Both the position numbers and the translations under genes were made by a program. The notes beneath the pieces were generated by a model. It worked only from the letters and a program-made list of their open reading frames with translations, made no database searches and was not told the origin of the DNA. Shown here one piece after another: positions 1 through 64,000 of a stretch of DNA of 64,000 bases. Position 1 is the stretch's first letter. Each line of letters starts with the position of its first letter. Source of the DNA: Fusobacterium perfoetens ATCC 29250. GTDB lineage: Bacteria; Fusobacteriota; Fusobacteriia; Fusobacteriales; Fusobacteriaceae. The stretch spans positions 416,296 to 480,295 of the forward strand of contig NZ_KK211416.1 in the NCBI RefSeq assembly GCF_000622245.1, written 5' to 3'.

Positions 1-1221
1 TTTTCCTATTAAGGCAATAACTCCTCCTACAACAATAGCTGTTATTACAACTTTTTCCTTTGCTCTAAATCCAAAAATTCCTAAAAATGTTGGAACTATA
101 AAAGCACCTGAATAAATTGAAAGGGCTAATAAAAGGGTTGCTAATATATACTTCATTTTTATAGCTACTAAAATTGATAAAAAACCAAATACAACTATTA
201 AAATTCTTGTTATAAAAATAGAATTTTCTTTTTTTAAATCCTTTATAAAAACTTGAGCAAATAATGATGAAGCTGTAAGTAAAGTTGTGTCAGCTGTGGA
301 AATAACAGCAGATAAAATCCCAAAATATAAAGCTAAGGCTAAAAATTTTGATAATTTTTCTTGAGCTATAACTAAAAGTACAGAATCTCCCATTCCATTT
401 CCACCAAAAATTTGTTGTCCATATATTCCAATTCTTGCAAGAATATAAGATAGTGGTAATAAAATTAAAATTGTCAAAATAATAGAATTTTTCATTGTTT
501 TTTCATCTTTGGCACAGAAAAGTCTTGAATAAATATCAGGACCAACAACAAAAGTTGTAGAATATGATAACATCATAACTATTAAATCTATAAATTGGAA
601 TTTTTCATTAAACATAGGGGTAATATTTATAGTTATTGGTTCTTGATTTATAAATAAAAATGTAGAAACTACTCCAAAAATAATAAATCCAAGCTGAACT
701 ACATCTGTTTTTATAATTGAAAGTTGTCCTCCTAATAAAGTATAAATAATAAAAATCACTCCACTTAAAATAACTCCCTCTGTATAAGTTAGAGTTGTCA
801 TTATACTAATTATTTTAGCTGCTCCCATAATTTGAGAAGCTATTACTCCAAGCCATGCTATTGGAATTAAAAGAGAGGCTGCTTGTTGTACTTTTTCCCC
901 ATAAAAACTTCCAAGCATACTTGGTAAATTGTATCCTTTAAAATCTTTTATATATTTTACAAGAGGCAGAAGTCCACAAAAACCTAATGAAGCACAAATA
1001 ACCAACCACATTCCTGCCCAACCTGAAGAATAAGCAAAATCAACACTTCCTAATATAACAGAACTTCCAACAACAGAAGCCAATAAACTTCCTGTAATTT
1101 GAATTATTCCAGCTTTTCTTCCAGCTATAAAAAAATCTTTATCATCTTTTATTTTTTTATAAGAAAGTCCACCCATTAATAACATAATAAAAAAATATAA
1201 AAATAAAAAATTTCTATTCAT
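1..1221 (-). CDS. Sodium/solute symporter (SSS family), 3' end cut by window edge
   Basis: The minus strand is open from an ATG at 1219-1221 to the window edge, giving the first 407 residues with no stop. The start (MNRNFLFLYF) has a GGAG Shine-Dalgarno about 6 bases upstream. The protein is a chain of hydrophobic helices with SSS-type features: FIAGRKAG after the first helix, the glycine/serine-rich ITGSLLASVVGSSVILGSV, and SAVISTADTTLLTASSLF in the middle. Members of this family (PutP/PanF-like) couple sodium entry to uptake of amino acids, vitamins or sugars. The substrate cannot be told from sequence alone. The remaining C-terminal helices lie outside the window. It is divergent from the efflux operon that follows. 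Confidence 0.85.
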   Translation of the reverse strand, partial: MNRNFLFLYFFIMLLMGGLSYKKIKDDKDFFIAGRKAGIIQITGSLLASVVGSSVILGSVDFAYSSGWAGMWLVICASLGFCGLLPLVKYIKDFKGYNLPSMLGSFYGEKVQQAASLLIPIAWLGVIASQIMGAAKIISIMTTLTYTEGVILSGVIFIIYTLLGGQLSIIKTDVVQLGFIIFGVVSTFLFINQEPITINITPMFNEKFQFIDLIVMMLSYSTTFVVGPDIYSRLFCAKDEKTMKNSIILTILILLPLSYILARIGIYGQQIFGGNGMGDSVLLVIAQEKLSKFLALALYFGILSAVISTADTTLLTASSLFAQVFIKDLKKENSIFITRILIVVFGFLSILVAIKMKYILATLLLALSIYSGAFIVPTFLGIFGFRAKEKVVITAIVVGGVIALIGK

Positions 1222-1251
1222 AAAATTTCTCCTTTTTTTAAAATACAAAAA

Positions 1252-1260
1252 ATTATATCA
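1252..1260 (-). promoter_or_regulatory. Extended -10 promoter of the symporter gene
   Basis: The minus strand reads TGATATAAT about 30 bases upstream of the symporter ATG, a perfect extended -10. No good -35 is visible at 17 bases, which is normal for extended -10 promoters. The same TGATATAAT string recurs ahead of other genes in this window. Confidence 0.5.
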
Positions 1261-1339
1261 TACTTATATTTATTTTTTTATTTTTTGTTTTAAATAGGTT
1301 TACATTTAATTATTTACTGTTATTTTATTCTACCCTTAT

Positions 1340-1368
1340 TTGACTTCTTTATATATAAGTAGTATAAT
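1340..1368 (+). promoter_or_regulatory. Strong sigma-70 promoter of the RND efflux operon
   Basis: TTGACT (1340-1345) and TATAAT (1363-1368) are separated by exactly 17 bases, one mismatch from consensus overall. It lies 77 bases before the first efflux gene. No obvious operator palindrome overlaps it and no TetR or MarR gene is adjacent, so the pump may be expressed constitutively or be controlled from elsewhere. Confidence 0.8.
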
Positions 1369-1444
1369 ATATTATTACAAAATAACTGATTAATAAAAAT
1401 ATAAATTTATGTTATTTTATAAATTTTTAAAGGTGGTACTTACA

Positions 1445-2872
1445 ATGAAAAAAAAGATTTTTCTTCTTTGTTTTTCTCTTTTTATTTTAGGTTGTTCTAA
1501 TCAAGATACTAGAAAAAATCTCAATAAAGAAAACACTCTAACAGAAAAAGAGTATTTAAAAAAATATGGAGATACTCTGTCTTTAGATGAAATTTTAGAA
1601 ATAAATAGAGAAAGAAATTTAGATTTAAAAATAAAACAATTAGAAAGAGAAATTGCTACTTTAGACAAAAAAATTGCCTTTGGAAATTTTTTGCCTTCAA
1701 TTAATGTTTTAGGAGGTTATACAAAATTAGATAATAATATTGATATTAATATTGATACAAGTTCTCTTACTAGTTTTTTCCCAATTCCAATACCTCCAGG
1801 AATTTTACCTAATTCTCTTTCTTCAAGACTTGTTGATGAAAGTTTTTATGCTTATGGAGTAGGAGTACAAATTCCTGTTTTTGTTCCATCAATATGGTTT
1901 TTATATTCTGCTAGACAAAAGGGAGAAAAGATTAGTGAACTTGTAGAAAATCTAACAACTAAACTTACAACTTTACAAGTTACAGGAGAATATTATTATA
2001 TTTTAGCTCTACAATCTGAAGAAAAATATTTATTAGATGATTTAAAAGCAGCAAAAGAATTAGAAAGAAAAGCTAAGGTTTCTTTAAAAGTTGATGCTAT
2101 ACTTCCTTGGGAGCTTGATAAAGCCTCTACATTGGTGAAAGCTAAAGAATCTTCTTTAAAAAATAATCAAAGAGATTTATTAGTAGCTAAAATGAATCTT
2201 ATGAAATCTTTAAATCTTAGTCCTTTGACTAACTTTACTTTAGAAGATATTGAAGTTGGAAATATTACCTCTCTTCCACCATTAGATGAATGTATATTTC
2301 AAGCAATTTCTGGAAATGAAGTTTTAAAAATCACTTCTATTTCTAAAGATGTTAGTAAAGATGTTAAAAAAATTGCAATTTCAAATTTCTTACCTAAAAT
2401 AATTTTAGGTGGTGGTTATGTAAATAATAGTAATGAAATTTTTGCTGACCCAAGTTTTTTATACGGAAATGTTAGTGGAATTTTATCAATTTTCAATGGA
2501 TTTAAAAATATAAATGAATATAAAAAAGCTGTTAGACAGCAAAAAATAGCTGAATTAAAATTAGAAAAAGAATTTTTAACAACTGTTATTGAAACAACAA
2601 AAGCCTATAACAATGTCGTAAAATCTATAGAGATGTGTGAAATAGCAAATCTTAACTTTAAAGCTGAAGAGGGAAAACTTAGACAGAAAAAAATTGAGAA
2701 AAAAGTTGATATGATAGATGATGAAGAATATTTTAAAACTTTAGCTAGTTACAATCAAGCTTTAAGTCTAAAGAAAAAAGCAGATTTTCAATATGAAATT
2801 GCATTAGGAGCTTTAAATATAGCTATGGGAAAAGAGCCTCTTAAGAAGGGAGAGAAAAATAATGAAATATAA
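1445..2872 (+). CDS. TolC/OprM-type outer-membrane efflux lipoprotein
   Basis: This is the outer-membrane channel of a tripartite RND pump. An in-frame ATG exists 36 bases upstream, but the ATG at 1445 gives a proper lipoprotein signal (MKKKIFLLCFSLFILGC, lipobox ILGC, acylated Cys17) and has an AGGTGG ribosome site, so it is preferred. The mature protein shows the two repeated outer-membrane efflux halves, each with long heptad-rich helices (for example residues 50-85 and 180-260) and a strand-forming FLPSINVLGGYTKL or FLPKIILGGGY segment. At about 475 residues the length is normal for the family. The 3' end overlaps the adaptor gene by 11 bases, so translation is probably coupled. Substrate is unknown. 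Family assignment is firm. Confidence 0.9.
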   Translation: MKKKIFLLCFSLFILGCSNQDTRKNLNKENTLTEKEYLKKYGDTLSLDEILEINRERNLDLKIKQLEREIATLDKKIAFGNFLPSINVLGGYTKLDNNIDINIDTSSLTSFFPIPIPPGILPNSLSSRLVDESFYAYGVGVQIPVFVPSIWFLYSARQKGEKISELVENLTTKLTTLQVTGEYYYILALQSEEKYLLDDLKAAKELERKAKVSLKVDAILPWELDKASTLVKAKESSLKNNQRDLLVAKMNLMKSLNLSPLTNFTLEDIEVGNITSLPPLDECIFQAISGNEVLKITSISKDVSKDVKKIAISNFLPKIILGGGYVNNSNEIFADPSFLYGNVSGILSIFNGFKNINEYKKAVRQQKIAELKLEKEFLTTVIETTKAYNNVVKSIEMCEIANLNFKAEEGKLRQKKIEKKVDMIDDEEYFKTLASYNQALSLKKKADFQYEIALGALNIAMGKEPLKKGEKNNEI

Positions 2873-3980
2873 ATTTTTAAGTTTTTTAATGTTTTTAATT
2901 TTAATATCTGGTTGTAAAAAAGATATAGAACCTATTATCAGACCTGTAGAAACTTTTCAGGCTACTCTAATTCCAAAAACTTTAGAATATCAATATCCTG
3001 GAGTGGTTGCTCCTGAAAAAGAAGCTAATCTATCTTTTAGAGTGGCTGGACCTATAGATGAATTTAATGTAGAAATAGGTTCCTTTGTCAGTGAAGGAAC
3101 TATAATCGCTAAGCTTGACCAAAGAGATTATAATTTACAATTAGAAGCTTTTAAAAATAAGGAAACTATGGCAAAAAATGGATATGAAGCTGCTAAAGCT
3201 ATATCTGACAATGCAAAAAAACAATTTGCTAGAGTTGAGGTTTTATATAAAGAAAAAGCTATTCCAAAGAAAAAATATGATGAAGTTTTAGCTAGTTACA
3301 AAGCTGCTATTTCAAAAGAAAAAGCTATGTTGTCACAATATGAGGAAGCTAAAAAAGGAGTTGAAAATTGTCAAAATCAATTAAAAGACACTTACTTAGT
3401 AGCTCCTTATGATGGATATATTTATAAAAAATTTACTGATAATGGCTCTGTTGTGGGAGCAGGTTTTCCTGTAGTAGGAATTTCATCTTTAGGAAAAACA
3501 AAAGTAAAAATTAATATTTCTGAAAAAGATATAGATAAATTTTTAGATATAAAAGAAGTTTCTTTTATACATAATAATAAAAAATACCCTCTTGTATTAT
3601 CTGATGTAAGTAGGGTTAAAAGTACTTTAAATTTAACTTATCCTGTTATTTTTAATTTTGAAGAAGACATAGATATTCCTGTAGATTCTCAAGGAATTGT
3701 ATCTGTAACTTTTGATTCCAATGAAGAAAAAGGAATTATAATTCCTGTAGAAGCTATTTTTGAAAAAAATAATAAACCTAGTGTATGGATATATAAAGAT
3801 GGAATTGTCAATATTAAAAATATTGAAGTAGTAAAACCTTATTTAGATGGAATGGTAATTGTTAAAAATATTAATCCAGGAGATAAAGTTGTAACTAAAG
3901 GTGTGCATGAATTATCTGAAAATCAAAAAGTAAATTTATTAGAGCCTTTTTCTAAAACTAATATAGGAAATGTTTTATAG
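2862..3980 (+). CDS. RND efflux periplasmic adaptor (membrane fusion protein)
   Basis: This 372-residue adaptor connects the inner-membrane pump to the outer-membrane channel. It starts with a lipoprotein signal (MKYKFLSFLMFLILISGC, Cys18), so it is probably anchored to the outer leaflet of the inner membrane. The order of parts is typical of the HlyD/AcrA family: a beta-barrel strand, the first lipoyl half (LSFRVAGPIDEFNVEIGSFV), a helical hairpin at about residues 85-165, the second lipoyl half (LVAPYDGYIYKKFTDNGSVV), then barrel and membrane-proximal domains ending NPGDKVVTKGVHEL. It overlaps the channel gene and is followed after 9 bases by the pump gene, so the three genes form one operon. 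Confidence 0.92.
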   Translation: MKYKFLSFLMFLILISGCKKDIEPIIRPVETFQATLIPKTLEYQYPGVVAPEKEANLSFRVAGPIDEFNVEIGSFVSEGTIIAKLDQRDYNLQLEAFKNKETMAKNGYEAAKAISDNAKKQFARVEVLYKEKAIPKKKYDEVLASYKAAISKEKAMLSQYEEAKKGVENCQNQLKDTYLVAPYDGYIYKKFTDNGSVVGAGFPVVGISSLGKTKVKINISEKDIDKFLDIKEVSFIHNNKKYPLVLSDVSRVKSTLNLTYPVIFNFEEDIDIPVDSQGIVSVTFDSNEEKGIIIPVEAIFEKNNKPSVWIYKDGIVNIKNIEVVKPYLDGMVIVKNINPGDKVVTKGVHELSENQKVNLLEPFSKTNIGNVL

Positions 3981-3989
3981 AGGTGGCTT

Positions 3990-6900
3990 ATGAAATTTAT
4001 AGATTACTCAATAAAAAATACAATTGTTGTAAAATTTATGGTTTTTCTTTTAGTGATAGGAGGATTATTTTCTTATTTTAGATTAGGAAAATTAGAAGAC
4101 CCAGAGTTTAAAATAAAAGAAGCTTTGGTAGTTACTTTATATCCTAATGCAGATGCTCACACTGTAGAATTACAAGTTACAAATAAAATAGAAGAAGCTT
4201 TACAAAAAATTCCTAATATAGATTTTTTACAAAGTGTATCTAAGCCTGGATATTCACAAGTAAAAATAAAATTAAAAGAATCTTTACCTAGTGATGAACT
4301 TGAACAATATTGGGATAATTTAAGAAAAAAAGTTGAAGATGCTAAAATAAATTTACCTTTAGGAACTCTTCCATCTATTGTATTAGATGATTATGGGGCT
4401 GTTTATGGTATTTTTTTAGCTGTTACAAGTGATGGTTATTCTTATTCTGAACTTAGAAAATATACTGATTATATCACAAAAGAATTAAACTCTATAAATG
4501 GAGTTGCTCAAGTTACTCAATTTGGTAAATTAACTGATGCTATTGAAGTTATAATTGATAGAGAAAAAATAAATTCTATGGGAATAAGTCCAAAACTTAT
4601 TGCTACTTCTCTACTTAGTGAAAATATTATAACAGGTGGAGGAACTATTGATTATGGAGATTTAAGAGTTAATCTTAGACTTAATAATAAAGTTAATACT
4701 GTGGAAAAACTAGAAAACCTTATAATATTTTCTAAAAAACTTCCTGATGGAAATGATGAAATTGTACGTCTAAAAGATATTGCAACTTTTAAAAGAGATT
4801 ATACAAAGCCAATATCTCAAAAAATGTTTTATAATGGTAAAATGGCTATGGGAATTTCGCTTTCTCCAGAAACTGGAAGTAACATAGTAAAAACAGGAAA
4901 AGTAATTGATAAAAAAATTATTGAACTAAAAGAAAAATTACCAACAGGAATAAATATAGAAAAAATTTATTATCAACCTGATTTAGTTACATCAGCTATA
5001 AACAACTTTATACTAAATCTTATTTTATCAATAATTACTGTTGTAGGAATTTTACTTCTTACTATGGGTGTAAAAAGTGGACTTATAATTGGAACTAACC
5101 TTGTTCTTTCAATTTTAGGAACTTTAATTTTTATGCTTGTTATGAAAATTGATATGCAAAGAGTTTCGTTAGGTTCTTTTATAATTGCTATGGGTATGTT
5201 AGTTGATAACTCCATTGTTATAGTTGATGGAATTTTAGTAAGAAGAAATTCTGGAATGGATATGGAACAAGCTCTTTTAGAGTCTACTCATAAACCAGCT
5301 CTACCACTTTTAGGAGCTACATTTATAGCTGCTATTGCTTTTTTACCAGCCTATCTAATGGCTAGTTATACAGGAGAATATGTAAGTTCTTCTTTCTGGG
5401 TAATTGGAATTTCTCTAATGTTAAGTTGGATTTTATGTCTTACTCAAACTCCTGTTTATTGCAAATTATATTTAGAAGATGAACCTATTTTAGCTCCTAG
5501 TGAAAGAGAAGAAAAAATTTACAATAAATTAAGGAATTTATTATATTATCTATTAAATAGAAAAAAATCCACTCTTTCTATTTTAGGATTAGCTTTTATA
5601 GTTTCTCTTTTAATATTCATAAAAATTCCAAAAACTTTTTTCCCTGATTCAGATAAAAAAGGATTTACTATAAGTCTTTGGGCACCAGAAGGAAGTAAAA
5701 TAGAAGTTGTTGAAAAAGCTACAAAAGAACTTGGAGATTTCTTACAAAAAAATGAAAATGTAACTAAAGTAGTATCTACAATAGGAGCTTCTCCTGCAAG
5801 ATATTATGTTTGTACTATTCCAGAAATGCCAAATTCATCTTATGGAGAACTTATAATTAATATTGATAAATTAAAAAATCTTAAAAAAGTTTCTGATTTA
5901 GCTCTTGATTATGCAAATAAAAATCTTCCTGGAATAGTGGTTACTTCTAAAAAATATCCAAATGGAGTTCCTACTGAATATCCAATAGAGATTGCTTTCT
6001 CAGGCCCAGACCCTCAAATTCTTAGAGAGTTAGCAGATAAAACCATTGATATTGTAAAAAAATCTCCATATATTCTTACAGCTAAAACAGATTGGAGAAA
6101 TAAACTTTTAGTTTGGGAAGGAGATTATTCTCAATCAAAAGGTATTAGAAATAATGTAACTCCTATCGATATTACAACAGGACTTATGAGAACTACAAAT
6201 GGAATTCCTATTGGAAAAATTCAAGAAGGAGATAATTCTGTGGCTGTTGTGTTAAAAGAAACTAGTGATATAAAAAATCAAATTAATAATATTACTCAAA
6301 CTCCTATTTGGGGAGTGAATTTACAAGCTTTACCTCTAGCTAATATGCTAAATAATGAAAAATTAACTTTTGAAGAGGGCCAAATCTGGAGAAGAAATAG
6401 AGTAAGAACTATTACTGTTCAATGTGATATTCCTATGGAAGTTAATGCTGAAGAAGTTAGAAATGAATTTAAAAAAGAAATAAACTCTATAGAATTACCA
6501 AAAGGATATAAGCTTACTTGGCTAGGTGAATATGAAGAACAAACTAAAAATGTCTTAGCTCTATTAAAAGCTGTTCCTTTACCTGTAATTATAATGTTTA
6601 CAATTTGTGTTTTACTTTTCGCTAGTATAAGAATTCCTCTTTTAATATTTTCTGCTCTTCCACTAGCTCTTATTGGAGTAGCGCCTGGATTATTTATTAC
6701 TGGTAAAAGTTTTGGATTTATGTCCACTATTGGACTTGTTTCTCTTTCTGGAATGATGATAAAAAATATGATAGTTTTAGTTGATGAAATTAACTATGAA
6801 ATTAATATTTTGAAAAAAGATAAATTTATAGCTCTTATTGACTCAGCTATTAGTAGAATTAGGTCTGTAACTTTAGCTGCTCTTACTACTATTCTTGGAA

Positions 6901-7055
6901 TGATTCCTCTTTTATGGGACCCATTATATGGAGATATGGCAGCAACAATTATATTTGGATTATTTGTTTCTACTGTATTAACTCTATTTATTTTCCCTGT
7001 AGCATATGCTTTATTTTTTAATATAAAAGAGAAAAAAGGTGAGATTAATGTTTAA
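3990..7055 (+). CDS. RND-family efflux permease (AcrB/MexB-like)
   Basis: This 1021-residue inner-membrane transporter has the RND layout: TM1 (about residues 12-30), a large periplasmic loop, TM2-6, then the repeat with TM7, a second loop and TM8-12. RND pumps export drugs, lipids or other small molecules using the proton or sodium gradient. The proton-relay region in TM4 reads GMLVDNSIVIVDG, with a single acid where AcrB has two consecutive aspartates. The second half contains the matching GMMIKNMIVLVDEI segment with the usual lysine. It follows adaptor and channel genes and ends overlapping the acetyltransferase gene. Whether it belongs to the hydrophobic/amphiphilic exporters or another RND branch cannot be settled here. 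Confidence 0.93.
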   Translation: MKFIDYSIKNTIVVKFMVFLLVIGGLFSYFRLGKLEDPEFKIKEALVVTLYPNADAHTVELQVTNKIEEALQKIPNIDFLQSVSKPGYSQVKIKLKESLPSDELEQYWDNLRKKVEDAKINLPLGTLPSIVLDDYGAVYGIFLAVTSDGYSYSELRKYTDYITKELNSINGVAQVTQFGKLTDAIEVIIDREKINSMGISPKLIATSLLSENIITGGGTIDYGDLRVNLRLNNKVNTVEKLENLIIFSKKLPDGNDEIVRLKDIATFKRDYTKPISQKMFYNGKMAMGISLSPETGSNIVKTGKVIDKKIIELKEKLPTGINIEKIYYQPDLVTSAINNFILNLILSIITVVGILLLTMGVKSGLIIGTNLVLSILGTLIFMLVMKIDMQRVSLGSFIIAMGMLVDNSIVIVDGILVRRNSGMDMEQALLESTHKPALPLLGATFIAAIAFLPAYLMASYTGEYVSSSFWVIGISLMLSWILCLTQTPVYCKLYLEDEPILAPSEREEKIYNKLRNLLYYLLNRKKSTLSILGLAFIVSLLIFIKIPKTFFPDSDKKGFTISLWAPEGSKIEVVEKATKELGDFLQKNENVTKVVSTIGASPARYYVCTIPEMPNSSYGELIINIDKLKNLKKVSDLALDYANKNLPGIVVTSKKYPNGVPTEYPIEIAFSGPDPQILRELADKTIDIVKKSPYILTAKTDWRNKLLVWEGDYSQSKGIRNNVTPIDITTGLMRTTNGIPIGKIQEGDNSVAVVLKETSDIKNQINNITQTPIWGVNLQALPLANMLNNEKLTFEEGQIWRRNRVRTITVQCDIPMEVNAEEVRNEFKKEINSIELPKGYKLTWLGEYEEQTKNVLALLKAVPLPVIIMFTICVLLFASIRIPLLIFSALPLALIGVAPGLFITGKSFGFMSTIGLVSLSGMMIKNMIVLVDEINYEINILKKDKFIALIDSAISRIRSVTLAALTTILGMIPLLWDPLYGDMAATIIFGLFVSTVLTLFIFPVAYALFFNIKEKKGEINV

Positions 7056-7539
7056 TATAAGAGAAATGGTAGAAAATGACTGGGAATTTGTAAAAGAAAT
7101 TTACGAACAAGCTCTTATAGAAGGAAAATCAACTTTTACAAAAGAAGTTCCAACTTATGAAAATTGGGATAAAAGTCATTTAAAAGATTGTAGATATATA
7201 ATAGAAAAAGATAAAAAAATTATAGGTTGGTGCTCTTTAAGTCCTACATCATCAAGGGAAGTTTATAAAGGTGTAGTAGAAGTCAGTATTTATATTCATC
7301 AAAAATATAGAAATATTGGAGCTGGAAAATTTTTACTTAATTATTTAGTCAAAGAAAGTGAGAAAAAAGGTTATTGGTCTTTAATATCTTCTATAATTAG
7401 TAGTAATATAAATAGCATAAAATTACATGAAAAATGTGGTTTTCGTCAAGTTGGACACAGAGAAAAAATAGCAAAAGATATTTTTGGTATTTGGCAAAAT
7501 ACAGTTTTATATGAAAAAAGAAGTAAAATAATATTTTAA
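7048..7539 (+). CDS. GNAT N-acetyltransferase, phosphinothricin acetyltransferase-like
   Basis: This 163-residue GNAT enzyme transfers an acetyl group from acetyl-CoA to an amine. The ATG at 7048 is chosen because the AGGTGA Shine-Dalgarno sits 5 bases upstream and because an earlier in-frame GTG lies inside that site. The start overlaps the stop of the pump gene by 8 bases, so it belongs to the efflux operon. The acetyl-CoA loop reads IYIHQKYRNIGAGKFLLNYL (Q/RxxGxG/A form), and the later segments SSIISSNINSIKLHEKCGF and VGHREKIAKDIFGIWQNTV match the phosphinothricin/methionine-sulfoximine acetyltransferase subgroup. Co-expression with a pump hints at self-protection from toxic amines, but the substrate is not shown. 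Confidence 0.85.
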   Translation: MFNIREMVENDWEFVKEIYEQALIEGKSTFTKEVPTYENWDKSHLKDCRYIIEKDKKIIGWCSLSPTSSREVYKGVVEVSIYIHQKYRNIGAGKFLLNYLVKESEKKGYWSLISSIISSNINSIKLHEKCGFRQVGHREKIAKDIFGIWQNTVLYEKRSKIIF

Positions 7540-7545
7540 ATTAAT

Positions 7546-7584
7546 AAAAGGGATTCTTGCATTTTATTTGCAATAATCCCTTTT
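7546..7584. terminator. Bidirectional intrinsic terminator
   Basis: An inverted repeat (AAAAGGGATT... and ...AATCCCTTTT, extended by TTGCA/TGCAA) with an A-tract on one side and a T-tract on the other separates the rightward efflux operon from the leftward histidine kinase gene. It can serve both. Confidence 0.85.
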
Positions 7585-7587
7585 ATT

Positions 7588-9273
7588 TTATTTCATTAAA
7601 TAAAATTTAAAAATACTTCCCCCTTGTTCTTTAGATTCTACTTTTATTTCTCCACCAAATTGGTCTACTACCTCTTTAACTATAGATAATCCCAATCCTG
7701 TTCCGCCTAAATTACTTGTTCTAGCTTTATCTACTCTATAAAATCTTTCAAAAACTTTTTTTAATTTATCTTCTGGGATTCCTATTCCATTATCCTTTAT
7801 TTTAAATTTATATTTATCTTTTTCTTCTAATATAAAAATATCTATTTTAGGGTTATCTGAATGATTATATATAATTCCATTTTCAACTAAATTTTTTAAA
7901 ATAAGAATTAATTTCTCTTTGTCTGTATTTATAAATCCTTGATTTATTGAAAGTAAATCCCAATGAAATTCTATCTCTGCATTTTTTTCTTTTTTTATAA
8001 TCGCCACACTATCATTTACTTGTTTTTCTATTTTATAGATTTCTTCAGGCATAATTTGAAGAATTTTTGAACTTTCTATTTTAGAAATATTTAAAAAATC
8101 TATTATAGTATTTTCTAATTTTATTACATTATTTTTTACAATATCTAAAAATTTTTTTCTAATCTCTTTTGGTGCATCTTCTAAAGCTATTAAATATCCC
8201 TTTATATTAGTTAAAGGAGTTTTTAATTCATGACCTACATTACTTATAAAAGTTTTCTGTATTTCTACTGTTCTTCTAATGCTAGTTATATCTTTTATAG
8301 TAATTAAAAATTGATTATTTTTCTTTATACTTTTTACACTTATTATAAAATATTCTTTTATTCCATTTATATATATTTCTTGTCTAATATCTTTTTTTTC
8401 TTGAATACTTTTTTTTATAACTGCTATAATCTCTATATATTTAAAAGCTTTTGTATATTTCTTATTATCTAAAATCAATAAATGATTCAATGAATTATTT
8501 CTTAAAACAAATTCTCCATTTTGGTCTATTAAACCAACAAAAGAATCTACTGAAGTAATTATTAATTTTAAAAGTTTTTTTTCATAATCTAATTTTTCTA
8601 TATTATCAAGATTTCTTTTTTGCCATTCTTTCAAAACTTCCCAAAATTCAAATATCCATTTTTCTTCTTTTTTATAATAAAGAAGTTTCTCTGTATTTCC
8701 CTTTTCAAGATATCTTTTCATCTTCTTTATTTTATTTTCAAAATCTCTTTTTAAATAATTTATATAGAAAAAATGAATTATACAATTCAATACAATAAAA
8801 AAAGTTGTAAGAATTGTAGCAAAATATATAAGTTGGTCCCTTTTATCAGAATAATTTGTAGAAGTTCTTATTATATACTTATCTTCTTTTCCATATTTAA
8901 CAGCATAGTAAGCATAATATTCTCCTAAAGTTTTACTTTTTCTTATATGAAATCCCTCATCACCAGCCAAAGCTGATATAACTTCTTGTCTATCAAGATG
9001 GTTATCCATTGAATTTTCATTTCCTTTAGAATCAAAATAAACTTTTCCCTCATAATCTATTATGGTAAACCTTATATTACTATTTGAAAATAGTTTACCA
9101 TACTCTTCAAAAGGTCTTCCTTGTGATATAAGAGTTACTAAAAGACTATCCTCTTTTAAAATTTGCTTTTCTCTTTCTTCATAGACTTTTGAAAGTAAAT
9201 GGTAGTTAAAAATAACAAAAATTATTTCAAAAAATAGAATTATTATCCCTGTTATTATTTCTTTTCTTTTAAT
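7588..9273 (-). CDS. phoR: PhoR-like sensor histidine kinase, apparent AUU start
   Basis: This membrane sensor kinase partners the response regulator just upstream. Starting at the first ATG (9007-9009) would remove the first membrane helix and most of the sensor domain. The same frame stays open upstream to 9273 and encodes a clear TM1 (IITGIIILFFEIIFVIF) and an extracytoplasmic segment, so the true protein is about 561 residues. No ATG, GTG or TTG exists in that extension. An ATT at 9271-9273 follows a perfect AAAGGAG at 9284-9290 with 10-base spacing, and I take it as the start. Next come TM2 (about residues 148-175), a PAS-like region, the H-box VGHELKTP (His about 348), N-box NLVEN, G1 DNGIGIPE and G2 GGTGLGLS. 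The start overlaps the regulator gene by 19 bases. A sequencing error that removed the start is the alternative. Confidence 0.85.
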   Translation of the reverse strand: MKRKEIITGIIILFFEIIFVIFNYHLLSKVYEEREKQILKEDSLLVTLISQGRPFEEYGKLFSNSNIRFTIIDYEGKVYFDSKGNENSMDNHLDRQEVISALAGDEGFHIRKSKTLGEYYAYYAVKYGKEDKYIIRTSTNYSDKRDQLIYFATILTTFFIVLNCIIHFFYINYLKRDFENKIKKMKRYLEKGNTEKLLYYKKEEKWIFEFWEVLKEWQKRNLDNIEKLDYEKKLLKLIITSVDSFVGLIDQNGEFVLRNNSLNHLLILDNKKYTKAFKYIEIIAVIKKSIQEKKDIRQEIYINGIKEYFIISVKSIKKNNQFLITIKDITSIRRTVEIQKTFISNVGHELKTPLTNIKGYLIALEDAPKEIRKKFLDIVKNNVIKLENTIIDFLNISKIESSKILQIMPEEIYKIEKQVNDSVAIIKKEKNAEIEFHWDLLSINQGFINTDKEKLILILKNLVENGIIYNHSDNPKIDIFILEEKDKYKFKIKDNGIGIPEDKLKKVFERFYRVDKARTSNLGGTGLGLSIVKEVVDQFGGEIKVESKEQGGSIFKFYLMK

Positions 9274-9941
9274 TTATAACCAACTCCTTTCACAGTGTGA
9301 ATAGAATCTGATAAAAGAGGAATTTTTTCTCTAAGTTTAGAAATATATACATCAACAGTTCTATCTCCTGTATAGTAATTACTATTCCAAACTTCATCTA
9401 ATATTTTTTCTCTTGTTACAACTAATCCTTTATTTCTAACTAATAACAATAATAAATCATATTCTTTTTTAGAAAGTTCTATTTCTTCCCCTTTTACTAG
9501 TACCATACGTGTATCTATATCTAACTCTATATCAGAAAACTTATATATTCTCTCTTCTTTTTTTTCTTGTTTATCTTCTTTCAATAATTTTTTTACTCTT
9601 AAAACTAATTCTCTAGGGTCAAAGGGTTTTTTTAAATAATCGTCAGCTCCTATTTCTAAACCTTCTAATACATCTTCTATTTCTGTTTTTGCAGTTACCA
9701 TTATTATTTTAGGATTTCCATATTCTTCTGGTAAACTTCTCACTATTTTAGCAAAATTTTTTCCATCTATTCCAGGTAACATTAAATCTAAAATTATAAC
9801 ATCACTTTTTTCTTTTTTCAAAATTTTTAATGCTTTTAATCCATCATCAGTTTTATCAACTTTATAATTTTCTTTTTCAAAAAAATATTTAATTAATTCC
9901 TGTATCTCTAAATCATCTTCTACTATTAAAACTTTTTTCAT
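9255..9941 (-). CDS. phoB: PhoB-like response regulator (OmpR family)
   Basis: This 228-residue regulator has a receiver domain (residues 1-120) and an OmpR-type winged helix (about 130-228). Acidic residues VEDD at 8-10, phospho-acceptor Asp52 in ILDLMLPGIDG, the T in MVTAKT and the lysine in DYLKKPFDP are all present. The C-terminal part shows the recognition segment SNYYTGDRTVDVYISKLREKI found in PhoB/PhoP regulators. The ATG at 9939-9941 is preferred to an in-frame one 33 bases upstream because GAGGTG lies directly before it. Neighbouring pst genes and well-spaced TTTACA repeats in the pst promoter region support a role in phosphate starvation. The gene overlaps the kinase gene. Confidence 0.92.
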   Translation of the reverse strand: MKKVLIVEDDLEIQELIKYFFEKENYKVDKTDDGLKALKILKKEKSDVIILDLMLPGIDGKNFAKIVRSLPEEYGNPKIIMVTAKTEIEDVLEGLEIGADDYLKKPFDPRELVLRVKKLLKEDKQEKKEERIYKFSDIELDIDTRMVLVKGEEIELSKKEYDLLLLLVRNKGLVVTREKILDEVWNSNYYTGDRTVDVYISKLREKIPLLSDSIHTVKGVGYKLKEKK

Positions 9942-9962
9942 TTTTATTTTCACCTCTTTTCT

Positions 9963-9971
9963 ATTATAACA
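9963..9971 (-). promoter_or_regulatory. Extended -10 promoter of phoB-phoR
   Basis: The minus strand reads TGTTATAAT (TG-N-TATAAT) about 20 bases before the phoB start. The hairpin at 9976-10010 occupies the place of the -35 region, so terminator and promoter are packed together. Confidence 0.5.
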
Positions 9972-9975
9972 CAAA

Positions 9976-10010
9976 CTAACTCACCTAAAAAAATTTTTTA
10001 AGTGAGTTAG
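9976..10010 (-). terminator. Hairpin downstream of pstS
   Basis: CTAACTCAC at 9976-9984 is the exact inverted repeat of GTGAGTTAG at 10002-10010, and the interior A and T tracts also pair. On the minus strand it follows the pstS stop by 28 bases. The trailing T-run is weak (TTTGTGTT), so termination may be partial, allowing some read-through from pstS into phoB-phoR. Confidence 0.55.
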
Positions 10011-10038
10011 ATAAAATCCTATTTATTTTTGTTTTTTA

Positions 10039-10869
10039 CTATCTTTTAATAAATCCTTCTGATTCTACTATTCCTTGACCTTCTGGTGAAACTGCAAAGT
10101 CAACTAATTCTTTTAAAGAACCTTCTCTATTGCTTGGAACATACCAATAAACCTCTCTTGCTATTGGATAAGTTTTATTAGAAACATTTTCTTTAGTAGG
10201 TAATATTCCATCAACTGCTAAAGCATGAACTGAATTATCCATATATCCCATTCCAATATATCCTATAGCATATTTATTGGATTTTACTTCTTGTTTTATT
10301 GCTTCATTTGATGGCATATATAATGTTTCATTTCCATATTCCAAATTATTTTTTTCTCCACCTCTAACTACATGTTCTTTAAAAAATTCATGAGTTCCTG
10401 AAGATGAATCTCTTGATAAAGTAACTATTTTAGCATCTTCTCCTCCAACTTCTTTCCAGTTAGTTATTTCTCCTCTAAATATTTTTCCAAGTGTTATAGA
10501 ATCTAAACCTTTAACAGGATTTTTTTCATTTACTATAAGAGTTATTCCATCAAATCCCAATACTACTTCTTCTACAGATAATCCAATTTCTTTTGCTTTA
10601 TCATATTCTGATGATTTCATAGCTCTTGAAGCCATTGCTATATCTGTTGTTTTATTAAGTAAAGCAGAAATTCCAACTCCTGAACCTCCTCCAGTAACTG
10701 CTATTTTTGCTTTTGGATTCTTTTGCATAAATTCTTCTGAAATTCCTTGTGTTACATTTAAAATAGTATCTGACCCTTTAACTTGAATAACTTTATTTTC
10801 TTTAGCTCCTCCACACCCTGTTAATAATGCTCCTAATACTAAAATACTAGCCAAAAATGTTTTTTTCAT
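10039..10869 (-). CDS. pstS: Phosphate ABC transporter substrate-binding lipoprotein PstS
   Basis: PstS captures phosphate in the periplasm and hands it to PstC/PstA. The ATG at 10867-10869 has a strong GGAGG and yields a lipoprotein signal (MKKTFLASILVLGALLTGC). An earlier in-frame ATG lacks such context. The mature protein has the PBP-like phosphate signature: KGSDTILNVTQGISEEF, the TGGGSGVGISALLNKTTDIAMASR loop that surrounds the ligand, and SRDSSSGTHEFF. Its length of about 276 residues is usual. It is transcribed away from pstC, sharing a divergent spacer with two sets of Pho boxes, an arrangement that lets binding protein and permease be co-regulated but expressed at different levels. 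Confidence 0.95.
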   Translation of the reverse strand: MKKTFLASILVLGALLTGCGGAKENKVIQVKGSDTILNVTQGISEEFMQKNPKAKIAVTGGGSGVGISALLNKTTDIAMASRAMKSSEYDKAKEIGLSVEEVVLGFDGITLIVNEKNPVKGLDSITLGKIFRGEITNWKEVGGEDAKIVTLSRDSSSGTHEFFKEHVVRGGEKNNLEYGNETLYMPSNEAIKQEVKSNKYAIGYIGMGYMDNSVHALAVDGILPTKENVSNKTYPIAREVYWYVPSNREGSLKELVDFAVSPEGQGIVESEGFIKR

Positions 10870-10947
10870 AAAATTTACCTCCATTGAAATATTTATTTAA
10901 ATTTTTATTGTTTAACATCTTTTACAGAATTAATCTTAAACTTTTTT

Positions 10948-10986
10948 TGTTAAACTATTATTAATCCAATGTAAAAACTATGTAAA
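10948..10986 (-). promoter_or_regulatory. Pho box of pstS: four 11-bp-spaced TTTACA-type repeats
   Basis: Reading the minus strand toward pstS, the hexamers TTTACA (10986-10981), TTTACA (10975-10970), TTAATA (10964-10959) and TTAACA (10953-10948) start exactly 11 bases apart. This matches the PhoP/PhoB-type direct repeat known from Bacillus (TTHACA, about 5-base spacers). About 10 bases downstream a TAAGAT can act as -10. The repeats replace a -35 box, as expected for an activated promoter. Confidence 0.8.
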
Positions 10987-10992
10987 AAAATT

Positions 10993-11046
10993 TTTACATA
11001 ATTTTTACATTAGATTTACTTTCTCTTTACAAAAATGTTATATAAT
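10993..11046 (+). promoter_or_regulatory. Pho box and -10 of pstC-pstA-pstB-phoU
   Basis: Toward pstC the repeats are TTTACA (10993), TTTACA (11004), TTTACT (11015) and TTTACA (11026), again with strict 11-base periodicity. TATAAT follows at 11041-11046, nine bases after the last repeat, and there is no separate -35. The arrangement mirrors the pstS-facing set, so one divergent control region with eight half-sites serves both transcripts. Confidence 0.85.
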
Positions 11047-11094
11047 CCTTTCCGTAAACAATTTTAAATTTTTATAATGAGGTGAAATTATCTT

Positions 11095-11973
11095 ATGAAT
11101 AATGTAAGGAAATTTTTAGATTCATCTGTTAAAAAATTTCTTTTGACCACAGGAATATTAAATATTGTAATAATATTTGTTATGTTTTTGTTTATTTTTA
11201 TCAACGGTATTCAATTTTTTAAACATTCTAGTGTATCAGATTTTTTATTTGGAACTAAGTGGATATCTCTTTCTGGAATATATGGACTTATTCCTTTGTT
11301 AGTAGGTTCTTTCTGGGTAACAATAGTAGCAATTCTTATTTCAGTTCCATTAGGAATTTTAACAGCAGTTTATATTTTTGAATATGCTCCTGGAAAAATA
11401 AAAAATAATATGAAAATATTAATTGAAATAATGTCTGCAATTCCATCTGTTGTTCTTGGATTTATTGGTCTATATGTTTTATCAGGTCCAATAAAAAATT
11501 TATTTAATCTAAATAGTGGTCTTACAAGTTTTACTGGTTCCATTATGCTTGCTTTTATGGCTCTTCCTACTATTGTAACAATGACAGAAGATGCCCTTAA
11601 CGCTTTGGACCCATCATACAAAGAAGCTTCTCTTGCTTTAGGAGCTACAAAAATAGAAACTATTTTTAATATTTTATTACCAGCTGCTTTTCCAGGAATT
11701 TTTGCTGGTATTATGTTAGGGTTTGGTAGAATCATAGGAGAAACTTTAACAGTTTTAATGGTTACTGGAAATGCTCCTATTATTGCAAAATCTCCACTTT
11801 CTTCTGTGAGAACTATGACAGCAACAATTGCTGCTGAAATGGGAGAAGTAGTTCAAGGAAGTGACCACTATTTTGCTCTATTTGCTATCGGTATTATTTT
11901 ATTCTTAATAAGTTTTATTACAAATACTATAGCTGACCATTTTGTAACTAAAGCTCGTAAGTTAAAAAATTAG
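11095..11973 (+). CDS. pstC: Phosphate ABC transporter permease PstC
   Basis: PstC and PstA form the channel of the high-affinity phosphate importer in the inner membrane. The 292-residue protein has six predicted helices, starting with ILNIVIIFVMFLFIFINGI, and the binding-protein-dependent transport motif EASLALGATKIETIFNILLP (EAA loop) that contacts PstB. A GAGGTG ribosome site precedes the ATG. It is first in the pstCAB-phoU operon and lies 10 bases from pstA. Confidence 0.95.
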   Translation: MNNVRKFLDSSVKKFLLTTGILNIVIIFVMFLFIFINGIQFFKHSSVSDFLFGTKWISLSGIYGLIPLLVGSFWVTIVAILISVPLGILTAVYIFEYAPGKIKNNMKILIEIMSAIPSVVLGFIGLYVLSGPIKNLFNLNSGLTSFTGSIMLAFMALPTIVTMTEDALNALDPSYKEASLALGATKIETIFNILLPAAFPGIFAGIMLGFGRIIGETLTVLMVTGNAPIIAKSPLSSVRTMTATIAAEMGEVVQGSDHYFALFAIGIILFLISFITNTIADHFVTKARKLKN

Positions 11974-11982
11974 AGGTGAAAA

Positions 11983-12828
11983 ATGTTAATAGTAAAAAAG
12001 AATGGAGAAAATATATTTAAATATGCAATTGGAATAATTGGTTTTTTAACAATATTACCGATTTTTATAATTTTAGGTTTCATATCTATAAAAGGAATTA
12101 TGTCTATAAATTTTGATTTCTTATTTTTAATGCCTACTGATGGAATGAGAAGTGGAGGAATATTCCCAGCTATAATTGGAAGTATTTATTTAACAATTGG
12201 TACTATATTATTTTCTGTACCTTTTGGAATTTTTACAGGAGTTTATCTAGTTGAATATGCAAAAGATACTCCTTTAACAAGATTTATAAATTTAACAATT
12301 ATAAATCTTGCTGGAATTCCTAGTATTATTTATGGATTATTTGGAATGGCTTTATTTGTTATATTCTTAAATTTTGGTTCTTCTATTTTATCAGGCTCTC
12401 TTACTTTAGGGATTATGTGTCTACCTGTTATCATAACTTCTGTAAGAGAAGCTCTACTTAGTGTTCCAAATACTTTAAGAGAAGCAGCTTTGGGATTAGG
12501 AGCTACAAAATGGGAAACTACTTATAAAGTTGTTTTACCAGCTGCTGCTCCAGGAATTCTTACAGGAATTATTTTAAGTATATCAAGAGCAGCTGGAGAA
12601 ACAGCTCCAATAATGTTTACTGCTGCTGCATTTTATTTCCCATTCCTTCCTACAGGAATTTTTGACCAAGTAATGGCCTTGCCCTACCATTTATATGTTA
12701 TTTCTACTCAAGTTCCTAATATGCCTGCTAGTAATATGTATGGAACATTATTTGTTCTAGTTTTTATAACTATAGGATTTAATTTATTAGGTGCTTTTGT
12801 AAGAAATAGATTTAAAAAGAAACATTAA
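11983..12828 (+). CDS. pstA: Phosphate ABC transporter permease PstA
   Basis: This is the second permease subunit of the phosphate importer, 281 residues. Six hydrophobic helices are visible, beginning YAIGIIGFLTILPIFIILGF, with the EAA-type loop EAALGLGATKWETTYKVVLP followed by APGILTGIILSISRAAGETAP, typical of PstA. It follows pstC after 9 bases with its own GAGGTG site and precedes pstB by about 30 bases. Confidence 0.95.
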   Translation: MLIVKKNGENIFKYAIGIIGFLTILPIFIILGFISIKGIMSINFDFLFLMPTDGMRSGGIFPAIIGSIYLTIGTILFSVPFGIFTGVYLVEYAKDTPLTRFINLTIINLAGIPSIIYGLFGMALFVIFLNFGSSILSGSLTLGIMCLPVIITSVREALLSVPNTLREAALGLGATKWETTYKVVLPAAAPGILTGIILSISRAAGETAPIMFTAAAFYFPFLPTGIFDQVMALPYHLYVISTQVPNMPASNMYGTLFVLVFITIGFNLLGAFVRNRFKKKH

Positions 12829-12860
12829 TATTAATTTATATATAAGAGGTGAATAAAATT

Positions 12861-13619
12861 ATGGAAAACAATAGAATAGAAGTTAAAAACTTTAACTTCT
12901 ATTATGGAGATTTTAAAGCTTTAAAAAATATTAATATGCAAATCCAGAAAAATAAAGTTACTGCTCTTATTGGTCCTTCTGGATGTGGAAAATCTACTTT
13001 TTTAAGATCTCTTAATAGAATGAATGATTTAATTTCTGGAACAAGATATGAAGGAGAAGTTTTATTTGATGGAAAAAATATACTTGATGATTCTTTTGAT
13101 GTTACAGAATTAAGAAAAAAAGTAGGTATGGTTTTTCAAAAACCAAATCCTTTCCCTAAAAGTATCTATGATAATATAACTTTTGCTCCTATTTTACATG
13201 GTGAAAAAGATAAAAAGAAATTAGATGAAATTGTTGAAACTTCTTTAAAAGCTGTTGCATTGTGGGATGAAGTTAAAGATAAATTACATGAATCAGCTTT
13301 AAGATTATCTGGTGGACAGCAACAAAGACTTTGTATAGCAAGAGCAATTTCAATAAAACCAGAAATACTTTTAATGGATGAACCAACATCTGCTCTTGAC
13401 CCTATTTCTACTTCAAAAATAGAAGAACTTATAAGACAATTAGAAAAAGATTATAGTATTGTCATAGTAACACATAATATGCAACAAGCTGCTAGAATTT
13501 CTGAATATACAGGTTTTTTCTATCAAGGAGTTTTAGAGGAATTTGATAAAACTGAAATTATCTTTACAGCACCTAATAATAAAAAAACTGAGGATTATAT
13601 TACAGGAAAATTTGGATAA
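12861..13619 (+). CDS. pstB: Phosphate ABC transporter ATPase PstB
   Basis: PstB powers phosphate import by ATP hydrolysis on the cytoplasmic face. The 252-residue protein carries Walker [10 protein letters not shown], the Q-loop in [15 protein letters not shown] (the proline-rich form seen in PstB), signature LSGGQQQR, Walker [12 protein letters not shown] and the H-loop VTHNMQQ. The ATG at 12861 is chosen because an in-frame GTG 12 bases earlier falls within the AGAGGTG ribosome site. It sits between pstA and phoU in one operon. Confidence 0.96.
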
Positions 13620-13662
13620 AAAGTACTTTTTTTAATAAAATTATTTTTAGGAGGAAAATTAA

Positions 13663-14349
13663 ATGAGAAATTTACAAGAAAGTTTAACTGGTTTAAACGA
13701 ACACTATTTAGAAATGTTAAAGCATTTAAATAGAATGTTAGAAATAAATTTAGAAGCTATTCATGATGGAAAAGTAAATCCTAAACTATATGGTGAATGT
13801 TTTATAGTTGAAGATGTTATAAATGCTTTTGAGGTTAAAGTTAAAGAAGATTGTATAAACTGTATAGCTAGATTTCAACCAGCTGCTAAAAATCTTAGAG
13901 AACTTATAATGCTTATAGATGGAGTTAGATTGATAGAGAGAATGGCTGATATATTAAAAGCAAATTTTAGAGCTATTAAAAATATTGAAACTAATAGTCC
14001 TGAGATAAATTCTAGATTAGATGGAGCTTTTTATGAATATTTAATAAAAATAAAAAAAATATTTGATTCTTATGTAACATCTTTTGCTACCTCTGATGAA
14101 ACTATCCTTTATGAATTAATATCTGCTGATGAAGAAATTAATAAAAAAACTGATGAAATAGTTTCTAAAATAGCTAATTGTATTAAAGAAAATCCAAATG
14201 AAACTGAAATTTTATTAGAGGTAGTTTCTTTAGTTAAGAAGTATGAAAGATTTTCTGACCATATAATTCATTTAGTAGTAGATTTAGTATACACTTTAAA
14301 AGGAGAAAATCTTAGAAAAAAAGAACTATTAGAAGAACAAGAAAATTAA
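13663..14349 (+). CDS. phoU: Phosphate signalling protein PhoU
   Basis: PhoU is a cytoplasmic helical protein that links the Pst transporter to the PhoR kinase and damps the Pho response when phosphate is ample. At 228 residues it has the expected tandem three-helix bundles, including the metal-binding type segments RLIERMADILKANFRAI in the first repeat and VSLVKKYERFSDHIIHLV (ExxxD/SDH) in the second. GGAGG precedes the ATG. It is last in the pst operon. No convincing terminator follows; only a weak AT-rich inverted repeat around 14365-14390. Confidence 0.93.
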   Translation: MRNLQESLTGLNEHYLEMLKHLNRMLEINLEAIHDGKVNPKLYGECFIVEDVINAFEVKVKEDCINCIARFQPAAKNLRELIMLIDGVRLIERMADILKANFRAIKNIETNSPEINSRLDGAFYEYLIKIKKIFDSYVTSFATSDETILYELISADEEINKKTDEIVSKIANCIKENPNETEILLEVVSLVKKYERFSDHIIHLVVDLVYTLKGENLRKKELLEEQEN

Positions 14350-14476
14350 TTTATATAAAATCTTTAATAAATTTCATTAATAAAATTTATGGTGTTATTA
14401 TATTTTTTATATTTTACATAAAAAAAATTTTTTGCTAAACTAAGACTTAATAAAATAAAAGGAGGAAAAGAAAAAA

Positions 14477-14623
14477 ATGAGAAATACATCTATTTTGTCA
14501 ATACTTATGCTCAACAAACTTATTAGTATAAAAATTAAGAATATTCCATTAGTTCTTCTTAGTTTAACTAATAATTTTTTTGTATTACAAAATAGATTTA
14601 AATTATTGCTCTTACAGATATAA
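14477..14623 (+). CDS. Leucine leader peptide of the leu operon
   Basis: A 48-codon frame begins at an ATG preceded by AAAAGGAGG with good spacing. Thirteen of its codons are leucine, seven isoleucine and two valine. They include an early group (TTG, CTT, CTC and CTT within codons 7-15) and a run TTA TTG CTC TTA at codons 43-46 just before the stop. The rare leucine codon CTC, unusual in this AT-rich genome, appears twice. It ends 50 bases before a terminator hairpin that directly precedes leuA. This is the layout of a leucine-sensing transcription attenuator: slow leucine translation would change RNA folding. The peptide itself probably has no other function. It has no T-box features, so ribosome-mediated control is the better reading. 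Confidence 0.75.
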   Translation: MRNTSILSILMLNKLISIKIKNIPLVLLSLTNNFFVLQNRFKLLLLQI

Positions 14624-14673
14624 TATTTGTAAGTTAATTTTGTAAAACATAAATTTTATATAAAATACTTAAA

Positions 14674-14708
14674 AGTTCAATGGAATAATTCTATTGAACT
14701 TTTTTTTT
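14674..14708 (+). terminator. Attenuator terminator of the leu operon with antiterminator partner
   Basis: AGTTCAAT (14674-14681) pairs exactly with ATTGAACT (14693-14700), followed by eight T residues. A competing pairing is visible: TATTCCATT at 14542-14550, inside the leader frame, is complementary to AATGGAATA at 14679-14687, and the helix continues with GAA (14539-14541) to TTC after one bulged base. That pairing would break the terminator. The T-tract merges into the leuA ribosome site. Confidence 0.85.
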
Positions 14709-14718
14709 GGAGGAAATT

Positions 14719-16230
14719 ATGAGAAAGATAAAAATTGTGGACACAACATTAAGAGATGGAGAACAAACTCCTCGTGTAAACCTAAATTCAGAAGAAAAAT
14801 TAAGAATTGCAAAACAATTAGAAACATTAGGAGTAGATGTCATAGAAGCAGGATTTGCAATGGCTTCACCAGGAGATTTTGAAGCTATTAAGTTAATATC
14901 AAGTGAGATTAAAAAATCTACTATATCAAGTTTAGCTAGACTTGTAAAAAAAGATATTGAAAGAGCAGCTGAAGCTTTAAAAGAAGCAGAGAAAAAAAGA
15001 ATACATACATTTATTGCTACTTCTCCTATTCATAGAGAATTTAAATTAAAAATGAATAAAGAAGAAATAATAAATAGTATTAGAGAGAATGTAGCATATG
15101 CAAAATCATTTGTAAATGAAATTGAATTTTCATGTGAAGATGCTACTAGAACAGAAAAAGAATTTTTAGTAGAAGCTTATTCTACCGCAGTAGAAGCTGG
15201 AGCAGTTGTCTTAAATGTCCCTGATACTGTAGGATATAGAACTCCTCAAGAAGTTTTTGAACTTATAAAATATTTAAAAGAAAATATTAGAGGAATAGAA
15301 AAAGCTGAAATTTCTGTCCATTGTCATGATGATTTAGGACTTTCCGTTTCTAACTCAATTGCAGCTATTCAAGGAGGAGCTAATCAAGTAGAATGTACTA
15401 TAAATGGATTAGGAGAAAGAGCTGGAAATACCTCTTTAGAAGAAGTTGTTATGATTATTCATACTAGAAAAGATATTTTTAAAGATTGTATAACTAATAT
15501 AGAAACAACTCAACTTTATCCTACAAGTAAATTAGTAGGATTATTAACAGGAGTTATTCCTCAACCAAATAAAGCAATAATAGGAACAAATGCCTTTTCT
15601 CATGAATCTGGAATACATCAACATGGAGTCTTATCTAATCCAGAAACTTATGAAATTATGAAACCTGAAACAGTAGGACGTTCAACAGATTCTTTAGTTT
15701 TAGGAAAACTTTCTGGAAAACATGCCTTTGAAGATAAATTAAAAAATTTAGGAATAAAAGGTTTAACAAATGAAAAAATATCAGAACTTTTTTCTGAATT
15801 TAAGAAATTGGCAGACAAGAAAAAATATATTTTAGATGAAGATATATTATCATTAATAGCTGATGATGCTGCCACTGTAAGCACAAATAAATTTAGATTA
15901 GATAATTTTGAAATAAAAAGAGAAAATGGAAAAGTTAAAGCTAGTATAGATATTTTTGTAGAAAATAATAAAAAATCTGAAAGTGCTCAAGGAGATGGAC
16001 CAGTAGATGCTTCATTCAAAGCTATTCATAAAATAATTGGTGAAGAATTTAAAATGGAAGAATACAAGTTAGATGCTATAACAGGAGATGTAGATGCTCA
16101 AGCTCAATCTTCAGTAGTTGTATCTAAAGGAGAAAAAAGATTAATCGGAAGAGGACAAAGTACAGATATAGTGGAAGCTAGTATAAAAGCTTATATAAAT
16201 GCTATTAATAGATTTTATCAATATATTTAA
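14719..16230 (+). CDS. leuA: 2-isopropylmalate synthase
   Basis: LeuA condenses acetyl-CoA with 2-oxoisovalerate, the first committed step to leucine. The ATG at 14719 with GGAGG directly upstream is preferred; a TTG 12 bases earlier lies at the edge of the T-tract. The catalytic TIM barrel occupies residues 1-290: DTTLRDGEQTPRVN near the start with the metal-binding Asp and the Arg, the HCHDDLGLSVSNS metal histidines, and GLGERAGNTSLEEV. A linker and a LeuA allosteric dimer domain follow (about 385-503, with QGDGPVDASFKAI and GRGQSTDIVEASIKAYINA), so leucine feedback inhibition is expected. Length of 503 is normal. It is first of three leu genes. Confidence 0.95.
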   Translation: MRKIKIVDTTLRDGEQTPRVNLNSEEKLRIAKQLETLGVDVIEAGFAMASPGDFEAIKLISSEIKKSTISSLARLVKKDIERAAEALKEAEKKRIHTFIATSPIHREFKLKMNKEEIINSIRENVAYAKSFVNEIEFSCEDATRTEKEFLVEAYSTAVEAGAVVLNVPDTVGYRTPQEVFELIKYLKENIRGIEKAEISVHCHDDLGLSVSNSIAAIQGGANQVECTINGLGERAGNTSLEEVVMIIHTRKDIFKDCITNIETTQLYPTSKLVGLLTGVIPQPNKAIIGTNAFSHESGIHQHGVLSNPETYEIMKPETVGRSTDSLVLGKLSGKHAFEDKLKNLGIKGLTNEKISELFSEFKKLADKKKYILDEDILSLIADDAATVSTNKFRLDNFEIKRENGKVKASIDIFVENNKKSESAQGDGPVDASFKAIHKIIGEEFKMEEYKLDAITGDVDAQAQSSVVVSKGEKRLIGRGQSTDIVEASIKAYINAINRFYQYI

Positions 16231-16242
16231 GGGGGGAAGGAT

Positions 16243-17637
16243 ATGAAAACACTTTTTGATAAAGTTTGGGAAAAACATGTAATCATAGGAGAAGAGGGAG
16301 AAGCTCAATTAATATATATAGATTTACATCTTTTACACGAAGTAACATCACCACAAGCTTTTTCAGGATTAAGAATGGAAAATAGAAAGGTAAGAAGACC
16401 AGAACTTTGTTTTGCAACTATGGACCATAATACTCCAACAATAAAAGAAGATAGAGAATATATAAAAGATGAGATATCTAGAGCTCAATTAGAAGCTTTA
16501 GAAAAAAATTGTAAAGAATTTGATATAGAATTAGCTCATATGAAAGACTCAAGAAATGGAATAGTCCACATAGTTGGTCCAGAACAAGGATTAACTCAAC
16601 CTGGAAAAACAATTGTTTGTGGAGATAGTCATACAGCAACGCATGGAGCTTTTGGAGCAATCGCATTTGGAATAGGAACAAGTGAAGTAGAACATGTATT
16701 AGCTACTCAAACTTTATGGCAAAAGAAACCTAAAAATATGGGAATAAAGGTTACTGGAAAATTGCCAAAAGGAGTTTATGCAAAAGATGTTATTTTATAT
16801 TTTATAAGAACTTATGGTGTTGCTATTGGAAATGGATATGCTTTTGAATTCTTTGGGGATACTATTGAAAATATGAATATGGAAGAAAGACTTACTATTT
16901 GTAATATGGCAATTGAAGCAGGAGGAAAATGTGGAATAATCGCTCCAGATGAAAAAACTTTTGAATATTTAAAAGGAAAGCAATATGCACCAAAAGGTAT
17001 AAAATGGGAGGAAAAAATCAAAGAATGGAAAGAACTTTATACAGATTCTATTGAAGCATATGATAAATTAATAGAAATAGATGTTTCAAATTTAATTCCA
17101 CAAGTTACATGGGGAACTTCTCCTGAAATGACAATTGATATAACTGGAGTTTTTCCACAAATAAAAGATAGAAATGATGAAAAAGCATATGAATACATGG
17201 ATTTAAAACCTGGAGATTCTCCTAAAGAAATACCATTAAAACATGTTTTTATTGGTTCATGCACTAATGGAAGATTAAGTGATTTAATAGTAGGAGCCTC
17301 ATATATTCGTGGAAGAAAAGTAAATAAAAATATTACTGCTATTGTTGTTCCTGGTTCTCAAATTGTGAAAAAAGAAGCTGAAAAAATGGGAATTGATAAA
17401 ATATTTAAAGAAGCTGGATTCCAATGGAGAGAAGCTGGTTGCTCAACTTGTTTAGGAATGAACCCAGATTTAATCCCTTCTGGAGAACATTGTGCTTCTA
17501 CTTCAAATAGAAACTTTGAAGGAAGACAAGGAAAAGGAGCAAGAACACATTTAGTCAGTCCTGCAATGGCTGTTTTAGCAGCTATATATGGACATTTTGT
17601 AGATAGTAGAAAAGAAGTTGGGGAGGAACAAATATGA
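16243..17637 (+). CDS. leuC: 3-isopropylmalate dehydratase large subunit
   Basis: LeuC is the iron-sulfur subunit of isopropylmalate isomerase, which converts 2- to 3-isopropylmalate. The 464-residue protein shows the aconitase-family signatures: [28 protein letters not shown], and the cluster cysteines in [10 protein letters not shown] and [18 protein letters not shown]-type ribosome site precedes the ATG. Its last four bases overlap the start of the downstream leuD-leuB fusion (ATGA), suggesting coupled translation of the two isomerase subunits. Confidence 0.95.
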
Positions 17638-19259
17638 AACCATTTAAAAAATACGAAGGAACTATTATTCCAGTTATGCACAATAATATAGATACTGACC
17701 AATTAATTCCAAAACAATATTTAAAAAGTACAGAAAAAACTGGATTTGGAGAATATCTTTTTGATGAATGGAGATATAAAGAAGATAGAAGTGAAAATAT
17801 GGAATTTAATTTAAACAAACCAGAATATAAATCAGGTACTATTTTAATAACAGGTGAAAATTTTGGTTGTGGTTCTTCAAGAGAACATGCTGCTTGGGCT
17901 TTACAAGATTATGGAATTCATGTAATAATAGCTGGTGGATATTCTGGAATTTTCTATATGAATTGGCTTAACAATGGTCATCTTCCAATAATTTTACCTA
18001 AATCTGAAAGAGAAGAATTGGCAAAACTTTCTGGTGATGAAAAAATAACAATTGATTTAGAAAATAATAAAATTATTACTAAAAATAAAGAATATTATTT
18101 TACATTAGAAGAAAGTTGGAAAGAAAAATTATTAAAAGGTTTAGACCCAATTGGAATAACTTTAGAATATGATGAAAAAATTAAAGAATATGAAAAGAAA
18201 AAAAGTTTTAATATAGGAATTTTAAAAGGTGATGGAATAGGTCCTGAAATTATAGATGAAGCAATAAAAATTTTAAAAAAAATAGGAAAAAGATTTGGAC
18301 ATACTTTTATTTTTGAAAGAGGTTATCTTGGTGGAGAATCAATAGATAAATATGGAGTTCCTCTTAGTGAAGATACTATAGAACTTTGTAAAAACAGTGA
18401 TGCTGTTCTTTTAGGAGCAGTAGGAGGACCTAAATGGGATAACATAACCCCTAAAAATAGACCTGAAATGGGACTATTACAAATAAGAAAAGCTATGGGA
18501 TTATATTGTAATTTAAGACCAGCTGTTTTATTTGAAACTCTAAAAGATTCATCTCCTTTAAAACCAGAAATAATTGGAAATGGTTTAGATATTATGGTTG
18601 TTAGAGAATTAACTGGTGGGTTATATTTTGGTGAAAAATATAGAGATAATGAAAAAGCTTATGATGTTCTTTCTTATTCAAGAAAAGAAATAGAAAGAAT
18701 TACAAAAAAAGCTTTTGAAATAGCAAAAAAAAGAAGGGGAAATTTAATAAGTGTTGATAAAAGAAATGTTTTAGATACATCTAAACTATGGAGAGATATT
18801 GTAAACGAAATAGGTCAAAGATATACAGAAGTCAAAGTAGAACATATGTATGTAGACAATGCAGCTATGCAATTAATAATTAATCCTAAACAATTTGATG
18901 TTATATTAACAGAAAATACTTTTGGAGATATTTTATCTGATGAAGCTTCTATGCTAACTGGTTCAATAGGAATGTTGCCTTCTGCAAGTCTTGGAGATGG
19001 TAAAGCTAGTCTTTATGAACCAAGTCATGGTTCAGCTCCAGATATAGCTGGTAAGGGAATTGCAAATCCTATAGCTACTATTTTATCAGCAGCTATGATG
19101 TTGAGATACTCTTTTAATCTTTCTAAAGAAGCTGATTCAATTGAAAATGCTGTAAAAAAAGTTTTAGAAAAGGGATATAGAACTTGTGATTTATATAAAG
19201 AAGGGGATTTAAAAGTTACAACATCTGAAATGGGAAATCTTATTTCTAAAGAAATTTAA
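17634..19259 (+). CDS. leuDB: Fused LeuD-LeuB: isopropylmalate isomerase small subunit plus 3-isopropylmalate dehydrogenase
   Basis: A single 541-codon frame joins two enzymes normally made separately. Residues 1 to about 178 are LeuD, the small isomerase subunit, with [26 protein letters not shown] and [12 protein letters not shown] charged linker ([12 protein letters not shown]) leads to LeuB from about residue 191: [33 protein letters not shown], substrate-binding [23 protein letters not shown] and [18 protein letters not shown]. Both halves look complete with their catalytic residues intact. Nothing suggests a lost stop codon: the linker is well-coded and no internal ATG with a ribosome site is evident near the junction (about 18200). 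The fusion would place the second and third steps of leucine synthesis on one chain, with LeuC as partner of the N-terminal half. Confidence 0.95.
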
Positions 19260-19267
19260 GAAAAATA

Positions 19268-19276
19268 TGATATAAT
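19268..19276 (+). promoter_or_regulatory. Extended -10 promoter of yaaA
   Basis: TGATATAAT lies just after the leuDB stop and 24 bases before the yaaA ATG. It suggests that yaaA has its own transcript although no terminator separates it from the leu operon. Confidence 0.5.
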
Positions 19277-19299
19277 ATATTAAAAAAGCGAGGCCAAAA

Positions 19300-20031
19300 A
19301 TGAAAATAATTTTTTCTCCAAGTAAAACCATGCTAGATAAAAAACTTAATTTTTTAGAAACTAAAAATCCATTATTAAAAAATAAAACTGATATTATTAT
19401 AAAAAAATTAAAGCAACTTTCTATTGAAGATATAGAAAAGATTTTTAAAATAAAAGGGAAAATTTTAGAAGAAACTTTTAAAAATATTCAAGAATTTGAA
19501 TTATTAAAAGAATATCCAGCTATCTCTTTATATGATGGTGTTGCTTTTAGACAATTAGAACTTAATAGATATTCTAAATCTCAATTAGAATATTTATTAA
19601 ATAATTTATTTGTTTTGTCAGCATTTTATGGTATTCTTTCTCCTAATACTAGAATAAAAAAATATAGACTAGATATGACTAACAATATTCTAGAAAATAA
19701 TTTATATAAATTTTGGAGTTCTGATATCAATAATTATCTTCAAAAATATTCAAATGAAATTTTTATAAATCTTGCATCAAAAGAATTTTCTAAAATTTTA
19801 GATTATAAAAAATTTAATATTATTAATATAGAATTTAGGCAATTAATAAATAAAGAAGAGAAAAATATAAGTACTGAAGCTAAAAAAGCTAGAGGTTTAT
19901 TATTAAATTATATAATTAACAATAAAATTGAAAATATTGAAACTTTAAAAAATTTTAATGAAAATGGTTATATATTTTTAAAAGATAAATCCGATGAAAA
20001 GAAATTATTTTTTCTAAAAAATAAAATATAA
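19300..20031 (+). CDS. yaaA: YaaA family peroxide stress protein (UPF0246)
   Basis: The 243-residue protein starts MKIIFSPSKTM, the family hallmark (ISPAKTL in E. coli YaaA), and contains LYDGVAFRQLE, LSAFYGILSPNTRIKKYRLDM and TEAKKARGLLLNYI, all conserved positions. In E. coli YaaA lowers intracellular iron damage during hydrogen peroxide stress and binds DNA. By inference it is an oxidative stress factor here. It is a single gene with an extended -10 upstream, a GAGG-like ribosome site, and the hairpin terminator near 20181-20213 downstream. Confidence 0.85.
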   Translation: MKIIFSPSKTMLDKKLNFLETKNPLLKNKTDIIIKKLKQLSIEDIEKIFKIKGKILEETFKNIQEFELLKEYPAISLYDGVAFRQLELNRYSKSQLEYLLNNLFVLSAFYGILSPNTRIKKYRLDMTNNILENNLYKFWSSDINNYLQKYSNEIFINLASKEFSKILDYKKFNIINIEFRQLINKEEKNISTEAKKARGLLLNYIINNKIENIETLKNFNENGYIFLKDKSDEKKLFFLKNKI

Positions 20032-20180
20032 TCAATTTGCAATAAATAAAAAAAGAGTTCGCAAAACAATTACTTTAATATTTTAGGATTATGAATTTAG
20101 TTCTTTATTATTTTTTAATGTAAAAAAATTATTACCATAAATAAATTTCTTGCTCTATATTTTACATATGCTTTATGATA
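20032..20180. other. Non-coding spacer after yaaA
   Basis: AT-rich sequence with stops in all frames. No promoter, hairpin or RNA motif could be made out before the terminator that begins near 20181. Confidence 0.4.
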
Positions 20181-20213
20181 AAAAATAGCACGTTTTTCTC
20201 CGTGCTATTTTTT
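20181..20213. terminator. Bidirectional terminator between yaaA and mntP
   Basis: AAAAATAGCACG (20181-20192) pairs perfectly with CGTGCTATTTTT (20201-20212), with A and T tracts at both ends. It ends both the rightward yaaA transcript and the leftward mntP gene, whose stop codon overlaps the stem. Confidence 0.9.
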
Positions 20214-20778
20214 ATAAATTCAACAATCCTAAATGTTCAAATAAAATTTTTTGTCCTAAAAGAATTAAAATTATCCCTCCTAAAACTTCTGCTTTACTCT
20301 TGTATTTTACTCCAAAAATATTTCCTAATTTTACTCCTACTGAAGAAAAACAAAAAGTTGTTATTCCTATAAGAAATGTAGATAATATTATTTGAACTTT
20401 TAAAAATGCAAAAGTTATTCCTACTGCTAAAGCATCTATGCTTGTTGCTACTGCTAATAAAAACATTTCTTTTATTTCAAAAGAACCTCCTTCTTTTTCT
20501 TCTTCATCAGAAAATGCCTCTTTTATCATATTTATTCCAATTACCCCTAATAAAATAGCTGCTATCCAATGGTCTACTCTTTCTATTACGCTTTGAAAAT
20601 TAATACCTAACAAATATCCTATACAAGGCATTAATGCTTGAAAACCTCCAAACCAAAGTCCAACAATTAAAGCATTTTTTAAGGAAAATTTTTGACAACT
20701 TAATCCTTTACATAAAGAAACTGAAAATGCATCCATAGAAAGTCCTATAGCAAGTAAAAATAATGTTATTAAATTCAT
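20212..20778 (-). CDS. mntP: Manganese exporter MntP
   Basis: MntP exports manganese across the inner membrane and protects against its excess. The 188-residue protein has six predicted helices in two related halves with the family motifs GLSMDAFSVSLCKGLS and ATSIDALAVGITFAF, whose aspartates are needed for transport in E. coli, and a glycine-rich VGLWFGGFQALMPCIGYLLG. A GGAG ribosome site precedes the ATG. The upstream spacer of about 100 bases is too short and unstructured for the manganese riboswitch often found ahead of mntP, so control is unclear. Confidence 0.92.
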   Translation of the reverse strand: MNLITLFLLAIGLSMDAFSVSLCKGLSCQKFSLKNALIVGLWFGGFQALMPCIGYLLGINFQSVIERVDHWIAAILLGVIGINMIKEAFSDEEEKEGGSFEIKEMFLLAVATSIDALAVGITFAFLKVQIILSTFLIGITTFCFSSVGVKLGNIFGVKYKSKAEVLGGIILILLGQKILFEHLGLLNL

Positions 20779-20876
20779 TTTATCTCTCCTAATATTTTTT
20801 ATAACCGAAAAATTTTATCATATTCTTATAAAAATTGTCAATATATTAATCTTTTTAATAAAAATCTTTAATTAGT

Positions 20877-22235
20877 TTAAAAATTTTCTTCCATCATTTT
20901 TATTTTTAAGTCCTTTATAACTTTTTTTACAACTAATAATCCAACTATAAAAGTACAAATATCTGCAAGAGGTTGACAATATTGCAAACCTCTTATTCCA
21001 TACATATTTGGTAAAATAAAAAGAGCCGGAATTAAAAATATCCCTTGTCTACCCATAGCTACTAAAGTTGCCCAGAACCCATAACCTATTGATTGAGTTA
21101 ACATATTTGCCATAACAATTGATGCTTGAATAGGCAATGTTAAACATTGGTAACGTAAAGCTATTGTTCCTATCTCTATTACTTCTAAATCTTCTTTTCT
21201 AAATGAAGCTATTATTTCTGGAGAAAATACAAAACATAAAATTCCTAAAATAGTTAATAATATAACTCCTACTTTTAAACAAAAATAATAAGCTTCTAAA
21301 ACTCTCTCATATTTTTTTGCTCCATAATTATAACCACATACAGGTTGAAAACCTTGTCCAAATCCTATCAGTGAGGAATTTATAAATAACATTATTCTAA
21401 CTGTAATTGACATTGCTGCTATAGCTGCATCACCAAAAGGACTTGCACATACATTTAATGCCACTGCTGCCATACTTGCTAACCCTTGACGAGAAAGGCT
21501 TGGAAGACCTGCTTTAAAAATTTCTTTATATACCCATGGTTTAAATGTAAATTTACTAATTTTTATAGTTACATTTTTTTTATTTCTCTGACTCATAAAA
21601 AATAAGATTGTAAAACTTATAAATTGACTGAATATTGTTGCGATAGCTGCTCCTGATATTCCCATATTAAATTTAAAAATTAAAATAGGGTCAAGTATCA
21701 TATTCAATATTCCACCTGTTACTAACCCAAGCATAGAATAAAAAGCATTTCCTTGTGACCTATGTAAATTATTTAAAACAAAAGCACAACACATGTATGG
21801 AGTTCCTATTAAAATATATTTTGCATAATCTTTAGCATAAGGAACTATTGTTGGTGTAGCACCTAAAATTCTCACAAATTTATCTAAATTTAAAAGTCCT
21901 ATTATTGATAAACTTCCCCCTAAAATTAAAGCTGTAAAAAAAGCTGTAGCTGCTGCTCTATGGGCTCCCTCACTATCTTGATTACCTAAACTTCTTGATA
22001 CATAATTTCCACTTCCCATTCCTAAAGTAAAACCAATTGCTTGTATCATAGCCATAAGCGAAAAATTAATCCCTACAGCTGCTGAAGCTGATGTTCCTAT
22101 TTGACTTACAAAAAATGTATCAGCCATATTATAAATAGAGGTTACTAACATTGTTATTATGGTAGGAATCGCTAATCTTGGAATTAATTTTGAAATTTTA
22201 GTTTCTGTCATTCTAATGTACATATCATCATTCAT
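20877..22235 (-). CDS. MATE family multidrug/sodium antiporter
   Basis: A 452-residue inner-membrane protein with twelve hydrophobic segments in two homologous halves. MATE features include an N-terminal IPTIITMLVTSIYNMADTFFVSQIG, GSGNYVSRSLG, and the second-half GFGQGFQPVCGYNYGAKKYERV. MATE pumps expel cationic drugs or metabolites in exchange for sodium or protons. It most resembles the DinF/NorM-like MATE proteins common in fermentative anaerobes. It stands alone between the mntP gene and the PTS operon. Confidence 0.9.
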   Translation of the reverse strand: MNDDMYIRMTETKISKLIPRLAIPTIITMLVTSIYNMADTFFVSQIGTSASAAVGINFSLMAMIQAIGFTLGMGSGNYVSRSLGNQDSEGAHRAAATAFFTALILGGSLSIIGLLNLDKFVRILGATPTIVPYAKDYAKYILIGTPYMCCAFVLNNLHRSQGNAFYSMLGLVTGGILNMILDPILIFKFNMGISGAAIATIFSQFISFTILFFMSQRNKKNVTIKISKFTFKPWVYKEIFKAGLPSLSRQGLASMAAVALNVCASPFGDAAIAAMSITVRIMLFINSSLIGFGQGFQPVCGYNYGAKKYERVLEAYYFCLKVGVILLTILGILCFVFSPEIIASFRKEDLEVIEIGTIALRYQCLTLPIQASIVMANMLTQSIGYGFWATLVAMGRQGIFLIPALFILPNMYGIRGLQYCQPLADICTFIVGLLVVKKVIKDLKIKMMEENF

Positions 22236-22347
22236 AGTTTATCCTCCATAAATTTAATTTTTGTATAATATTATTATAACATATTTTTTTAATTACATAA
22301 AATTATTTATATTAAATATTAAAAAAGTATTTTTTAGCTATAAAAAA

Positions 22348-22389
22348 ATTACACTTCCTATCTTAAAATTTTAAGATAAAAAGTGTAAT
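22348..22389 (-). terminator. Terminator of the fructose-type PTS operon
   Basis: ATTACACTT (22348-22356) and AAGTGTAAT (22381-22389) form the outer stem, and TATCTTAAAA/TTTTAAGATA form an inner stem. T-rich tracts lie outside. It is just downstream of the last PTS gene on the minus strand and may also work in the other direction. Confidence 0.75.
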
Positions 22390-22409
22390 AATTTTTTATT
22401 TTTTATAAA

Positions 22410-22727
22410 TTATTTATTTTGATTGTAATGAGCAATTAATTTTTCTACAATACTATCAGATTTTTTTACTACATCAGCTATTTTTACTCTAACGATTTTC
22501 TTTCCAGTAAATCTTTCTTCATTTTTTATAGCAACTTCTTTAGTTAATACTACATAATCTGTATTTGCTAAATCTTCTGCTGTTATAACATTTTCAATTC
22601 CAATTGCTCCTTGAGTTTCTACTTTTACTTCTACTCCTGCTTTTTCTGCTGCTTTTTTAAGAGCTTCTGCTGCCATATATGTATGTGCTACACCAGAAGG
22701 ACATGATGTTACTGCTACTATTTTCAT
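22410..22727 (-). CDS. PTS fructose-family EIIB component
   Basis: This 105-residue cytoplasmic protein accepts phosphate from EIIA and passes it to the sugar at EIIC. The active-site loop TSCPSGVAHTYMAAEAL near residue 8 contains the phosphorylated Cys9 and is typical of fructose-type IIB domains. ETQGAIGIENVI is also conserved. It is encoded as a separate chain, last in the order regulator, IIA, IIC, IIB, with a 61-base gap from the IIC gene. Confidence 0.92.
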   Translation of the reverse strand: MKIVAVTSCPSGVAHTYMAAEALKKAAEKAGVEVKVETQGAIGIENVITAEDLANTDYVVLTKEVAIKNEERFTGKKIVRVKIADVVKKSDSIVEKLIAHYNQNK

Positions 22728-22788
22728 TTTTATTCCTCCAAAATCTTTGTATTTTTATTATATTTTCTTAGTCGTTATTTTTTATATT

Positions 22789-23850
22789 TTAGTCAAAATC
22801 TAATTCAACTTCTTCTGAATCATCTGTTGCATCAGTAGTTTCTATTTTTTCAACTATTGGTTTTTTTAATAAGTTTACCATTAATGCTGTTACAAGAGAA
22901 CCTGCAATTGTTGCTATAACATATCCTAATTTTCCTTCTACTACTGGAAGAACAATCCATCCTCCCCAAGGTGCATGGTTAACAACATTCATAACAAATC
23001 CTATTATGTTTCCAACCATTCCTCCTACAACTATTGAAGGTAAAACTCTTAATGGGTCAGCTGCTGCGAATGGAATAGCTCCTTCAGAAATTCCGATTAA
23101 TCCCATAAGTATTGCTGCTTTTCCAGCTTCTTTTTCTTCACGAGTATATTTTTTAGGTCCTAATATTGTTGCTAATCCCATTCCGATAGGTGGTGTACAA
23201 ATTGCAACTCCAACTCCTCCCATTAACCATGGGTGTGTATCAACTTGAGTTTGAGCAAATAATGTAGCAACTTTATTTATTGGTCCTCCCATATCAAATG
23301 CTGTCATTCCTCCAAGAATAGCTCCTAAAGCAACTTTTCCTGTATCTCTCATACTACTTAACCAGTTATTTAATCCTTCCATCATTAAAGCTATTGGAGT
23401 TCCTATAACCCACATAACTATTCCTGAAACTATTAATGTTCCAAATAAAGGACAAATAAATATTGTAGATAAAGATCTCATACTTGCTGGTAATTTTATT
23501 TTCTTTAACATATTAACAACATAACCAGCTAAGAATCCAACTATTATAGCTCCTAAAAATCCTGTTTTATATTGAGAAACTGCTATCCAAGAACCAATCA
23601 TACCAGGAGCTAATCCAGGTCTATCTGCTATAGAGAAAGCTATATATCCTCCAAGAACTGCTGTGAATAATGTAAGTCCTGCAATACCCATATCTGAAAT
23701 ATCTTTTAATATTCCTGTATCAGGTACAGCTCCTTTTCCACTAATCATAACTGCAAGTGATAGTAAAACTCCCCCAGCAACTATAAATGGTATCATGTGA
23801 CTTGTACCGAATAGTAAATGTTTTCTTAATTCTAATAAAGTATTTTTCAT
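22789..23850 (-). CDS. PTS fructose-family EIIC permease
   Basis: This 353-residue membrane protein is the sugar channel. It shows the fructose-class IIC features HMIPFIVAGGVLLSLA, APGMIGSWIA, FDMGGPINKVATLFA, GISEGAIPFAAADP and NHAPWGGW. The C-terminal tail is acidic (TTDATDDSEEVELDFD). The actual substrate is uncertain: this branch includes fructose, mannose, 2-O-mannosylglycerate and related sugars, and no 1-phosphofructokinase gene is adjacent, so it may not be the main fructose importer. Confidence 0.92.
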   Translation of the reverse strand: MKNTLLELRKHLLFGTSHMIPFIVAGGVLLSLAVMISGKGAVPDTGILKDISDMGIAGLTLFTAVLGGYIAFSIADRPGLAPGMIGSWIAVSQYKTGFLGAIIVGFLAGYVVNMLKKIKLPASMRSLSTIFICPLFGTLIVSGIVMWVIGTPIALMMEGLNNWLSSMRDTGKVALGAILGGMTAFDMGGPINKVATLFAQTQVDTHPWLMGGVGVAICTPPIGMGLATILGPKKYTREEKEAGKAAILMGLIGISEGAIPFAAADPLRVLPSIVVGGMVGNIIGFVMNVVNHAPWGGWIVLPVVEGKLGYVIATIAGSLVTALMVNLLKKPIVEKIETTDATDDSEEVELDFD

Positions 23851-23884
23851 TTTTATCCCCCTATATATAATTTTTTTATTTTTA

Positions 23885-24325
23885 TTATTCGTTTATTGCT
23901 TTTACAATTTCTTCTGTAGAAGTTGCTTTTGTTATTAAATCTCTAAAATCATCATCTAATATTTTTTTAGAAAGATTTACTAAAATATTTATATGCTCAT
24001 TACCTGCTGCTGCATTAGGTATAGCTAACATAAATATAAATTTAGCATTTTCATTTTCTTCACTATCCCATAAAATTTCCTCATTAAGTCTTGCAAAAGC
24101 AACAGCTGGTCTTGTAACTGCATCACTTTTACCATGAGGTAACCCTACTTCATATCCAACAGCTGTTGGAGCTATATTTTCTCTGTCAAATAAAGATTCC
24201 ACATATTTATCATAATCTTCTACTATTCCCTCTTCTAAGAAAAGTTTTGCCATTTCTTTTATAGCTTCTTCCTTATTTGAAAAAGTTTTGTCTAATAATA
24301 CACGATTTTTAACTATTAATTCCAT
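23885..24325 (-). CDS. PTS EIIA component (fructose/mannitol type)
   Basis: The 146-residue IIA protein receives phosphate from HPr. It has the IIA-Fru/Mtl fold signatures NKEEAIKEMAKLFLEEG, REN(IAP)TAVGYEVGLPHGKSDAV with the phosphorylated histidine in LPHG, and FMLAIPNAAAGNEHINIL. It sits 16 bases after the PRD regulator gene and before IIC, so regulator and transporter parts are co-transcribed. Confidence 0.92.
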   Translation of the reverse strand: MELIVKNRVLLDKTFSNKEEAIKEMAKLFLEEGIVEDYDKYVESLFDRENIAPTAVGYEVGLPHGKSDAVTRPAVAFARLNEEILWDSEENENAKFIFMLAIPNAAAGNEHINILVNLSKKILDDDFRDLITKATSTEEIVKAINE

Positions 24326-24341
24326 TATACTCTCCTTTATA

Positions 24342-26402
24342 TTAATAAAATAAATTTTTTATAATTATAAATATCTCACTAGGTGTTTTAACATCTTTTA
24401 ATAATTTTAAAATATTTTTTTCTCTTATAATATTGATAAATTCCATAAGTCCATTTAGATGTTCTCTTTTATCCTTACTAGCAAGTGTTATCACTAAATA
24501 TACTTTTTCTTTATCTGGAAAATTTATCCCATCTTCAATATAAAGAATTCCTATTCCTGTTTTTTTAACACTATTTTCTGGATTTGCATGAGCTAAAATT
24601 ATTCCCTCTTGAATAACCATATAACTTCCAAATTTATTGATAAGTTTGATTATCTCATCTGAATAATCCTCATTTACCATATTTTCATCTACAAGTTTTT
24701 TGCTTCCTAAAGATATGGCTTCTTGCCAATCATTAACATTTTTTATCAACTCAATTCTTGATAAAGACATCATATCTGTAAATTTAAGTTGTTTTAACTG
24801 TTGTCTATCGTCAAAAATTTCCCCTTTGAATTTTTCTTTTAACTCTTTTATAAATTTTTCTTCATCTAAAGAAGTTGTACTTTCTTTTATAACCTCTAAC
24901 AATTTAGAAAGTTTTATTTTGCTCTTTACTTGTGAAAGATTTAATTTTTCCAACTTTTGAATATCTTCTTTATTTAAAATAGGTGAAACTGTAACAACTG
25001 GAACATAAGTATTTTCAAGATTATCAATTGTTGTTATTATTAAATCTACTTCATCTAAGTTATTATAAGTATCTAACAAATTATAAGGAATAGTATCAAT
25101 TATATTTACAGAGAATTTTTCTTGTATGCTTTCTGCTAAAAATTTTGAAGTACTATATCCTGAACCACAAACAATCAATATATTTTTTAATTTTTTCTTT
25201 CTAGTTCTCTTTATAGCTAATTGAAAATGCATTGCTATATATGCTATCTCTTCATTTGACATATTCAAATTTTTAAAATCACATTTAGACCAAGCTTCTT
25301 CTACTTGAGAAAGAATTGTAGGATAACTTTCCTTAAATTCTTCATAAATATGAGTGTCTAATTTTCCACCCATCTTAGCCCTATATATTGCTGGTTTTAT
25401 ATGATTTATAAGTCCTTCAAGTAAAGTAAAATCTTTTTCTAAGTCTGAATAACCAAACTTACTAATCTCTTTTATTAAAGACATTATGAAAGTTTCAACT
25501 TGTACCCAATTTCCATAAAAAGAATCATCAAAATTAAAGGTATGACTTCCTAAAAAATATTCTGTAAGACTTAAAAGTTCTCCCTCTTTTAAATCAAATT
25601 TTTCTAATGTATTTTTTACACTTAAATACTCTTCAGTATTTGAAAGAAATTGTTTATTTTTAAAGTGCTCTATTGAATGTTTGGCATATCTATTTAAAAC
25701 TATTAAAATATAGAAAAATAAAACTTTATAAGCTTCATCACTTAATTTTTTATTATTTTTTTCTAATATACTTTTTAATATTTCAGAAGCTAATTTTATT
25801 TTTTCTGTTTCAAAGAAAATATCCATTTCTTCCCAAGGAATAAAATAGCCATAGTAATAAGTTTTTGACACAAAGATGCTATCATTTTTAAAACTTATAT
25901 CATAATTCTTTAGTAAAATATCTAGCATTAATTTTCTAACATTTTCTTCTTCCCCAGTAAGCTCTAAATATCTATTAGTTTCTGCTGATAAATCTAACAT
26001 AAAAGTTTTTACATATTTTTTTATTTTCTTTATATCTGATTTTAAAGTAACATTACTAACCCCTAAGAAATCACTTATCTCATCTATAGTTAGTTTTCCT
26101 TTTCCAAAAAGATATAAAGTTAAAATAATCTTTTCTCTTTCATCTTGTGAAAAATTATAAGTATTTATATTTTCTTTTATCTTTTTTACTACTTCATCTA
26201 ACGAGGAAGAAAAAGAAATCTTTCCAAGTTTAAGTTTCAGTTCTGGAAGTCCAAGACCTTGTAAGTGATAATTACAATCTTCTATTTTATATCTTATACT
26301 TCTTTCACTAACACCCATAAGTTTTGCATTTTCTTCTAAAGAATTTATTTTATTTTCTGTTATACTTTTTATAAGATTTAGAACATCTCTTGTTATGGCC
26401 AT
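24342..26402 (-). CDS. PRD-containing PTS operon regulator (MtlR/ManR-like)
   Basis: This 686-residue regulator probably activates the PTS genes downstream. The start at 26402 is chosen for its GAGGTG site, over an in-frame ATG 30 bases earlier. Domains in order: N-terminal helix-turn-helix (NAKLMGVSERSIRYKIED), a second HTH-like region (GKLTIDEISDFLGVSNVTLKSDI), two PTS regulation domains (about 180-400, with H-containing segments KHSIEHFKN, GLINHIKPAIYRA and EIAYIAMHFQLAIKR), a IIB-like domain (ILIVCGSGYSTSKF, about 415-500) and a C-terminal IIA-like domain (about 540-686, with the histidine in EGIILAHANPE). Phosphorylation of these domains would report sugar availability. Confidence 0.88.
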   Translation of the reverse strand: MAITRDVLNLIKSITENKINSLEENAKLMGVSERSIRYKIEDCNYHLQGLGLPELKLKLGKISFSSSLDEVVKKIKENINTYNFSQDEREKIILTLYLFGKGKLTIDEISDFLGVSNVTLKSDIKKIKKYVKTFMLDLSAETNRYLELTGEEENVRKLMLDILLKNYDISFKNDSIFVSKTYYYGYFIPWEEMDIFFETEKIKLASEILKSILEKNNKKLSDEAYKVLFFYILIVLNRYAKHSIEHFKNKQFLSNTEEYLSVKNTLEKFDLKEGELLSLTEYFLGSHTFNFDDSFYGNWVQVETFIMSLIKEISKFGYSDLEKDFTLLEGLINHIKPAIYRAKMGGKLDTHIYEEFKESYPTILSQVEEAWSKCDFKNLNMSNEEIAYIAMHFQLAIKRTRKKKLKNILIVCGSGYSTSKFLAESIQEKFSVNIIDTIPYNLLDTYNNLDEVDLIITTIDNLENTYVPVVTVSPILNKEDIQKLEKLNLSQVKSKIKLSKLLEVIKESTTSLDEEKFIKELKEKFKGEIFDDRQQLKQLKFTDMMSLSRIELIKNVNDWQEAISLGSKKLVDENMVNEDYSDEIIKLINKFGSYMVIQEGIILAHANPENSVKKTGIGILYIEDGINFPDKEKVYLVITLASKDKREHLNGLMEFINIIREKNILKLLKDVKTPSEIFIIIKNLFY

Positions 26403-26432
26403 ATTGTTCACCTCTTTAATTCTTATATTCAA

Positions 26433-26461
26433 AGTATACTTTTTTTTATATACTCTTTCAA
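26433..26461 (-). promoter_or_regulatory. Promoter of the regulator-PTS operon
   Basis: On the minus strand TTGAAA (26461-26456) and TATACT (26438-26433) are separated by exactly 17 bases, about 30 bases before the regulator ATG. Both hexamers are close to consensus, so some basal expression is expected. Confidence 0.65.
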
Positions 26462-26739
26462 GTAAAAAACCATTCCACTTTTTTTTGAAATATTTTTTAT
26501 CATATCAAAAAATTATTTTTCTTATCTTTTTGATTATTTTTAATACATATAACATATGTATTTTTTATTTTCATATTCATAAATAGAATTTCTCATATTT
26601 ATTCTTTCAGTTTTCTTAGATTTTTTCTTAATTTTTTTGAAAGTTTTTTGTTATTTTTTTATTTTTTCCTTTTAAGTAAATTTTTCAAAAAATTTTTGAA
26701 AAATCAATTTTTTTTATCTTTTTTCAAAAAAAATATAAT
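26462..26739. other. Non-coding AT-rich spacer
   Basis: This stretch is almost pure A and T with long T and A runs (for example around 26620-26740). A small palindrome, ACATATAACATATGT, is present near 26546. I see no gene or RNA signature. It separates the PTS operon promoter from the end of the amidase-peptidase operon. Confidence 0.4.
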
Positions 26740-26745
26740 AAAAAA

Positions 26746-26765
26746 CTAGTTAAAAATTTAACTAG
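26746..26765 (-). terminator. Terminator of the amidase-peptidase operon
   Basis: CTAGTTAA (26746-26753) pairs with TTAACTAG (26758-26765). On the minus strand a T-rich run follows. It lies about 30 bases past the stop of the nitrilase-family gene. Confidence 0.7.
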
Positions 26766-26797
26766 CTTTCTAATAAATATTTTTTGATAATTTTTTA

Positions 26798-27610
26798 TTA
26801 ATATTTTTTTAGTAACTCAAAATTAAACATATCCATTCTATAATCTTTCCAAATAGGATATTCTTCTCTAGTTTTTGTTACTTCATCTAAATCAATTGTA
26901 ACATTTAAAATTTCTTCTTCTACCTCTGAAGCTTTAGCCACAACATTCCCAAAAGGAGATATTACTTCACTACTTCCACATATATGTTGTCCAAGTGGAT
27001 TTAATCCTACAGTATTAACTCCAACAACATAATAAAGATTATTAATAGCTCCAGCTGTTAGACTAGAATGCCATCTATTTTTTAACCATTCACTCCAAAC
27101 AGAAGGGCAAATTATTAATTCTGCTCCTTTAAAATGTAATATTCTAAAAAGTTCTGGAAATTCTATATCATAACAATTTAATAACCCAATCTTTCCAAAC
27201 TCTGTATCACAAGCAAATAATTTATCTCCTTTAGTAAATGTTCTATTTTCTTCTTCCCAACAATAAATTTTTCTATAATTACATAATAGATTTCCTTTGT
27301 TATCAACAAACATCAAGCTATTATAATAAGTATCCTTCTCTTTTTCAGAATAACCCATTATAATATAAATATTATTTTTTATAGAAATTTCTTTTAATTT
27401 ATTGAAAAGATTTCCATTTTTTTCTTCGGATAACTCATAAAAAGTTTTTCTTCTATTAAAATATCCTGTATAAAATAGTTCTGGAAAAATAACTAAATTA
27501 CTTCCATTTTTAGAAGCTTCTTCTATAATCTCAACTGCTTTCTCCAAATTTTTTTCAGGCTCTCCATGTATAGATTTTACTTGTGCTATTGTTATATTTA
27601 TCTTCCTCAT
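26798..27610 (-). CDS. Carbon-nitrogen hydrolase (nitrilase superfamily amidase)
   Basis: A 270-residue cytoplasmic amidase with the complete Glu-Lys-Cys triad: Glu in IFPELFYTGYF, Lys in NYRKIYCWEEE and Cys in LLNCYDIEFPELFR. Nitrilase-superfamily members cleave carbon-nitrogen bonds of amides, carbamoyl amines or nitriles; the CYDIEFPE loop and the size point to the amidase branches (N-carbamoylputrescine amidase or omega-amidase-like) rather than true nitrilases. It is the second gene after an M20 peptidase, spaced 27 bases, so the pair probably breaks down an acylated or amidated amino-acid compound. The exact substrate is unknown. Confidence 0.85.
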   Translation of the reverse strand: MRKINITIAQVKSIHGEPEKNLEKAVEIIEEASKNGSNLVIFPELFYTGYFNRRKTFYELSEEKNGNLFNKLKEISIKNNIYIIMGYSEKEKDTYYNSLMFVDNKGNLLCNYRKIYCWEEENRTFTKGDKLFACDTEFGKIGLLNCYDIEFPELFRILHFKGAELIICPSVWSEWLKNRWHSSLTAGAINNLYYVVGVNTVGLNPLGQHICGSSEVISPFGNVVAKASEVEEEILNVTIDLDEVTKTREEYPIWKDYRMDMFNFELLKKY

Positions 27611-27637
27611 AATTTTCCTTTTTGACTTTTTATTATT

Positions 27638-28756
27638 TTAATCAAACATTTTTCTTTCTATCATTTTTCTTATTACTTTTTTTACTAATTCTATTCTTTC
27701 TTTTATACTTGATACTTCTAAATATTCTCTTTTACTGTGAGCTTCTCCACCTATTGGTCCTAATCCATCTATTACACCAACTCCTAGTACTCCTAAGAAA
27801 TTTCCATCAGAACATCCCCCTGCTATCTCCCAATCACATTGAATATTTAATTCTTTTTTACTCTCATCAAAAATATTTTTTAATAATTCAGATTTTTCAT
27901 TTAATACCAAAGGAGCTCTAAATCCTCCTCTTTCTATATTTATTTTTATCCCTTTAACTACAGGATTTTTTTCTAATTCTTTTATTTTATCTTCAATTTC
28001 ATTAAAGAATTCTAAATTATGTGACCTTCCTTCAAATTCAATAGCTGCATAGTCTGGAACTATATTAACTCCTACTCCTCCCTCTATAATTCCTACATTT
28101 ATAGAATTTTTTATTTCCCAATTATGTAATTTAGAAATTTCTGTAATCCAATGTACTGCTTCTAATATAGAATTTATTCCTTCTTGAGGGGCATTTCCTG
28201 CATGAGATGCTTTTCCAAAAAATTCTACTTTATATTTTATAATCCCTTTTCTCTCTATAACATTATTTCCATTTTTTCGTGCTGGTTCAAATACCATTGC
28301 ATATTTTGTATTTTTTCCTACCTCTTCTATAATTGATTTAGAAAATTTAGAACCAATCTCTTCATCAGTATTCATTATCATAGCTATATTTATATTTTCT
28401 TTTCTAAACTCCTCTGCTATCTCTACCATAGATAATACCCCTGCTTTCATATCACAACATCCAGGTCCAGTAACTATATCTTTTTCTAATCTATATTTCC
28501 AATCTTTTGTTGTTCCTTTTGGAAAAACTGTATCATTATGCCCTAAAAATAATAAATCTATTTTTTCTGAGTTATTATTTTTTAATAATAAAACTGGATT
28601 TTTTCCATTATTTTCTGGATACTCTTTGATTATCCAATTTTCTTTTAATCTCTCTTTAAAAAAATCAGTTACTTCTCTCAATCCTTCTGGCACATTACTT
28701 CCACAATCTATATTTACTAACTTTTCTAAATCATCTAAAAATTTTTCTATATCCAC
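27638..28756 (-). CDS. M20 family metallopeptidase (glutamate carboxypeptidase-like), GTG start
   Basis: A 372-residue zinc peptidase of the CPG2/ArgE/DapE type. Metal ligands and catalytic residues are visible: FLGHNDTVFPKG (His and the HxD Asp), GPGCCDMKAG (bridging Asp), MNTDEEIGS (catalytic Glu-Glu), VFEPARKNG, and the late His in GGEAHSKREY. The inserted dimer domain begins near KASHAGNAPQEG. The start is a GTG at 28754-28756 with a strong GGAGG eight bases before it; no ATG is near. Such enzymes release glutamate or other amino acids from small peptides or N-acyl compounds. It leads an operon with the amidase gene. Confidence 0.88.
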   Translation of the reverse strand: MDIEKFLDDLEKLVNIDCGSNVPEGLREVTDFFKERLKENWIIKEYPENNGKNPVLLLKNNNSEKIDLLFLGHNDTVFPKGTTKDWKYRLEKDIVTGPGCCDMKAGVLSMVEIAEEFRKENINIAMIMNTDEEIGSKFSKSIIEEVGKNTKYAMVFEPARKNGNNVIERKGIIKYKVEFFGKASHAGNAPQEGINSILEAVHWITEISKLHNWEIKNSINVGIIEGGVGVNIVPDYAAIEFEGRSHNLEFFNEIEDKIKELEKNPVVKGIKINIERGGFRAPLVLNEKSELLKNIFDESKKELNIQCDWEIAGGCSDGNFLGVLGVGVIDGLGPIGGEAHSKREYLEVSSIKERIELVKKVIRKMIERKMFD

Positions 28757-28786
28757 TTTTTTCCTCCAATATAATTTTGTATAAAT

Positions 28787-28816
28787 ATAATAGCACTAGA
28801 ATATAAATAAAGTAAA
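28787..28816 (-). promoter_or_regulatory. Probable promoter of the peptidase-amidase operon
   Basis: On the minus strand TTTACT (28816-28811) and TATTAT (28792-28787) are 18 bases apart, about 30 bases before the GTG start. Both match consensus at four or five positions. Confidence 0.45.
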
Positions 28817-28903
28817 GATTTAATTTTTGTATTTCCCTATTTTAGAATTATTATATTTTATATTATGTGATATTTTTTATAATTTTCTTACTTTTTAGAA
28901 TAT

Positions 28904-28933
28904 AAAAAAGGATTAAATATTCAATCCTTTTTT
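28904..28933 (-). terminator. Terminator of the former ridA gene
   Basis: AAAAAAGGATT (28904-28914) pairs perfectly with AATCCTTTTTT (28923-28933). It sits 22 bases past the stop of the ridA remnant on the minus strand and is intact although the gene is not. It can also work on the plus strand. Confidence 0.8.
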
Positions 28934-28954
28934 ATCAATATATTTCTTAGGGTA

Positions 28955-29240
28955 TTATTTTACAACTGTTAATTCTATTTTTACTTCTACATTTTTTGGT
29001 AATCTTGCTACCTCTACACAAGCTCTTACTGGTTTTATTTCTCCTAAATATTCATTATATACTTCATTTATTGCTCCAAAGTCATCCATATTTTTTATGA
29101 AACATGTTGCTTTTACTACATCTTTAATGTATATCCTGCTTCATCTAATATTGTTTTTAAATTTTCTAATGATTGTTTTGTTTAAACTTTTACATCATTT
29201 GATACTAATGTCATTTTTTCTACTCTCTGATATATAAAGC
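28955..29240 (-). pseudogene. Decayed ridA (enamine/imine deaminase) pseudogene
   Basis: The minus strand encodes a recognisable RidA C-terminal half in pieces. TKQSLENLKTILDEAGYT matches the conserved helix, then after a one-base deletion near 29121-29127 the frame continues as DVVKATCFIKNMDDFG, INEVYNEYLGEIKPVRACVE and VARLPKNVEVKIELTVVK. An in-frame TAA at 29182-29184 stands where RidA proteins have glutamine (CAA changed to TAA). The N-terminal third is missing apart from a possible GFIY scrap near 29235. At least one nonsense and one frameshift mutation show the gene is dead. A different intact RidA-family gene lies at 53145-53609. Confidence 0.85.
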
Positions 29241-29734
29241 CTTCTATTTATTAATTTTCTACTTCTCTAATTATAAAAATATATTTTTTCTTTTAATTTC
29301 TCTTTTTTCTTTCTTAATTATAAAATTATTTTCTCTCTAATATAATATATTTAAAAGAAAATATACCAAAAATCAAATAGAAAAATTTAGATATACAACA
29401 AGAAAAACTTGTATATTTTCACTATTTACTATTAAAAAGTTTATTATTATTTTCTTACCTACCGCCACAAAAAAAGGGTATTTTTTAGGTATTTTTTTAA
29501 TTTTGTAAAGTAAAAAAGCCCTGTATTTACAGGGCTTTTGATGTTCTTCGTTAAAAGAATTACTTTTCTGCGTAAACAGAAACTTCACTAAAACAATCTT
29601 TATAACACCTTATTTTAAAAAGATTTATAAAATTTTTAAAATAAATTTGTTACCTTTTTGTTGGCTACCTTTCAATTCTTTTTAGAATTTTAAACATCTA
29701 TATATCTCAATAAATCGTAATCAATATTATTACT
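29241..29734. other. Spacer without a credible gene
   Basis: A 71-codon minus-strand frame (29373-29588) is present but has no ribosome site and is built over a hairpin, so I do not call it a gene. The stretch holds a GC-richer patch with a strong stem-loop (29514-29539), the short palindrome TTTCTGCGTAAACAGAAA near 29565, and repeats of AAAAATACC. The texture resembles the end of a former mobile element or a dispersed intergenic repeat, but no element is identifiable. Confidence 0.35.
29514..29539 (-). terminator. Stem-loop with terminator features
   Basis: AAAAGCCCTGTA (29514-29525) is the exact inverted repeat of TACAGGGCTTTT (29528-29539). On the minus strand it is followed by six T residues. 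It would stop any transcript entering from the GntR gene side; that gene ends 200 bases upstream on the same strand. Confidence 0.6.
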
Positions 29735-30385
29735 CTATTTATCTCTTTTATTTTTTATAAAAATATATCCATGTCTTACATGTTCTTTCATTAACATAGA
29801 TACTTTTTCTGCATCTCTCATTTTTAAATATTTTAATATTTCTTTATGTTCTTCTAAAATTTCTTCTCTTCTAGTAGTGTATCTATTAGAAATATCTCTA
29901 TCATATAAAATTACTCCCATTAAATCACTCAAAAGCCTTTTTAATCTTTCGTTATTTGCTATTTCTAATATTTTATCATGAAATTGAGTATTCAATTTAA
30001 TAAGTTCTTTTATTTCTTTAACATTATCAGATTCAATTATAATTTCTTCTAACTCAGTTATATCTCTATCAGTAATATTATTAGAAGCTAAATATCCAGC
30101 CATTCCCTCTAAAGCTTCTCTACATTCATATATTTCAAGTAAATCTTTCTTTCCTATTCCTTTTATAATAACACCTTTCCAAGAATTAACCTCTATTAAC
30201 CCTTCTGCTGATAATTTTCTAAAAGCTTCTCTTATAGGTGTAGGACTTATCCCAAACATTTTAGCTATAGATGTCTCTGTTATTTTACTTCCTTTTTCCA
30301 ATGTTCCATCTATTATTAATTCTTTTAATTTTTCATAAGCTTTTTCACTTAAAGTTTTTTTTTCTTTTAATTGAAATTCAGACAT
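29735..30385 (-). CDS. GntR/FCD family transcriptional regulator
   Basis: A 216-residue repressor or activator of the FadR/FCD class. The start at 30385 follows GGAGAT; an in-frame ATG 12 bases upstream is less well placed. The N-terminal winged helix has the GntR pattern (SEKAYEKLKELIIDGTLEKG, SIAKMFGISPTPIREAFRKL, GLIEVNSWKG), and the C-terminal all-helical FCD domain holds typical metal-binding positions (residues of EIYECREALEGMA, FHDKILEIANN, EEHKEILKYL, MKEHVRHG). It is divergent from gltS, and the spacer contains a 16-base perfect palindrome, so it probably senses an organic or amino acid and controls gltS and the gene after it. Confidence 0.88.
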   Translation of the reverse strand: MSEFQLKEKKTLSEKAYEKLKELIIDGTLEKGSKITETSIAKMFGISPTPIREAFRKLSAEGLIEVNSWKGVIIKGIGKKDLLEIYECREALEGMAGYLASNNITDRDITELEEIIIESDNVKEIKELIKLNTQFHDKILEIANNERLKRLLSDLMGVILYDRDISNRYTTRREEILEEHKEILKYLKMRDAEKVSMLMKEHVRHGYIFIKNKRDK

Positions 30386-30470
30386 TTTAATCTCCAATCA
30401 TTTTTAAATATTTTATTTTATATATTTTACAATATTATTTTAATAAATACAATTTTTTTATAAAAAAAGC

Positions 30471-30526
30471 TTGACATACATTGGAAAATATAGTATATAT
30501 TAAATATAAAATATTCTATAGAATAT
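30471..30526 (+). promoter_or_regulatory. gltS promoter with palindromic operator
   Basis: A perfect TTGACA (30471-30476) is followed by TATATA or TATATT at 30494-30501 (17-19 base spacer). Downstream, ATATTCTATAGAATAT at 30511-30526 is a perfect 16-base palindrome placed where a bound repressor would block the start of transcription. The divergent FCD regulator is its likely ligand. Confidence 0.6.
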
Positions 30527-30567
30527 ATAATATGGAATATAAAATAAAAAAGTTTAGGGAGGTTTTT

Positions 30568-31767
30568 ATGGAGTTAGAATTTAATTTATTTTTAACAGTA
30601 GCTACTGCTGCAATTGTCTTAATTGTTGGAGATTTTATTAAAAAAAGAGTTGAAATACTTAGAAGATTTTGTATTCCAGTTCCTGTTGTAGGTGGATTAA
30701 TCTTTACAATATTACTTTCAATAGGATATTCAACAGGTTTATTTAATTTAAAATTAAACTTTGTACTTAGTAACTTCTTTGCCTTAGCTTTCTATTCTAG
30801 TATTGGATTTACAGCAAGCTATAAACTATTAAAAAAGGGTGGTCCTCAAGTATTAAAATTTTTAATAGCTTCTATTATTGTAGTTATTCTTCAAAATTTT
30901 CTTGGTGTATATTTAGCTAAATTTTTAGGCTTAAATCCTTTAGTTGGATTAGCAACTGCTTCTATTCCTATGACTGGTGGACATGGAACCTCTGCAGCAT
31001 TTGCTCCAGTATTAGAAGAAGCTGGTTTATCTAATGCTTTAACTATTTCTTTAGCTGCTGCTACTTTTGGTTTAGTTTCTGGAAGTTTAATAGGTGGTCC
31101 TACAGGTAAGTTTCTTATTGAAAAATATAAATTAGTATCTAAAGCCATAAAAAATGAAAATTTTGAAAATAATAATGAAAATTTTGAGGAAAATAAAGAT
31201 AAAATTGATGAGAAAAGAATTCAATCAGCAATGTATCAATTATTAATTTCAATGGCTCTTGGTTCTATAATTTCTATCGGATTAAAGAAAATTGGTTTAA
31301 CTTTCCCTGATTCTGTTGGTGCTATGATTGCAGCTGCAATTATGAGAAATATCGCAGATTATTCTCCTAATTTTAAAATAAAAGAAAATGAAGTTAGAAT
31401 AATGGGTGATTTATCTTTAATGTTATTCTTAGCTTTATCTATGATGAATTTAAAATTATGGCAAATTGCTGATTTAGCTATTCCTATGATTATTTTATTA
31501 ATAGCTCAAACTATATTAATGTTTATTTGTGCAATTTTCTTAACATTTAGAATGATGGGAAAAGATTTTGAAGCTGCTATGATGGCAGTTGGTCATTGTG
31601 GTTTTGGATTAGGTGCTGTTCCTACTGCTATGGCTAATATGCAATCTGTTGAAGAAAAATATGGAAAAGCTCCAACAGCATTTTTCATTTTACCATTAGT
31701 AGGTAGTTTATTTATTAACTTTTTCAATTCAATTATAATTGTAACTTTTATTAATATGTATAAATAG
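30568..31767 (+). CDS. gltS: Sodium/glutamate symporter GltS
   Basis: GltS imports glutamate with sodium. The start at 30568 follows GGGAGG; an earlier in-frame ATG at 30481 lies inside the promoter and is rejected. The 399-residue protein shows two repeated halves with the family motifs CIPVPVVGGLIF, ATASIPMTGGHGTSAAFAPVLEEAG (first reentrant loop) and GHCGFGLGAVPTAMANMQ (second). A charged, asparagine-rich cytoplasmic linker (about residues 195-230) separates the halves. It is followed after 18 bases by an aminopeptidase-like gene in one operon. Confidence 0.93.
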   Translation: MELEFNLFLTVATAAIVLIVGDFIKKRVEILRRFCIPVPVVGGLIFTILLSIGYSTGLFNLKLNFVLSNFFALAFYSSIGFTASYKLLKKGGPQVLKFLIASIIVVILQNFLGVYLAKFLGLNPLVGLATASIPMTGGHGTSAAFAPVLEEAGLSNALTISLAAATFGLVSGSLIGGPTGKFLIEKYKLVSKAIKNENFENNNENFEENKDKIDEKRIQSAMYQLLISMALGSIISIGLKKIGLTFPDSVGAMIAAAIMRNIADYSPNFKIKENEVRIMGDLSLMLFLALSMMNLKLWQIADLAIPMIILLIAQTILMFICAIFLTFRMMGKDFEAAMMAVGHCGFGLGAVPTAMANMQSVEEKYGKAPTAFFILPLVGSLFINFFNSIIIVTFINMYK

Positions 31768-31785
31768 TTTAAGGAGATGATAATA

Positions 31786-32760
31786 ATGAAAAAAATAATG
31801 ATGGCTAAAGGTGCTAGATCAATTGTGGAAGTAAATTTAGGAGTAAAAGAAAATGAACAGGTAGCAATTATAACTGAACCTAAACAAATGAGAATAGCTG
31901 AAGCATTAGCAGCTGCTGTAATTGCCGCTAAAGCTGAACCTTCTATTCATATATTAATGCCTAGAGAAAGAGATGGACAAGAACCTCCAAAAACAATAGC
32001 TGCAGCAATGAAGGAATCTGATGCTTTTATTAGTGCTGTATATACTTCTATTACTCATACTCATGCTGTTAAAGACGCATGTGCTAATGGATCAAGAGGA
32101 ATTATGTTAACACAATTCAATGAAGACCAAATGATTAAAGGAGGAGTACATGCTGATTATCATAAAGCAGCAGCTGATTGTAAAAAAGTTGCCGAAACTT
32201 TAGCAGGTTCAAAAGTAATAACAATTACTACTCCTTTAGGAACTAATCTTACTTTATCTGGAGAAGGTAGAAGAGGAAATGCTTTAACAGGTTTAGTTGG
32301 TCCTGGTGAATTTGGACCAGTTCCTACTGTAGAAGCTAATGTTTCTCCTGTTGAAGGAAGTGCAAATGGAGTTATTGTAGCTGATGCTAGTATTCCTTAT
32401 ATTGGAATAGGTTTATTAAAAACTCCTGTTAGAATGGAAGTAAAAGATGGTTATATAGTTCTAGAAACTATTACTGGAGGAGAAGAAGCTAAAAAATTAG
32501 CTGCTGATTGGATTAGTAAAAATGATAAAAATGTTTATAATGTAGCTGAAGTAGGAGTAGGTTTAAATCCTGAATGTGTATTTACTGGAAGTATGTTAGA
32601 AGATGAGGGTGTATTTGGTTCTCTTCATATAGGAGTTGGAACTAATATTACTCTTGGTGGAATTATTAAAGCCCCTTGTCATTATGATTTAATTATGACT
32701 AAACCTACATTAATAGCTGATGGAATAGTTATTTTAAAAGATGGCGAATTAATGTTATAA
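31786..32760 (+). CDS. M29 aminopeptidase / 2,5-dihydroxypyridine dioxygenase-like protein, function uncertain
   Basis: This 324-residue protein begins MKKIMMAKGARSIVEVNLGVKENEQVAIITE and contains acidic and histidine-bearing motifs typical of the superfamily that includes aminopeptidase T (M29) and the NicX ring-cleaving dioxygenase: VEANVSPVEGSANGVIVADASIPYIG, ELGVGLNPE-like VGVGLNPECVFTGSMLEDEGVFGSLHIGVG and a C-terminal HYDLIMTKPTL. Many such genes are annotated leucyl aminopeptidase without proof. The GGAG ribosome site supports the ATG at 31786. Lying in an operon with a glutamate transporter, it may release or process an amino-acid derivative. I would not assign an activity. Confidence 0.65.
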   Translation: MKKIMMAKGARSIVEVNLGVKENEQVAIITEPKQMRIAEALAAAVIAAKAEPSIHILMPRERDGQEPPKTIAAAMKESDAFISAVYTSITHTHAVKDACANGSRGIMLTQFNEDQMIKGGVHADYHKAAADCKKVAETLAGSKVITITTPLGTNLTLSGEGRRGNALTGLVGPGEFGPVPTVEANVSPVEGSANGVIVADASIPYIGIGLLKTPVRMEVKDGYIVLETITGGEEAKKLAADWISKNDKNVYNVAEVGVGLNPECVFTGSMLEDEGVFGSLHIGVGTNITLGGIIKAPCHYDLIMTKPTLIADGIVILKDGELML

Positions 32761-32771
32761 TACTCCTTTAC

Positions 32772-32800
32772 AAAGCCAAGATTTTCAAATCTTGGCTTTT
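32772..32800 (+). terminator. Terminator of the gltS operon
   Basis: AAAGCCAAGATTT and AAATCTTGGCTTT form a 13-base perfect stem with a 2-base minimal loop, followed by TTATT. It lies 11 bases after the stop of the aminopeptidase-like gene. Confidence 0.88.
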
Positions 32801-32823
32801 ATTATAAAATATTAGGTGATATA

Positions 32824-33657
32824 ATGTTTAAATTATTTTTTTCTAATATTAACATAGAAACATTTATTTTTTTAAGTATTTTTTGTTTTATTGCATCTTT
32901 TATAGATGCTATTGTTGGTGGAGGAGGATTAATTAGTATTCCTGCTTACTTAGCTTCAGGATTACCTATCCACATTGCTTTAGGAACTAATAAGCTTTCA
33001 TCATGTATTAGTACTACTGCAAGTAGTTTTAAATTTATATTTTCAGGAAAAGTTAACAAAGAACTTATTTATAAACTATTTCTCTTTTCTTTTATTGGTT
33101 CATTTATCGGAGTTAAAACTGTAATTTTAATAAATCCTAAATATCTATCTCCTTTAATTATCATTTTATTAACATTAATTTTCCTTTATTCTTTAATAAA
33201 TAAAAATCTAGGTGAAGAAAATAAATTTAAAGAACTTAATAAAAAAAATATTTTAATTAGTAGGGTTATATTTTTTATTATAGGATTTTATGATGGATTT
33301 TTAGGACCTGGATCTGGTTCTTTTATGATCTTTGCTCTTATTAAAATATTCAAATTAGATTTTACAAGTGCTTGTGCTAATGCAAAACTTTTAGGTTTGT
33401 CTAGTAATGTCGCTAGTATGCTTTCTTTCATTATTTTAAAAAAAGTTAATTTTTTTTACTCAATTCCAATTGGAATTATTATGATATTTGGAGCTATATT
33501 AGGAACTAAATTTGCTCTTATAAAAGGAAATCTTTTTATTAAACCACTTTTTTTAATAATAACTTTTATTATTTTAATAAAAATGTTATTAGAAACTATA
33601 TTTTATATAGATATAATTGAAATTATAAAAAATCTAATTTCAATTATAATTTTTTAA
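32824..33657 (+). CDS. TauE/SafE family membrane permease
   Basis: A 277-residue inner-membrane protein with about eight helices. The two half-repeats carry the family glycine motifs FIDAIVGGGGLISIPAYLA near the N-terminus and FYDGFLGPGSGSFMIFALI in the middle. TauE/SafE proteins export or import small sulfonates, sulfite or organic anions. The substrate cannot be predicted here. It stands alone between two terminators. Confidence 0.85.
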   Translation: MFKLFFSNINIETFIFLSIFCFIASFIDAIVGGGGLISIPAYLASGLPIHIALGTNKLSSCISTTASSFKFIFSGKVNKELIYKLFLFSFIGSFIGVKTVILINPKYLSPLIIILLTLIFLYSLINKNLGEENKFKELNKKNILISRVIFFIIGFYDGFLGPGSGSFMIFALIKIFKLDFTSACANAKLLGLSSNVASMLSFIILKKVNFFYSIPIGIIMIFGAILGTKFALIKGNLFIKPLFLIITFIILIKMLLETIFYIDIIEIIKNLISIIIF

Positions 33658-33673
33658 ATAAATAGTTTATACT

Positions 33674-33723
33674 AAAAAAACTACGTAGACTAATTATTAT
33701 TTATCAATCTACATAGTTTTTTT
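33674..33723 (-). terminator. Terminator at the end of the sugar ABC operon
   Basis: AAAAAAACTACGTAGA (33674-33689) and TCTACATAGTTTTTTT (33708-33723) pair. On the minus strand the one imperfect position becomes a G-U pair, whereas on the plus strand it is a C-A mismatch, so the minus-strand operon is the main user, though it may work both ways. Confidence 0.75.
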
Positions 33724-33743
33724 AATTACATACTAATCAAATT

Positions 33744-34667
33744 TTACCATTCACCTTTAAAATTATTTACGTTATCTTTATTAACTTCAACTTGAATCAT
33801 TGGAGTTACTTCTTCAACTTTTTCTCCTTTTAAAGCTTTAGAAGCCATTTTTATAGTAACTGCTCCCTCTTCTACTGCAGACATATAAGTAGTTCCATCT
33901 ATTAATCCTGCTTTAATAGCAGCCAATCCTTCTTTACTTCCTCCAAGACCTATTACAAATATCTTATCTTTTAATCCTGCTTCTTGTAATGCCATTCCTG
34001 CACCAATAGCTGAATTGTCATCTTGAGTTATAATTATATCCATTTCTTGATTTTTTTGAATTAAGTCCTCAACTATTTTCATAGCTCTTTCTTTTTCCCA
34101 TCTACTTGTTTGGTTGAAAACTATTTTATAGTTAGTATCTTTTAATTCTTCAACTAATCCTTTTTTTCTATTTCTTTGTGGAGGTGTTCCTGGAACTCCT
34201 TCTATTAATACAACTTTAGCATCATTTTTCTTTAATAAATTTTTAGCAATTTTTCCTGTTAAAGCTCCTGTTTTTACTTCATTTTGTCCTACATAAGTTA
34301 CAATTCCAGGATATCTTCCATCTTCATCTGTTCCTATAGAATTTGTAAAAGCAATTACAGGTATTCCTGCATCTTGAGCTATAGCAATAGCTCCTTTAAT
34401 TGCTTCTGAATCTGCTGCTGCAACAGCTATTAAATCTACTTTTTTTGCTACAAAATCTTCTATTTGAGATAATTGCTTAATAGGATCCCAGTTAGCATCA
34501 GCATATTCTAATTTTACTCCTTCTTCTATTGCTTGTTTATCCATTCCTTCTCTTACAGCAATAAAATATCCAACTGGTCCAGGTAAAGAAACTCCTATAA
34601 CTTTTTCTTGAGCAAAAGTTATAATACTCATTAATAGTCCTAAAATACATAATAAAACCTTTTTCAT
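33744..34667 (-). CDS. Sugar ABC transporter periplasmic binding protein (RbsB-like)
   Basis: A 307-residue periplasmic protein of the type I sugar-binding family. The signal peptide ends MSIITFAQ-EK, a signal peptidase I site without lipobox cysteine, so the protein is free in the periplasm, fitting a two-membrane cell. Family features include GVSLPGPVGYFIAVREGMDKQA, the IAVAAADSEAIKGAIAIAQDAGIPVIAF strand and TQDDNSAIGAGMALQEAG. It is last in an operon with permease and ATPase genes. The ligand is unknown; neighbouring kinase and ROK genes suggest an amino sugar or other hexose derivative. Confidence 0.9.
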   Translation of the reverse strand: MKKVLLCILGLLMSIITFAQEKVIGVSLPGPVGYFIAVREGMDKQAIEEGVKLEYADANWDPIKQLSQIEDFVAKKVDLIAVAAADSEAIKGAIAIAQDAGIPVIAFTNSIGTDEDGRYPGIVTYVGQNEVKTGALTGKIAKNLLKKNDAKVVLIEGVPGTPPQRNRKKGLVEELKDTNYKIVFNQTSRWEKERAMKIVEDLIQKNQEMDIIITQDDNSAIGAGMALQEAGLKDKIFVIGLGGSKEGLAAIKAGLIDGTTYMSAVEEGAVTIKMASKALKGEKVEEVTPMIQVEVNKDNVNNFKGEW

Positions 34668-34757
34668 ATTCTACCTCCTTAATAATTTATAATATTTTTT
34701 ATTATTTATATAATAACTTTTCTGACACCTCCTTTTTATTTTTTTATTTATATAGTT

Positions 34758-35708
34758 TTATTTCTTTTTAAAACTTCCAAAACCAACCGCTATAAGAATT
34801 ATAATTCCTTTAAATATATATTGGAAATAAATATTAACCCCTATAAGGTTAAAACTATTACTTATTACACTCATAAGAAGAACACCTATAATAGTTCTTA
34901 AAACACTTCCTTCTCCACCATTAACACTTGTTCCTCCTATTACAACAGAAGCTATAGCATCCATATCATATCCTTCTCCTGCTGTTGGAGTAGCTGTACT
35001 AAGTCTAGATACTAATATTAATCCTCCTATAATAGCTGTTATTCCATTTATAACAAATACCATTATTTTATATTTTACTGTATTTATTCCTGATAGTTTA
35101 CTTGATTCTTCATTTCCACCAACAGAATAAATTCTTCTTCCCATAATAGTTTTTTTCAAAATAACATTAGCTATAATAACTCCTATAAAAAATATAATTA
35201 CTGCAACAGGTACTCCTAATACACTTCCTCTTCCTATAACTGTAAGAACTGGATTAAAAAATGATATCGGATAACCACCTGTATAAACAAATATCAATCC
35301 TTGAAGAATGACTACCATTCCCATTGTAGCTATAAGTGATGGTATTTTAACAATCGCAACAGCAAAACCATTTATTAATCCTATTAATGCTCCTGCTAAT
35401 AAGGCAGCTCCAAATGATACTATAAAACTATGTCCAGCTGATAAAAGACTCATTATAATAGTTCCACCTATTGCCGCTATCTTTCCTACAGATATATCAA
35501 AATTTCCAGAAATAATTACAAATGTCATCCCAGTAGCAATTACTCCAATAATTGAAGATTGTCTTAAAAGATTTATAATATTATTTCTAGTAAGAAAATT
35601 TGGCGTAATAAAACTAATTATAGTACACAAAATAAAAAATCCTAAAATTATTCCATAATTTTTTAAAATATTTTCTTTTTTAAATGATGTTTTTAATTGT
35701 TCTAGCAT
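34758..35708 (-). CDS. Sugar ABC transporter permease (RbsC-like)
   Basis: A 316-residue inner-membrane protein with eight to ten helices and the ribose-type permease motifs NLLRQSSIIGVIATGMTFVIISGNFDISVG, IGTVIMSLL-like GGTIIMSLLSAG, and SVGGNEESSKLSGINTVKYKI (cytoplasmic EAA-like loop), then ASVVIGGTSVNGGEGS. It forms the channel with the RbsA-like ATPase encoded 11 bases upstream. A spacer of 90 bases separates it from the binding-protein gene. Confidence 0.93.
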   Translation of the reverse strand: MLEQLKTSFKKENILKNYGIILGFFILCTIISFITPNFLTRNNIINLLRQSSIIGVIATGMTFVIISGNFDISVGKIAAIGGTIIMSLLSAGHSFIVSFGAALLAGALIGLINGFAVAIVKIPSLIATMGMVVILQGLIFVYTGGYPISFFNPVLTVIGRGSVLGVPVAVIIFFIGVIIANVILKKTIMGRRIYSVGGNEESSKLSGINTVKYKIMVFVINGITAIIGGLILVSRLSTATPTAGEGYDMDAIASVVIGGTSVNGGEGSVLRTIIGVLLMSVISNSFNLIGVNIYFQYIFKGIIILIAVGFGSFKKK

Positions 35709-35719
35709 TTATCCACCCC

Positions 35720-37210
35720 TTATCCATTTAATACATAGTTATTTATATTTTTTATAGTAAGTTCATTATCTTTTAATTCTTTTATAAAATTTCCTTTCTT
35801 AAGAACTAATACTCTATCTGATATTCTTTCTACTTCTTCTAAATCTGATGAAATAAAAATTATTCCCATTCCTTTACTAGAATAATCTTCTATTATCTTA
35901 AATATATCTTCTTTAGCGTTTACATCTATTCCTTTTGTAGGTTCATCAAATATTAAAACTTTTAAATCCATATCATTCCATTTAGAAACTACTATTTTTT
36001 GCTGATTTCCTCCACTTAAGCTAGAAACTTTTAATTCATAATCTGAAACTTTTATTGATAAATCTTTAATTGCTTTTTCTATATGCTCATTTTCTTTTTT
36101 ATTGCTTATAAAATTATTATTCAGCATTTTTTCTATTTGTATAATAGTAGAGTTATTTTTTATAGTATGTTTTAATATAAGTCCATAATTTTTTCTATCC
36201 TCTGGAATTAATCCTATTCCATTTTTTACTGCATCTTTTGGATGTTTTATATCTATTTTTTTATTTTCAATAAAAATTTCTCCACTATCTTTATTTTTTA
36301 CTCCAAAAATACATTCTGATAATTCTGTTCTTCCTGCTCCTACAAGTCCTGCTATTCCAAGAATTTCTCCTTTTCTTAAATCAAAAGATACATTCTTTAA
36401 TATATTTTTGTATGTTAAATTTTTTACTGATAAAATAACTTCATTTAAATTTTCTTTTTTATTTTTTTGAACAACTTTTCTCACTGGCTTTCCAGTCATG
36501 TATTCTACTACTTTATCTTTAGTAAGATTTTTAATCTCTTCAGTAATTATAAATTCTCCATCTCTTAAAACACTTATTCTTTCACATACAGAGAAAACTT
36601 CTTCAAGCATATGAGATATATATATAATAGTTTTTCCTGAATTTTTTAATTTTTTTATTATCTCAAATAAAGATTGTTTTTCCTTTTCTGATAAAGAAGT
36701 TGTAGGTTCATCCATAATAATTATATCTGATTCATTATTTATTGCTTTTAATATTTCTATCATTTGTTGTTTAGATATACTCATATTTTTAGTAATTTCT
36801 AAGGGATCAATATCAAAATTTAAATTTTCACATAACAATTTAAATTTCTCTATCATTTTTTTATCATCTGTGAAAAATCCATTTTTTCTAATCTCATTTC
36901 CTACAAAAAGGTTTTCATAATTTTTTAATGTAGGTATTAAACTAAGTTCTTGGTAAATTATACTAATTCCCTTTTTTTGAGCTTCTAAAGGAGATTTAAA
37001 ATCTTCTTTTTTCCCCATATATAAAAGCTCTCCTCCATTAGCTCTATGTACTCCACAAATTATTTTCATTAATGTAGACTTTCCAGCCCCATTAGCTCCC
37101 ATTATTGCATGAATTTCGCCTTTTTTTATTTTTATATTTATATTTTTTAATACTTCTACTCCTGAAAATGATTTACTTATATTTTTACACTCTAATATAT
37201 ATTCATTCAT
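35720..37210 (-). CDS. Sugar ABC transporter ATPase, tandem domains (RbsA-like)
   Basis: A 496-residue ATPase with two nucleotide-binding domains as in RbsA/MglA. Domain one has Walker A GANGAGKSTLMK, signature-like MSISKQQMIEILKA and Walker B IIIMDEPTTSLSE. Domain two has GLVGAGRTELSECIFG in place of a full Walker A, signature SLSGGNQQKIVVSKW and LIFDEPTKGIDV. This asymmetry is usual for the family. It overlaps the upstream barrel-protein gene by 8 bases. Confidence 0.95.
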   Translation of the reverse strand: MNEYILECKNISKSFSGVEVLKNINIKIKKGEIHAIMGANGAGKSTLMKIICGVHRANGGELLYMGKKEDFKSPLEAQKKGISIIYQELSLIPTLKNYENLFVGNEIRKNGFFTDDKKMIEKFKLLCENLNFDIDPLEITKNMSISKQQMIEILKAINNESDIIIMDEPTTSLSEKEKQSLFEIIKKLKNSGKTIIYISHMLEEVFSVCERISVLRDGEFIITEEIKNLTKDKVVEYMTGKPVRKVVQKNKKENLNEVILSVKNLTYKNILKNVSFDLRKGEILGIAGLVGAGRTELSECIFGVKNKDSGEIFIENKKIDIKHPKDAVKNGIGLIPEDRKNYGLILKHTIKNNSTIIQIEKMLNNNFISNKKENEHIEKAIKDLSIKVSDYELKVSSLSGGNQQKIVVSKWNDMDLKVLIFDEPTKGIDVNAKEDIFKIIEDYSSKGMGIIFISSDLEEVERISDRVLVLKKGNFIKELKDNELTIKNINNYVLNG

Positions 37211-38357
37211 TTATAGCCTCCTTTTTTAAAAAGATTTCTATATGTTCCTCTGGAATACTCATAAAATCCCATGACAATACTATTCCTTCTGAATTTCCTT
37301 CATGAAGTATATTCATTACTTCTTCTATATATTCAGGATTACTTAAAGCAATTCCATCTTTTTTATTAAAATCAATTCCTATATAAATATTTTTATACTT
37401 CTTAGATATTTCTTTTATTTCTCTCAACATTTGCTCGTTTGAAATATTATCCTTTAAATATTTTTCACCAATTAATTCTAATAAATATTTTTTTGCTTTT
37501 TCATCATATAATTCTCCATATTTTTGGAATTCAAATGGTATTCCTGCTGGAGCAAAAGTTTTTCTATAATACATCGGTTTTATAAAATCTGCAATTTCAC
37601 TTAATTTATTTATATCTTGTCCAAATAAATATGAAATATTTGGAGCATAAATATCAAAACCTACTTCAAATCCTTTTTTTCTAAAATAATTAGTTAATTC
37701 TTGTACTTTATCAAATATACTTTGATTTTTAAATTTAAAATATTTATCTAAATTTTCATTTTCAAATTCATATTTAAATTCTTTATATTGTTTTATTTCT
37801 AATGGATTTCCATTTTTCTTATTAAAACTATTTTCTATATATTTTTTTAATTCTTCAATATTTATTCCATACTTTTTCATATCTTCTACACATTTTTCAC
37901 AAAAACAAGTAAAAATAGCATCATTACCATTAGAAAATGCTGGATATCTAATTTTATCTATAAATATTCCATCAACATTATATTTACTTATTTTTTCATC
38001 AAAGATTCTTTTTATATTTTCTATATTTTCCATATTATTAGGACAATAAAATTCAAAATTTTCTCCCTCTTGAAAAGAAAATTTTTCTATCTCATTTCCT
38101 TTATAATCTCTCACTTCTGAAAATTTTCCAAAATAACTTAATTCTGAAAAAAGTGGCAACCAAAAATAAAGTTTTACTCCATAAGTTTCTAAAAAATTTT
38201 TTAATATGTTATAAAATTCTTTATTTTCATACCAACCTATTATTAAGCCATCTATTTTTATAAGTTTTAATATTTTTTCTAATTTAGACTTTAACTCTTC
38301 AATTTTTACTTCTTGTTTAGCAAATCCCCCTGAAAAAATTTGAAGATATCTTCTCAT
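37203..38357 (-). CDS. Putative glycoside-hydrolase-like TIM-barrel protein
   Basis: A 384-residue cytoplasmic protein without signal peptide. It shows features of glycoside-hydrolase-like barrels: an early strand DGLIIGWYENKEF, VKLYFWLPLFSEL, then VDGIFIDKIRYPAFSNG, which resembles the GIxxDxIRYP strand where a catalytic or binding acid sits, followed by a cysteine pair in CFCEKCVEDMKKYGI, and later FEVGFDIYAPN and ADFIKPMYYRKTFAPAG. I do not recognise a defined family with confidence. Encoded between a sugar kinase and the ABC ATPase, it probably hydrolyses or binds the imported sugar compound inside the cell. Confidence 0.6.
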   Translation of the reverse strand: MRRYLQIFSGGFAKQEVKIEELKSKLEKILKLIKIDGLIIGWYENKEFYNILKNFLETYGVKLYFWLPLFSELSYFGKFSEVRDYKGNEIEKFSFQEGENFEFYCPNNMENIENIKRIFDEKISKYNVDGIFIDKIRYPAFSNGNDAIFTCFCEKCVEDMKKYGINIEELKKYIENSFNKKNGNPLEIKQYKEFKYEFENENLDKYFKFKNQSIFDKVQELTNYFRKKGFEVGFDIYAPNISYLFGQDINKLSEIADFIKPMYYRKTFAPAGIPFEFQKYGELYDEKAKKYLLELIGEKYLKDNISNEQMLREIKEISKKYKNIYIGIDFNKKDGIALSNPEYIEEVMNILHEGNSEGIVLSWDFMSIPEEHIEIFLKKEAINE

Positions 38358-38373
38358 AAAATCACCACCTAAA

Positions 38374-39267
38374 TTATTTTAAATGATCAAATGCTATTTT
38401 TATTCCACCTTCTGTTAAATCAGAATTATTAATATTAAATAAAATCTCTTTATCTTTTTCTATTTTTTTAACTTTTTTCAAAATATTTTTATATATTATT
38501 TTATTAGAAGCTATGCTTCCTGATATTACTAAATTTATTTTTTCTTTATTAATAATTTTTACCATCTTTAATACAATTTTACTTAGCTCGTTTATAGCTT
38601 CATCAACTATACTTTTACATATTAAAGATTTGTTATAGTTATCTATTACAAATTTAGCTACAGAAGCTATTTTAGTTATACTTTTATATTCATTTATTAC
38701 TATTTCTGGTTTAGTTAAATCTTTATTAAATTCTTTAAAAATCTCATCTTCTTCTAATCCTTCTAAAGATAATAAATATTTTTCTAAAAATCTTTTTCCT
38801 ATCCAATATCCTGAACCTAAATCGCTAAATTCACTTCCCCAACCACCTAATCTAATTTGTTTATTTTTTAAAAAAACAAATCCTATGGAACCTGTTCCTG
38901 AAGCTAAAATACATCCTTCTTCATTAAAATAAATCGATTTATAAGCTAATTCAGCGTCATTCATTATGATAGATTTATCTTCAAATATTTTTAAAGAGTT
39001 TAATATTTCTCTAAATATTTTATAGTCTTCATCTGTATCACAACCAGCTAAACCAAAAACATAAAATTTTATTTCTTCTTTGTTTAAATTATTAACTTTA
39101 AAAATCTCTTCTATTCCATCATGAATATTTTCTTTTGTTTTTTTTATCCCAATATTTTTATAGTTAGTACTTTTTCCTTTGAAATAAAATTTTTCTTTTT
39201 CCTCAACATTATATAAGCAATACGTTGTTTTACTTCCTCCACCATCAACTGATAAAATATATGACAT
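38374..39267 (-). CDS. BadF/BadG-type sugar kinase, N-acetylglucosamine kinase-like
   Basis: A 297-residue protein of the actin-like ATPase superfamily. The phosphate-1 loop ILSVDGGGSKTTYCLYN, adenosine loop CILASGTGSIGF and the GGWGSEFSDLGSGYWIGKRFLEKYL motif are typical of eukaryote-type N-acetylglucosamine kinase and bacterial relatives that phosphorylate amino sugars such as glucosamine, GlcNAc or muramic acid derivatives. It lies between the ROK regulator and the barrel protein, 6-16 bases apart from each, so it most likely phosphorylates the sugar brought in by the ABC transporter. Confidence 0.82.
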   Translation of the reverse strand: MSYILSVDGGGSKTTYCLYNVEEKEKFYFKGKSTNYKNIGIKKTKENIHDGIEEIFKVNNLNKEEIKFYVFGLAGCDTDEDYKIFREILNSLKIFEDKSIIMNDAELAYKSIYFNEEGCILASGTGSIGFVFLKNKQIRLGGWGSEFSDLGSGYWIGKRFLEKYLLSLEGLEEDEIFKEFNKDLTKPEIVINEYKSITKIASVAKFVIDNYNKSLICKSIVDEAINELSKIVLKMVKIINKEKINLVISGSIASNKIIYKNILKKVKKIEKDKEILFNINNSDLTEGGIKIAFDHLK

Positions 39268-39276
39268 ATTTTCCTC

Positions 39277-40326
39277 CTACTTATCTATAATAGATAAATT
39301 ATCTTTATTTTTAAAGGAAGCCATTTTTAAAGTTCCTTCTATTCCATTTTCTAAATCTTTTTCATCTAAATATATTTCAGGTATATTATTTTCTCCAAAT
39401 TTTTCTTTTAATTTTTTTAAAATTTCATCAAAAAATTTCTTAGTTATTCTATGAATACTACTATTTATAATAATAATATCTGGATTTAATATAGAAATAT
39501 TTATTGTTAATATAAAAAGAACAATCCTTTTTATTTCTTCTTTACTGTTACTTTCAATAGCTAGTTTATACTTTTCTTCTATAGTTTTACCATCAAATAA
39601 TAATATTTCTCCTATTTCTCCAGCAAAATTTGATTTTCCTTTATATAATTTTTTATCTATAAGAATTCCTGTTCCTATTCCTTCACCTAAAAACAAATAA
39701 ACTAAATTTTTTATATCTGAAGGTACTTTTTCTAAAAGTCCTATAGCTATTAGATTTACGTCATTCTCTATTTTTACTTCTATATTATATTTTTCTTCTA
39801 TTATTTTTTGTAAATTAATTCCATTAAAATTAATTAATGTATATGCTCCACTTATACATCCATTTTTTTCAATTACCCCTGGAATTCCAATAGATATACT
39901 TCTTATATTCTCTTTATTTTTTGATTCATTATACATTTTATCTAATACATTTAAAAACTTTTCTATTTCAAAATCTTTATTTATATGATATTTTTTTTCA
40001 TTTTTTATTTCTGATAAAATATTATATTCTTTCATGTAAAGAAAATTATTTTTAAAATATACTATGATAGATGTAATACTATCTCCATTTATTTCATAAA
40101 AAATTGGTTTTTTTCCACTTCCTTTTACTTCTATTTTATTTTCACATTTTCTTACTTCACCTGTTAATAATAGTTCTTCTACAGTCTTATTTATTGTTGG
40201 AAGACTTAAATTTAACATTTTAGATAATTGTGGCTTTGTAATAGGAGCATTTTCTATAATAGCTTTTTTTACTAAATTAGTATTTATTTTTTTTATTATT
40301 TCTGGTTTTCCACTTATTTTAGTCAT
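39277..40326 (-). CDS. ROK family transcriptional regulator
   Basis: A 349-residue NagC/XylR-type repressor. The N-terminal helix-turn-helix spans about residues 18-65 (APITKPQLSKMLNLSLPTINKTVEELL), followed by the ROK sugar-binding domain with SIGIPGVIEKNGCISGA, IENDVNLIAIG and LGEGIGTGILIDKKLYKGKSNFAGEIGE. The cysteine-rich zinc motif common in ROK kinases (CGxxGCxE) is missing, which is frequent in ROK repressors that do not phosphorylate sugar. It is first in the sugar operon, so it probably represses its own operon through the inverted repeat in its promoter. Confidence 0.88.
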   Translation of the reverse strand: MTKISGKPEIIKKINTNLVKKAIIENAPITKPQLSKMLNLSLPTINKTVEELLLTGEVRKCENKIEVKGSGKKPIFYEINGDSITSIIVYFKNNFLYMKEYNILSEIKNEKKYHINKDFEIEKFLNVLDKMYNESKNKENIRSISIGIPGVIEKNGCISGAYTLINFNGINLQKIIEEKYNIEVKIENDVNLIAIGLLEKVPSDIKNLVYLFLGEGIGTGILIDKKLYKGKSNFAGEIGEILLFDGKTIEEKYKLAIESNSKEEIKRIVLFILTINISILNPDIIIINSSIHRITKKFFDEILKKLKEKFGENNIPEIYLDEKDLENGIEGTLKMASFKNKDNLSIIDK

Positions 40327-40349
40327 AAATACCTCTTTTTTTATTAATT

Positions 40350-40402
40350 AATAAACTTTCTTTATTTATTATAAGTTTATTATATTTTTTCTATTTTGTC
40401 AA
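40350..40402 (-). promoter_or_regulatory. Promoter and inverted-repeat operator of the ROK sugar operon
   Basis: On the minus strand TTGACA (40402-40397) is followed after 17 bases by TAAACT (40379-40374). A perfect 9-base inverted repeat, AATAAACTT (40350-40358) and AAGTTTATT (40373-40381), spaced 14 bases, covers the -10 and the start of transcription, as expected for a ROK repressor site. Confidence 0.6.
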
Positions 40403-40693
40403 TATTTTTTTATGTTAAATTAACTTTTATTAATCTATATCAAAACACTATATAAAAAAATAAATCATATTTTTATATACTTTATAAGTTATTTATTTTA
40501 TTATAACTATACTTTTTTAATTTAAAAAGATATAATTTTTAATAGAAATTGTTAACATATATTCTCATATTTACTATACTATAAATACTAATATAAAAAA
40601 TGATTAAATCTCAAAAAATACATGGTCTGTTCTTCTAATAATAGTATAAGTATGATAAAATAAAATAAATAAACATAACACCGGGGGAAAATT
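40403..40693. other. AT-rich spacer ahead of the KAP-type gene
   Basis: Almost entirely A and T. Toward the rightward gene, TATAAG or TATGATAAAAT around 40645-40665 could be a -10, but no -35 is clear. A GGGGGA ribosome site stands directly before the ATG at 40694. No RNA motif is visible. Confidence 0.4.
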
Positions 40694-43204
40694 ATGATAA
40701 AAATATTCTATATAATGATTTTTGGATTATTAGGAAAAATCTTAAATTCTGGATTATCTTCAACAAATATTTTAAAAATATCAGAAAATAAAAAATATGA
40801 ATATATTGAACCTTTTATATTTACAATATCATTTTCAGAAATACTTATTGTAATGATTTTAACAATTTTAATAAGTATCTTTTTTATAATTTATTATGAA
40901 AAAGATTTTTTTAGAATAAGAAAAGTCTCTAAAAATATTTTATGGCTCGAATTATATTTCTTTTCATTTATTTATGGAACTTATCAATACAAATTGAAAA
41001 TAACTCCATTATATCTAATAATACTTTTTATTTATTTTTTAATAATATATTCTTTTATATATTATGCAAAAGAAGAAAAAGAAATATTTTATAAAAAAGA
41101 TTTATATAAGAGTAGAGAAAAATATTTATCTTTAATAGATTTTTATTTAGAAAATATGAAAACTTTTGCTATAATTGGAGAATGGGGAATAGGAAAAACT
41201 AAACTTATAGAAAATTTTTTTAATGGAAATTATAAAGATTTTAATGAAATATTATATAAAAATAAATATGAATTTATCTATATTGATGTTTCAATCTATA
41301 GCGAAAATGAAAAAATAATAGAAACTTTACAAAATAGAATTGGAAAATTATTAAAAAAATATAATTTCCTTAGATTGGAAGGAAGATTTATAAAAAATTT
41401 ATTTTTAGAAAATGAAACTTTTTTAAAAATAATCTATAAATTTCTTTTTTCTAATATATCCTTAGAAGAAAATAAAAGAGAACTAGAAGAAAAAATAAAA
41501 GAAATAAATTCTATAAAAAAAGTTGTTATTTGTTTTGATAATTTAGAAAGATTAAATAATAAAAATAGAATTATAAAACTTTTTGCTATATTAGATGAAA
41601 TATTACCAAATGAAATGAAAAAAATATATATTTATGATGAAAAATATATGAAAGAAATTTTTAAAAAAGAAAATGATAATTTTGTAGAATATATATCAAA
41701 ATATGTATTTAATAAAATAAAAGTAGAAGATATTAATGTAGATGAAATATTAGAAGATAGAAAAGAAATATTAACAGAAATAAAAAAAATACAAAAAAGG
41801 ATAAACGAAAATATAGACTTTTTGACCGAAGAATTAGAAAATGAAAAAAAATCCTTTTCACAAGGAAAAGAAAAAATAGATCAACTAAAAAATGAAGTAA
41901 AACTATATTTTCAAAATATAGCAAATAAATTAAAAAATCCTAGGTATCTAATTAATTTAAAAGAATATATAGATGAAAAAGAAAAAAATATAGATTATAG
42001 AGTAGAATATAAAATAATTAGAGATAATTTTCCTAATTTAGAACTAAATGATATTCTAGAAGAAGAATTAAGACCTGATATTATTCTAGGACTAGACGAG
42101 TATGAAGCAAAAGAAATAAAAGAGAAAAAAAAAGAAGATATATCTTTAGATAATTTTAAAATAATAGAAAAAAATATAGAAAAAATTTGTCAAATGTATA
42201 TTTTTGAAATGAATGATGAAAGAAAAAGTTTATATAAAAGAAAAGAAATTTTTAAAACAAATTTAGGAAAAAAGAAAATATATTTTGAAAGTTATTATAA
42301 TAATATAAAAATAGAAGAAACCAAAATAATGAAAGAATTAGAAAAATATAAAAAATTTCCTGAAAAATATTTATTTAAAATAATTGATACTATAGAAATT
42401 CTTAATAATCCAGTTGATAGTATAAAAGAAATAATAAAATATATGTCTGATACTAATAAAGAATATATTATTTCTTCTTTAGATGAATTAATAAAATTAT
42501 ACACTAATGATTATCCTTATAAAATATTAAAAGAAATAATAAAAAAAATTAAAATTAATAAAAACATAGAATATAATAATGATAGAAATAAATATGAAAA
42601 TCATACAGCAAAAGAATGGAAAGATATTTATCTGAAAGTTTATATTAGAGATTCTTTAGAAATAAAATACCTAATATCTATAATATCAACTTTTAAATGC
42701 ACAAAAGAATATATAAAATCAACAAATTCTTCAATACTAGAATATGAAGATCTTCTTAGTAAAAAATATATATTTTCTAATAATCTTAAAGAGATTATTG
42801 ATTTTTTTGAAAAAAATTTCAATAAAAATATAAAAGAATTAAAAAAAATAGATATAACAGAAGAACAAATAAATGATTTAATACAAGTATTAAAATTATT
42901 TAATGAAATAGAAGTAATAGAAAAAAAAGAAATTAAAAAACTAAAAAAAGAGATATTTAATGAATATATATACGATAAAATAGAAAAAGAAAAAGATTGT
43001 ATTATAATTAATTACTATATAAATAATAAAAAAGAAAATTTAAAAATAACAGAAGATACTCTAGAAACTTATTTAACTGAATTAGAAAAAATAAAAAAAG
43101 AATTATATTCGAGACAAGAAATAGAAAATTATAACCTTTTAAAAGTTGAATTATTAAAATTTCAAAAAAAAATAATATATAAAAAAGAAGCAATTAAAAT
43201 TTAA
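40694..43204 (+). CDS. Membrane-anchored KAP-type P-loop NTPase, function unknown
   Basis: An 836-residue protein. The first 125 residues hold three or four hydrophobic helices (FYIMIFGLLGKIL, EILIVMILTILISIFFIIYY, LELYFFSFIYGTY, LYLIILFIYFLIIYSFIYYA). A P-loop domain follows: Walker A GEWGIGKT at 162-169 and a Walker B-like VVICFDNLER at 277-286. The WGxGKT and D-x-x-x-R patterns match KAP NTPases, a patchily distributed family of membrane ATPases, some linked to phage exclusion. The remaining 550 residues are lysine- and glutamate-rich, mostly helical or coiled coil, with no family I can name. The coding sequence is even richer in A than its neighbours, and the gene has no operon partner. 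Horizontal gain is plausible. Confidence 0.7.
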   Translation: MIKIFYIMIFGLLGKILNSGLSSTNILKISENKKYEYIEPFIFTISFSEILIVMILTILISIFFIIYYEKDFFRIRKVSKNILWLELYFFSFIYGTYQYKLKITPLYLIILFIYFLIIYSFIYYAKEEKEIFYKKDLYKSREKYLSLIDFYLENMKTFAIIGEWGIGKTKLIENFFNGNYKDFNEILYKNKYEFIYIDVSIYSENEKIIETLQNRIGKLLKKYNFLRLEGRFIKNLFLENETFLKIIYKFLFSNISLEENKRELEEKIKEINSIKKVVICFDNLERLNNKNRIIKLFAILDEILPNEMKKIYIYDEKYMKEIFKKENDNFVEYISKYVFNKIKVEDINVDEILEDRKEILTEIKKIQKRINENIDFLTEELENEKKSFSQGKEKIDQLKNEVKLYFQNIANKLKNPRYLINLKEYIDEKEKNIDYRVEYKIIRDNFPNLELNDILEEELRPDIILGLDEYEAKEIKEKKKEDISLDNFKIIEKNIEKICQMYIFEMNDERKSLYKRKEIFKTNLGKKKIYFESYYNNIKIEETKIMKELEKYKKFPEKYLFKIIDTIEILNNPVDSIKEIIKYMSDTNKEYIISSLDELIKLYTNDYPYKILKEIIKKIKINKNIEYNNDRNKYENHTAKEWKDIYLKVYIRDSLEIKYLISIISTFKCTKEYIKSTNSSILEYEDLLSKKYIFSNNLKEIIDFFEKNFNKNIKELKKIDITEEQINDLIQVLKLFNEIEVIEKKEIKKLKKEIFNEYIYDKIEKEKDCIIINYYINNKKENLKITEDTLETYLTELEKIKKELYSRQEIENYNLLKVELLKFQKKIIYKKEAIKI

Positions 43205-43232
43205 AAAACTCTGTAAATACAGAGTTTTTTCT
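43203..43232 (+). terminator. Terminator of the KAP-type gene
   Basis: AAAAAACTCTGTA pairs exactly with TACAGAGTTTTTT immediately after the stop codon. The T-tract follows on the plus strand, and the symmetric A-tract allows use on the minus strand as well. Confidence 0.88.
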
Positions 43233-43276
43233 ACATTTATAATTATTTTTTAGTTTAATTCAGTTAATATTAAATA

Positions 43277-43837
43277 TTAAAAACTTGGTGGAGTTATAGC
43301 AAATATAACCTTTACTTCTCCTTCTGAATTATTTATCCACTTATGTTCTGTTAGAGGAGGAATTCTTACGCTATCTCCCTGATATAACTCATATTCTTCA
43401 TTTCCAATTTGAATAGTTACTACTCCTTCTACTACATAAGCTACTTCTTCCCCTTTATGACTTTGAGTTATATTACTTGAAAAATTACTATGGGGTATAT
43501 GCATCATACAAAATTCAATATTTCCTTTTGTATTTGGTGTTAACAAATCATATCTTACTTCTTCATCATTAGGAAGCCCTATTATTTTTCTACTGTTACT
43601 TCGAACTATCAATTCTTGAGTTTCTTCTTCTTTAAAAAACATAAATAATGGTATATCTAATATTTGAGATATTGTTTTTAAGGTTCCAATAGAAGGATTT
43701 ACTAAATTTCTTTCAATTTGACTAAGCATAGACGCAGTTAATTTAGCTTTTTCTGACAATTCTTTTATTGTCAATTTTCTCATCTTCCTATAATTTTGTA
43801 TTTTTTTTCCTAATTCTAAAGAATCTTTCTCTTCCAT
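43277..43837 (-). CDS. XRE family regulator with C-terminal cupin domain
   Basis: A 186-residue regulator. Residues 10-65 form a lambda-repressor-like helix-turn-helix (KMRKLTIKELSEKAKLTASMLSQIERNLVNPSIGTLKTI), and residues 105-180 a small cupin barrel (HKGEEVAYVVEGVVTIQIGNEEYELYQGDSVRIPPLTEHKW). Regulators of this build sense small molecules such as amino acids or polyamines through the cupin. It lies next to the D-serine lyase operon, separated by a terminator and reading the same way, and is its most likely regulator. Confidence 0.88.
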   Translation of the reverse strand: MEEKDSLELGKKIQNYRKMRKLTIKELSEKAKLTASMLSQIERNLVNPSIGTLKTISQILDIPLFMFFKEEETQELIVRSNSRKIIGLPNDEEVRYDLLTPNTKGNIEFCMMHIPHSNFSSNITQSHKGEEVAYVVEGVVTIQIGNEEYELYQGDSVRIPPLTEHKWINNSEGEVKVIFAITPPSF

Positions 43838-43896
43838 TTCAATTCCCTTTCTATAATAAAATTTTTCTAATAAATTATATCATAAAAAGAAAATAA

Positions 43897-43928
43897 AAAG
43901 AAGAGAAAGATTTTCCTTTCTCTTCTTT
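43897..43928 (-). terminator. Terminator of the D-amino-acid operon
   Basis: AAAGAAGAGAAAG (43897-43909) and CTTTCTCTTCTTT (43916-43928) form a 13-base stem. It lies 10 bases beyond the stop of the D-serine lyase gene on the minus strand. Confidence 0.75.
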
Positions 43929-43937
43929 AATTTTATA

Positions 43938-45272
43938 TTATTCTTTCCCCTTCTGATAATATTTTTCCATTTCTTCTTTAGGAACCATACTTCCACCTGT
44001 AGCCCAAACTAAATGTGTTATATTTTTAGGATTTATATTTTTTTCTTCTAAATATTTTTTTCCTAATATAGAATTCTCTATTAGTTCAACACCTTTAAAT
44101 CCTGCTAAAGCACTTGGTTCTAAGAAAATTTTTTCTACATCTGCTAAAGTAGATAGATATCTATACATTTTTTCATCTGACAATGTATAAGAACCACTTA
44201 CTAGATTTTCAACTGTTTTTCCTACAAACTTTGACGCTCTTCCTACAGCTAATCCATCAGCACAAGTTTTATTATCTATTCCAAAGTCTTGTACTGAAAC
44301 TAAATCATGATATCCTGTAGATAAACCTAATATCATACATGGAGAATGAGTTGGTTCTGCAAAAAAGCAATGGGCATTATCACCAAATAAAGATTTTATA
44401 CCAAACATTACTCCTCCAGGTCCTCCACCTACTCCGCAAGGAAGATAAACAAACAACGGATGATCTTTATCTATCAAAATATTCATATCTTCAAATTGTT
44501 TTTTTAATCTTAAGGCAGCTACTGTGTAACCTAAAAATAAAGTTTTAGAATTTTCATCATCAACAAAATATGCTTTTTCATCTAAAAGACACTCTTTTCT
44601 TCCCATTTCAACAGCTTTACTATAATCATCTTCATATTCTTTTACTATTACACCTTTGCTTCTAAGCATATCTTTTTTCCATTGACGAGCATCTGCTGAC
44701 ATATGTACAGTTACTTTAAATCCAAGTTTTGCTCCCATAATTCCAATAGAAAGTCCTAAATTTCCAGTTGATCCAACACCTATACTGTATTCTGAAAATA
44801 ATTTTTTAAATTCATCAGAAGCTAATATAGAATAATCATCTTCCAAATGTAATTTTCCGCTTTTTAATGCTATATCTTCTGCAAATTTTAAAACTTCATA
44901 TATTCCTCCTCTAGCTTTAATAGAACCAGAGATTGGTAAATGACTATCACATTTCAAAAGTAATGTTCCTTCTATATTTTTTTCTATTTTTTCAGAAAGA
45001 ACTTTTTTCATATTTTCAATTTTTTCTATTTTTGATTCTATTATTCCATTACTTTTTTGAGTCTCCGGAAATACTTTAGAAATATATGGTGCAAATCTTT
45101 CTAATCTTTTGGAAGCATCTAATATTTCACTCATTGTAATTGACGAATTCTTTAAAACCTCATCAGTTGAATATAATTTATTATTTATCCAAAAGGTTTC
45201 TTTTAAAGAAATTAAATCTTCTATAATAGGAAACTCTTTTTTCCATTCTTGTAAACTTTTATTAAGTATCAT
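43938..45272 (-). CDS. dsdA: D-serine ammonia-lyase (D-serine dehydratase)
   Basis: A 444-residue PLP enzyme that converts D-serine to pyruvate and ammonia. The PLP lysine lies in [19 protein letters not shown], the phosphate-binding glycine loop is [12 protein letters not shown], and the late [15 protein letters not shown] and [12 protein letters not shown] are characteristic of DsdA (fold type II). The N-terminal region ([20 protein letters not shown]) also matches DsdA. It is last in an operon with a GntP-type permease and a D-aminoacylase, so the three genes together import and degrade D-serine or N-acyl-D-amino acids, yielding pyruvate. Confidence 0.93.
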
Positions 45273-45294
45273 TTATAGTTCCTCCTAGACTATA

Positions 45295-46668
45295 TTAAAA
45301 CATTCCTGGTAACGAAGTTACAAATATATTTAAAATTATAATAATTATAAAGCTAACTAAACTAGCTAAAGTTGTACTATATGTTGTAGCTACAAAAGCG
45401 TCATTAACTTCCAAATCATTATACTTTGCTGGTAACCAAAAAGCTGCATCAGTTGGTAATGTTAATCCAACAGTTCCAGAACAAATTGCTAATCCTATAA
45501 TAACTGGAGAGTATCCCATAGCTACAGCTGCTGGTCCTACTATAGATACAGATGTTAACATCGCCACTGTTGCTGACCCTACAGCAGCTCTTATTATCAT
45601 AGCTAATATAAATGCTAAAAGAACTATTGGTAAATTCCAACTTGATAATAATTCAACTAAAGCATTTCCTAGTCCACTTTTTTGTAAAATTAATCCGAAA
45701 CATCCTCCTGTTCCTATAACCATTAAAACATTTCCTAACTTATCAGATGAGAAATCTATAAATTTCATAATATTCATATTTGTATTTTTTACAATATATT
45801 TTTTTAAAACTACTGCTGATAAAATCATTGCTAAAAATAAAGCTATATTATTATTTCCTAAAAATGTAAAAATTAAATATATAATATTTTCTTTTGGTAA
45901 TACAACAGAAGCAACAGACCCAATTATTATTAAAACTATTGGAAATAAAATTAATAAAAATGCTGTCATTGCTGATGGCTTTTCGGGATCTGGTTTAAGA
46001 AGTTCTTCATTATTAACTAACTCTTGTACTTCTTTTTTATATTGTTCTTTTTCTTCTTTAGTTTGTTTTGAATTTACAATATTTCCATATTGCCATCCAC
46101 ATAATAAACTTGCTGGTAATGCAACAATTATTCCATATACAATAAACCATCCTAAATCTGCACCTATTTGTAAAGCAACTGCTACAGGCCCTGGAGTTGG
46201 GGCAACTATACAATGTGTTAATAATAATCCTACAAATAATGATGCCGCATAAGCACTTTTTTTCTTATTAGTCAATTTTTGTAAAGAATTAATTAATGGT
46301 GAAAGCATTATATATCCTGAAGCAAAATATACTGGTATAGCAACAATAAATCCTGCTAAATTAAGTGCTAATAGGTCATTTTTTTTACCAAATTTTCTCA
46401 ATAACCCTTTTGCCATTTCTTCTGTAGCACCAGAGGCTCCTAACATTTCACCAAAAATTCCACCAAATAAAATTACTATTCCTAAACTTGCCATTGTATT
46501 TCCAAATCCACTTGCTATATATCCTAATAATTCAGAAGAAGGCATTCTACATAAAATAGCCATTATTATCGCTGAAACAAATAATCCTATAGCTGGACTA
46601 ACTTTAAATTTAATTAAAGCAATTAATAAAATTGTAATTGTGATAAGAAACGCAATCAAAACATTCAT
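45295..46668 (-). CDS. GntP family permease
   Basis: A 457-residue inner-membrane transporter with about twelve helices. GntP features are VSPAIGLFVSAIIMAILCRMP, GFGNTMASLGIVILFGGIFGEMLGASGATEEMA, LLLTHCIVAPTPGPVAVALQIGAD and RAAVGSATVAMLTSVSIVGP. The family carries gluconate and, in the DsdX branch, D-serine. Its position between D-serine lyase and D-aminoacylase genes favours D-serine or a D-amino acid as substrate. Confidence 0.88.
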   Translation of the reverse strand: MNVLIAFLITITILLIALIKFKVSPAIGLFVSAIIMAILCRMPSSELLGYIASGFGNTMASLGIVILFGGIFGEMLGASGATEEMAKGLLRKFGKKNDLLALNLAGFIVAIPVYFASGYIMLSPLINSLQKLTNKKKSAYAASLFVGLLLTHCIVAPTPGPVAVALQIGADLGWFIVYGIIVALPASLLCGWQYGNIVNSKQTKEEKEQYKKEVQELVNNEELLKPDPEKPSAMTAFLLILFPIVLIIIGSVASVVLPKENIIYLIFTFLGNNNIALFLAMILSAVVLKKYIVKNTNMNIMKFIDFSSDKLGNVLMVIGTGGCFGLILQKSGLGNALVELLSSWNLPIVLLAFILAMIIRAAVGSATVAMLTSVSIVGPAAVAMGYSPVIIGLAICSGTVGLTLPTDAAFWLPAKYNDLEVNDAFVATTYSTTLASLVSFIIIIILNIFVTSLPGMF

Positions 46669-46683
46669 TTTATTCCTCCTATT

Positions 46684-48279
46684 TTATTTTTCATAATGTC
46701 TAAGAACTCTTCCAGTATGTACTCCTGTCAATTTTTTATCTTTATATACTATTCCTCCATTTACTATAACATATTCAATTCCTTCTGTTAATTCATTTGA
46801 ATTAGTATATGTTGCTTTATCTTGAAGTTTTTCATAATTAAAAATAACTAAATCTGCATCATACCCTTCTTTTATTATTCCTTTTGTTTTTAAACCTAGA
46901 CGTTCTGCTGACATAGACGTCATTCTTCTTATTACTTCTTCTAAAGTCATGATATGATTTTCTTTATGATAATAACAAATTGCTCTAGGACAAGTTCCAT
47001 AAGCTCTAGGATGACCCTTTTCTCCCATTTCTCTAGTTAAACCATCACTTCCAATAACTGTATGTGGAAATTTAGCTATTTCAAATACATCCTCATCACA
47101 CATACTACTATAAACAGCACTTCCGATACCTTTATTTTCAACCATTATATCAAAAAATGTTTCAAAAGGATCTTTCCCTATTTCTTTTGAATATTCTGCT
47201 ATTGTTTTTCCTATTACACCACTTGTATTAGGACAAGAAGAAACAAATACTCCTTCCCATCCTCCTGCATTTAAATAATAATTATCATATTTAGAATTAG
47301 GATCTTCCATTTCTTTTTTTATTTTTTCTCTCATTTCTGGATTTTTAAATAATTCTGACATTTTTTCTACACCCTCATTAAAATGCCAAGGAGGTACACA
47401 AGCATTTAAATGTGTCATGTTTCTTGGATATGGGTATTGATCACATGTTACTTTTATTCCTTCATCTATAGCTTTTTGTATTATTGCTAATGTTTGTTTT
47501 TGTAATCCCCAATTTGATTTACCTAAAATTTTATGATGTGAAATAAATACAGGAACTCCTGCTCTTCTACCTATTTCAATAGTTTCTTCAACCGATTTTA
47601 CACTATCATATGATTCATTTCTCATATGCGAAGCATAAATTCCTCCATATGGTTTAATTACTTTTGCCAATTCTACTATCTCATCTGTTGTAGCATAACA
47701 ACATGGAGTATATATTAAACCTGTAGAAAATCCAGCTGCTCCATTTTCCATTGCTTCTTTCAAAAGAGATTTCATTTTTTCCATTTCTTCTTCTGTCGGT
47801 TGTCTATTTTCAAATCCCATCACAGCTATTCTCAATGTGCTATGACCTACATAACTTTTAATATTTGCTGTCTTAGGTACAGAATCCGCATATTCTAAAT
47901 AACGTTTATAACTTGTCCAGTTTACCATATCTTCTGGAAATTTTACTGCTCCTACTGATAATTGCCCTTGAACTAATTTTAAATTTTTTGGATTTATTGG
48001 TGCTGCTGAAAGACCACATTGTCCACCTATTTCTGTAGTTACTCCTTGAGAAGTTTTACATAATCTTGCACATTCATCACCTAAAATTAAATCTCCATGA
48101 GAATGAGCATCTATAAAACCAGGACTTATAAATAAATCTGTTCCATCTATAATCTCTTTTGCATCTTCATTTCCCAAAACATTTACTATTTTATCACCTA
48201 AAACACCAACATTTCCTTTAAATGCAGGTTTACCTGTTCCATCTACTATTGAAATATTTTTTATTAAAATATCAATCAT
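46684..48279 (-). CDS. N-acyl-D-amino-acid deacylase (D-aminoacylase)
   Basis: A 531-residue amidohydrolase. The start at 48279 follows AGGAGG; an in-frame ATG 57 bases upstream encodes an unlikely leader. Zinc-ligand motifs are present: FIDAHSHGD, the metal-bridging cysteine in IGGQCGLSAAPINP, GLIYTPCCYATTDEIVELA, YASHMRNESYDSVKSVEE, FISHHKILGKSNWG and VIGSDGL. The final beta-domain (KGIIKEGYDADLVIFNYEKL) is typical. The enzyme releases free D-amino acids from N-acyl forms such as cell-wall or diet-derived compounds. It is first of a three-gene operon with GntP-type permease and D-serine lyase. Confidence 0.92.
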   Translation of the reverse strand: MIDILIKNISIVDGTGKPAFKGNVGVLGDKIVNVLGNEDAKEIIDGTDLFISPGFIDAHSHGDLILGDECARLCKTSQGVTTEIGGQCGLSAAPINPKNLKLVQGQLSVGAVKFPEDMVNWTSYKRYLEYADSVPKTANIKSYVGHSTLRIAVMGFENRQPTEEEMEKMKSLLKEAMENGAAGFSTGLIYTPCCYATTDEIVELAKVIKPYGGIYASHMRNESYDSVKSVEETIEIGRRAGVPVFISHHKILGKSNWGLQKQTLAIIQKAIDEGIKVTCDQYPYPRNMTHLNACVPPWHFNEGVEKMSELFKNPEMREKIKKEMEDPNSKYDNYYLNAGGWEGVFVSSCPNTSGVIGKTIAEYSKEIGKDPFETFFDIMVENKGIGSAVYSSMCDEDVFEIAKFPHTVIGSDGLTREMGEKGHPRAYGTCPRAICYYHKENHIMTLEEVIRRMTSMSAERLGLKTKGIIKEGYDADLVIFNYEKLQDKATYTNSNELTEGIEYVIVNGGIVYKDKKLTGVHTGRVLRHYEK

Positions 48280-48467
48280 GTTTTTCCTCCTAACTTCTAG
48301 ATATAAAAATGTTAAAAATGATAAAATATAGTGCACTTATTTTAATTTATTAAAGTTTACCACAAAAAAATTGTAAAGTCAATCACAAAATTAATTTTTA
48401 ATTAATTTTTTTTATTTTAAATTAATTAATTTAAAATTAATTAATTTTTGAATATTTTTATTAAAAT

Positions 48468-48500
48468 AAAATAAGGTTCATTTTAAGTGAACCTTATTTT
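48468..48500 (-). terminator. Terminator between the two amino-acid operons
   Basis: AAAATAAGGTTCA (48468-48480) pairs with TGAACCTTATTTT (48488-48500). It lies 11 bases past the stop of the M20D gene. An additional AT-only palindrome (TTAATTAATT repeats, about 48405-48450) lies between it and the D-aminoacylase promoter. Confidence 0.85.
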
Positions 48501-48510
48501 ATAAAAAATA

Positions 48511-49680
48511 TTATTTATTAAAATCTAAAACTAATTTTGTAAGTAAAGCAGCTCCTCTCCATAATACTCCTTCATTTGGATTATAATGACTATTATGTAA
48601 AGGCCATACTTTTTCTCCCTCTCCTGTTGTTCCTATCCAAGCAAAAGCTCCTGGAACTTCGTTTAAATAGAAAGAAAAATCTTCTCCTATCATAATAGGA
48701 TTTACCTTTATTAAAGCTTCATCTCCATAAAGTTCTTTTATTTTATCTGACATATATTTAGTCATTTTTTCTTCATTTAATACTGCCATATATCCTCTTT
48801 CATAATTTAATTCTCCTGTACATCCTGAAAGAAGACATACTCCATCTAATACTTCTTTTAATCTTTTTTCTGCTAAATCTCTCATCTCTGGAACAAAAGT
48901 TCTACAAGTTCCCTCTAAAACACATTCTCCAGCTACTATATTGTACCTACTTCCAGCTTGCATTTTTCCTATTGTTATTACCATAGACTTCATTGGGTCT
49001 GCATTTCTACTTACAATAGTTTGAACAGCTGTTACATATTGAGCTCCTGTTACTAAAGCATCTATTCCTTCATTTGGTTTTGCTGCATGACTTGGCTTTC
49101 CTTTTATAGTTACTATAAAATGGTCAGAAGCTGCCATTAATGGCCCCTCTTTTATTCCAACTTTTCCTAATGGTAAATCAGGCCATACATGCATACTAAA
49201 TATAGCGTCAACACCTTCTAAAGCTCCCTCTTTTATCATTCCTTTAGCTCCTCCATTAGGAGAAAGTTCTTCAGCTGGTTGGAAAATAAATCTTACTTTT
49301 CCTGAAAGCTCATCTTTTCTTTTAGATAAAAGATAAGCTGCTCCTAAAACCATAGTCATGTGATTATCATGACCACAAGCATGCATAACACCTTTATTTT
49401 TAGATTCAAAAGAAAGTCCTGTTTCTTCTTCTATTTGTAAAGCATCCATGTCAGCTCTCAGTGCTATAGTTTTTCCTTCTTTAGCTCCTATAAGTTCTGC
49501 TATTATTCCATTCCCATTTACATTTTTTCTTATATTAAAATTTCTAAGTTTTTCTAGTTCTCTTAAAATTATTTTGGAAGTTTTAAATTCTTTATTAGAA
49601 ATTTCTGGATTTTCATGTAATTCTCTTCTTATAGTTTGTAAATATTCTTGAATTTCTTTTGCTGAATTTATAATAGACAT
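48511..49680 (-). CDS. M20D amidohydrolase (N-acyl-L-amino acid / hippurate hydrolase-like)
   Basis: A 389-residue metallohydrolase of the IAA-amino acid hydrolase group. Key motifs are LRADMDALQIEEETG, the metal site MHACGHDNHMTM, FQPAEELSPNGGAKGMI with catalytic Glu-Glu, FSMHVWPDLPLG and KGKPSHAAKPNEG at the dimer domain. These enzymes remove acyl groups from L-amino acids or open related amides. It follows an omega-amidase-like gene after 14 bases in an operon with a permease, and complements the D-specific deacylase in the neighbouring operon. Confidence 0.9.
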   Translation of the reverse strand: MSIINSAKEIQEYLQTIRRELHENPEISNKEFKTSKIILRELEKLRNFNIRKNVNGNGIIAELIGAKEGKTIALRADMDALQIEEETGLSFESKNKGVMHACGHDNHMTMVLGAAYLLSKRKDELSGKVRFIFQPAEELSPNGGAKGMIKEGALEGVDAIFSMHVWPDLPLGKVGIKEGPLMAASDHFIVTIKGKPSHAAKPNEGIDALVTGAQYVTAVQTIVSRNADPMKSMVITIGKMQAGSRYNIVAGECVLEGTCRTFVPEMRDLAEKRLKEVLDGVCLLSGCTGELNYERGYMAVLNEEKMTKYMSDKIKELYGDEALIKVNPIMIGEDFSFYLNEVPGAFAWIGTTGEGEKVWPLHNSHYNPNEGVLWRGAALLTKLVLDFNK

Positions 49681-49694
49681 TTCATCCTCCTAAT

Positions 49695-50516
49695 CTATTT
49701 TAATAATCCTTCTTTTTCATAAAAATTAGGGTGTCTATCTCTAAACATATGAATAGTATTTCTTATTTCATCTATTATCGAAAGATCAATACTTCCATAA
49801 ATTATTTCTTCTCTTTCACCTCCTTCTGCTATTATATTTCCCCATGGATCTATAATTAGTGAGTGACCACAATAACTTCCCATTGGGCTTTCTCCTACTC
49901 TATTACAAGCAATTACAAATAATTGATTTTCTATTGCTCTTGCTGTTAAAAGTGTTTTCCAATGATTTACTCTTGGGTTAGGAAAATTCGAAGTAACTAT
50001 TATTGCCTGTGCACCTTTCAATGCATAAATTCTTGAAAGTTCACAAAATCTTATATCGTAACATATCATAAATCCAAATTTTCCTAATTCAGTTTCTAAA
50101 ATTTCTGCTTTATCACCAGGTTCAATCATAAAGTTTTCATCCATATCACTATATAAATGCATCTTACTGTAGTCAAATACTATTTCCCCTTTATTATTAA
50201 GTATAAAAGTAGTATTTCTTATTTTATTATCTCTTGAATGTCTAGTTGAAATAGAACCTCCTACCACCCAAACATTATATTCTTTAGCTAATTTTTTTAA
50301 AACACTTATTGAAGGCCCATTTTCTTCTTCACAAAAATTGTCCATATCATGATACATTTTATCAGAAAAACCATAACTCCAATCTTCTGGAATAACTATT
50401 ATATCTGGTTTTTTTTCATTATCCATTGCTTCTTTAAACATCTTTTTTATTTTTTCAAAATTATATTCTGGATCACAATACTTAATATCTGTTTGTAATA
50501 ATGCAAAATTTATCAT
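49695..50516 (-). CDS. Carbon-nitrogen hydrolase, omega-amidase/Nit2-like
   Basis: A 273-residue nitrilase-superfamily amidase with the triad Glu in IIVIPEDWSYGF, Lys in FDYSKMHLYSDMDE and Cys in GFMICYDIRFCELSR. The CYDIRF sequence is the form found in omega-amidases, which hydrolyse 2-oxoglutaramate or 2-oxosuccinamate. It is related to the hydrolase at 26798-27610 but not a duplicate: the active-site loops differ (CYDIEFPE there). It lies between permease and M20D genes, spaced 8 and 14 bases, so all three act on one substrate class. Confidence 0.87.
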   Translation of the reverse strand: MINFALLQTDIKYCDPEYNFEKIKKMFKEAMDNEKKPDIIVIPEDWSYGFSDKMYHDMDNFCEEENGPSISVLKKLAKEYNVWVVGGSISTRHSRDNKIRNTTFILNNKGEIVFDYSKMHLYSDMDENFMIEPGDKAEILETELGKFGFMICYDIRFCELSRIYALKGAQAIIVTSNFPNPRVNHWKTLLTARAIENQLFVIACNRVGESPMGSYCGHSLIIDPWGNIIAEGGEREEIIYGSIDLSIIDEIRNTIHMFRDRHPNFYEKEGLLK

Positions 50517-50524
50517 TTTTCCTC

Positions 50525-51832
50525 CTATACACTTCTAGCATAAATTATAGCTCTAATAATAACTACTATAAAGGTAATGATTGTTAAACACCATCCATTT
50601 TTTAACATAGCTTTAATATTTTTAGAATGTGCTAGTCCCATTGTTCCAACCATATCAACTGTTGGACTTACAAAGAATGTTACTTGACAAGCAACCAAAA
50701 CAATAAAAGACCATATTTCCATTTTTACTGACATTGCAGTTACTAATGGTAAAAATAATTCATGAGTTATTTGAGCTTGTGCTACTCCTGCACCAGAAAT
50801 TCCAAATACCCCTATTGCTGCAGCTATTACTAAAAATGCTGCAACTCCTCCTACATCTATTAAAGGTTTCATATAATTTGAAATAGCTTCAAAAGCCCCT
50901 GATTTTGCTACATAATTTAAAAATGGATCAAATAAAATAAACATAAAAAACATCCAATACATTTTTGAAGCTCCATCTACCATTTTCTTTATCGAATCTG
51001 TTAAGCTCATTCCTGCTGAAAGTCCTGTAAGTAAAGATGCTGTTATCATAACAACTATTGCATAAGAAGCCCCTGCTTTAGCTATAATACCATATATTAA
51101 CATCACTGCCATTGTTCCTATAAATGTGAAAGTTGCTCTATTTATTGTTTTAGTTGCTTTAAAATCATCTGCTTTGGTATAAGAATCATCAAATTTTTCT
51201 GTTCCTCTTGTTAACTTTTGAGTACGACAAGCTATAAAATAAGTTGATCCCCATATTATAATACCCATAGGTAATCCTGCATTTAATAAAAAACTAGAAT
51301 ATGTTAATCCTGTTAACCCCATTATAGTTGCAACTGGAGGAACAAATGGTCCTATTTGAAGTCCAGTAGCTGCTGCACCATGAAATATAACTCCTAAAGT
51401 ACTTGGTGTTAATCCTAAGCAAGAAACTATTGGAATTAATATAGGAGCTACAATAGCTACTGATCCTGATAATGTTCCTAACATAGAAACTAACAATGTA
51501 CAAGTTATCATTGAAATTAATATAGCTTGTTTTTCTGTTTTAATATTAGTTTTCTCTACAACAAAATATACAATATTTTGTGCAACTTTTGTATGTGTTA
51601 AAACTTCTCCTAATCCAGATCCTAAAACTATTATAAAACCTATCAAAGATAAAAATGAACTTAAGGAACCTTTTAATACTTCACCAAAACCAGTTATAGT
51701 TTCTCCTGTCATTACAGCTCCTAAAAGAACACAAATTAAAACAGAAAGGTTCATATCTTTTCCTTTTAACATTAAATAAATATATAAAAGTAAAGGTAAA
51801 AATCCTAAAATTGGTGGTAAATCAAAAATCAT
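50525..51832 (-). CDS. Ion-transporter-superfamily permease, substrate unknown
   Basis: A 435-residue inner-membrane protein with eleven or twelve helices. Segments such as LIGFIIVLGSGLGEVLTHTKVAQNIVYFV, TLLVSMLGTLSGSVAIVAPILIPIVSCLG and AAATGLQIGPFVPPVATIMGLTG, repeated in a weaker form in the second half (GISGAGVAQAQITHELFLPLVTAM), fit the ion transporter superfamily, close to GntP/NhaC/dicarboxylate carriers. It leads the operon of amidase and M20D amidohydrolase genes and probably imports their substrate. It is the first gene after a 27-base operator-like palindrome. Confidence 0.75.
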   Translation of the reverse strand: MIFDLPPILGFLPLLLYIYLMLKGKDMNLSVLICVLLGAVMTGETITGFGEVLKGSLSSFLSLIGFIIVLGSGLGEVLTHTKVAQNIVYFVVEKTNIKTEKQAILISMITCTLLVSMLGTLSGSVAIVAPILIPIVSCLGLTPSTLGVIFHGAAATGLQIGPFVPPVATIMGLTGLTYSSFLLNAGLPMGIIIWGSTYFIACRTQKLTRGTEKFDDSYTKADDFKATKTINRATFTFIGTMAVMLIYGIIAKAGASYAIVVMITASLLTGLSAGMSLTDSIKKMVDGASKMYWMFFMFILFDPFLNYVAKSGAFEAISNYMKPLIDVGGVAAFLVIAAAIGVFGISGAGVAQAQITHELFLPLVTAMSVKMEIWSFIVLVACQVTFFVSPTVDMVGTMGLAHSKNIKAMLKNGWCLTIITFIVVIIRAIIYARSV

Positions 51833-51866
51833 ATTTTCCTCCTAATCTTTTTTATTTTATTAACTT

Positions 51867-51893
51867 TATTAATATCCGTACGCTATATTAATA
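51867..51893. promoter_or_regulatory. Inverted-repeat operator between rpiR-type gene and permease operon
   Basis: TATTAATAT (51867-51875) and ATATTAATA (51885-51893) are perfect 9-base arms around CCGTACGCT, a rare GC-rich centre in this AT-rich sequence. The site lies 35 bases before the permease ATG and 10 bases beyond the stop of the RpiR-type regulator, the likely binding protein. Confidence 0.6.
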
Positions 51894-51902
51894 AAATAAT
51901 AA

Positions 51903-52757
51903 TCAAGAAATATAAATATCATTTTCTAATAGAATCTTATCATGCAACTCCATTCTTTTTAAAACTTTCTCTTTTTCTATTTTTCCTAAAGCAACAGTTA
52001 TACTATTTGCTAATGTCATCGCTCCAACAAAACTATAAGATATTTCACTATTTTTAGCTAATAAAACAACATCTGAATTTAATCCAATTGGAGCATTAAT
52101 ATTATCTGTAATAGAAACTATTTTACATTCTTTTTCTTTAAAAAATCTAGTTATATTATAAGTAAATTTAGTGTACCTTGCATAACTTATTGCAATTAAT
52201 TTATCTTCTTTTTTTACAGAAAGTAATTTTAGTGAAATATTTCCATTTTCATCTGATAATAAATAAACATTCTCCTTTATACCTTTCAATGTAAAATATA
52301 AATAAAAAGCTACACTATAAGAACTTCTTGAAGCACATATGTAAATATTTCCTTTTTTTTCTGATAAAATATCAATAGCTTTATTAAAATTATTATTTAA
52401 CTCTTCTGTGTAAGTATTTAATAGAATATTAGTATTTGAATCAATAATATTTTTTAAAATATTTTTTTCTTCATTTTCTTTAATAAAATTTTTAATTTCT
52501 TTCATAGGAGTGATATTTTTTTTTAATAAATCACTAAGATTTTTCTGGAATTCAAAAAAACCATCAAATTCAATTTCTTTTACAAATCTACTTATAGTTG
52601 CTATACTAATTCCTGTTTTTTCACTTAATTCTTTAATTGAAAAAAAACCAACAATATTTAAATTTTCTTTTATATAATTCGCTAAAATTTTTTGATTTTT
52701 AGAAAGTTTATCATAATGATTATCAATTAATTTTAAAACATTCTTATTTTTTTCCAT
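51903..52757 (-). CDS. RpiR/MurR family regulator with SIS domain
   Basis: A 284-residue regulator. The start at 52757 has a GGAGAT site; an in-frame ATG 12 bases earlier overlaps that site. Residues 1-80 form the RpiR helix-turn-helix domain (FFSIKELSEKTGISIATISRFVKEIEFDGFFEFQKNL), and residues 120-270 a SIS sugar-phosphate isomerase-like domain (GNIYICASRSSYSVAFYLYFTL, KLIAISYARYTKFTYNITRFFKEK, IVSITDN). SIS domains of this family bind phosphosugars, but many anaerobes use RpiR regulators for amino acid or peptide operons. It precedes the permease-amidase-M20D operon on the same strand. Confidence 0.87.
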   Translation of the reverse strand: MEKNKNVLKLIDNHYDKLSKNQKILANYIKENLNIVGFFSIKELSEKTGISIATISRFVKEIEFDGFFEFQKNLSDLLKKNITPMKEIKNFIKENEEKNILKNIIDSNTNILLNTYTEELNNNFNKAIDILSEKKGNIYICASRSSYSVAFYLYFTLKGIKENVYLLSDENGNISLKLLSVKKEDKLIAISYARYTKFTYNITRFFKEKECKIVSITDNINAPIGLNSDVVLLAKNSEISYSFVGAMTLANSITVALGKIEKEKVLKRMELHDKILLENDIYIS

Positions 52758-53144
52758 TTTTATCTCCATTAATTTAAATTTATATATTAATATTATACCA
52801 TTTGAAACTAAAAGTCAACACTTTTTAAAAAATTTTTTTCATTTTTTATTTTTTATGAAAATAATTTTATCAAAATTATTTTTATAAAAATATATTGAAT
52901 AACAAAAAAAGATTTTACCCAATCTCTTATTTAAATATTAATTTTTTCTATTTAAAGGATTTTACTTCTAAATTTCTATCAAAAAATAAAAAAACGAGAG
53001 ATTTTAATACTATAAACATCATCTCGAATATCTAAGATTTTGAGTACAATACAAAAACCTCTCATTAATATTTATTTTTACTTTTTAACTTTATGTGATA
53101 AATCTAAACTTTTATCATATAAAAATATTTTTATTAATTAATAA
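52758..53144. other. Intergenic region between rpiR-type and RidA genes
   Basis: No gene. It contains AT-rich sequence with the probable rpiR promoter (TATTAATATTATACC close to 52785-52800 on the minus strand) and the elongated hairpin described at 52992-53065. Confidence 0.4.
52992..53065 (-). terminator. Large-loop hairpin ending the sigma-54 operon
   Basis: On the minus strand ATGAGAGGTTTT (53065-53054) pairs with AAAATCTCTCGT (53005-52994) over 12 positions, two of them G-U; a run of seven T follows. The same positions would be mismatches on the plus strand, so the minus strand is the working one. The enclosed 48 bases hold a smaller CTC/GAG helix. This is longer than usual for a simple terminator. 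Confidence 0.55.
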
Positions 53145-53609
53145 CTACTTTAATTCTAAAATTAATTCTATCTCTACCGGAATGTTCCATGGTAATGAAC
53201 TTACTCCAATAGCAGATCTAGTTGGTAAACCTATTTCTTCTCCAAAAATTTCTTTCAATAATTTTGAAGCACCATCTATAACTTTAGGATGTTCATAAAA
53301 ATTCTCTGCAGAGGCTACAAATCCTAAAATTTTTACAAAACTTTTTATTTTATTTAAATCTCCTAGTTCATGATGAAGATTAGATAAAATGTTTATTAAA
53401 CAACGACGAGCAGCTTCTTGTCCTTCTTCTATAGTTAAATCTTTACCTAATTTTCCTACTATATTTTCATCTACTGAATTCCATGGAGCAGTTCCTGATA
53501 CATAAACTAATTTATTTCCAAATTCTTTTGTTATACTATAAATTCCTCCTTTTGGTGTTGGATCTAATAATTTTATATTTAATTTTTTTAAATTTTCATA
53601 TACATCCAT
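53145..53609 (-). CDS. RidA family protein
   Basis: A 154-residue intact member of the RidA/YjgF family, which hydrolyses reactive enamines such as 2-aminoacrylate produced by PLP enzymes. The ATG at 53609 is placed by the GGAGTG site; a GTG inside that site is rejected. The sequence has KLVYVSGTAPWNS, EEGQEAARRCLINILSNLHHELGDL, FVKILGFVASAENFYEHPKVIDGAS and PTRSAIGVSSLPWNIPVEIELILEL. The length and the SxLPxxxPVEIE ending place it in the longer RidA subgroup rather than the archetype; the usual active-site Arg is present in TRSAIG. It is last in the sigma-54-controlled operon. Confidence 0.88.
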   Translation of the reverse strand: MDVYENLKKLNIKLLDPTPKGGIYSITKEFGNKLVYVSGTAPWNSVDENIVGKLGKDLTIEEGQEAARRCLINILSNLHHELGDLNKIKSFVKILGFVASAENFYEHPKVIDGASKLLKEIFGEEIGLPTRSAIGVSSLPWNIPVEIELILELK

Positions 53610-53610
53610 T

Positions 53611-54534
53611 TTATTCACTCCTTAAATCATCTAAAAATATCTTTATTTCATTTTCTGAAAATTTTTTATTTATTAGTTTTTCTCTAAGAAAAATTAAATT
53701 CAATTTTTTTAAACTATCACTTGAGAAAATAATATCTTTTATAATTCCATTTGAAATTTTAAAAGATATTTTTAAAATACCTTCTTCATAAATAATTTCT
53801 TTTTCAAATATAAATTCAGGACAATTTTCTAAATTCCATTCTTCTTTTTTATATTCTCTATAATATTTTGGAAAAAAAATTTTTTTGTTATAATATTCTA
53901 TATTAACATCTTCAGAAATTTTTTTCTTGTATTTTGTTATTAAAATCTCTTTCAATTCTTTTATATTAATACTTTTATTAAAATCTTTTAAATTTCCTAC
54001 CCTACTTTTTATAGATGAAATTCCTTTAGAAATTAATTTAGAATATGAAGGTTTTAAAGAATTTACCAAATTATCTAAATCAACATTTACTAATAAAGTT
54101 CCATGTAAACACATTTTATTATTTATTTCATAAAATGCTTGACCTGATATTTTTTTATCTTTTATCAATATATCATTTCTTCCTGAAAAAAAACTATCTA
54201 TATGTTTTTCTTTTAAGGATTCTATTAAAATTTCTTGATATTTTTGACTAATTTCTAAATCAGTATTATTAATAAATGTATAATTTAAATTTCCTAAATC
54301 TTGGTAAACTGCTCCTCCTCCTGACTTTCTTCTTAATAATTCTATATTTTTTTCCTTAAGAAAATTTAAATTACATTCTAAATATGGATTTTGATTTCTT
54401 CCAATTATAACACATGGAGAATTTATCCAAAGATATAAAATTTTTTCATTTCCTTTCAAATTCTCTAATAATTCTTCCTCAAGAGCAAGATTATAATAAG
54501 GATCATTTTCTTCAGAAATAATTATTCTATTCAT
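53611..54534 (-). CDS. lplA: Lipoate-protein ligase A
   Basis: LplA attaches free lipoate to a lysine of lipoyl domains using ATP. The 307-residue protein contains NYNLALEE-like PYYNLALEEELLEN, NSPCVIIGRNQNPYLECN, LLRRKSGGGAVYQDLGNLNYTF (the RRxxGGGxVxHD-type loop), GRNDILIKDKKISGQAFYEINNKMCLHGTLLVN and a C-terminal accessory domain. The ATG at 54534 overlaps the preceding dehydrogenase stop by 8 bases, so translation is coupled; a TTG further upstream is less likely. Its natural target is the lipoyl domain fused to the dehydrogenase encoded immediately before it. Confidence 0.92.
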   Translation of the reverse strand: MNRIIISEENDPYYNLALEEELLENLKGNEKILYLWINSPCVIIGRNQNPYLECNLNFLKEKNIELLRRKSGGGAVYQDLGNLNYTFINNTDLEISQKYQEILIESLKEKHIDSFFSGRNDILIKDKKISGQAFYEINNKMCLHGTLLVNVDLDNLVNSLKPSYSKLISKGISSIKSRVGNLKDFNKSINIKELKEILITKYKKKISEDVNIEYYNKKIFFPKYYREYKKEEWNLENCPEFIFEKEIIYEEGILKISFKISNGIIKDIIFSSDSLKKLNLIFLREKLINKKFSENEIKIFLDDLRSE

Positions 54535-56188
54535 AATAATGTATAAATCCTTTTTCAAATCCTAAAGAAGATTCCCATATTGCTTCTGATAATGTTGGAT
54601 GAGGAAATACTAAATTTTTTATATCATTTATAGTTAATTTTTTCTTAATAGCCAAAGTTAATATAGAAATTAAAGATGAAGCTTCTGGTCCAACTATTGT
54701 TGCTCCTACTATTTCTTTACTTTCTTTATTGATTACAATTTTCACAAAACCTGTTGTTTCATTTTCAATTTTAGCCTTTCCATTTGCACTAAATGGAAAC
54801 TTACTTTCTTTTATTTCAAAAGATGGTTTCATATTTTTTGTTATTCCTACAGTTGCAATCTCTGGTACAGTAAAAATTACACTTGGTATCAGTAACTCTT
54901 CTGATTTTTCACAATTATTTAAAATTCTATTTATTACAGAAATTCCTTGTGAATATGCTGCATGAGCAAGTTGAACTTTACCATTAACATCTCCAATTGC
55001 ATATATTCCTTCTATATTTGTTTCAAAAAATTCATTTGTAATGATACCTTTTTTATTATATTTAATTCCTACTTCATCTAAATTCATCCTATCTAAAATA
55101 GGTTTTCTTCCTATAGAAACTAATACTTTATCTGCAACAGAAATATATTCTTTACCATTATTTCTATAAAAAACAACAGCTTTACCTTGTGTAGATTTTT
55201 CTATTCTTAATACTTCTGAAGAAGCTTTAATTACTACTTTTCTTTTTTCTAAAGAGGTTTTTATTATTTGCTTTGCTTCATCATCTATATTTGTTAAAAT
55301 AGTTTCCCCAAATTCTAACATTTCCACCTTAGCTCCTAAAGCTGAATATATACTAGCAAATTCCATCCCTATAACTCCTGCACCTACTATTAATATAGAA
55401 TCTGGCACTTGAAAGTTTTCTAAAACATCTTTACTATCTATACATACATCTTTATTAAACCACTCTGGTATAAAGCTTTCTGATCCTGTAGCAATTATAA
55501 TAGTAGATGTCTTTATAGTATAAAGATTTTTATTATCTTCCACTTGAACTTCTTTATTATTCAATATCTTTCCAAATCCTTCAAGTAAAGTTACTTGATT
55601 AGATTGTAATAAAAATCTTATTCCTTCTTCATTTTCTTTACAAATTTTTTCTTTTCTTTCTTTTATTTTATCTATATCAAAAGAAAAGCTATTTACTTCA
55701 ATTCCAAAAATATTACTTTCTTTTAATTTCGAATAAAAATTAGAGCTTTCAATAAATGTTTTTGTAGGAATACAACCATAATTAAGGCATGTTCCACCTA
55801 ATTTAGATTTTTCAATAAGAACAACTTTTTTCCCTTTTTTAGCAGCATAAATTGCTGTTACATATCCTCCAGGCCCTCCTCCTATTATTACTATATCTGC
55901 CTTTAACTCTTTTTTATTTTTTTCTACAATTGTTTCTATAGATTCTGAATCTTCTATTTCTTTTTCTAAATATTCAAATAAAATATCACCTGCTTTTATT
56001 TCATCTCCTTCATTAATAAGAATTTTAGTTATTTTTCCATTAACTTCTGAAATAACAGGTCTATTTCCTTTTCCAGTTTCTATATTTAATAATACTTGTC
56101 CTTGAGAAATTACAGCATTTTCCTCTACCTCTATTACTCCTACTTTTGCTGTCTTTCCTCCCATTATTAAACCCATTCTTATTTCCAA
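54527..56188 (-). CDS. Dihydrolipoamide dehydrogenase with fused N-terminal lipoyl domain, TTG start
   Basis: A 553-residue flavoenzyme. Residues 1-75 form a lipoyl domain (MEIRMGLIMGGKTAKVGVI, NIETGKGNRPV with lipoyl-lysine about Lys40, and ISEVNGKITKILINEGDEI); the usual ETDKA is ETGKG here. Residues 95-553 are the dehydrogenase: FAD site VIIGGGPGGYVTAIYAA, redox disulfide GGTCLNYGCIPTK, NAD site LIVGAGVIGMEFASIY and catalytic FPHPTLSEAIWE. The TTG at 56186-56188 is taken as start because AGAGGTG lies 6 bases before it and the lipoyl fold begins exactly there; a GTG inside that site and an ATG four codons later are alternatives. No 2-oxoacid dehydrogenase E1 or E2 genes are nearby. Confidence 0.9.
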   Translation of the reverse strand: MEIRMGLIMGGKTAKVGVIEVEENAVISQGQVLLNIETGKGNRPVISEVNGKITKILINEGDEIKAGDILFEYLEKEIEDSESIETIVEKNKKELKADIVIIGGGPGGYVTAIYAAKKGKKVVLIEKSKLGGTCLNYGCIPTKTFIESSNFYSKLKESNIFGIEVNSFSFDIDKIKERKEKICKENEEGIRFLLQSNQVTLLEGFGKILNNKEVQVEDNKNLYTIKTSTIIIATGSESFIPEWFNKDVCIDSKDVLENFQVPDSILIVGAGVIGMEFASIYSALGAKVEMLEFGETILTNIDDEAKQIIKTSLEKRKVVIKASSEVLRIEKSTQGKAVVFYRNNGKEYISVADKVLVSIGRKPILDRMNLDEVGIKYNKKGIITNEFFETNIEGIYAIGDVNGKVQLAHAAYSQGISVINRILNNCEKSEELLIPSVIFTVPEIATVGITKNMKPSFEIKESKFPFSANGKAKIENETTGFVKIVINKESKEIVGATIVGPEASSLISILTLAIKKKLTINDIKNLVFPHPTLSEAIWESSLGFEKGFIHYYE

Positions 56189-56209
56189 AATAATCACCTC
56201 TTTTTAATA

Positions 56210-56647
56210 TTATTCTAGAATAATTTCAGGTTTTTCTAATATAACATTATTTTTTAAAGAATCTCCTACTGGACACATTTTTTCTACTATTTTTACTAAT
56301 TCTTCAATTTGAAATTTAGAAGCTGAACTTTTTATATGAAATTTAAAAGAAATTTTTTGAAATCCTGTTCTGACATTTGGATTACTAAATCCATCACTAT
56401 CCATTTCTCCTACTGCTTCTATTTTTATATCTTCTAAAGGTATTCCATAAAAATCAGCAAATATAATAGCAGTTATAGTTTGACAGGCACTAAGACTACA
56501 TAAAGCTAATTCAACTGGATTCATTCCTTCATTATTTCCTCCTTGATTTTCAGGTTCATCCAAAATAATTGAAAAATCTCTTGCAGTAGCTTTAACCTTT
56601 AATCCTTCTATTTTTTCAGCAAAAGCTTTATAAGTTTTTATTGCCAT
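56210..56647 (-). CDS. OsmC/Ohr-like family protein with two reactive cysteines
   Basis: A 145-residue OsmC-fold protein. Starting at the ATG at 56647 (after GGAG), the family cysteines are Cys55 in CSLSACQTITAI and Cys125 in EKMCPVGDSLKNN, spaced as in OsmC and Ohr peroxidases; GMNPVELALCSLSAC is the classic helix. OsmC/Ohr enzymes reduce organic hydroperoxides with electrons supplied by lipoylated proteins and dihydrolipoamide dehydrogenase. The next gene in this operon encodes precisely such a dehydrogenase with its own lipoyl domain. Other OsmC members instead act as sulfur carriers, so the real substrate is open. Confidence 0.87.
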   Translation of the reverse strand: MAIKTYKAFAEKIEGLKVKATARDFSIILDEPENQGGNNEGMNPVELALCSLSACQTITAIIFADFYGIPLEDIKIEAVGEMDSDGFSNPNVRTGFQKISFKFHIKSSASKFQIEELVKIVEKMCPVGDSLKNNVILEKPEIILE

Positions 56648-56659
56648 TTTTCTCAACTC

Positions 56660-57055
56660 CTAACATCCTCTTGTTAATGCTAAAGGATCTGTATCTCCTT
56701 CTTTAGTAACTATACATAAAGAAACTAAATTTTCTGTTTCAGAAACATTCCAAAATGAATGATTTGCTTCTTCAGGAACATAAACCCATGTTCCTGGTTC
56801 TAAATCATATATTTCTTCTTCAATTTGAAATTTTCCTTTTCCTTGAATGCATACAAACCAATGCACCCAAGGATGATGATTTTTAGCTGCTTTTCCTCCA
56901 GGAACTAAAGTAAAACATCTCATAACATGAGTAGGCCAAAATCTTTCTGGTCCAAAAACAACTCTCTTTGTTCCTCCTAACATGTGCATTCCTGCATCAA
57001 TTTTAGGTAAATCTTCTATTTTTCCAGATAATACTACTTTTTCATTTTCTGCCAT
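56660..57055 (-). CDS. Cupin-domain protein
   Basis: A 131-residue single-domain cupin. The ATG at 57055 follows AAAGGAG; an in-frame ATG 33 bases upstream lies within the preceding gene. Cupin motif one is LVPGGKAAKNHHPWVHWFVCIQGKGKFQIE, giving possible metal ligands His-His, His and Glu or Gln; motif two is PGTWVYVPEEANHSFWNV. The chain ends ALTRGC with a cysteine two residues after arginine, and other cysteines are present near the metal site. It could be a small-molecule-binding protein or a thiol or enol oxidase/isomerase. It lies between the class V aminotransferase and OsmC genes in one operon. Confidence 0.8.
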   Translation of the reverse strand: MAENEKVVLSGKIEDLPKIDAGMHMLGGTKRVVFGPERFWPTHVMRCFTLVPGGKAAKNHHPWVHWFVCIQGKGKFQIEEEIYDLEPGTWVYVPEEANHSFWNVSETENLVSLCIVTKEGDTDPLALTRGC

Positions 57056-57057
57056 TT

Positions 57058-58218
57058 TTATTTCTCCTTTATCATCTTTTCTAAACATTCTAAGAAATTA
57101 TCTATATCCTTTTTGTTATTATAATAATGAATTCCTAATCTTATTCTATCTTTTCCTTGAACCTTAGCTCTCATTTTATTCTTTCTTAATTTAGCTTCTG
57201 TTAATTCTAAAGATTCAGGAACCCTAATTGATACTAATCCAGATCTATATTTTCTATCGTGAGGATATGCTATAGAAACTCCTGAAATATTTTCTATTTT
57301 TTCATATAAATAGTCTGTTAAATCTAATATATAATTCTCTATATCCTTTCCACCTAAATAAAGATATCTTTTTACAGTTTCATAAAGTCCATATAATCCC
57401 ACTGCTGGAAGACCTCCATTTTCAAAACGATATGCTCCTTTATTTACAATAAGATCAAATGGTTCTCCATTTATTCTATCTTCTACATTTGCCCATCCCA
57501 TTTCATTTTGTGATAATTTATTTATAAAATTTTTATCAATAAAAGCAAATCCTATTCCTTGAATACTTTGAAGCCACTTATAAGAAGATGTTGTTAAAAA
57601 ATCTATTTTCATATCTTTTACATTTAAATACATTGCTCCACATGCTTGAGTTGCGTCAACAGCAAAAGCTATTTCATTTTTTCTACAAAACTCTCCTATA
57701 GTTTTTAAATCATGTTTATATCCTGTTCCACTATCAACATAACAAACAGTAATTGCTTTTGTTTTTTCATCTACTAATTCAAAAATTTTTTCTGCTGGAA
57801 TTTGACCATTTATACTCTTTACAACTTTTACATTTATTCCTATTTTTTTCTCTAAATTTAGCCAAACATAAGTCATTGCTGGAAAAGCTGTATCATATAT
57901 GATAACATTATCACCTTTTTTTAATTCTAAACCATTAGTAAAAATATTAAATAATGTTGATGAGTTTTGTCCAAAAGCTATTTCTTCTTTTGACTCTGCC
58001 CCTATCATTTTTACTATATCTTCTCTAACATCATCTGCATATTCCCATTGAATATGATAATCATCGATATCAAGACTATGATCAACTCTAGTTTGTAAAT
58101 AAGAGCACATCATGTTACATGCATATTGAGGAATAAGCCCCATTGTTGCTGTATCTAAATATGTATAATTATTTAAAATTGGATAATTCCAACGTTCTCT
58201 TTCAAATTTATTTTCCAT
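57058..58218 (-). CDS. Class V PLP-dependent enzyme (aminotransferase/desulfurase/epimerase-like)
   Basis: A 386-residue fold type I PLP enzyme. The N-terminal NYTYLDTATMGLIPQYA, the QNSSTLFNIFTNGLELKKGD phosphate region, PLP-binding Asp in IAFAVDATQACGAM, PLP lysine in TTSSYKWLQSIQGIGF and GGLPAVGLYGLYETV are typical of the class V group that includes cysteine desulfurases, isopenicillin N epimerase and selenocysteine lyase. I do not see the flexible active-site cysteine loop of classical NifS/IscS desulfurases near residues 320-335, which argues for lyase, transaminase or epimerase activity. The gene is the second in the sigma-54 operon, 14 bases after the symporter. Confidence 0.85.
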   Translation of the reverse strand: MENKFERERWNYPILNNYTYLDTATMGLIPQYACNMMCSYLQTRVDHSLDIDDYHIQWEYADDVREDIVKMIGAESKEEIAFGQNSSTLFNIFTNGLELKKGDNVIIYDTAFPAMTYVWLNLEKKIGINVKVVKSINGQIPAEKIFELVDEKTKAITVCYVDSGTGYKHDLKTIGEFCRKNEIAFAVDATQACGAMYLNVKDMKIDFLTTSSYKWLQSIQGIGFAFIDKNFINKLSQNEMGWANVEDRINGEPFDLIVNKGAYRFENGGLPAVGLYGLYETVKRYLYLGGKDIENYILDLTDYLYEKIENISGVSIAYPHDRKYRSGLVSIRVPESLELTEAKLRKNKMRAKVQGKDRIRLGIHYYNNKKDIDNFLECLEKMIKEK

Positions 58219-58232
58219 TTTTTCTCCTTATT

Positions 58233-59486
58233 TTACTCTTTTGAAGTTAAATCTTTATGTATCCAATCTTTTCCTTCTACTAATTTTGAAACCATCATAG
58301 AAGCAATAGTGTCTCCAGTAGCATTTATACATGTTCCAGGTGGGTCTACTAAAAATCCTATTGTAGCTATAATTGGAAACGCTTCTGCAGGGAATCCATA
58401 AAGACTTACTATTAACATTTCACCTATTAATCCACCACCAGGAACTCCTGACATAACTACACCTGACATAACTGCTATAACCATTGCAGAAACGAATGTT
58501 CCTACTCCTGTAAAAGATTTTCCAAATATTCCAAATAAAAATGCTATTTTTAATAAAGTTGAAAATACTGTACCATCCATATGCATTGTTGCTCCAAGAG
58601 GTAAAACAATTTCTCTAATATCTTTAGGTACTCCTATATTTTTAGCAGCTTCTAAATTTACAGGTAAAGTAGCAACAGAACTTTGAGTTGCTATAGAAGT
58701 AGCAGTTGGAGGTAATATATATTTCCACATTCTTCTAACTCCTTCTTTTCCTGCAGACCAGTAAGCATATATAGGAAAGAATATAACAAAGTATAAGAAA
58801 CATGCTGGGTAATATATTAACATTGCATGTCCATATGCTCCTAATAAATTTGGTCCAAATTCTCCTACAAGATTTGCAAAATATGCTCCTAATCCTATTG
58901 GTGCATATAGCATAATAATATTAACTATTTTCATCATTACTTCTGCTAAATTATTTATAACTTTACCTAAAGGACTCTCTTTTCCTCCACAAACACTTAT
59001 ACAGAAACCAAACAATATAGAAAATAATATTAATGGTAACATATTTTGACGAGATAATAATCCAGAAAAATCATTTACTGTTAAAGCTTTAATAATAGCT
59101 GATGATAAACTTATTTTTTCAATAGAAGCTGCACTTTCTAAAGTAATATTTACACCTGCTGCTGGTGGAAATAAAGTAACTAACACTATTATTAAGACAC
59201 CTGCTATAATTCCTGTTATTGTAAATACTCCTATTAAGCTTGATAAAATTTTTCCTAAACGTTTCATATCTAACATATTTCCTATAGCACTAGCTATTGT
59301 TGAAAATACTAAAGGAACTATTGCTGTAAACATTAAATTTAAAAATATTTCACCAAAAGGTTTTAAAACAGTTGCTCTTTCTCCCATAACGATTCCTATT
59401 ATAGAACCTATTATAATTGAAGAAATTAATAATATAGGAAACTTATAACTTGCCCATACACTTTTTTTACTTTCTGTGTTACTCAT
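58233..59486 (-). CDS. Dicarboxylate/amino acid:cation symporter (DAACS, GltP-like)
   Basis: A 417-residue inner-membrane transporter of the glutamate/aspartate/dicarboxylate family. It contains AIVPLVFSTIASAIGNM, the serine-rich re-entrant loop ATQSSVATLPVNLEAAKNIGV, the GATMHMDGTVFSTLLKI signature and GVPGGGLIGEMLIVSLYG, followed by VDPPGTCINATGDTIASMMV. Family members carry glutamate, aspartate, serine/threonine, cystine or C4-dicarboxylates. It is first in the sigma-54 operon and so probably brings in the substrate for the PLP enzyme encoded next. Confidence 0.92.
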   Translation of the reverse strand: MSNTESKKSVWASYKFPILLISSIIIGSIIGIVMGERATVLKPFGEIFLNLMFTAIVPLVFSTIASAIGNMLDMKRLGKILSSLIGVFTITGIIAGVLIIVLVTLFPPAAGVNITLESAASIEKISLSSAIIKALTVNDFSGLLSRQNMLPLILFSILFGFCISVCGGKESPLGKVINNLAEVMMKIVNIIMLYAPIGLGAYFANLVGEFGPNLLGAYGHAMLIYYPACFLYFVIFFPIYAYWSAGKEGVRRMWKYILPPTATSIATQSSVATLPVNLEAAKNIGVPKDIREIVLPLGATMHMDGTVFSTLLKIAFLFGIFGKSFTGVGTFVSAMVIAVMSGVVMSGVPGGGLIGEMLIVSLYGFPAEAFPIIATIGFLVDPPGTCINATGDTIASMMVSKLVEGKDWIHKDLTSKE

Positions 59487-59566
59487 AATTAAATCCTCCT
59501 TGTTTTAGAATATATCTTCCGGATAAATATATTTTTTTATTTTTTTAGTACATATAAATTATACAA

Positions 59567-59581
59567 GCAAAACAAATGCCA
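59567..59581 (-). promoter_or_regulatory. Sigma-54 (-24/-12) promoter of the symporter operon
   Basis: On the minus strand the sequence reads TGGCAT (59581-59576), five bases TTGTT, then TTGC (59570-59567). The GG and GC doublets are separated by exactly ten bases, matching the RpoN consensus TGGCAC-N5-TTGC with one mismatch. It lies about 80 bases before the symporter ATG. A gene for a sigma-54 activator begins just upstream. Confidence 0.88.
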
Positions 59582-59705
59582 TTCTTTCAAATATATTTTA
59601 AAACCTTTATATTTAAAGAATTAGGAGTTTTTATTAAAAATGCTTTTTATAAAAAATATTTTATTTTTCTTTAATTGAATTCTTTTTATTATAAATAATT
59701 TAATT

Positions 59706-59723
59706 TACAATAATTATATTGTA
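59706..59723. promoter_or_regulatory. Candidate upstream activator site for the sigma-54 regulator
   Basis: TACAATA (59706-59712) and TATTGTA (59717-59723) form a perfect 7-base inverted repeat with a 4-base spacer. It lies about 130 bases upstream of the -24 element, the usual distance for an enhancer site that allows DNA looping. Confidence 0.5.
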
Positions 59724-59745
59724 TTCATTATTTATAAAATATACA

Positions 59746-61809
59746 CTATTTTTCTTTTAAATATTCATTTAAAAAATTTTTCCCTTCCATAGTTATTGTA
59801 TTTCCTATCTTTCCTCTTTTTATTTCTATAAATTTTTTTAAATTTAATATTTCTAAAATTTTTCTTATTTCATAAAATGAAAGATTTAAGTGGCTATTTT
59901 TGGCCAATATATATATTTTTTCTCGACCAATAAATATTTTTTTCTCATTATATTCTTTTATTTTTTCTAAAACAAAAATTTCTTTATCATTTAGTTTTTC
60001 TTCCTCTATTCTCATAAAATTTTCTTTTTCTATATTTAATATTTTATTTTTTTCTTTAAAGAAATTTGATGGTAAATCTTCTATTTCTATAGTTTTTTTA
60101 TCCAAAAAGAAAAAATAATCTATATAATTCCTTAATTCCCTAATATTTCCTCTCCAATAATAAGAATACAATGCTTTTTTTACTTCTGAACTTAAATATA
60201 GTTTTTTCTTATTTTCTTCTGAAAAAGCTTCTATTAAAGGAAAAATATCCTCTGGTCTTTCACGCAAAGGAGGAATATTTATTTGTAAAGTACTTAGTCT
60301 ATAATATAAATCTTCCCTAAACTCTCCTCTTAACATCATTTCTTCCAAATCCCTGTTAGTTGCTGCTATTATTCTTACATCTATTGATATTAATTTAGTA
60401 TCCCCTAACCTCATAAATTCTTTTTCTTGAATAACTCTTAATAATTTTAATTGTAATAAAGGAGTCATTCCCTCTATTTCATCTAAAAATAATGTTCCGT
60501 TATGAGCAAATTCAAAGAATCCCATTTTTCCTCCTCTTTTTGCTCCTGTAAAAGCCCCATCGACATATCCAAATAATTCACTTTCTAATAAATTTTCAGG
60601 TAATGCACCACAGTTTAAAGCAATAAATGGAAAATTTTTTCTTTCAGAAGAATTATGTATAGACTGTGCAAATAACTCTTTTCCTGTTCCACTTTCTCCT
60701 GTTATTAAAATAGGAGATTTTGTTTTAGACATTTTTTCAGCCATTTTTTTTATATTAATCATTTTATTACTTATTCCTATGATATCTGAAAACGTATATT
60801 TCGCTACATGCCCTTTATTTAATAATTGATTACGAACTTTTTGCTGTTTTTCTTCTTCTTCTTTAAAATATTGTAAAATAGTTAAAAACCCCTTATTTTT
60901 TTGATTATAATTAATAGGATAGATACTTATAGTTATTAAATTATCATCAATTTTAATCAATTTTGAATCTACTTTTTTTAATCCATTTTTAAATTCATCA
61001 AAAGGTAAAAAAGGAAAAAGTTCTTCTGCTTTCTCTCCTATTTTTAAAGATAAATCTTGTTTTAAAATCCCTTCTGCTTTCTTATTCGAAATAAAAATCT
61101 TTCCCTCTTCATTAACACCTAAAACCCCAATTTCTAAAATATCAATAATATTTTGAAAACCTAATTCTAATTGTAAACTTCTTCCAAATAATTCATCAAA
61201 ATTATAACTATTTGATGTAATGGAAGATAAATGTTTTTTCCATCTTTGACTTTCCCAAAGATTATACATTTTTAATTTTAAAGCAATTTCAACTAATGTA
61301 CCGTTATCTACCTCACGTTGTCCTATATTAATTATATTTTCTATTCCTGAAGGAACAAACCTCTCTTCATCTGGAGTTATTGCATATTTTATATCTTTAT
61401 CTTTTATCTCTTTAAGATTTGCTCCTGGGTAAAACGGAATATAATTAAATTGGTTTAGACCTAATTGAATTAAACTAGTTATAGCCTCTTGTGCCATTTC
61501 TTTATTTAAATTTACTAATAAAACATTTTCTTTTTTGGGGATATTTTTTAGTTTTTCAAGATTTTTCTTAGAAAAGGTTACATGCAAAATTACAACAGGT
61601 ATTTCCTTAGCTATATCTTTATAAAAAGAAGGTAATTTTTCTAAGGCGTCTGTAGTTATACAAAATAAGTCAGCACTTACCTTTAAATTTTCTATATTAG
61701 CAACTATTTCCGAATAAACTTCTACCTTATTTTCTAATAAAAATTTTAAATGATTAGCATGAAAAGTTCCTGCTCTTTTATCACAAGTTATTACAACAAT
61801 TTTCTTCAT
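59746..61809 (-). CDS. Sigma-54-dependent transcriptional activator, atypical DNA-binding end
   Basis: A 687-residue enhancer-binding activator. Residues 1-190 are an unidentified sensor with a PrpR_N-like alternating fold (VVITCDKRAG, FCITTDALEKLPSFYKDIA, IPVVILHVTFS). A PAS-like domain follows (about 205-320, DILEIGVLGVNEEGKIFISNKKAEG). The AAA+ domain spans about 345-590: Walker A GESGTGKELFAQSIH, the sigma-54 contact loop GAFTGA in GYVDGAFTGAKRGG, Walker B GTLFLDEIEG and R-finger FREDLYYRL. The C-terminal end (SFYEIRKILEILNLKKFIEIKRGKIGN) looks like a winged helix rather than the usual Fis-type helix-turn-helix. It is read in the same direction as the operon it probably controls. Confidence 0.92.
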   Translation of the reverse strand: MKKIVVITCDKRAGTFHANHLKFLLENKVEVYSEIVANIENLKVSADLFCITTDALEKLPSFYKDIAKEIPVVILHVTFSKKNLEKLKNIPKKENVLLVNLNKEMAQEAITSLIQLGLNQFNYIPFYPGANLKEIKDKDIKYAITPDEERFVPSGIENIINIGQREVDNGTLVEIALKLKMYNLWESQRWKKHLSSITSNSYNFDELFGRSLQLELGFQNIIDILEIGVLGVNEEGKIFISNKKAEGILKQDLSLKIGEKAEELFPFLPFDEFKNGLKKVDSKLIKIDDNLITISIYPINYNQKNKGFLTILQYFKEEEEKQQKVRNQLLNKGHVAKYTFSDIIGISNKMINIKKMAEKMSKTKSPILITGESGTGKELFAQSIHNSSERKNFPFIALNCGALPENLLESELFGYVDGAFTGAKRGGKMGFFEFAHNGTLFLDEIEGMTPLLQLKLLRVIQEKEFMRLGDTKLISIDVRIIAATNRDLEEMMLRGEFREDLYYRLSTLQINIPPLRERPEDIFPLIEAFSEENKKKLYLSSEVKKALYSYYWRGNIRELRNYIDYFFFLDKKTIEIEDLPSNFFKEKNKILNIEKENFMRIEEEKLNDKEIFVLEKIKEYNEKKIFIGREKIYILAKNSHLNLSFYEIRKILEILNLKKFIEIKRGKIGNTITMEGKNFLNEYLKEK

Positions 61810-61938
61810 TTTAACTCCTATTATTTCTTTATAAAATTTTTATAATATAATTATAGGATATTTTTTATATTTTTCAATCTAAAATAATATTAAATTAAAA
61901 TAAGAATAAAAATTTAAATCATAATTTTCTTTAAATAT

Positions 61939-61971
61939 AAAAAGACATGTAATATTATTACACGTCTTTTT
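61939..61971 (-). terminator. Terminator downstream of the broken nudix gene
   Basis: AAAAAGACATGTAATA (61939-61954) and TATTACACGTCTTTTT (61956-61971) pair. The single non-Watson-Crick position is G-U on the minus strand and A-C on the plus strand, so it mainly serves the minus-strand gene that ends at 62054. Confidence 0.7.
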
Positions 61972-62053
61972 ATATTGTCTCTAAAATTAACTACTTATAC
62001 TTTAAAGTATTTTATTTTTTTATATTATTTAATAATTTATAGCTATTTATATT

Positions 62054-62623
62054 TTAATTCATAATATTTTTCACTTTCTCATTTAATTTTGAATAAATAT
62101 TTTCAACAAACCATTTTTCAATTGATTTCTTTGAAATATCTTCTACATCTATCCACATTAAACCACTATTTTCATCTGGTTTTATAGAAAGCTTTTCATT
62201 TATATGTCCTTCTAATAAAAATGTTAAGTTTAAGTGAAGATGAGAGGATACATATTTTCCCTTTTTTACATGTCCATTTACAGTAAGTATTTCTAAAGAA
62301 AAAATATCTTCTAATAAAAATTTAATATTTGTAATTCCACTTTCTTCTTTTATTTCTTTTAATACCACTCTTTTCAAATCACTATCTCCATCTACATGCC
62401 CACCAAGCCAAGCTCAAGAATTATATATATTATGATAGCACATTAATACTTTTTTTCTATTTGGACTTATTATCCAAGCTGATACAGTAAAATGACATTT
62501 TTTATTATCTCTTGTTAAAATATCTTTTTCATTTTTTAGTATTTCAAGAATAAGTTCTTTATCTTTTTCTTCTTGCTCATTAAAAGGTATATACCTTTCA
62601 ATATCTTTTCTCAATTTTTCCAT
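62054..62623 (-). pseudogene. Nudix hydrolase gene interrupted by one in-frame UGA
   Basis: Two halves of one nudix protein lie in the same frame and are separated only by a TGA at 62414-62416. The joined sequence reads YHNIYNS-stop-AWLGGHVDGDSD; relatives have tryptophan at this place, so a single TGG-to-TGA change explains it. The N-terminal half from the ATG at 62623 (AGGA site) includes CHFTVSAWIISPNRKKVLM; the downstream half holds the nudix box variant GGHVDGDSDLKRVVLKEI followed by KEESGI. Apart from the stop the gene is full length (189 codons) and undamaged. It is therefore either a very young pseudogene or, less likely, read through. Nudix enzymes cleave nucleoside diphosphate derivatives. 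Confidence 0.85.
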
Positions 62624-62663
62624 ATTTTTCCTCAAAATTTTATTTTTTATAAAAATTTATATT

Positions 62664-63383
62664 TTAATCTGTGTATTTTAGATACTCTTCTAAAGATTTT
62701 ATAATATGGTCATTAAAAAAATCATAAGCTTCACTATAGTCTAAATAATAACTTTTATCCAATATTTGATAGTATTCTAATCTATCAATAGCTAATATTG
62801 TTATTGGAGGATAACCTAATTTTAGAAGTTCCAAATTGGTTAAAAGCCTAGAAGTTCTCCCATTTCCATCAATAAAAGGATGTATATTTATAAATCTACA
62901 AGTTAATTCTATTATTCTATTTATTGTTGGAGTATCTTCTCTATACCATTTTAAAAGTTCAAACATCTGTTCTGACACTAAATAATGAGGTGTTACCGGA
63001 TGTGTAGCTCCTCCAATTTCTATATCAGTAGTTCTATATCTTCCTGCATTCATCCTATCTATTCCATCAAGCATTATAGAATGAATTGACTTTATATCAT
63101 ATTCTGATAATTTTTCATTTTTTAAAGTTTCTATATAACCAAGTGCTTCTGCATGATTTTTTACTTCCAAATGTTCTCTTAAAGTTTTTTTAACAACAGT
63201 AATTCCTGTTTCTATTATTACCCTTGTTTCTATCTCACTAAGAGTATTTCCTTCAATAGCATTTGAATTATAAGTATTTTTTATTATATAATTCTCTTTT
63301 ATTCTTTTTAATATACTTTGAGAAAGTGGTCTTTTATTATCTAATTCATTTTTCAAGTTTTTTATTCTTTCTAATTTAGTCAT
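62664..63383 (-). CDS. Fic domain protein (class II AMP transferase-like)
   Basis: A 239-residue Fic protein. The catalytic motif HPFIDGNGRTSR is complete (HPFxxGNGR), so it can transfer AMP or a similar group from a nucleotide to a target protein hydroxyl. A class II inhibitory helix precedes it: TYNSNAIEGNTLS holds the S/TxxxE/G-N pattern whose glutamate blocks productive ATP binding. DxIHPVTPHYLV-like GATHPVTPHYLVSEQM forms the flap. The ribosome site is weak (AGTGGA). A promoter with an extended -10 is seen near 63430-63460. It lies in a strip of decayed genes next to an orphan antitoxin. Confidence 0.9.
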   Translation of the reverse strand: MTKLERIKNLKNELDNKRPLSQSILKRIKENYIIKNTYNSNAIEGNTLSEIETRVIIETGITVVKKTLREHLEVKNHAEALGYIETLKNEKLSEYDIKSIHSIMLDGIDRMNAGRYRTTDIEIGGATHPVTPHYLVSEQMFELLKWYREDTPTINRIIELTCRFINIHPFIDGNGRTSRLLTNLELLKLGYPPITILAIDRLEYYQILDKSYYLDYSEAYDFFNDHIIKSLEEYLKYTD

Positions 63384-63477
63384 TTTTTATTTCCACTTTC
63401 CTTTTATTTTAATACCCTATTATAACTTGTAAGTTTAATATTTTTATTAGTATTATATCATATTTTAATAAAATTCT

Positions 63478-63591
63478 TTATTTTATTCTATAACTTACAC
63501 TTCTACCCTTCTTTGTCTTTTCTACTATATCTAAATCTTGCAATCAACAATGAGATTTTCTACAAATTTTATATTTCTTCAATCCTAACAC
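63478..63591 (-). pseudogene. Relic of a winged-helix or helix-turn-helix gene
   Basis: In one frame from a GTG at 63591 to a stop at 63478 the minus strand encodes VLGLKKYKICRKSHC, a TGA at 63544-63546, then LQDLDIVEKTKKGRSVSYRIK. The second half resembles the wing of a winged-helix DNA-binding domain (LxIVEKTxxGRSVxY). It is far too short to be complete and carries the stop, so I read it as a remnant of a small regulator that once preceded the Fic gene. The identity of the parent gene is not known. Confidence 0.45.
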
Positions 63592-63638
63592 TATATTATC
63601 TATTCTAACACTATTATATCATATATTAACAGTGTTAG
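63585..63638 (-). repeat. Repeat cluster over an extended -10 promoter
   Basis: CTAACACTAT occurs at 63585-63594 and again at 63605-63614, 20 bases apart, and AGTGTTAG at 63631-63638 is its inverted partner. Between them the minus strand has TGATATAAT (63621-63613), a perfect extended -10. This looks like the self-regulated promoter of the relic regulator or Fic unit. Confidence 0.55.
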
Positions 63639-63709
63639 TATTTTTTATAATTGTAATTTTTCATTTATTCTCTATATTATTTTTTTAAATTTTACTATAT
63701 TATCTAAAT

Positions 63710-63973
63710 TTAAACATCTAAATCTTCCATCATTTCTTCAAAATTATTAAAAGTTTTACTTAAATTTTTTCCTTTTTTTACATCTTCTATAGCCTCTATA
63801 GTTTCTTTATTAGGATTTAATGCTAAATCAAAAGGTACTCTTTGTTCTCTAATTACAGCTTTCATAAAAAGATTTATTATTACAGACATATCCATTCCTA
63901 ATTTTTCACAGATAGAATTAAATTCTTTTTTAACTTCTTCATCAGTTTTTATTATTAAATCAACTTGTACCAT
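63710..63973 (-). CDS. RelB/DinJ family antitoxin, no partner toxin gene
   Basis: An 87-residue antitoxin. The ribbon-helix-helix domain (VQVDLIIKTDEEVKKEFNSICEKLGMDMSVIINLFMKAVI) starts immediately, followed by the toxin-binding tail (REQRVPFDLALNPNKETIEAIEDVKKG...FNNFEEMMEDLDV) typical of RelB/DinJ. A GGAGAG site precedes the ATG. A RelE/YafQ toxin gene would be expected directly downstream, overlapping or a few bases after the stop at 63710, but the sequence there has stops in every frame within a few codons. It is therefore an orphan, perhaps kept for regulatory or anti-addiction reasons, or in decay. Confidence 0.9.
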   Translation of the reverse strand: MVQVDLIIKTDEEVKKEFNSICEKLGMDMSVIINLFMKAVIREQRVPFDLALNPNKETIEAIEDVKKGKNLSKTFNNFEEMMEDLDV

Positions 63974-64000
63974 AGAATCACTCTCCTACAATTCAGTAAT

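Follow-up and report, generated by a model that had tools for sequence, protein, structure and literature searches.

A predicted sigma-54 operon of Fusobacterium perfoetens joins a candidate amino-acid-use module to an OsmC, lipoyl-dehydrogenase and lipoate ligase cassette

Introduction

Lipoate is usually taught as the swinging arm of the 2-oxoacid dehydrogenases and of glycine cleavage. In the locus considered here, it is found in a genome that seems to have none of those carriers, it comes with its own ligase, and the gene order ties it to a family of thiol peroxidases that can be reduced by lipoyl groups. The question raised is what a lipoyl-bearing dehydrogenase does in an operon that also encodes an amino-acid symporter, a PLP enzyme, a cupin and a Rid protein. 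In the first-pass annotation of the window (the whole 64-kb stretch of F. perfoetens DNA that was analysed), the seven genes were taken as a dedicated pathway not described before, whose families should be kept together in relatives.

Layout and promoter of the operon

Seven open reading frames, all on the minus strand, were recovered at 53145-59486, where the first-pass annotation had placed them, and their families were assigned by Pfam matches above cut-off. In transcription order, with the promoter and the regulator gene upstream, the features are:

59746..61809, minus strand, sigma-54-dependent activator (Sigma54_activat E=1.2e-68, residues 343-510)
59566..59581, minus strand, predicted -24/-12 (sigma-54) promoter TGGCATTTGTTTTGCT, an exact sequence match to TGGCAYNNNNNTTGCW
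58233..59486, minus strand, gene 1, DAACS/SDF-family amino-acid symporter (Pfam SDF E=4.7e-99)
57058..58218, minus strand, gene 2, fold-type I class V PLP enzyme, NifS/C-DES fold (Pfam Aminotran_5)
56660..57088, minus strand, gene 3, small Cupin_2 protein (Pfam Cupin_2)
56210..56656, minus strand, gene 4, OsmC-family protein (Pfam OsmC E=2.7e-20)
54527..56197, minus strand, gene 5, dihydrolipoyl dehydrogenase (LPD) with an N-terminal lipoyl domain (Pfam Pyr_redox_2, Pyr_redox_dim and Biotin_lipoyl; TIGR01350 over cut-off)
53611..54558, minus strand, gene 6, lipoate-protein ligase A (LplA) with a C-terminal domain (TIGR00545 over cut-off; Pfam LplA-B_cat and Lip_prot_lig_C)
53145..53618, minus strand, gene 7, Rid-family imine/enamine deaminase (Pfam Ribonuc_L-PSP/YjgF)

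The intergenic gaps are 14, -31, 3, 12, -32 and -8 bases in transcription order, and the -24/-12 site lies about 80 bases from the first ATG. The match at 59566-59581 is the only exact one to TGGCAYNNNNNTTGCW in the 64-kb window, where a first-order Markov model gives a chance expectation of 0.025 per 64 kb on both strands. The repeats upstream of the promoter are AT-rich, and no convincing activator site was found there. The gene at 59746-61809 lies upstream of the operon promoter on the same strand and, judged from sequence, its product is likely the activator of the operon. Its nearest NCBIfam model is that of PrdR, with a score under the PrdR cut-off, and a Pfam search with residues 1-340, the N-terminal sensor region, gave no match. 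A single copy of rpoN is found in the genome (414-aa frame, Sigma54_DBD E=7.6e-42). Promoter, activator and rpoN are all present, and the seven genes are predicted to form a sigma-54 operon; the packed arrangement (gaps of -32 to +14) behind one -24/-12 site was recovered, and the sigma-54 control proposed in the first-pass annotation is supported.

The OsmC, lipoyl-LPD and LplA cassette

Both redox cysteines of the OsmC protein are present by alignment, in SAC and MCPVGD motifs, and the protein scores under every curated cut-off (Ohr, TIGR03561; SACOL1771, TIGR03563; OsmC_like_Se, NF041052). A selenocysteine was considered in one OsmC match (L153) and dropped, since the in-frame TGA is near the N-terminus and away from the catalytic Cys. 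The LPD carries the lipoyl-lysine motif ETGKGNR, and its redox Cys pair lies in GGTCLNYGCIPTK.

The genome is 99.97% complete, and the lipoyl domain of the LPD is the only lipoate acceptor detectable in it. The remaining Biotin_lipoyl matches fall on biotin carriers, on a carrier-like protein linked to accC and on RnfC; a search of the genome for GcvH gave nothing beyond a marginal match on a biotin carrier, and no 2-oxoacid dehydrogenase E2 was detectable. Apart from BirA, the operon LplA is the only gene of the LplA/LipB type. Hence, by sequence, the cassette seems to be the sole user of lipoate in this genome.

The order OsmC-LPD(lipoyl)-LplA is identical in six Clostridia genomes (L095, L154, L155, L166, L171 and L172), whose cassettes are often adjoined by related MarR regulators, and the window OsmC is 43-55% identical to cassette OsmCs. 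Variants were found in Paenibacillus sp. 37 (OsmC-LPD-MarR), in a clostridium with a split form (L097; OsmC-LPD-GcvH-like with a divergent LplA) and in Acetoanaerobium noterae (L188; MarR-AhpD-LPD-LplA), where AhpD, of another peroxidase family, occupies the OsmC slot. OsmC-LPD-LplA is thus a recurring cassette in Clostridia and Paenibacillus. The window operon has no MarR gene and has a sigma-54 activator instead. In a maximum-likelihood tree, the window LPD falls within a clade made up only of cassette members (support 100/99), separate from the E3s of Mycoplasmopsis, Cupriavidus, Skermanella and the C. difficile acetoin type; the lipoyl motif is ET[GKA]KGN in the cassettes and ETDK, ETEK or ESDK in those E3s. 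The window genes share with the cassettes, as defined here, the gene order, the N-terminal lipoyl domain, the LPD clade and the ETxKGN motif. Most close OsmC homologues stand alone, and the cassette is thus no requirement for OsmC. A literature search of incomplete coverage found no paper describing the OsmC-LPD-LplA cassette.

The amino-acid module and the cupin

On alignment with E. coli TcyP, SstT, GltP and DctA, the symporter was found to have Gly in TM8 (VDPPGT) where GltP and TcyP have Arg, and hence a substrate with a neutral side chain is expected. TcyP, a DAACS cystine carrier, retains the substrate-site Arg (DMGRT, TM8) that is lost here, which weakens the case for TcyP-type import and speaks against a role of the carrier in cystine uptake.

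The PLP lysine of the gene 2 product (K214) is invariant in the alignment, and the class V fold is supported by a structure model (pLDDT 90.5) that matches C-DES (1n31) with TM scores of 0.88/0.88. The top sequence and fold matches are SufS-type desulfurases; profile alignment with SufS showed that the catalytic-Cys loop of the desulfurases is absent, and the RLGIHYYNN region holds no Cys. C-DES-type enzymes likewise have the class V fold and lack this loop, and the protein is predicted to be an alpha,beta-eliminating lyase. The closest relatives found in a scan of genome contigs are at most 37% identical, which leaves the reaction uncertain, and closer orthologues could have been missed since the scan pattern demands an exact match.

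Around these relatives, the PLP gene was found paired with DAACS at five loci (L002, L047, L051, L055 and L058) and with Rid at six (L032, L042, L044, L047, L048 and L051); besides Rid and DAACS, the scan found no other operon gene. A class V PLP enzyme with a DAACS transporter and/or Rid is therefore a recurrent module. Alignment of the window symporter with the PLP-linked DAACS family gave no more than 23-27% identity, and the pairing may thus have an independent origin. In L042, L044 and L045 the PLP relatives adjoin sugar-acid genes, and the substrate thus need not contain sulfur.

The Rid protein retains the equivalents of E. coli RidA Tyr17, Arg105 and Glu120. The catalytic Arg (RidA Arg105) and Glu120, both present here, distinguish the Rid imine deaminases (RidA, Rid1-3), and clustering of Rid genes with those of PLP enzymes that form 2-aminoacrylate has been described (PMC4433059). 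Two proposals of the first-pass annotation are supported by these observations: a carrier of the neutral-amino-acid type feeding the PLP enzyme, by the Arg-to-Gly change and the recurring PLP-DAACS pairs, and, as a predicted function, the clearing of enamine by-products by RidA.

The cupin has a metal site resembling that of TM1459, with three of the four His kept in alignment. Among its relatives in Clostridia, identity reaches 39% at most and covers part of the length; cupin and OsmC genes are neighbours at two loci (L107 and L108), which are too distant to guide an assignment of its role.

Distribution of the seven-gene set

Neighbourhoods were sampled in 98 Fusobacteriota genomes and, with OsmC as the query, in sets of 391, 297 and 226 Clostridia genomes. 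Among the 98 Fusobacteriota, the window genome alone yielded the cupin and OsmC, and no other sampled genome has the full seven-gene set. The OsmC neighbourhoods of the Clostridia sets contained the OsmC-LPD-LplA part and never the transporter-PLP-Rid part; no close PLP orthologue was found among 60 relatives, and viral contigs, scanned with single proteins and with alignments, gave no matches. It was thus not borne out that all seven families are kept together in relatives. Given this rarity of the cupin, OsmC and PLP genes, the operon probably entered this genome from elsewhere or has been lost widely. Its codon use and GC match those of the window, so there is no compositional sign of recent transfer. 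The operon proposed by the first-pass annotation stands as a predicted unit; since conservation is confined to two smaller modules, the locus is better described as an amino-acid catabolic operon that houses a recurrent lipoyl redox cassette than as an unknown dedicated pathway.

Proposed mechanism and alternatives

With the recurrence of the modules, the promoter sequence, the gene content, the descent of the LPD and the absence of other lipoate acceptors as the observed basis, we favour, with moderate confidence, a composite operon in which elimination-type amino-acid use is joined to a lipoyl thiol chain that reduces a thiol-reactive by-product. Genes 1, 2 and 7 would form the amino-acid-use module and genes 4-6 a self-contained thiol-reductase/peroxidase chain. 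The symporter would import a neutral amino acid, from which the PLP enzyme may remove the beta-substituent by alpha,beta-elimination; by analogy with the published biochemistry of its relatives, Rid would hydrolyse the 2-aminoacrylate-type enamine/imine to pyruvate and ammonia. LplA would attach scavenged lipoate to the lipoyl domain of the LPD, and electrons would pass from NADH through the LPD and its lipoyl arm to OsmC, a flow suggested by comparative genomics and by the published biochemistry of Ohr and lipoylated LpdA, which also favour the earlier proposal that OsmC is served by the lipoyl-dehydrogenase. The target reduced by OsmC would be a persulfide, a mixed disulfide or an organic hydroperoxide. 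The amino acid probably contains sulfur (or selenium), and its cleavage would release a thiol-reactive product, which would account for a thiol chain in this operon. The cupin may process a pathway product, as the first-pass annotation proposed, and sigma-54 with the adjoining activator would turn the operon on when the substrate is present. In a stronger version, which we regard as doubtful, lipoate would serve the dissimilatory breakdown of sulfur amino acids as a dedicated cofactor and have no other use: the lyase would free a product in persulfide or disulfide-bound form, which NADH, lipoyl-LPD and OsmC would reduce to thiol or sulfide.

That OsmC-LPD-LplA is instead a general defence against organic hydroperoxides or electrophiles, merely co-inherited or captured downstream and with no catabolic part, is possible without being probable. 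In other genomes the cassette is a free-standing unit accompanied by MarR regulators, in L095 it lies near pirin- and nitroreductase-like genes (judged by eye), and AhpD substitutes for OsmC in one genome, all in keeping with defence; however, in the window the cassette is flanked by the PLP/cupin genes on one side and by Rid on the other, with overlapping genes, and it follows a single sigma-54 promoter and has no MarR gene, which argues for substrate control. An isopenicillin N epimerase-like PLP enzyme, working as a racemase, epimerase or transaminase on a D- or other unusual amino acid without sulfur chemistry, would fit the missing desulfurase loop, the many reactions catalysed by Aminotran_5 enzymes, the D-serine ammonia-lyase and amidohydrolase genes with a GntP-type carrier 5 kb away, and the KDPG-aldolase-like and sugar-acid genes beside PLP relatives. 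It is nevertheless considered unlikely, as a Rid protein with Arg105/Glu120 that recurs with the PLP family points to enamine/imine release, and the thiol module would be left without a clear role. Highly improbable is a true cysteine desulfurase (NifS/IscS/SufS) passing a protein persulfide to OsmC for sulfur delivery in FeS or thiocofactor synthesis: the SufS-type best matches, the PLP lysine and the fold speak for it, but the persulfide-forming Cys loop is missing and scaffold genes are absent from the operon.

If the favoured composite reading is true, the cassette would be a lipoyl redox system of three proteins, portable and with a minimal gene set, and it would explain why lipoate scavenging is kept by anaerobes without 2-oxoacid dehydrogenase or glycine-cleavage complexes. 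Set within a sigma-54 amino-acid operon, it would tie lipoate to thiol/persulfide handling in catabolism.

Comparison with known systems

In the mycobacterial AhpD-AhpC-SucB-Lpd chain, a lipoyl protein and an LPD feed a thiol peroxidase. The logic is shared, and an AhpD-family protein holds the OsmC slot in Acetoanaerobium; the window has OsmC in place of AhpD/AhpC, and a fused lipoyl-LPD in place of E2 plus E3.

The sigma-54 amino-acid regulons of Clostridiales (CdsR-cdsB for cysteine, MdeR-mdeA for methionine, and others) likewise have an activator beside a -24/-12 promoter and serve amino-acid use, with sulfur amino acids among the substrates (PMC6615313). The gene content of the window differs, and OsmC and lipoyl terms are absent from the main text of that paper (PMC6615313). 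With the cystine C-S lyase C-DES of Synechocystis (PDB 1elq, 1n31), the window enzyme has in common the missing Cys loop and, according to the model, the fold, whereas it is about 19% identical and the operon carrier lacks the Arg kept by TcyP.

The LplA2/GcvH-L operon with the SirTM sirtuin and a macrodomain protein, which is linked to oxidative stress, also encodes a ligase and a carrier of its own that stand apart from central metabolism (Rack et al. 2015, PMC4518038). Unlike it, the window operon has no sirtuin, macrodomain, OYE or luciferase-like monooxygenase; its carrier is fused to the LPD, and OsmC is present.

The lipoyl-dependent Ohr/OsmC system of Xylella, Mycobacterium smegmatis and Corynebacterium glutamicum has the same families and the same proposed path, from NADH through Lpd/LpdA and a lipoyl group to Ohr/OsmC (PMC4486171). 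LpdA and Lpd/SucB are the main reductants of Ohr and also act as donors to OsmC and AhpC (PMC4486171). In that system the donors are LpdA or the E3/E2 of 2-oxoacid dehydrogenases, whereas in the window a dedicated LPD, its ligase and OsmC are brought together in one cassette.

Operon layout and predicted sigma-54 control

In the window genome (2.10 Mb in 25 contigs, 99.97% complete and 0.44% contaminated), Pfam bore out the seven gene families named in the first-pass annotation, and the genes are as tightly packed as it had described, with intergenic gaps of 14, -31, 3, 12, -32 and -8 bases. The clear -24/-12 promoter reported ahead of them also stood as sequence, being the sole exact consensus match in 64 kb, where 0.025 would be expected by chance.

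59486-53145, minus strand: seven-gene operon, in the order DAACS symporter, class V PLP enzyme, cupin, OsmC, lipoyl-fused dihydrolipoyl dehydrogenase (LPD), lipoate-protein ligase A (LplA) and Rid (imine/enamine deaminase family)
59566-59581, minus strand: -24/-12 site TGGCATTTGTTTTGCT, exact consensus match
59746-61809: AAA+ sigma-54 activator gene, upstream of the -24/-12 site

The genome has one copy of rpoN. Since the genes, their packing, the exact match, the activator and rpoN are all present, the observation is sound at the sequence level. The GC content and codon use of the operon are similar to those of the remainder of the window, so that composition gives no mark of foreign origin. 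Directly downstream lies another catabolic set, for amino-acid or peptide derivatives, and the genes of 43277-48336 look like a set for the use of N-acyl-D-amino acids.

48511-52769, minus strand: M20 amidohydrolase, nitrilase-family amidase, DcuC-like carrier and RpiR regulator
46684-48336, minus strand: amidohydrolase
45295-46668, minus strand: GntP/DsdX-like carrier
43938-45272, minus strand: D-serine ammonia-lyase
43277-43837, minus strand: PuuR-like regulator

Conservation of the gene set

The claim that all seven families are kept together in relatives did not hold, as the full set was found in none of the fetched comparison loci (L-numbers below). The cupin and OsmC were each present in one of 98 Fusobacteriota genomes, namely F. 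perfoetens itself. Among 60 relatives, no match to the PLP enzyme exceeded 29% identity, and when 84,980 species genomes were scanned with a pattern, the relatives obtained were at most 37% identical.

In Clostridia, close OsmC homologues were found at 43-55% identity, and when neighbourhoods were read, OsmC, lipoyl-LPD and LplA occurred in the window's gene order in six genomes (L095, L154, L155, L166, L171 and L172). The LPDs of this cassette are about 556-641 residues long and carry their lipoyl domain at the N-terminus. In most of the six, a MarR gene, from a single regulator family, adjoins the cassette; L155 has two OsmC genes and an LPD with two lipoyl domains (L155:10398-12323). A split version was seen at L097, where OsmC is accompanied by an LPD lacking the lipoyl domain, by a GcvH-like protein and by a divergent LplA, and plasmid pART37 of Paenibacillus sp. 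37 carries OsmC-LPD-MarR with no LplA adjoining. Acetoanaerobium noterae (L188:4089-7587) has an AhpD version, MarR-AhpD-LPD-LplA, in which the LPD is lipoyl-fused and the small protein has an AhpD domain above the curated cut-off. Close OsmC genes are mostly solitary, outside any cassette: at E <= 1e-25, OsmC was found in 21 genomes of a 226-genome order sample and a fused or split cassette in 6 of these 21, counts which are purely descriptive and come from non-independent draws of genomes. One OsmC homologue, at L153 (around 1500), has an in-frame TGA near the N-terminus; this TGA is not at a catalytic Cys and probably reflects a degenerate start, not selenocysteine.

In a maximum-likelihood tree of 17 LPDs, the window LPD lies inside a clade of cassette LPDs only, the AhpD-linked one included (ultrafast bootstrap 100, SH-aLRT 99). 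On the other side are lipoyl-fused E3s of Mycoplasmopsis, C. difficile (where the gene adjoins E1 and E2 genes), Cupriavidus and Skermanella, plus the split-form L097 LPD. The exact sister of the window LPD is unsure because of its long branch and deviating composition. The lipoyl-lysine motif is ET[GKA]KGN in OsmC cassettes, ESSKGS in the AhpD cassette and ETDK, ETEK or ESDK in non-cassette lipoyl-fused E3s. Judged by clade membership and motif, the window's cassette is of common descent with that of the other genomes.

Lipoate use and probable role of the cassette

The Biotin_lipoyl model gave six matches in the window genome, and the five outside the operon were assigned by eye, on the basis of their sequences and gene neighbours:

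AccB-like biotin carrier
carrier end of a pyruvate/oxaloacetate carboxylase-type protein
biotin carrier adjoining a decarboxylase beta-subunit-like gene
carrier-like protein adjoining accC
RnfC-like protein

At L040:1240-1725, in the same genome, a second biotin-carrier-like protein ahead of accC is without an obvious MKM biotin motif. The GCV_H model gave a single marginal match, on one of the biotin carriers, and the LplA/B catalytic model matched the operon LplA and one other gene, BirA. Within the limits of the models and of a draft genome 99.97% complete, no protein but the operon LPD is left for lipoylation, and thus the operon LplA most likely exists for it. The presence of LplA without a LipB-type gene suggests lipoate scavenging.

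In Corynebacterium glutamicum, Xylella and M. smegmatis, Ohr depends for its regeneration chiefly on the lipoylated proteins LpdA or Lpd/SucB, and OsmC and AhpC draw on the same donors (PMC4486171). Both redox cysteines are conserved in the window OsmC, as is the CxxxxC pair in the LPD. The fused gene order of the cassette, and the finding of AhpD in place of OsmC next to the same LPD, are as would be expected if the lipoyl arm donated electrons to a small thiol peroxidase. Possible target oxidants are an organic hydroperoxide, a persulfide or a mixed disulfide.

Transporter, PLP enzyme and Rid

Relatives of the PLP enzyme lie directly ahead of a DAACS carrier at five loci (L002, L047 of Brachyspira pilosicoli, L051, L055 and L058) and have a Rid gene within reach at six (L032, L042, L044, L047, L048 and L051). 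The window DAACS is 23-27% identical to this PLP-linked family, and because of this distance its pairing with the PLP enzyme may be convergent. At one TM8 position GltP and TcyP have Arg, the window DAACS Gly and the PLP-linked family Tyr or Phe; the replacement of Arg by Gly suggests a neutral substrate, by analogy with the animal ASCT carriers.

In fold, the PLP enzyme belongs to class V (AlphaFold2 model, mean pLDDT 90.5). Its best VIA-align matches are desulfurases and C-DES, tied at Z 44-46, and Foldseek gave TM 0.88 by both lengths against C-DES chain 1n31. A conventional cysteine desulfurase was rejected, since the SufS loop bearing the persulfide-forming Cys is absent. Tyr17, Arg105 and Glu120 of RidA are all conserved in the Rid protein. 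This Arg marks the imine-hydrolysing Rid subfamilies, and clustering of Rid genes with PLP enzymes forming 2-aminoacrylate is known (PMC4433059), which makes elimination the favoured reaction. Within the PLP family the class of substrate varies, as relatives in L042, L044 and L045 adjoin sugar-acid genes. At L044:3506-11822 and L042:1073-9083, a class V PLP enzyme and Rid stand beside aldolase, MBL-fold, Gfo/Idh/MocA and M20 genes, in what looks like amino sugar acid catabolism.

Proposed function

In the simplest reading, an amino acid that contains sulfur or selenium, or is thiol-reactive in some other way, would be taken up and cleaved, Rid would handle the reactive product on the nitrogen side and the lipoyl-OsmC chain that on the sulfur side. 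The cupin, which keeps three of the four TM1459 metal-site histidines, may target either the substrate or a product. In Clostridia, OsmC adjoins a distant cupin at L107:8284-10078 (with MarR) and L108:8221-9210, from which a recurrent cupin-OsmC link is possible. That the cassette is merely one of general defence is a less likely but serious rival, in view of its MarR regulators in other genomes. Its place in the window, between PLP enzyme/cupin and Rid and behind a single sigma-54 site, argues for a catabolic role.

Comparison with known systems

No description of the OsmC-LPD-LplA cassette was found in the open-access literature searched. Sigma-54 amino-acid regulons of Clostridiales, those for cysteine and methionine included, have been described, but without the gene set of the window operon (PMC6615313). 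Among operon-specific lipoylation systems already described, the nearest is that of LplA2/GcvH-L with SirTM and a macrodomain (PMC4518038), whose defining genes are absent from the window operon. Each protein family of the operon is already known, as is lipoyl-dependent Ohr biochemistry.
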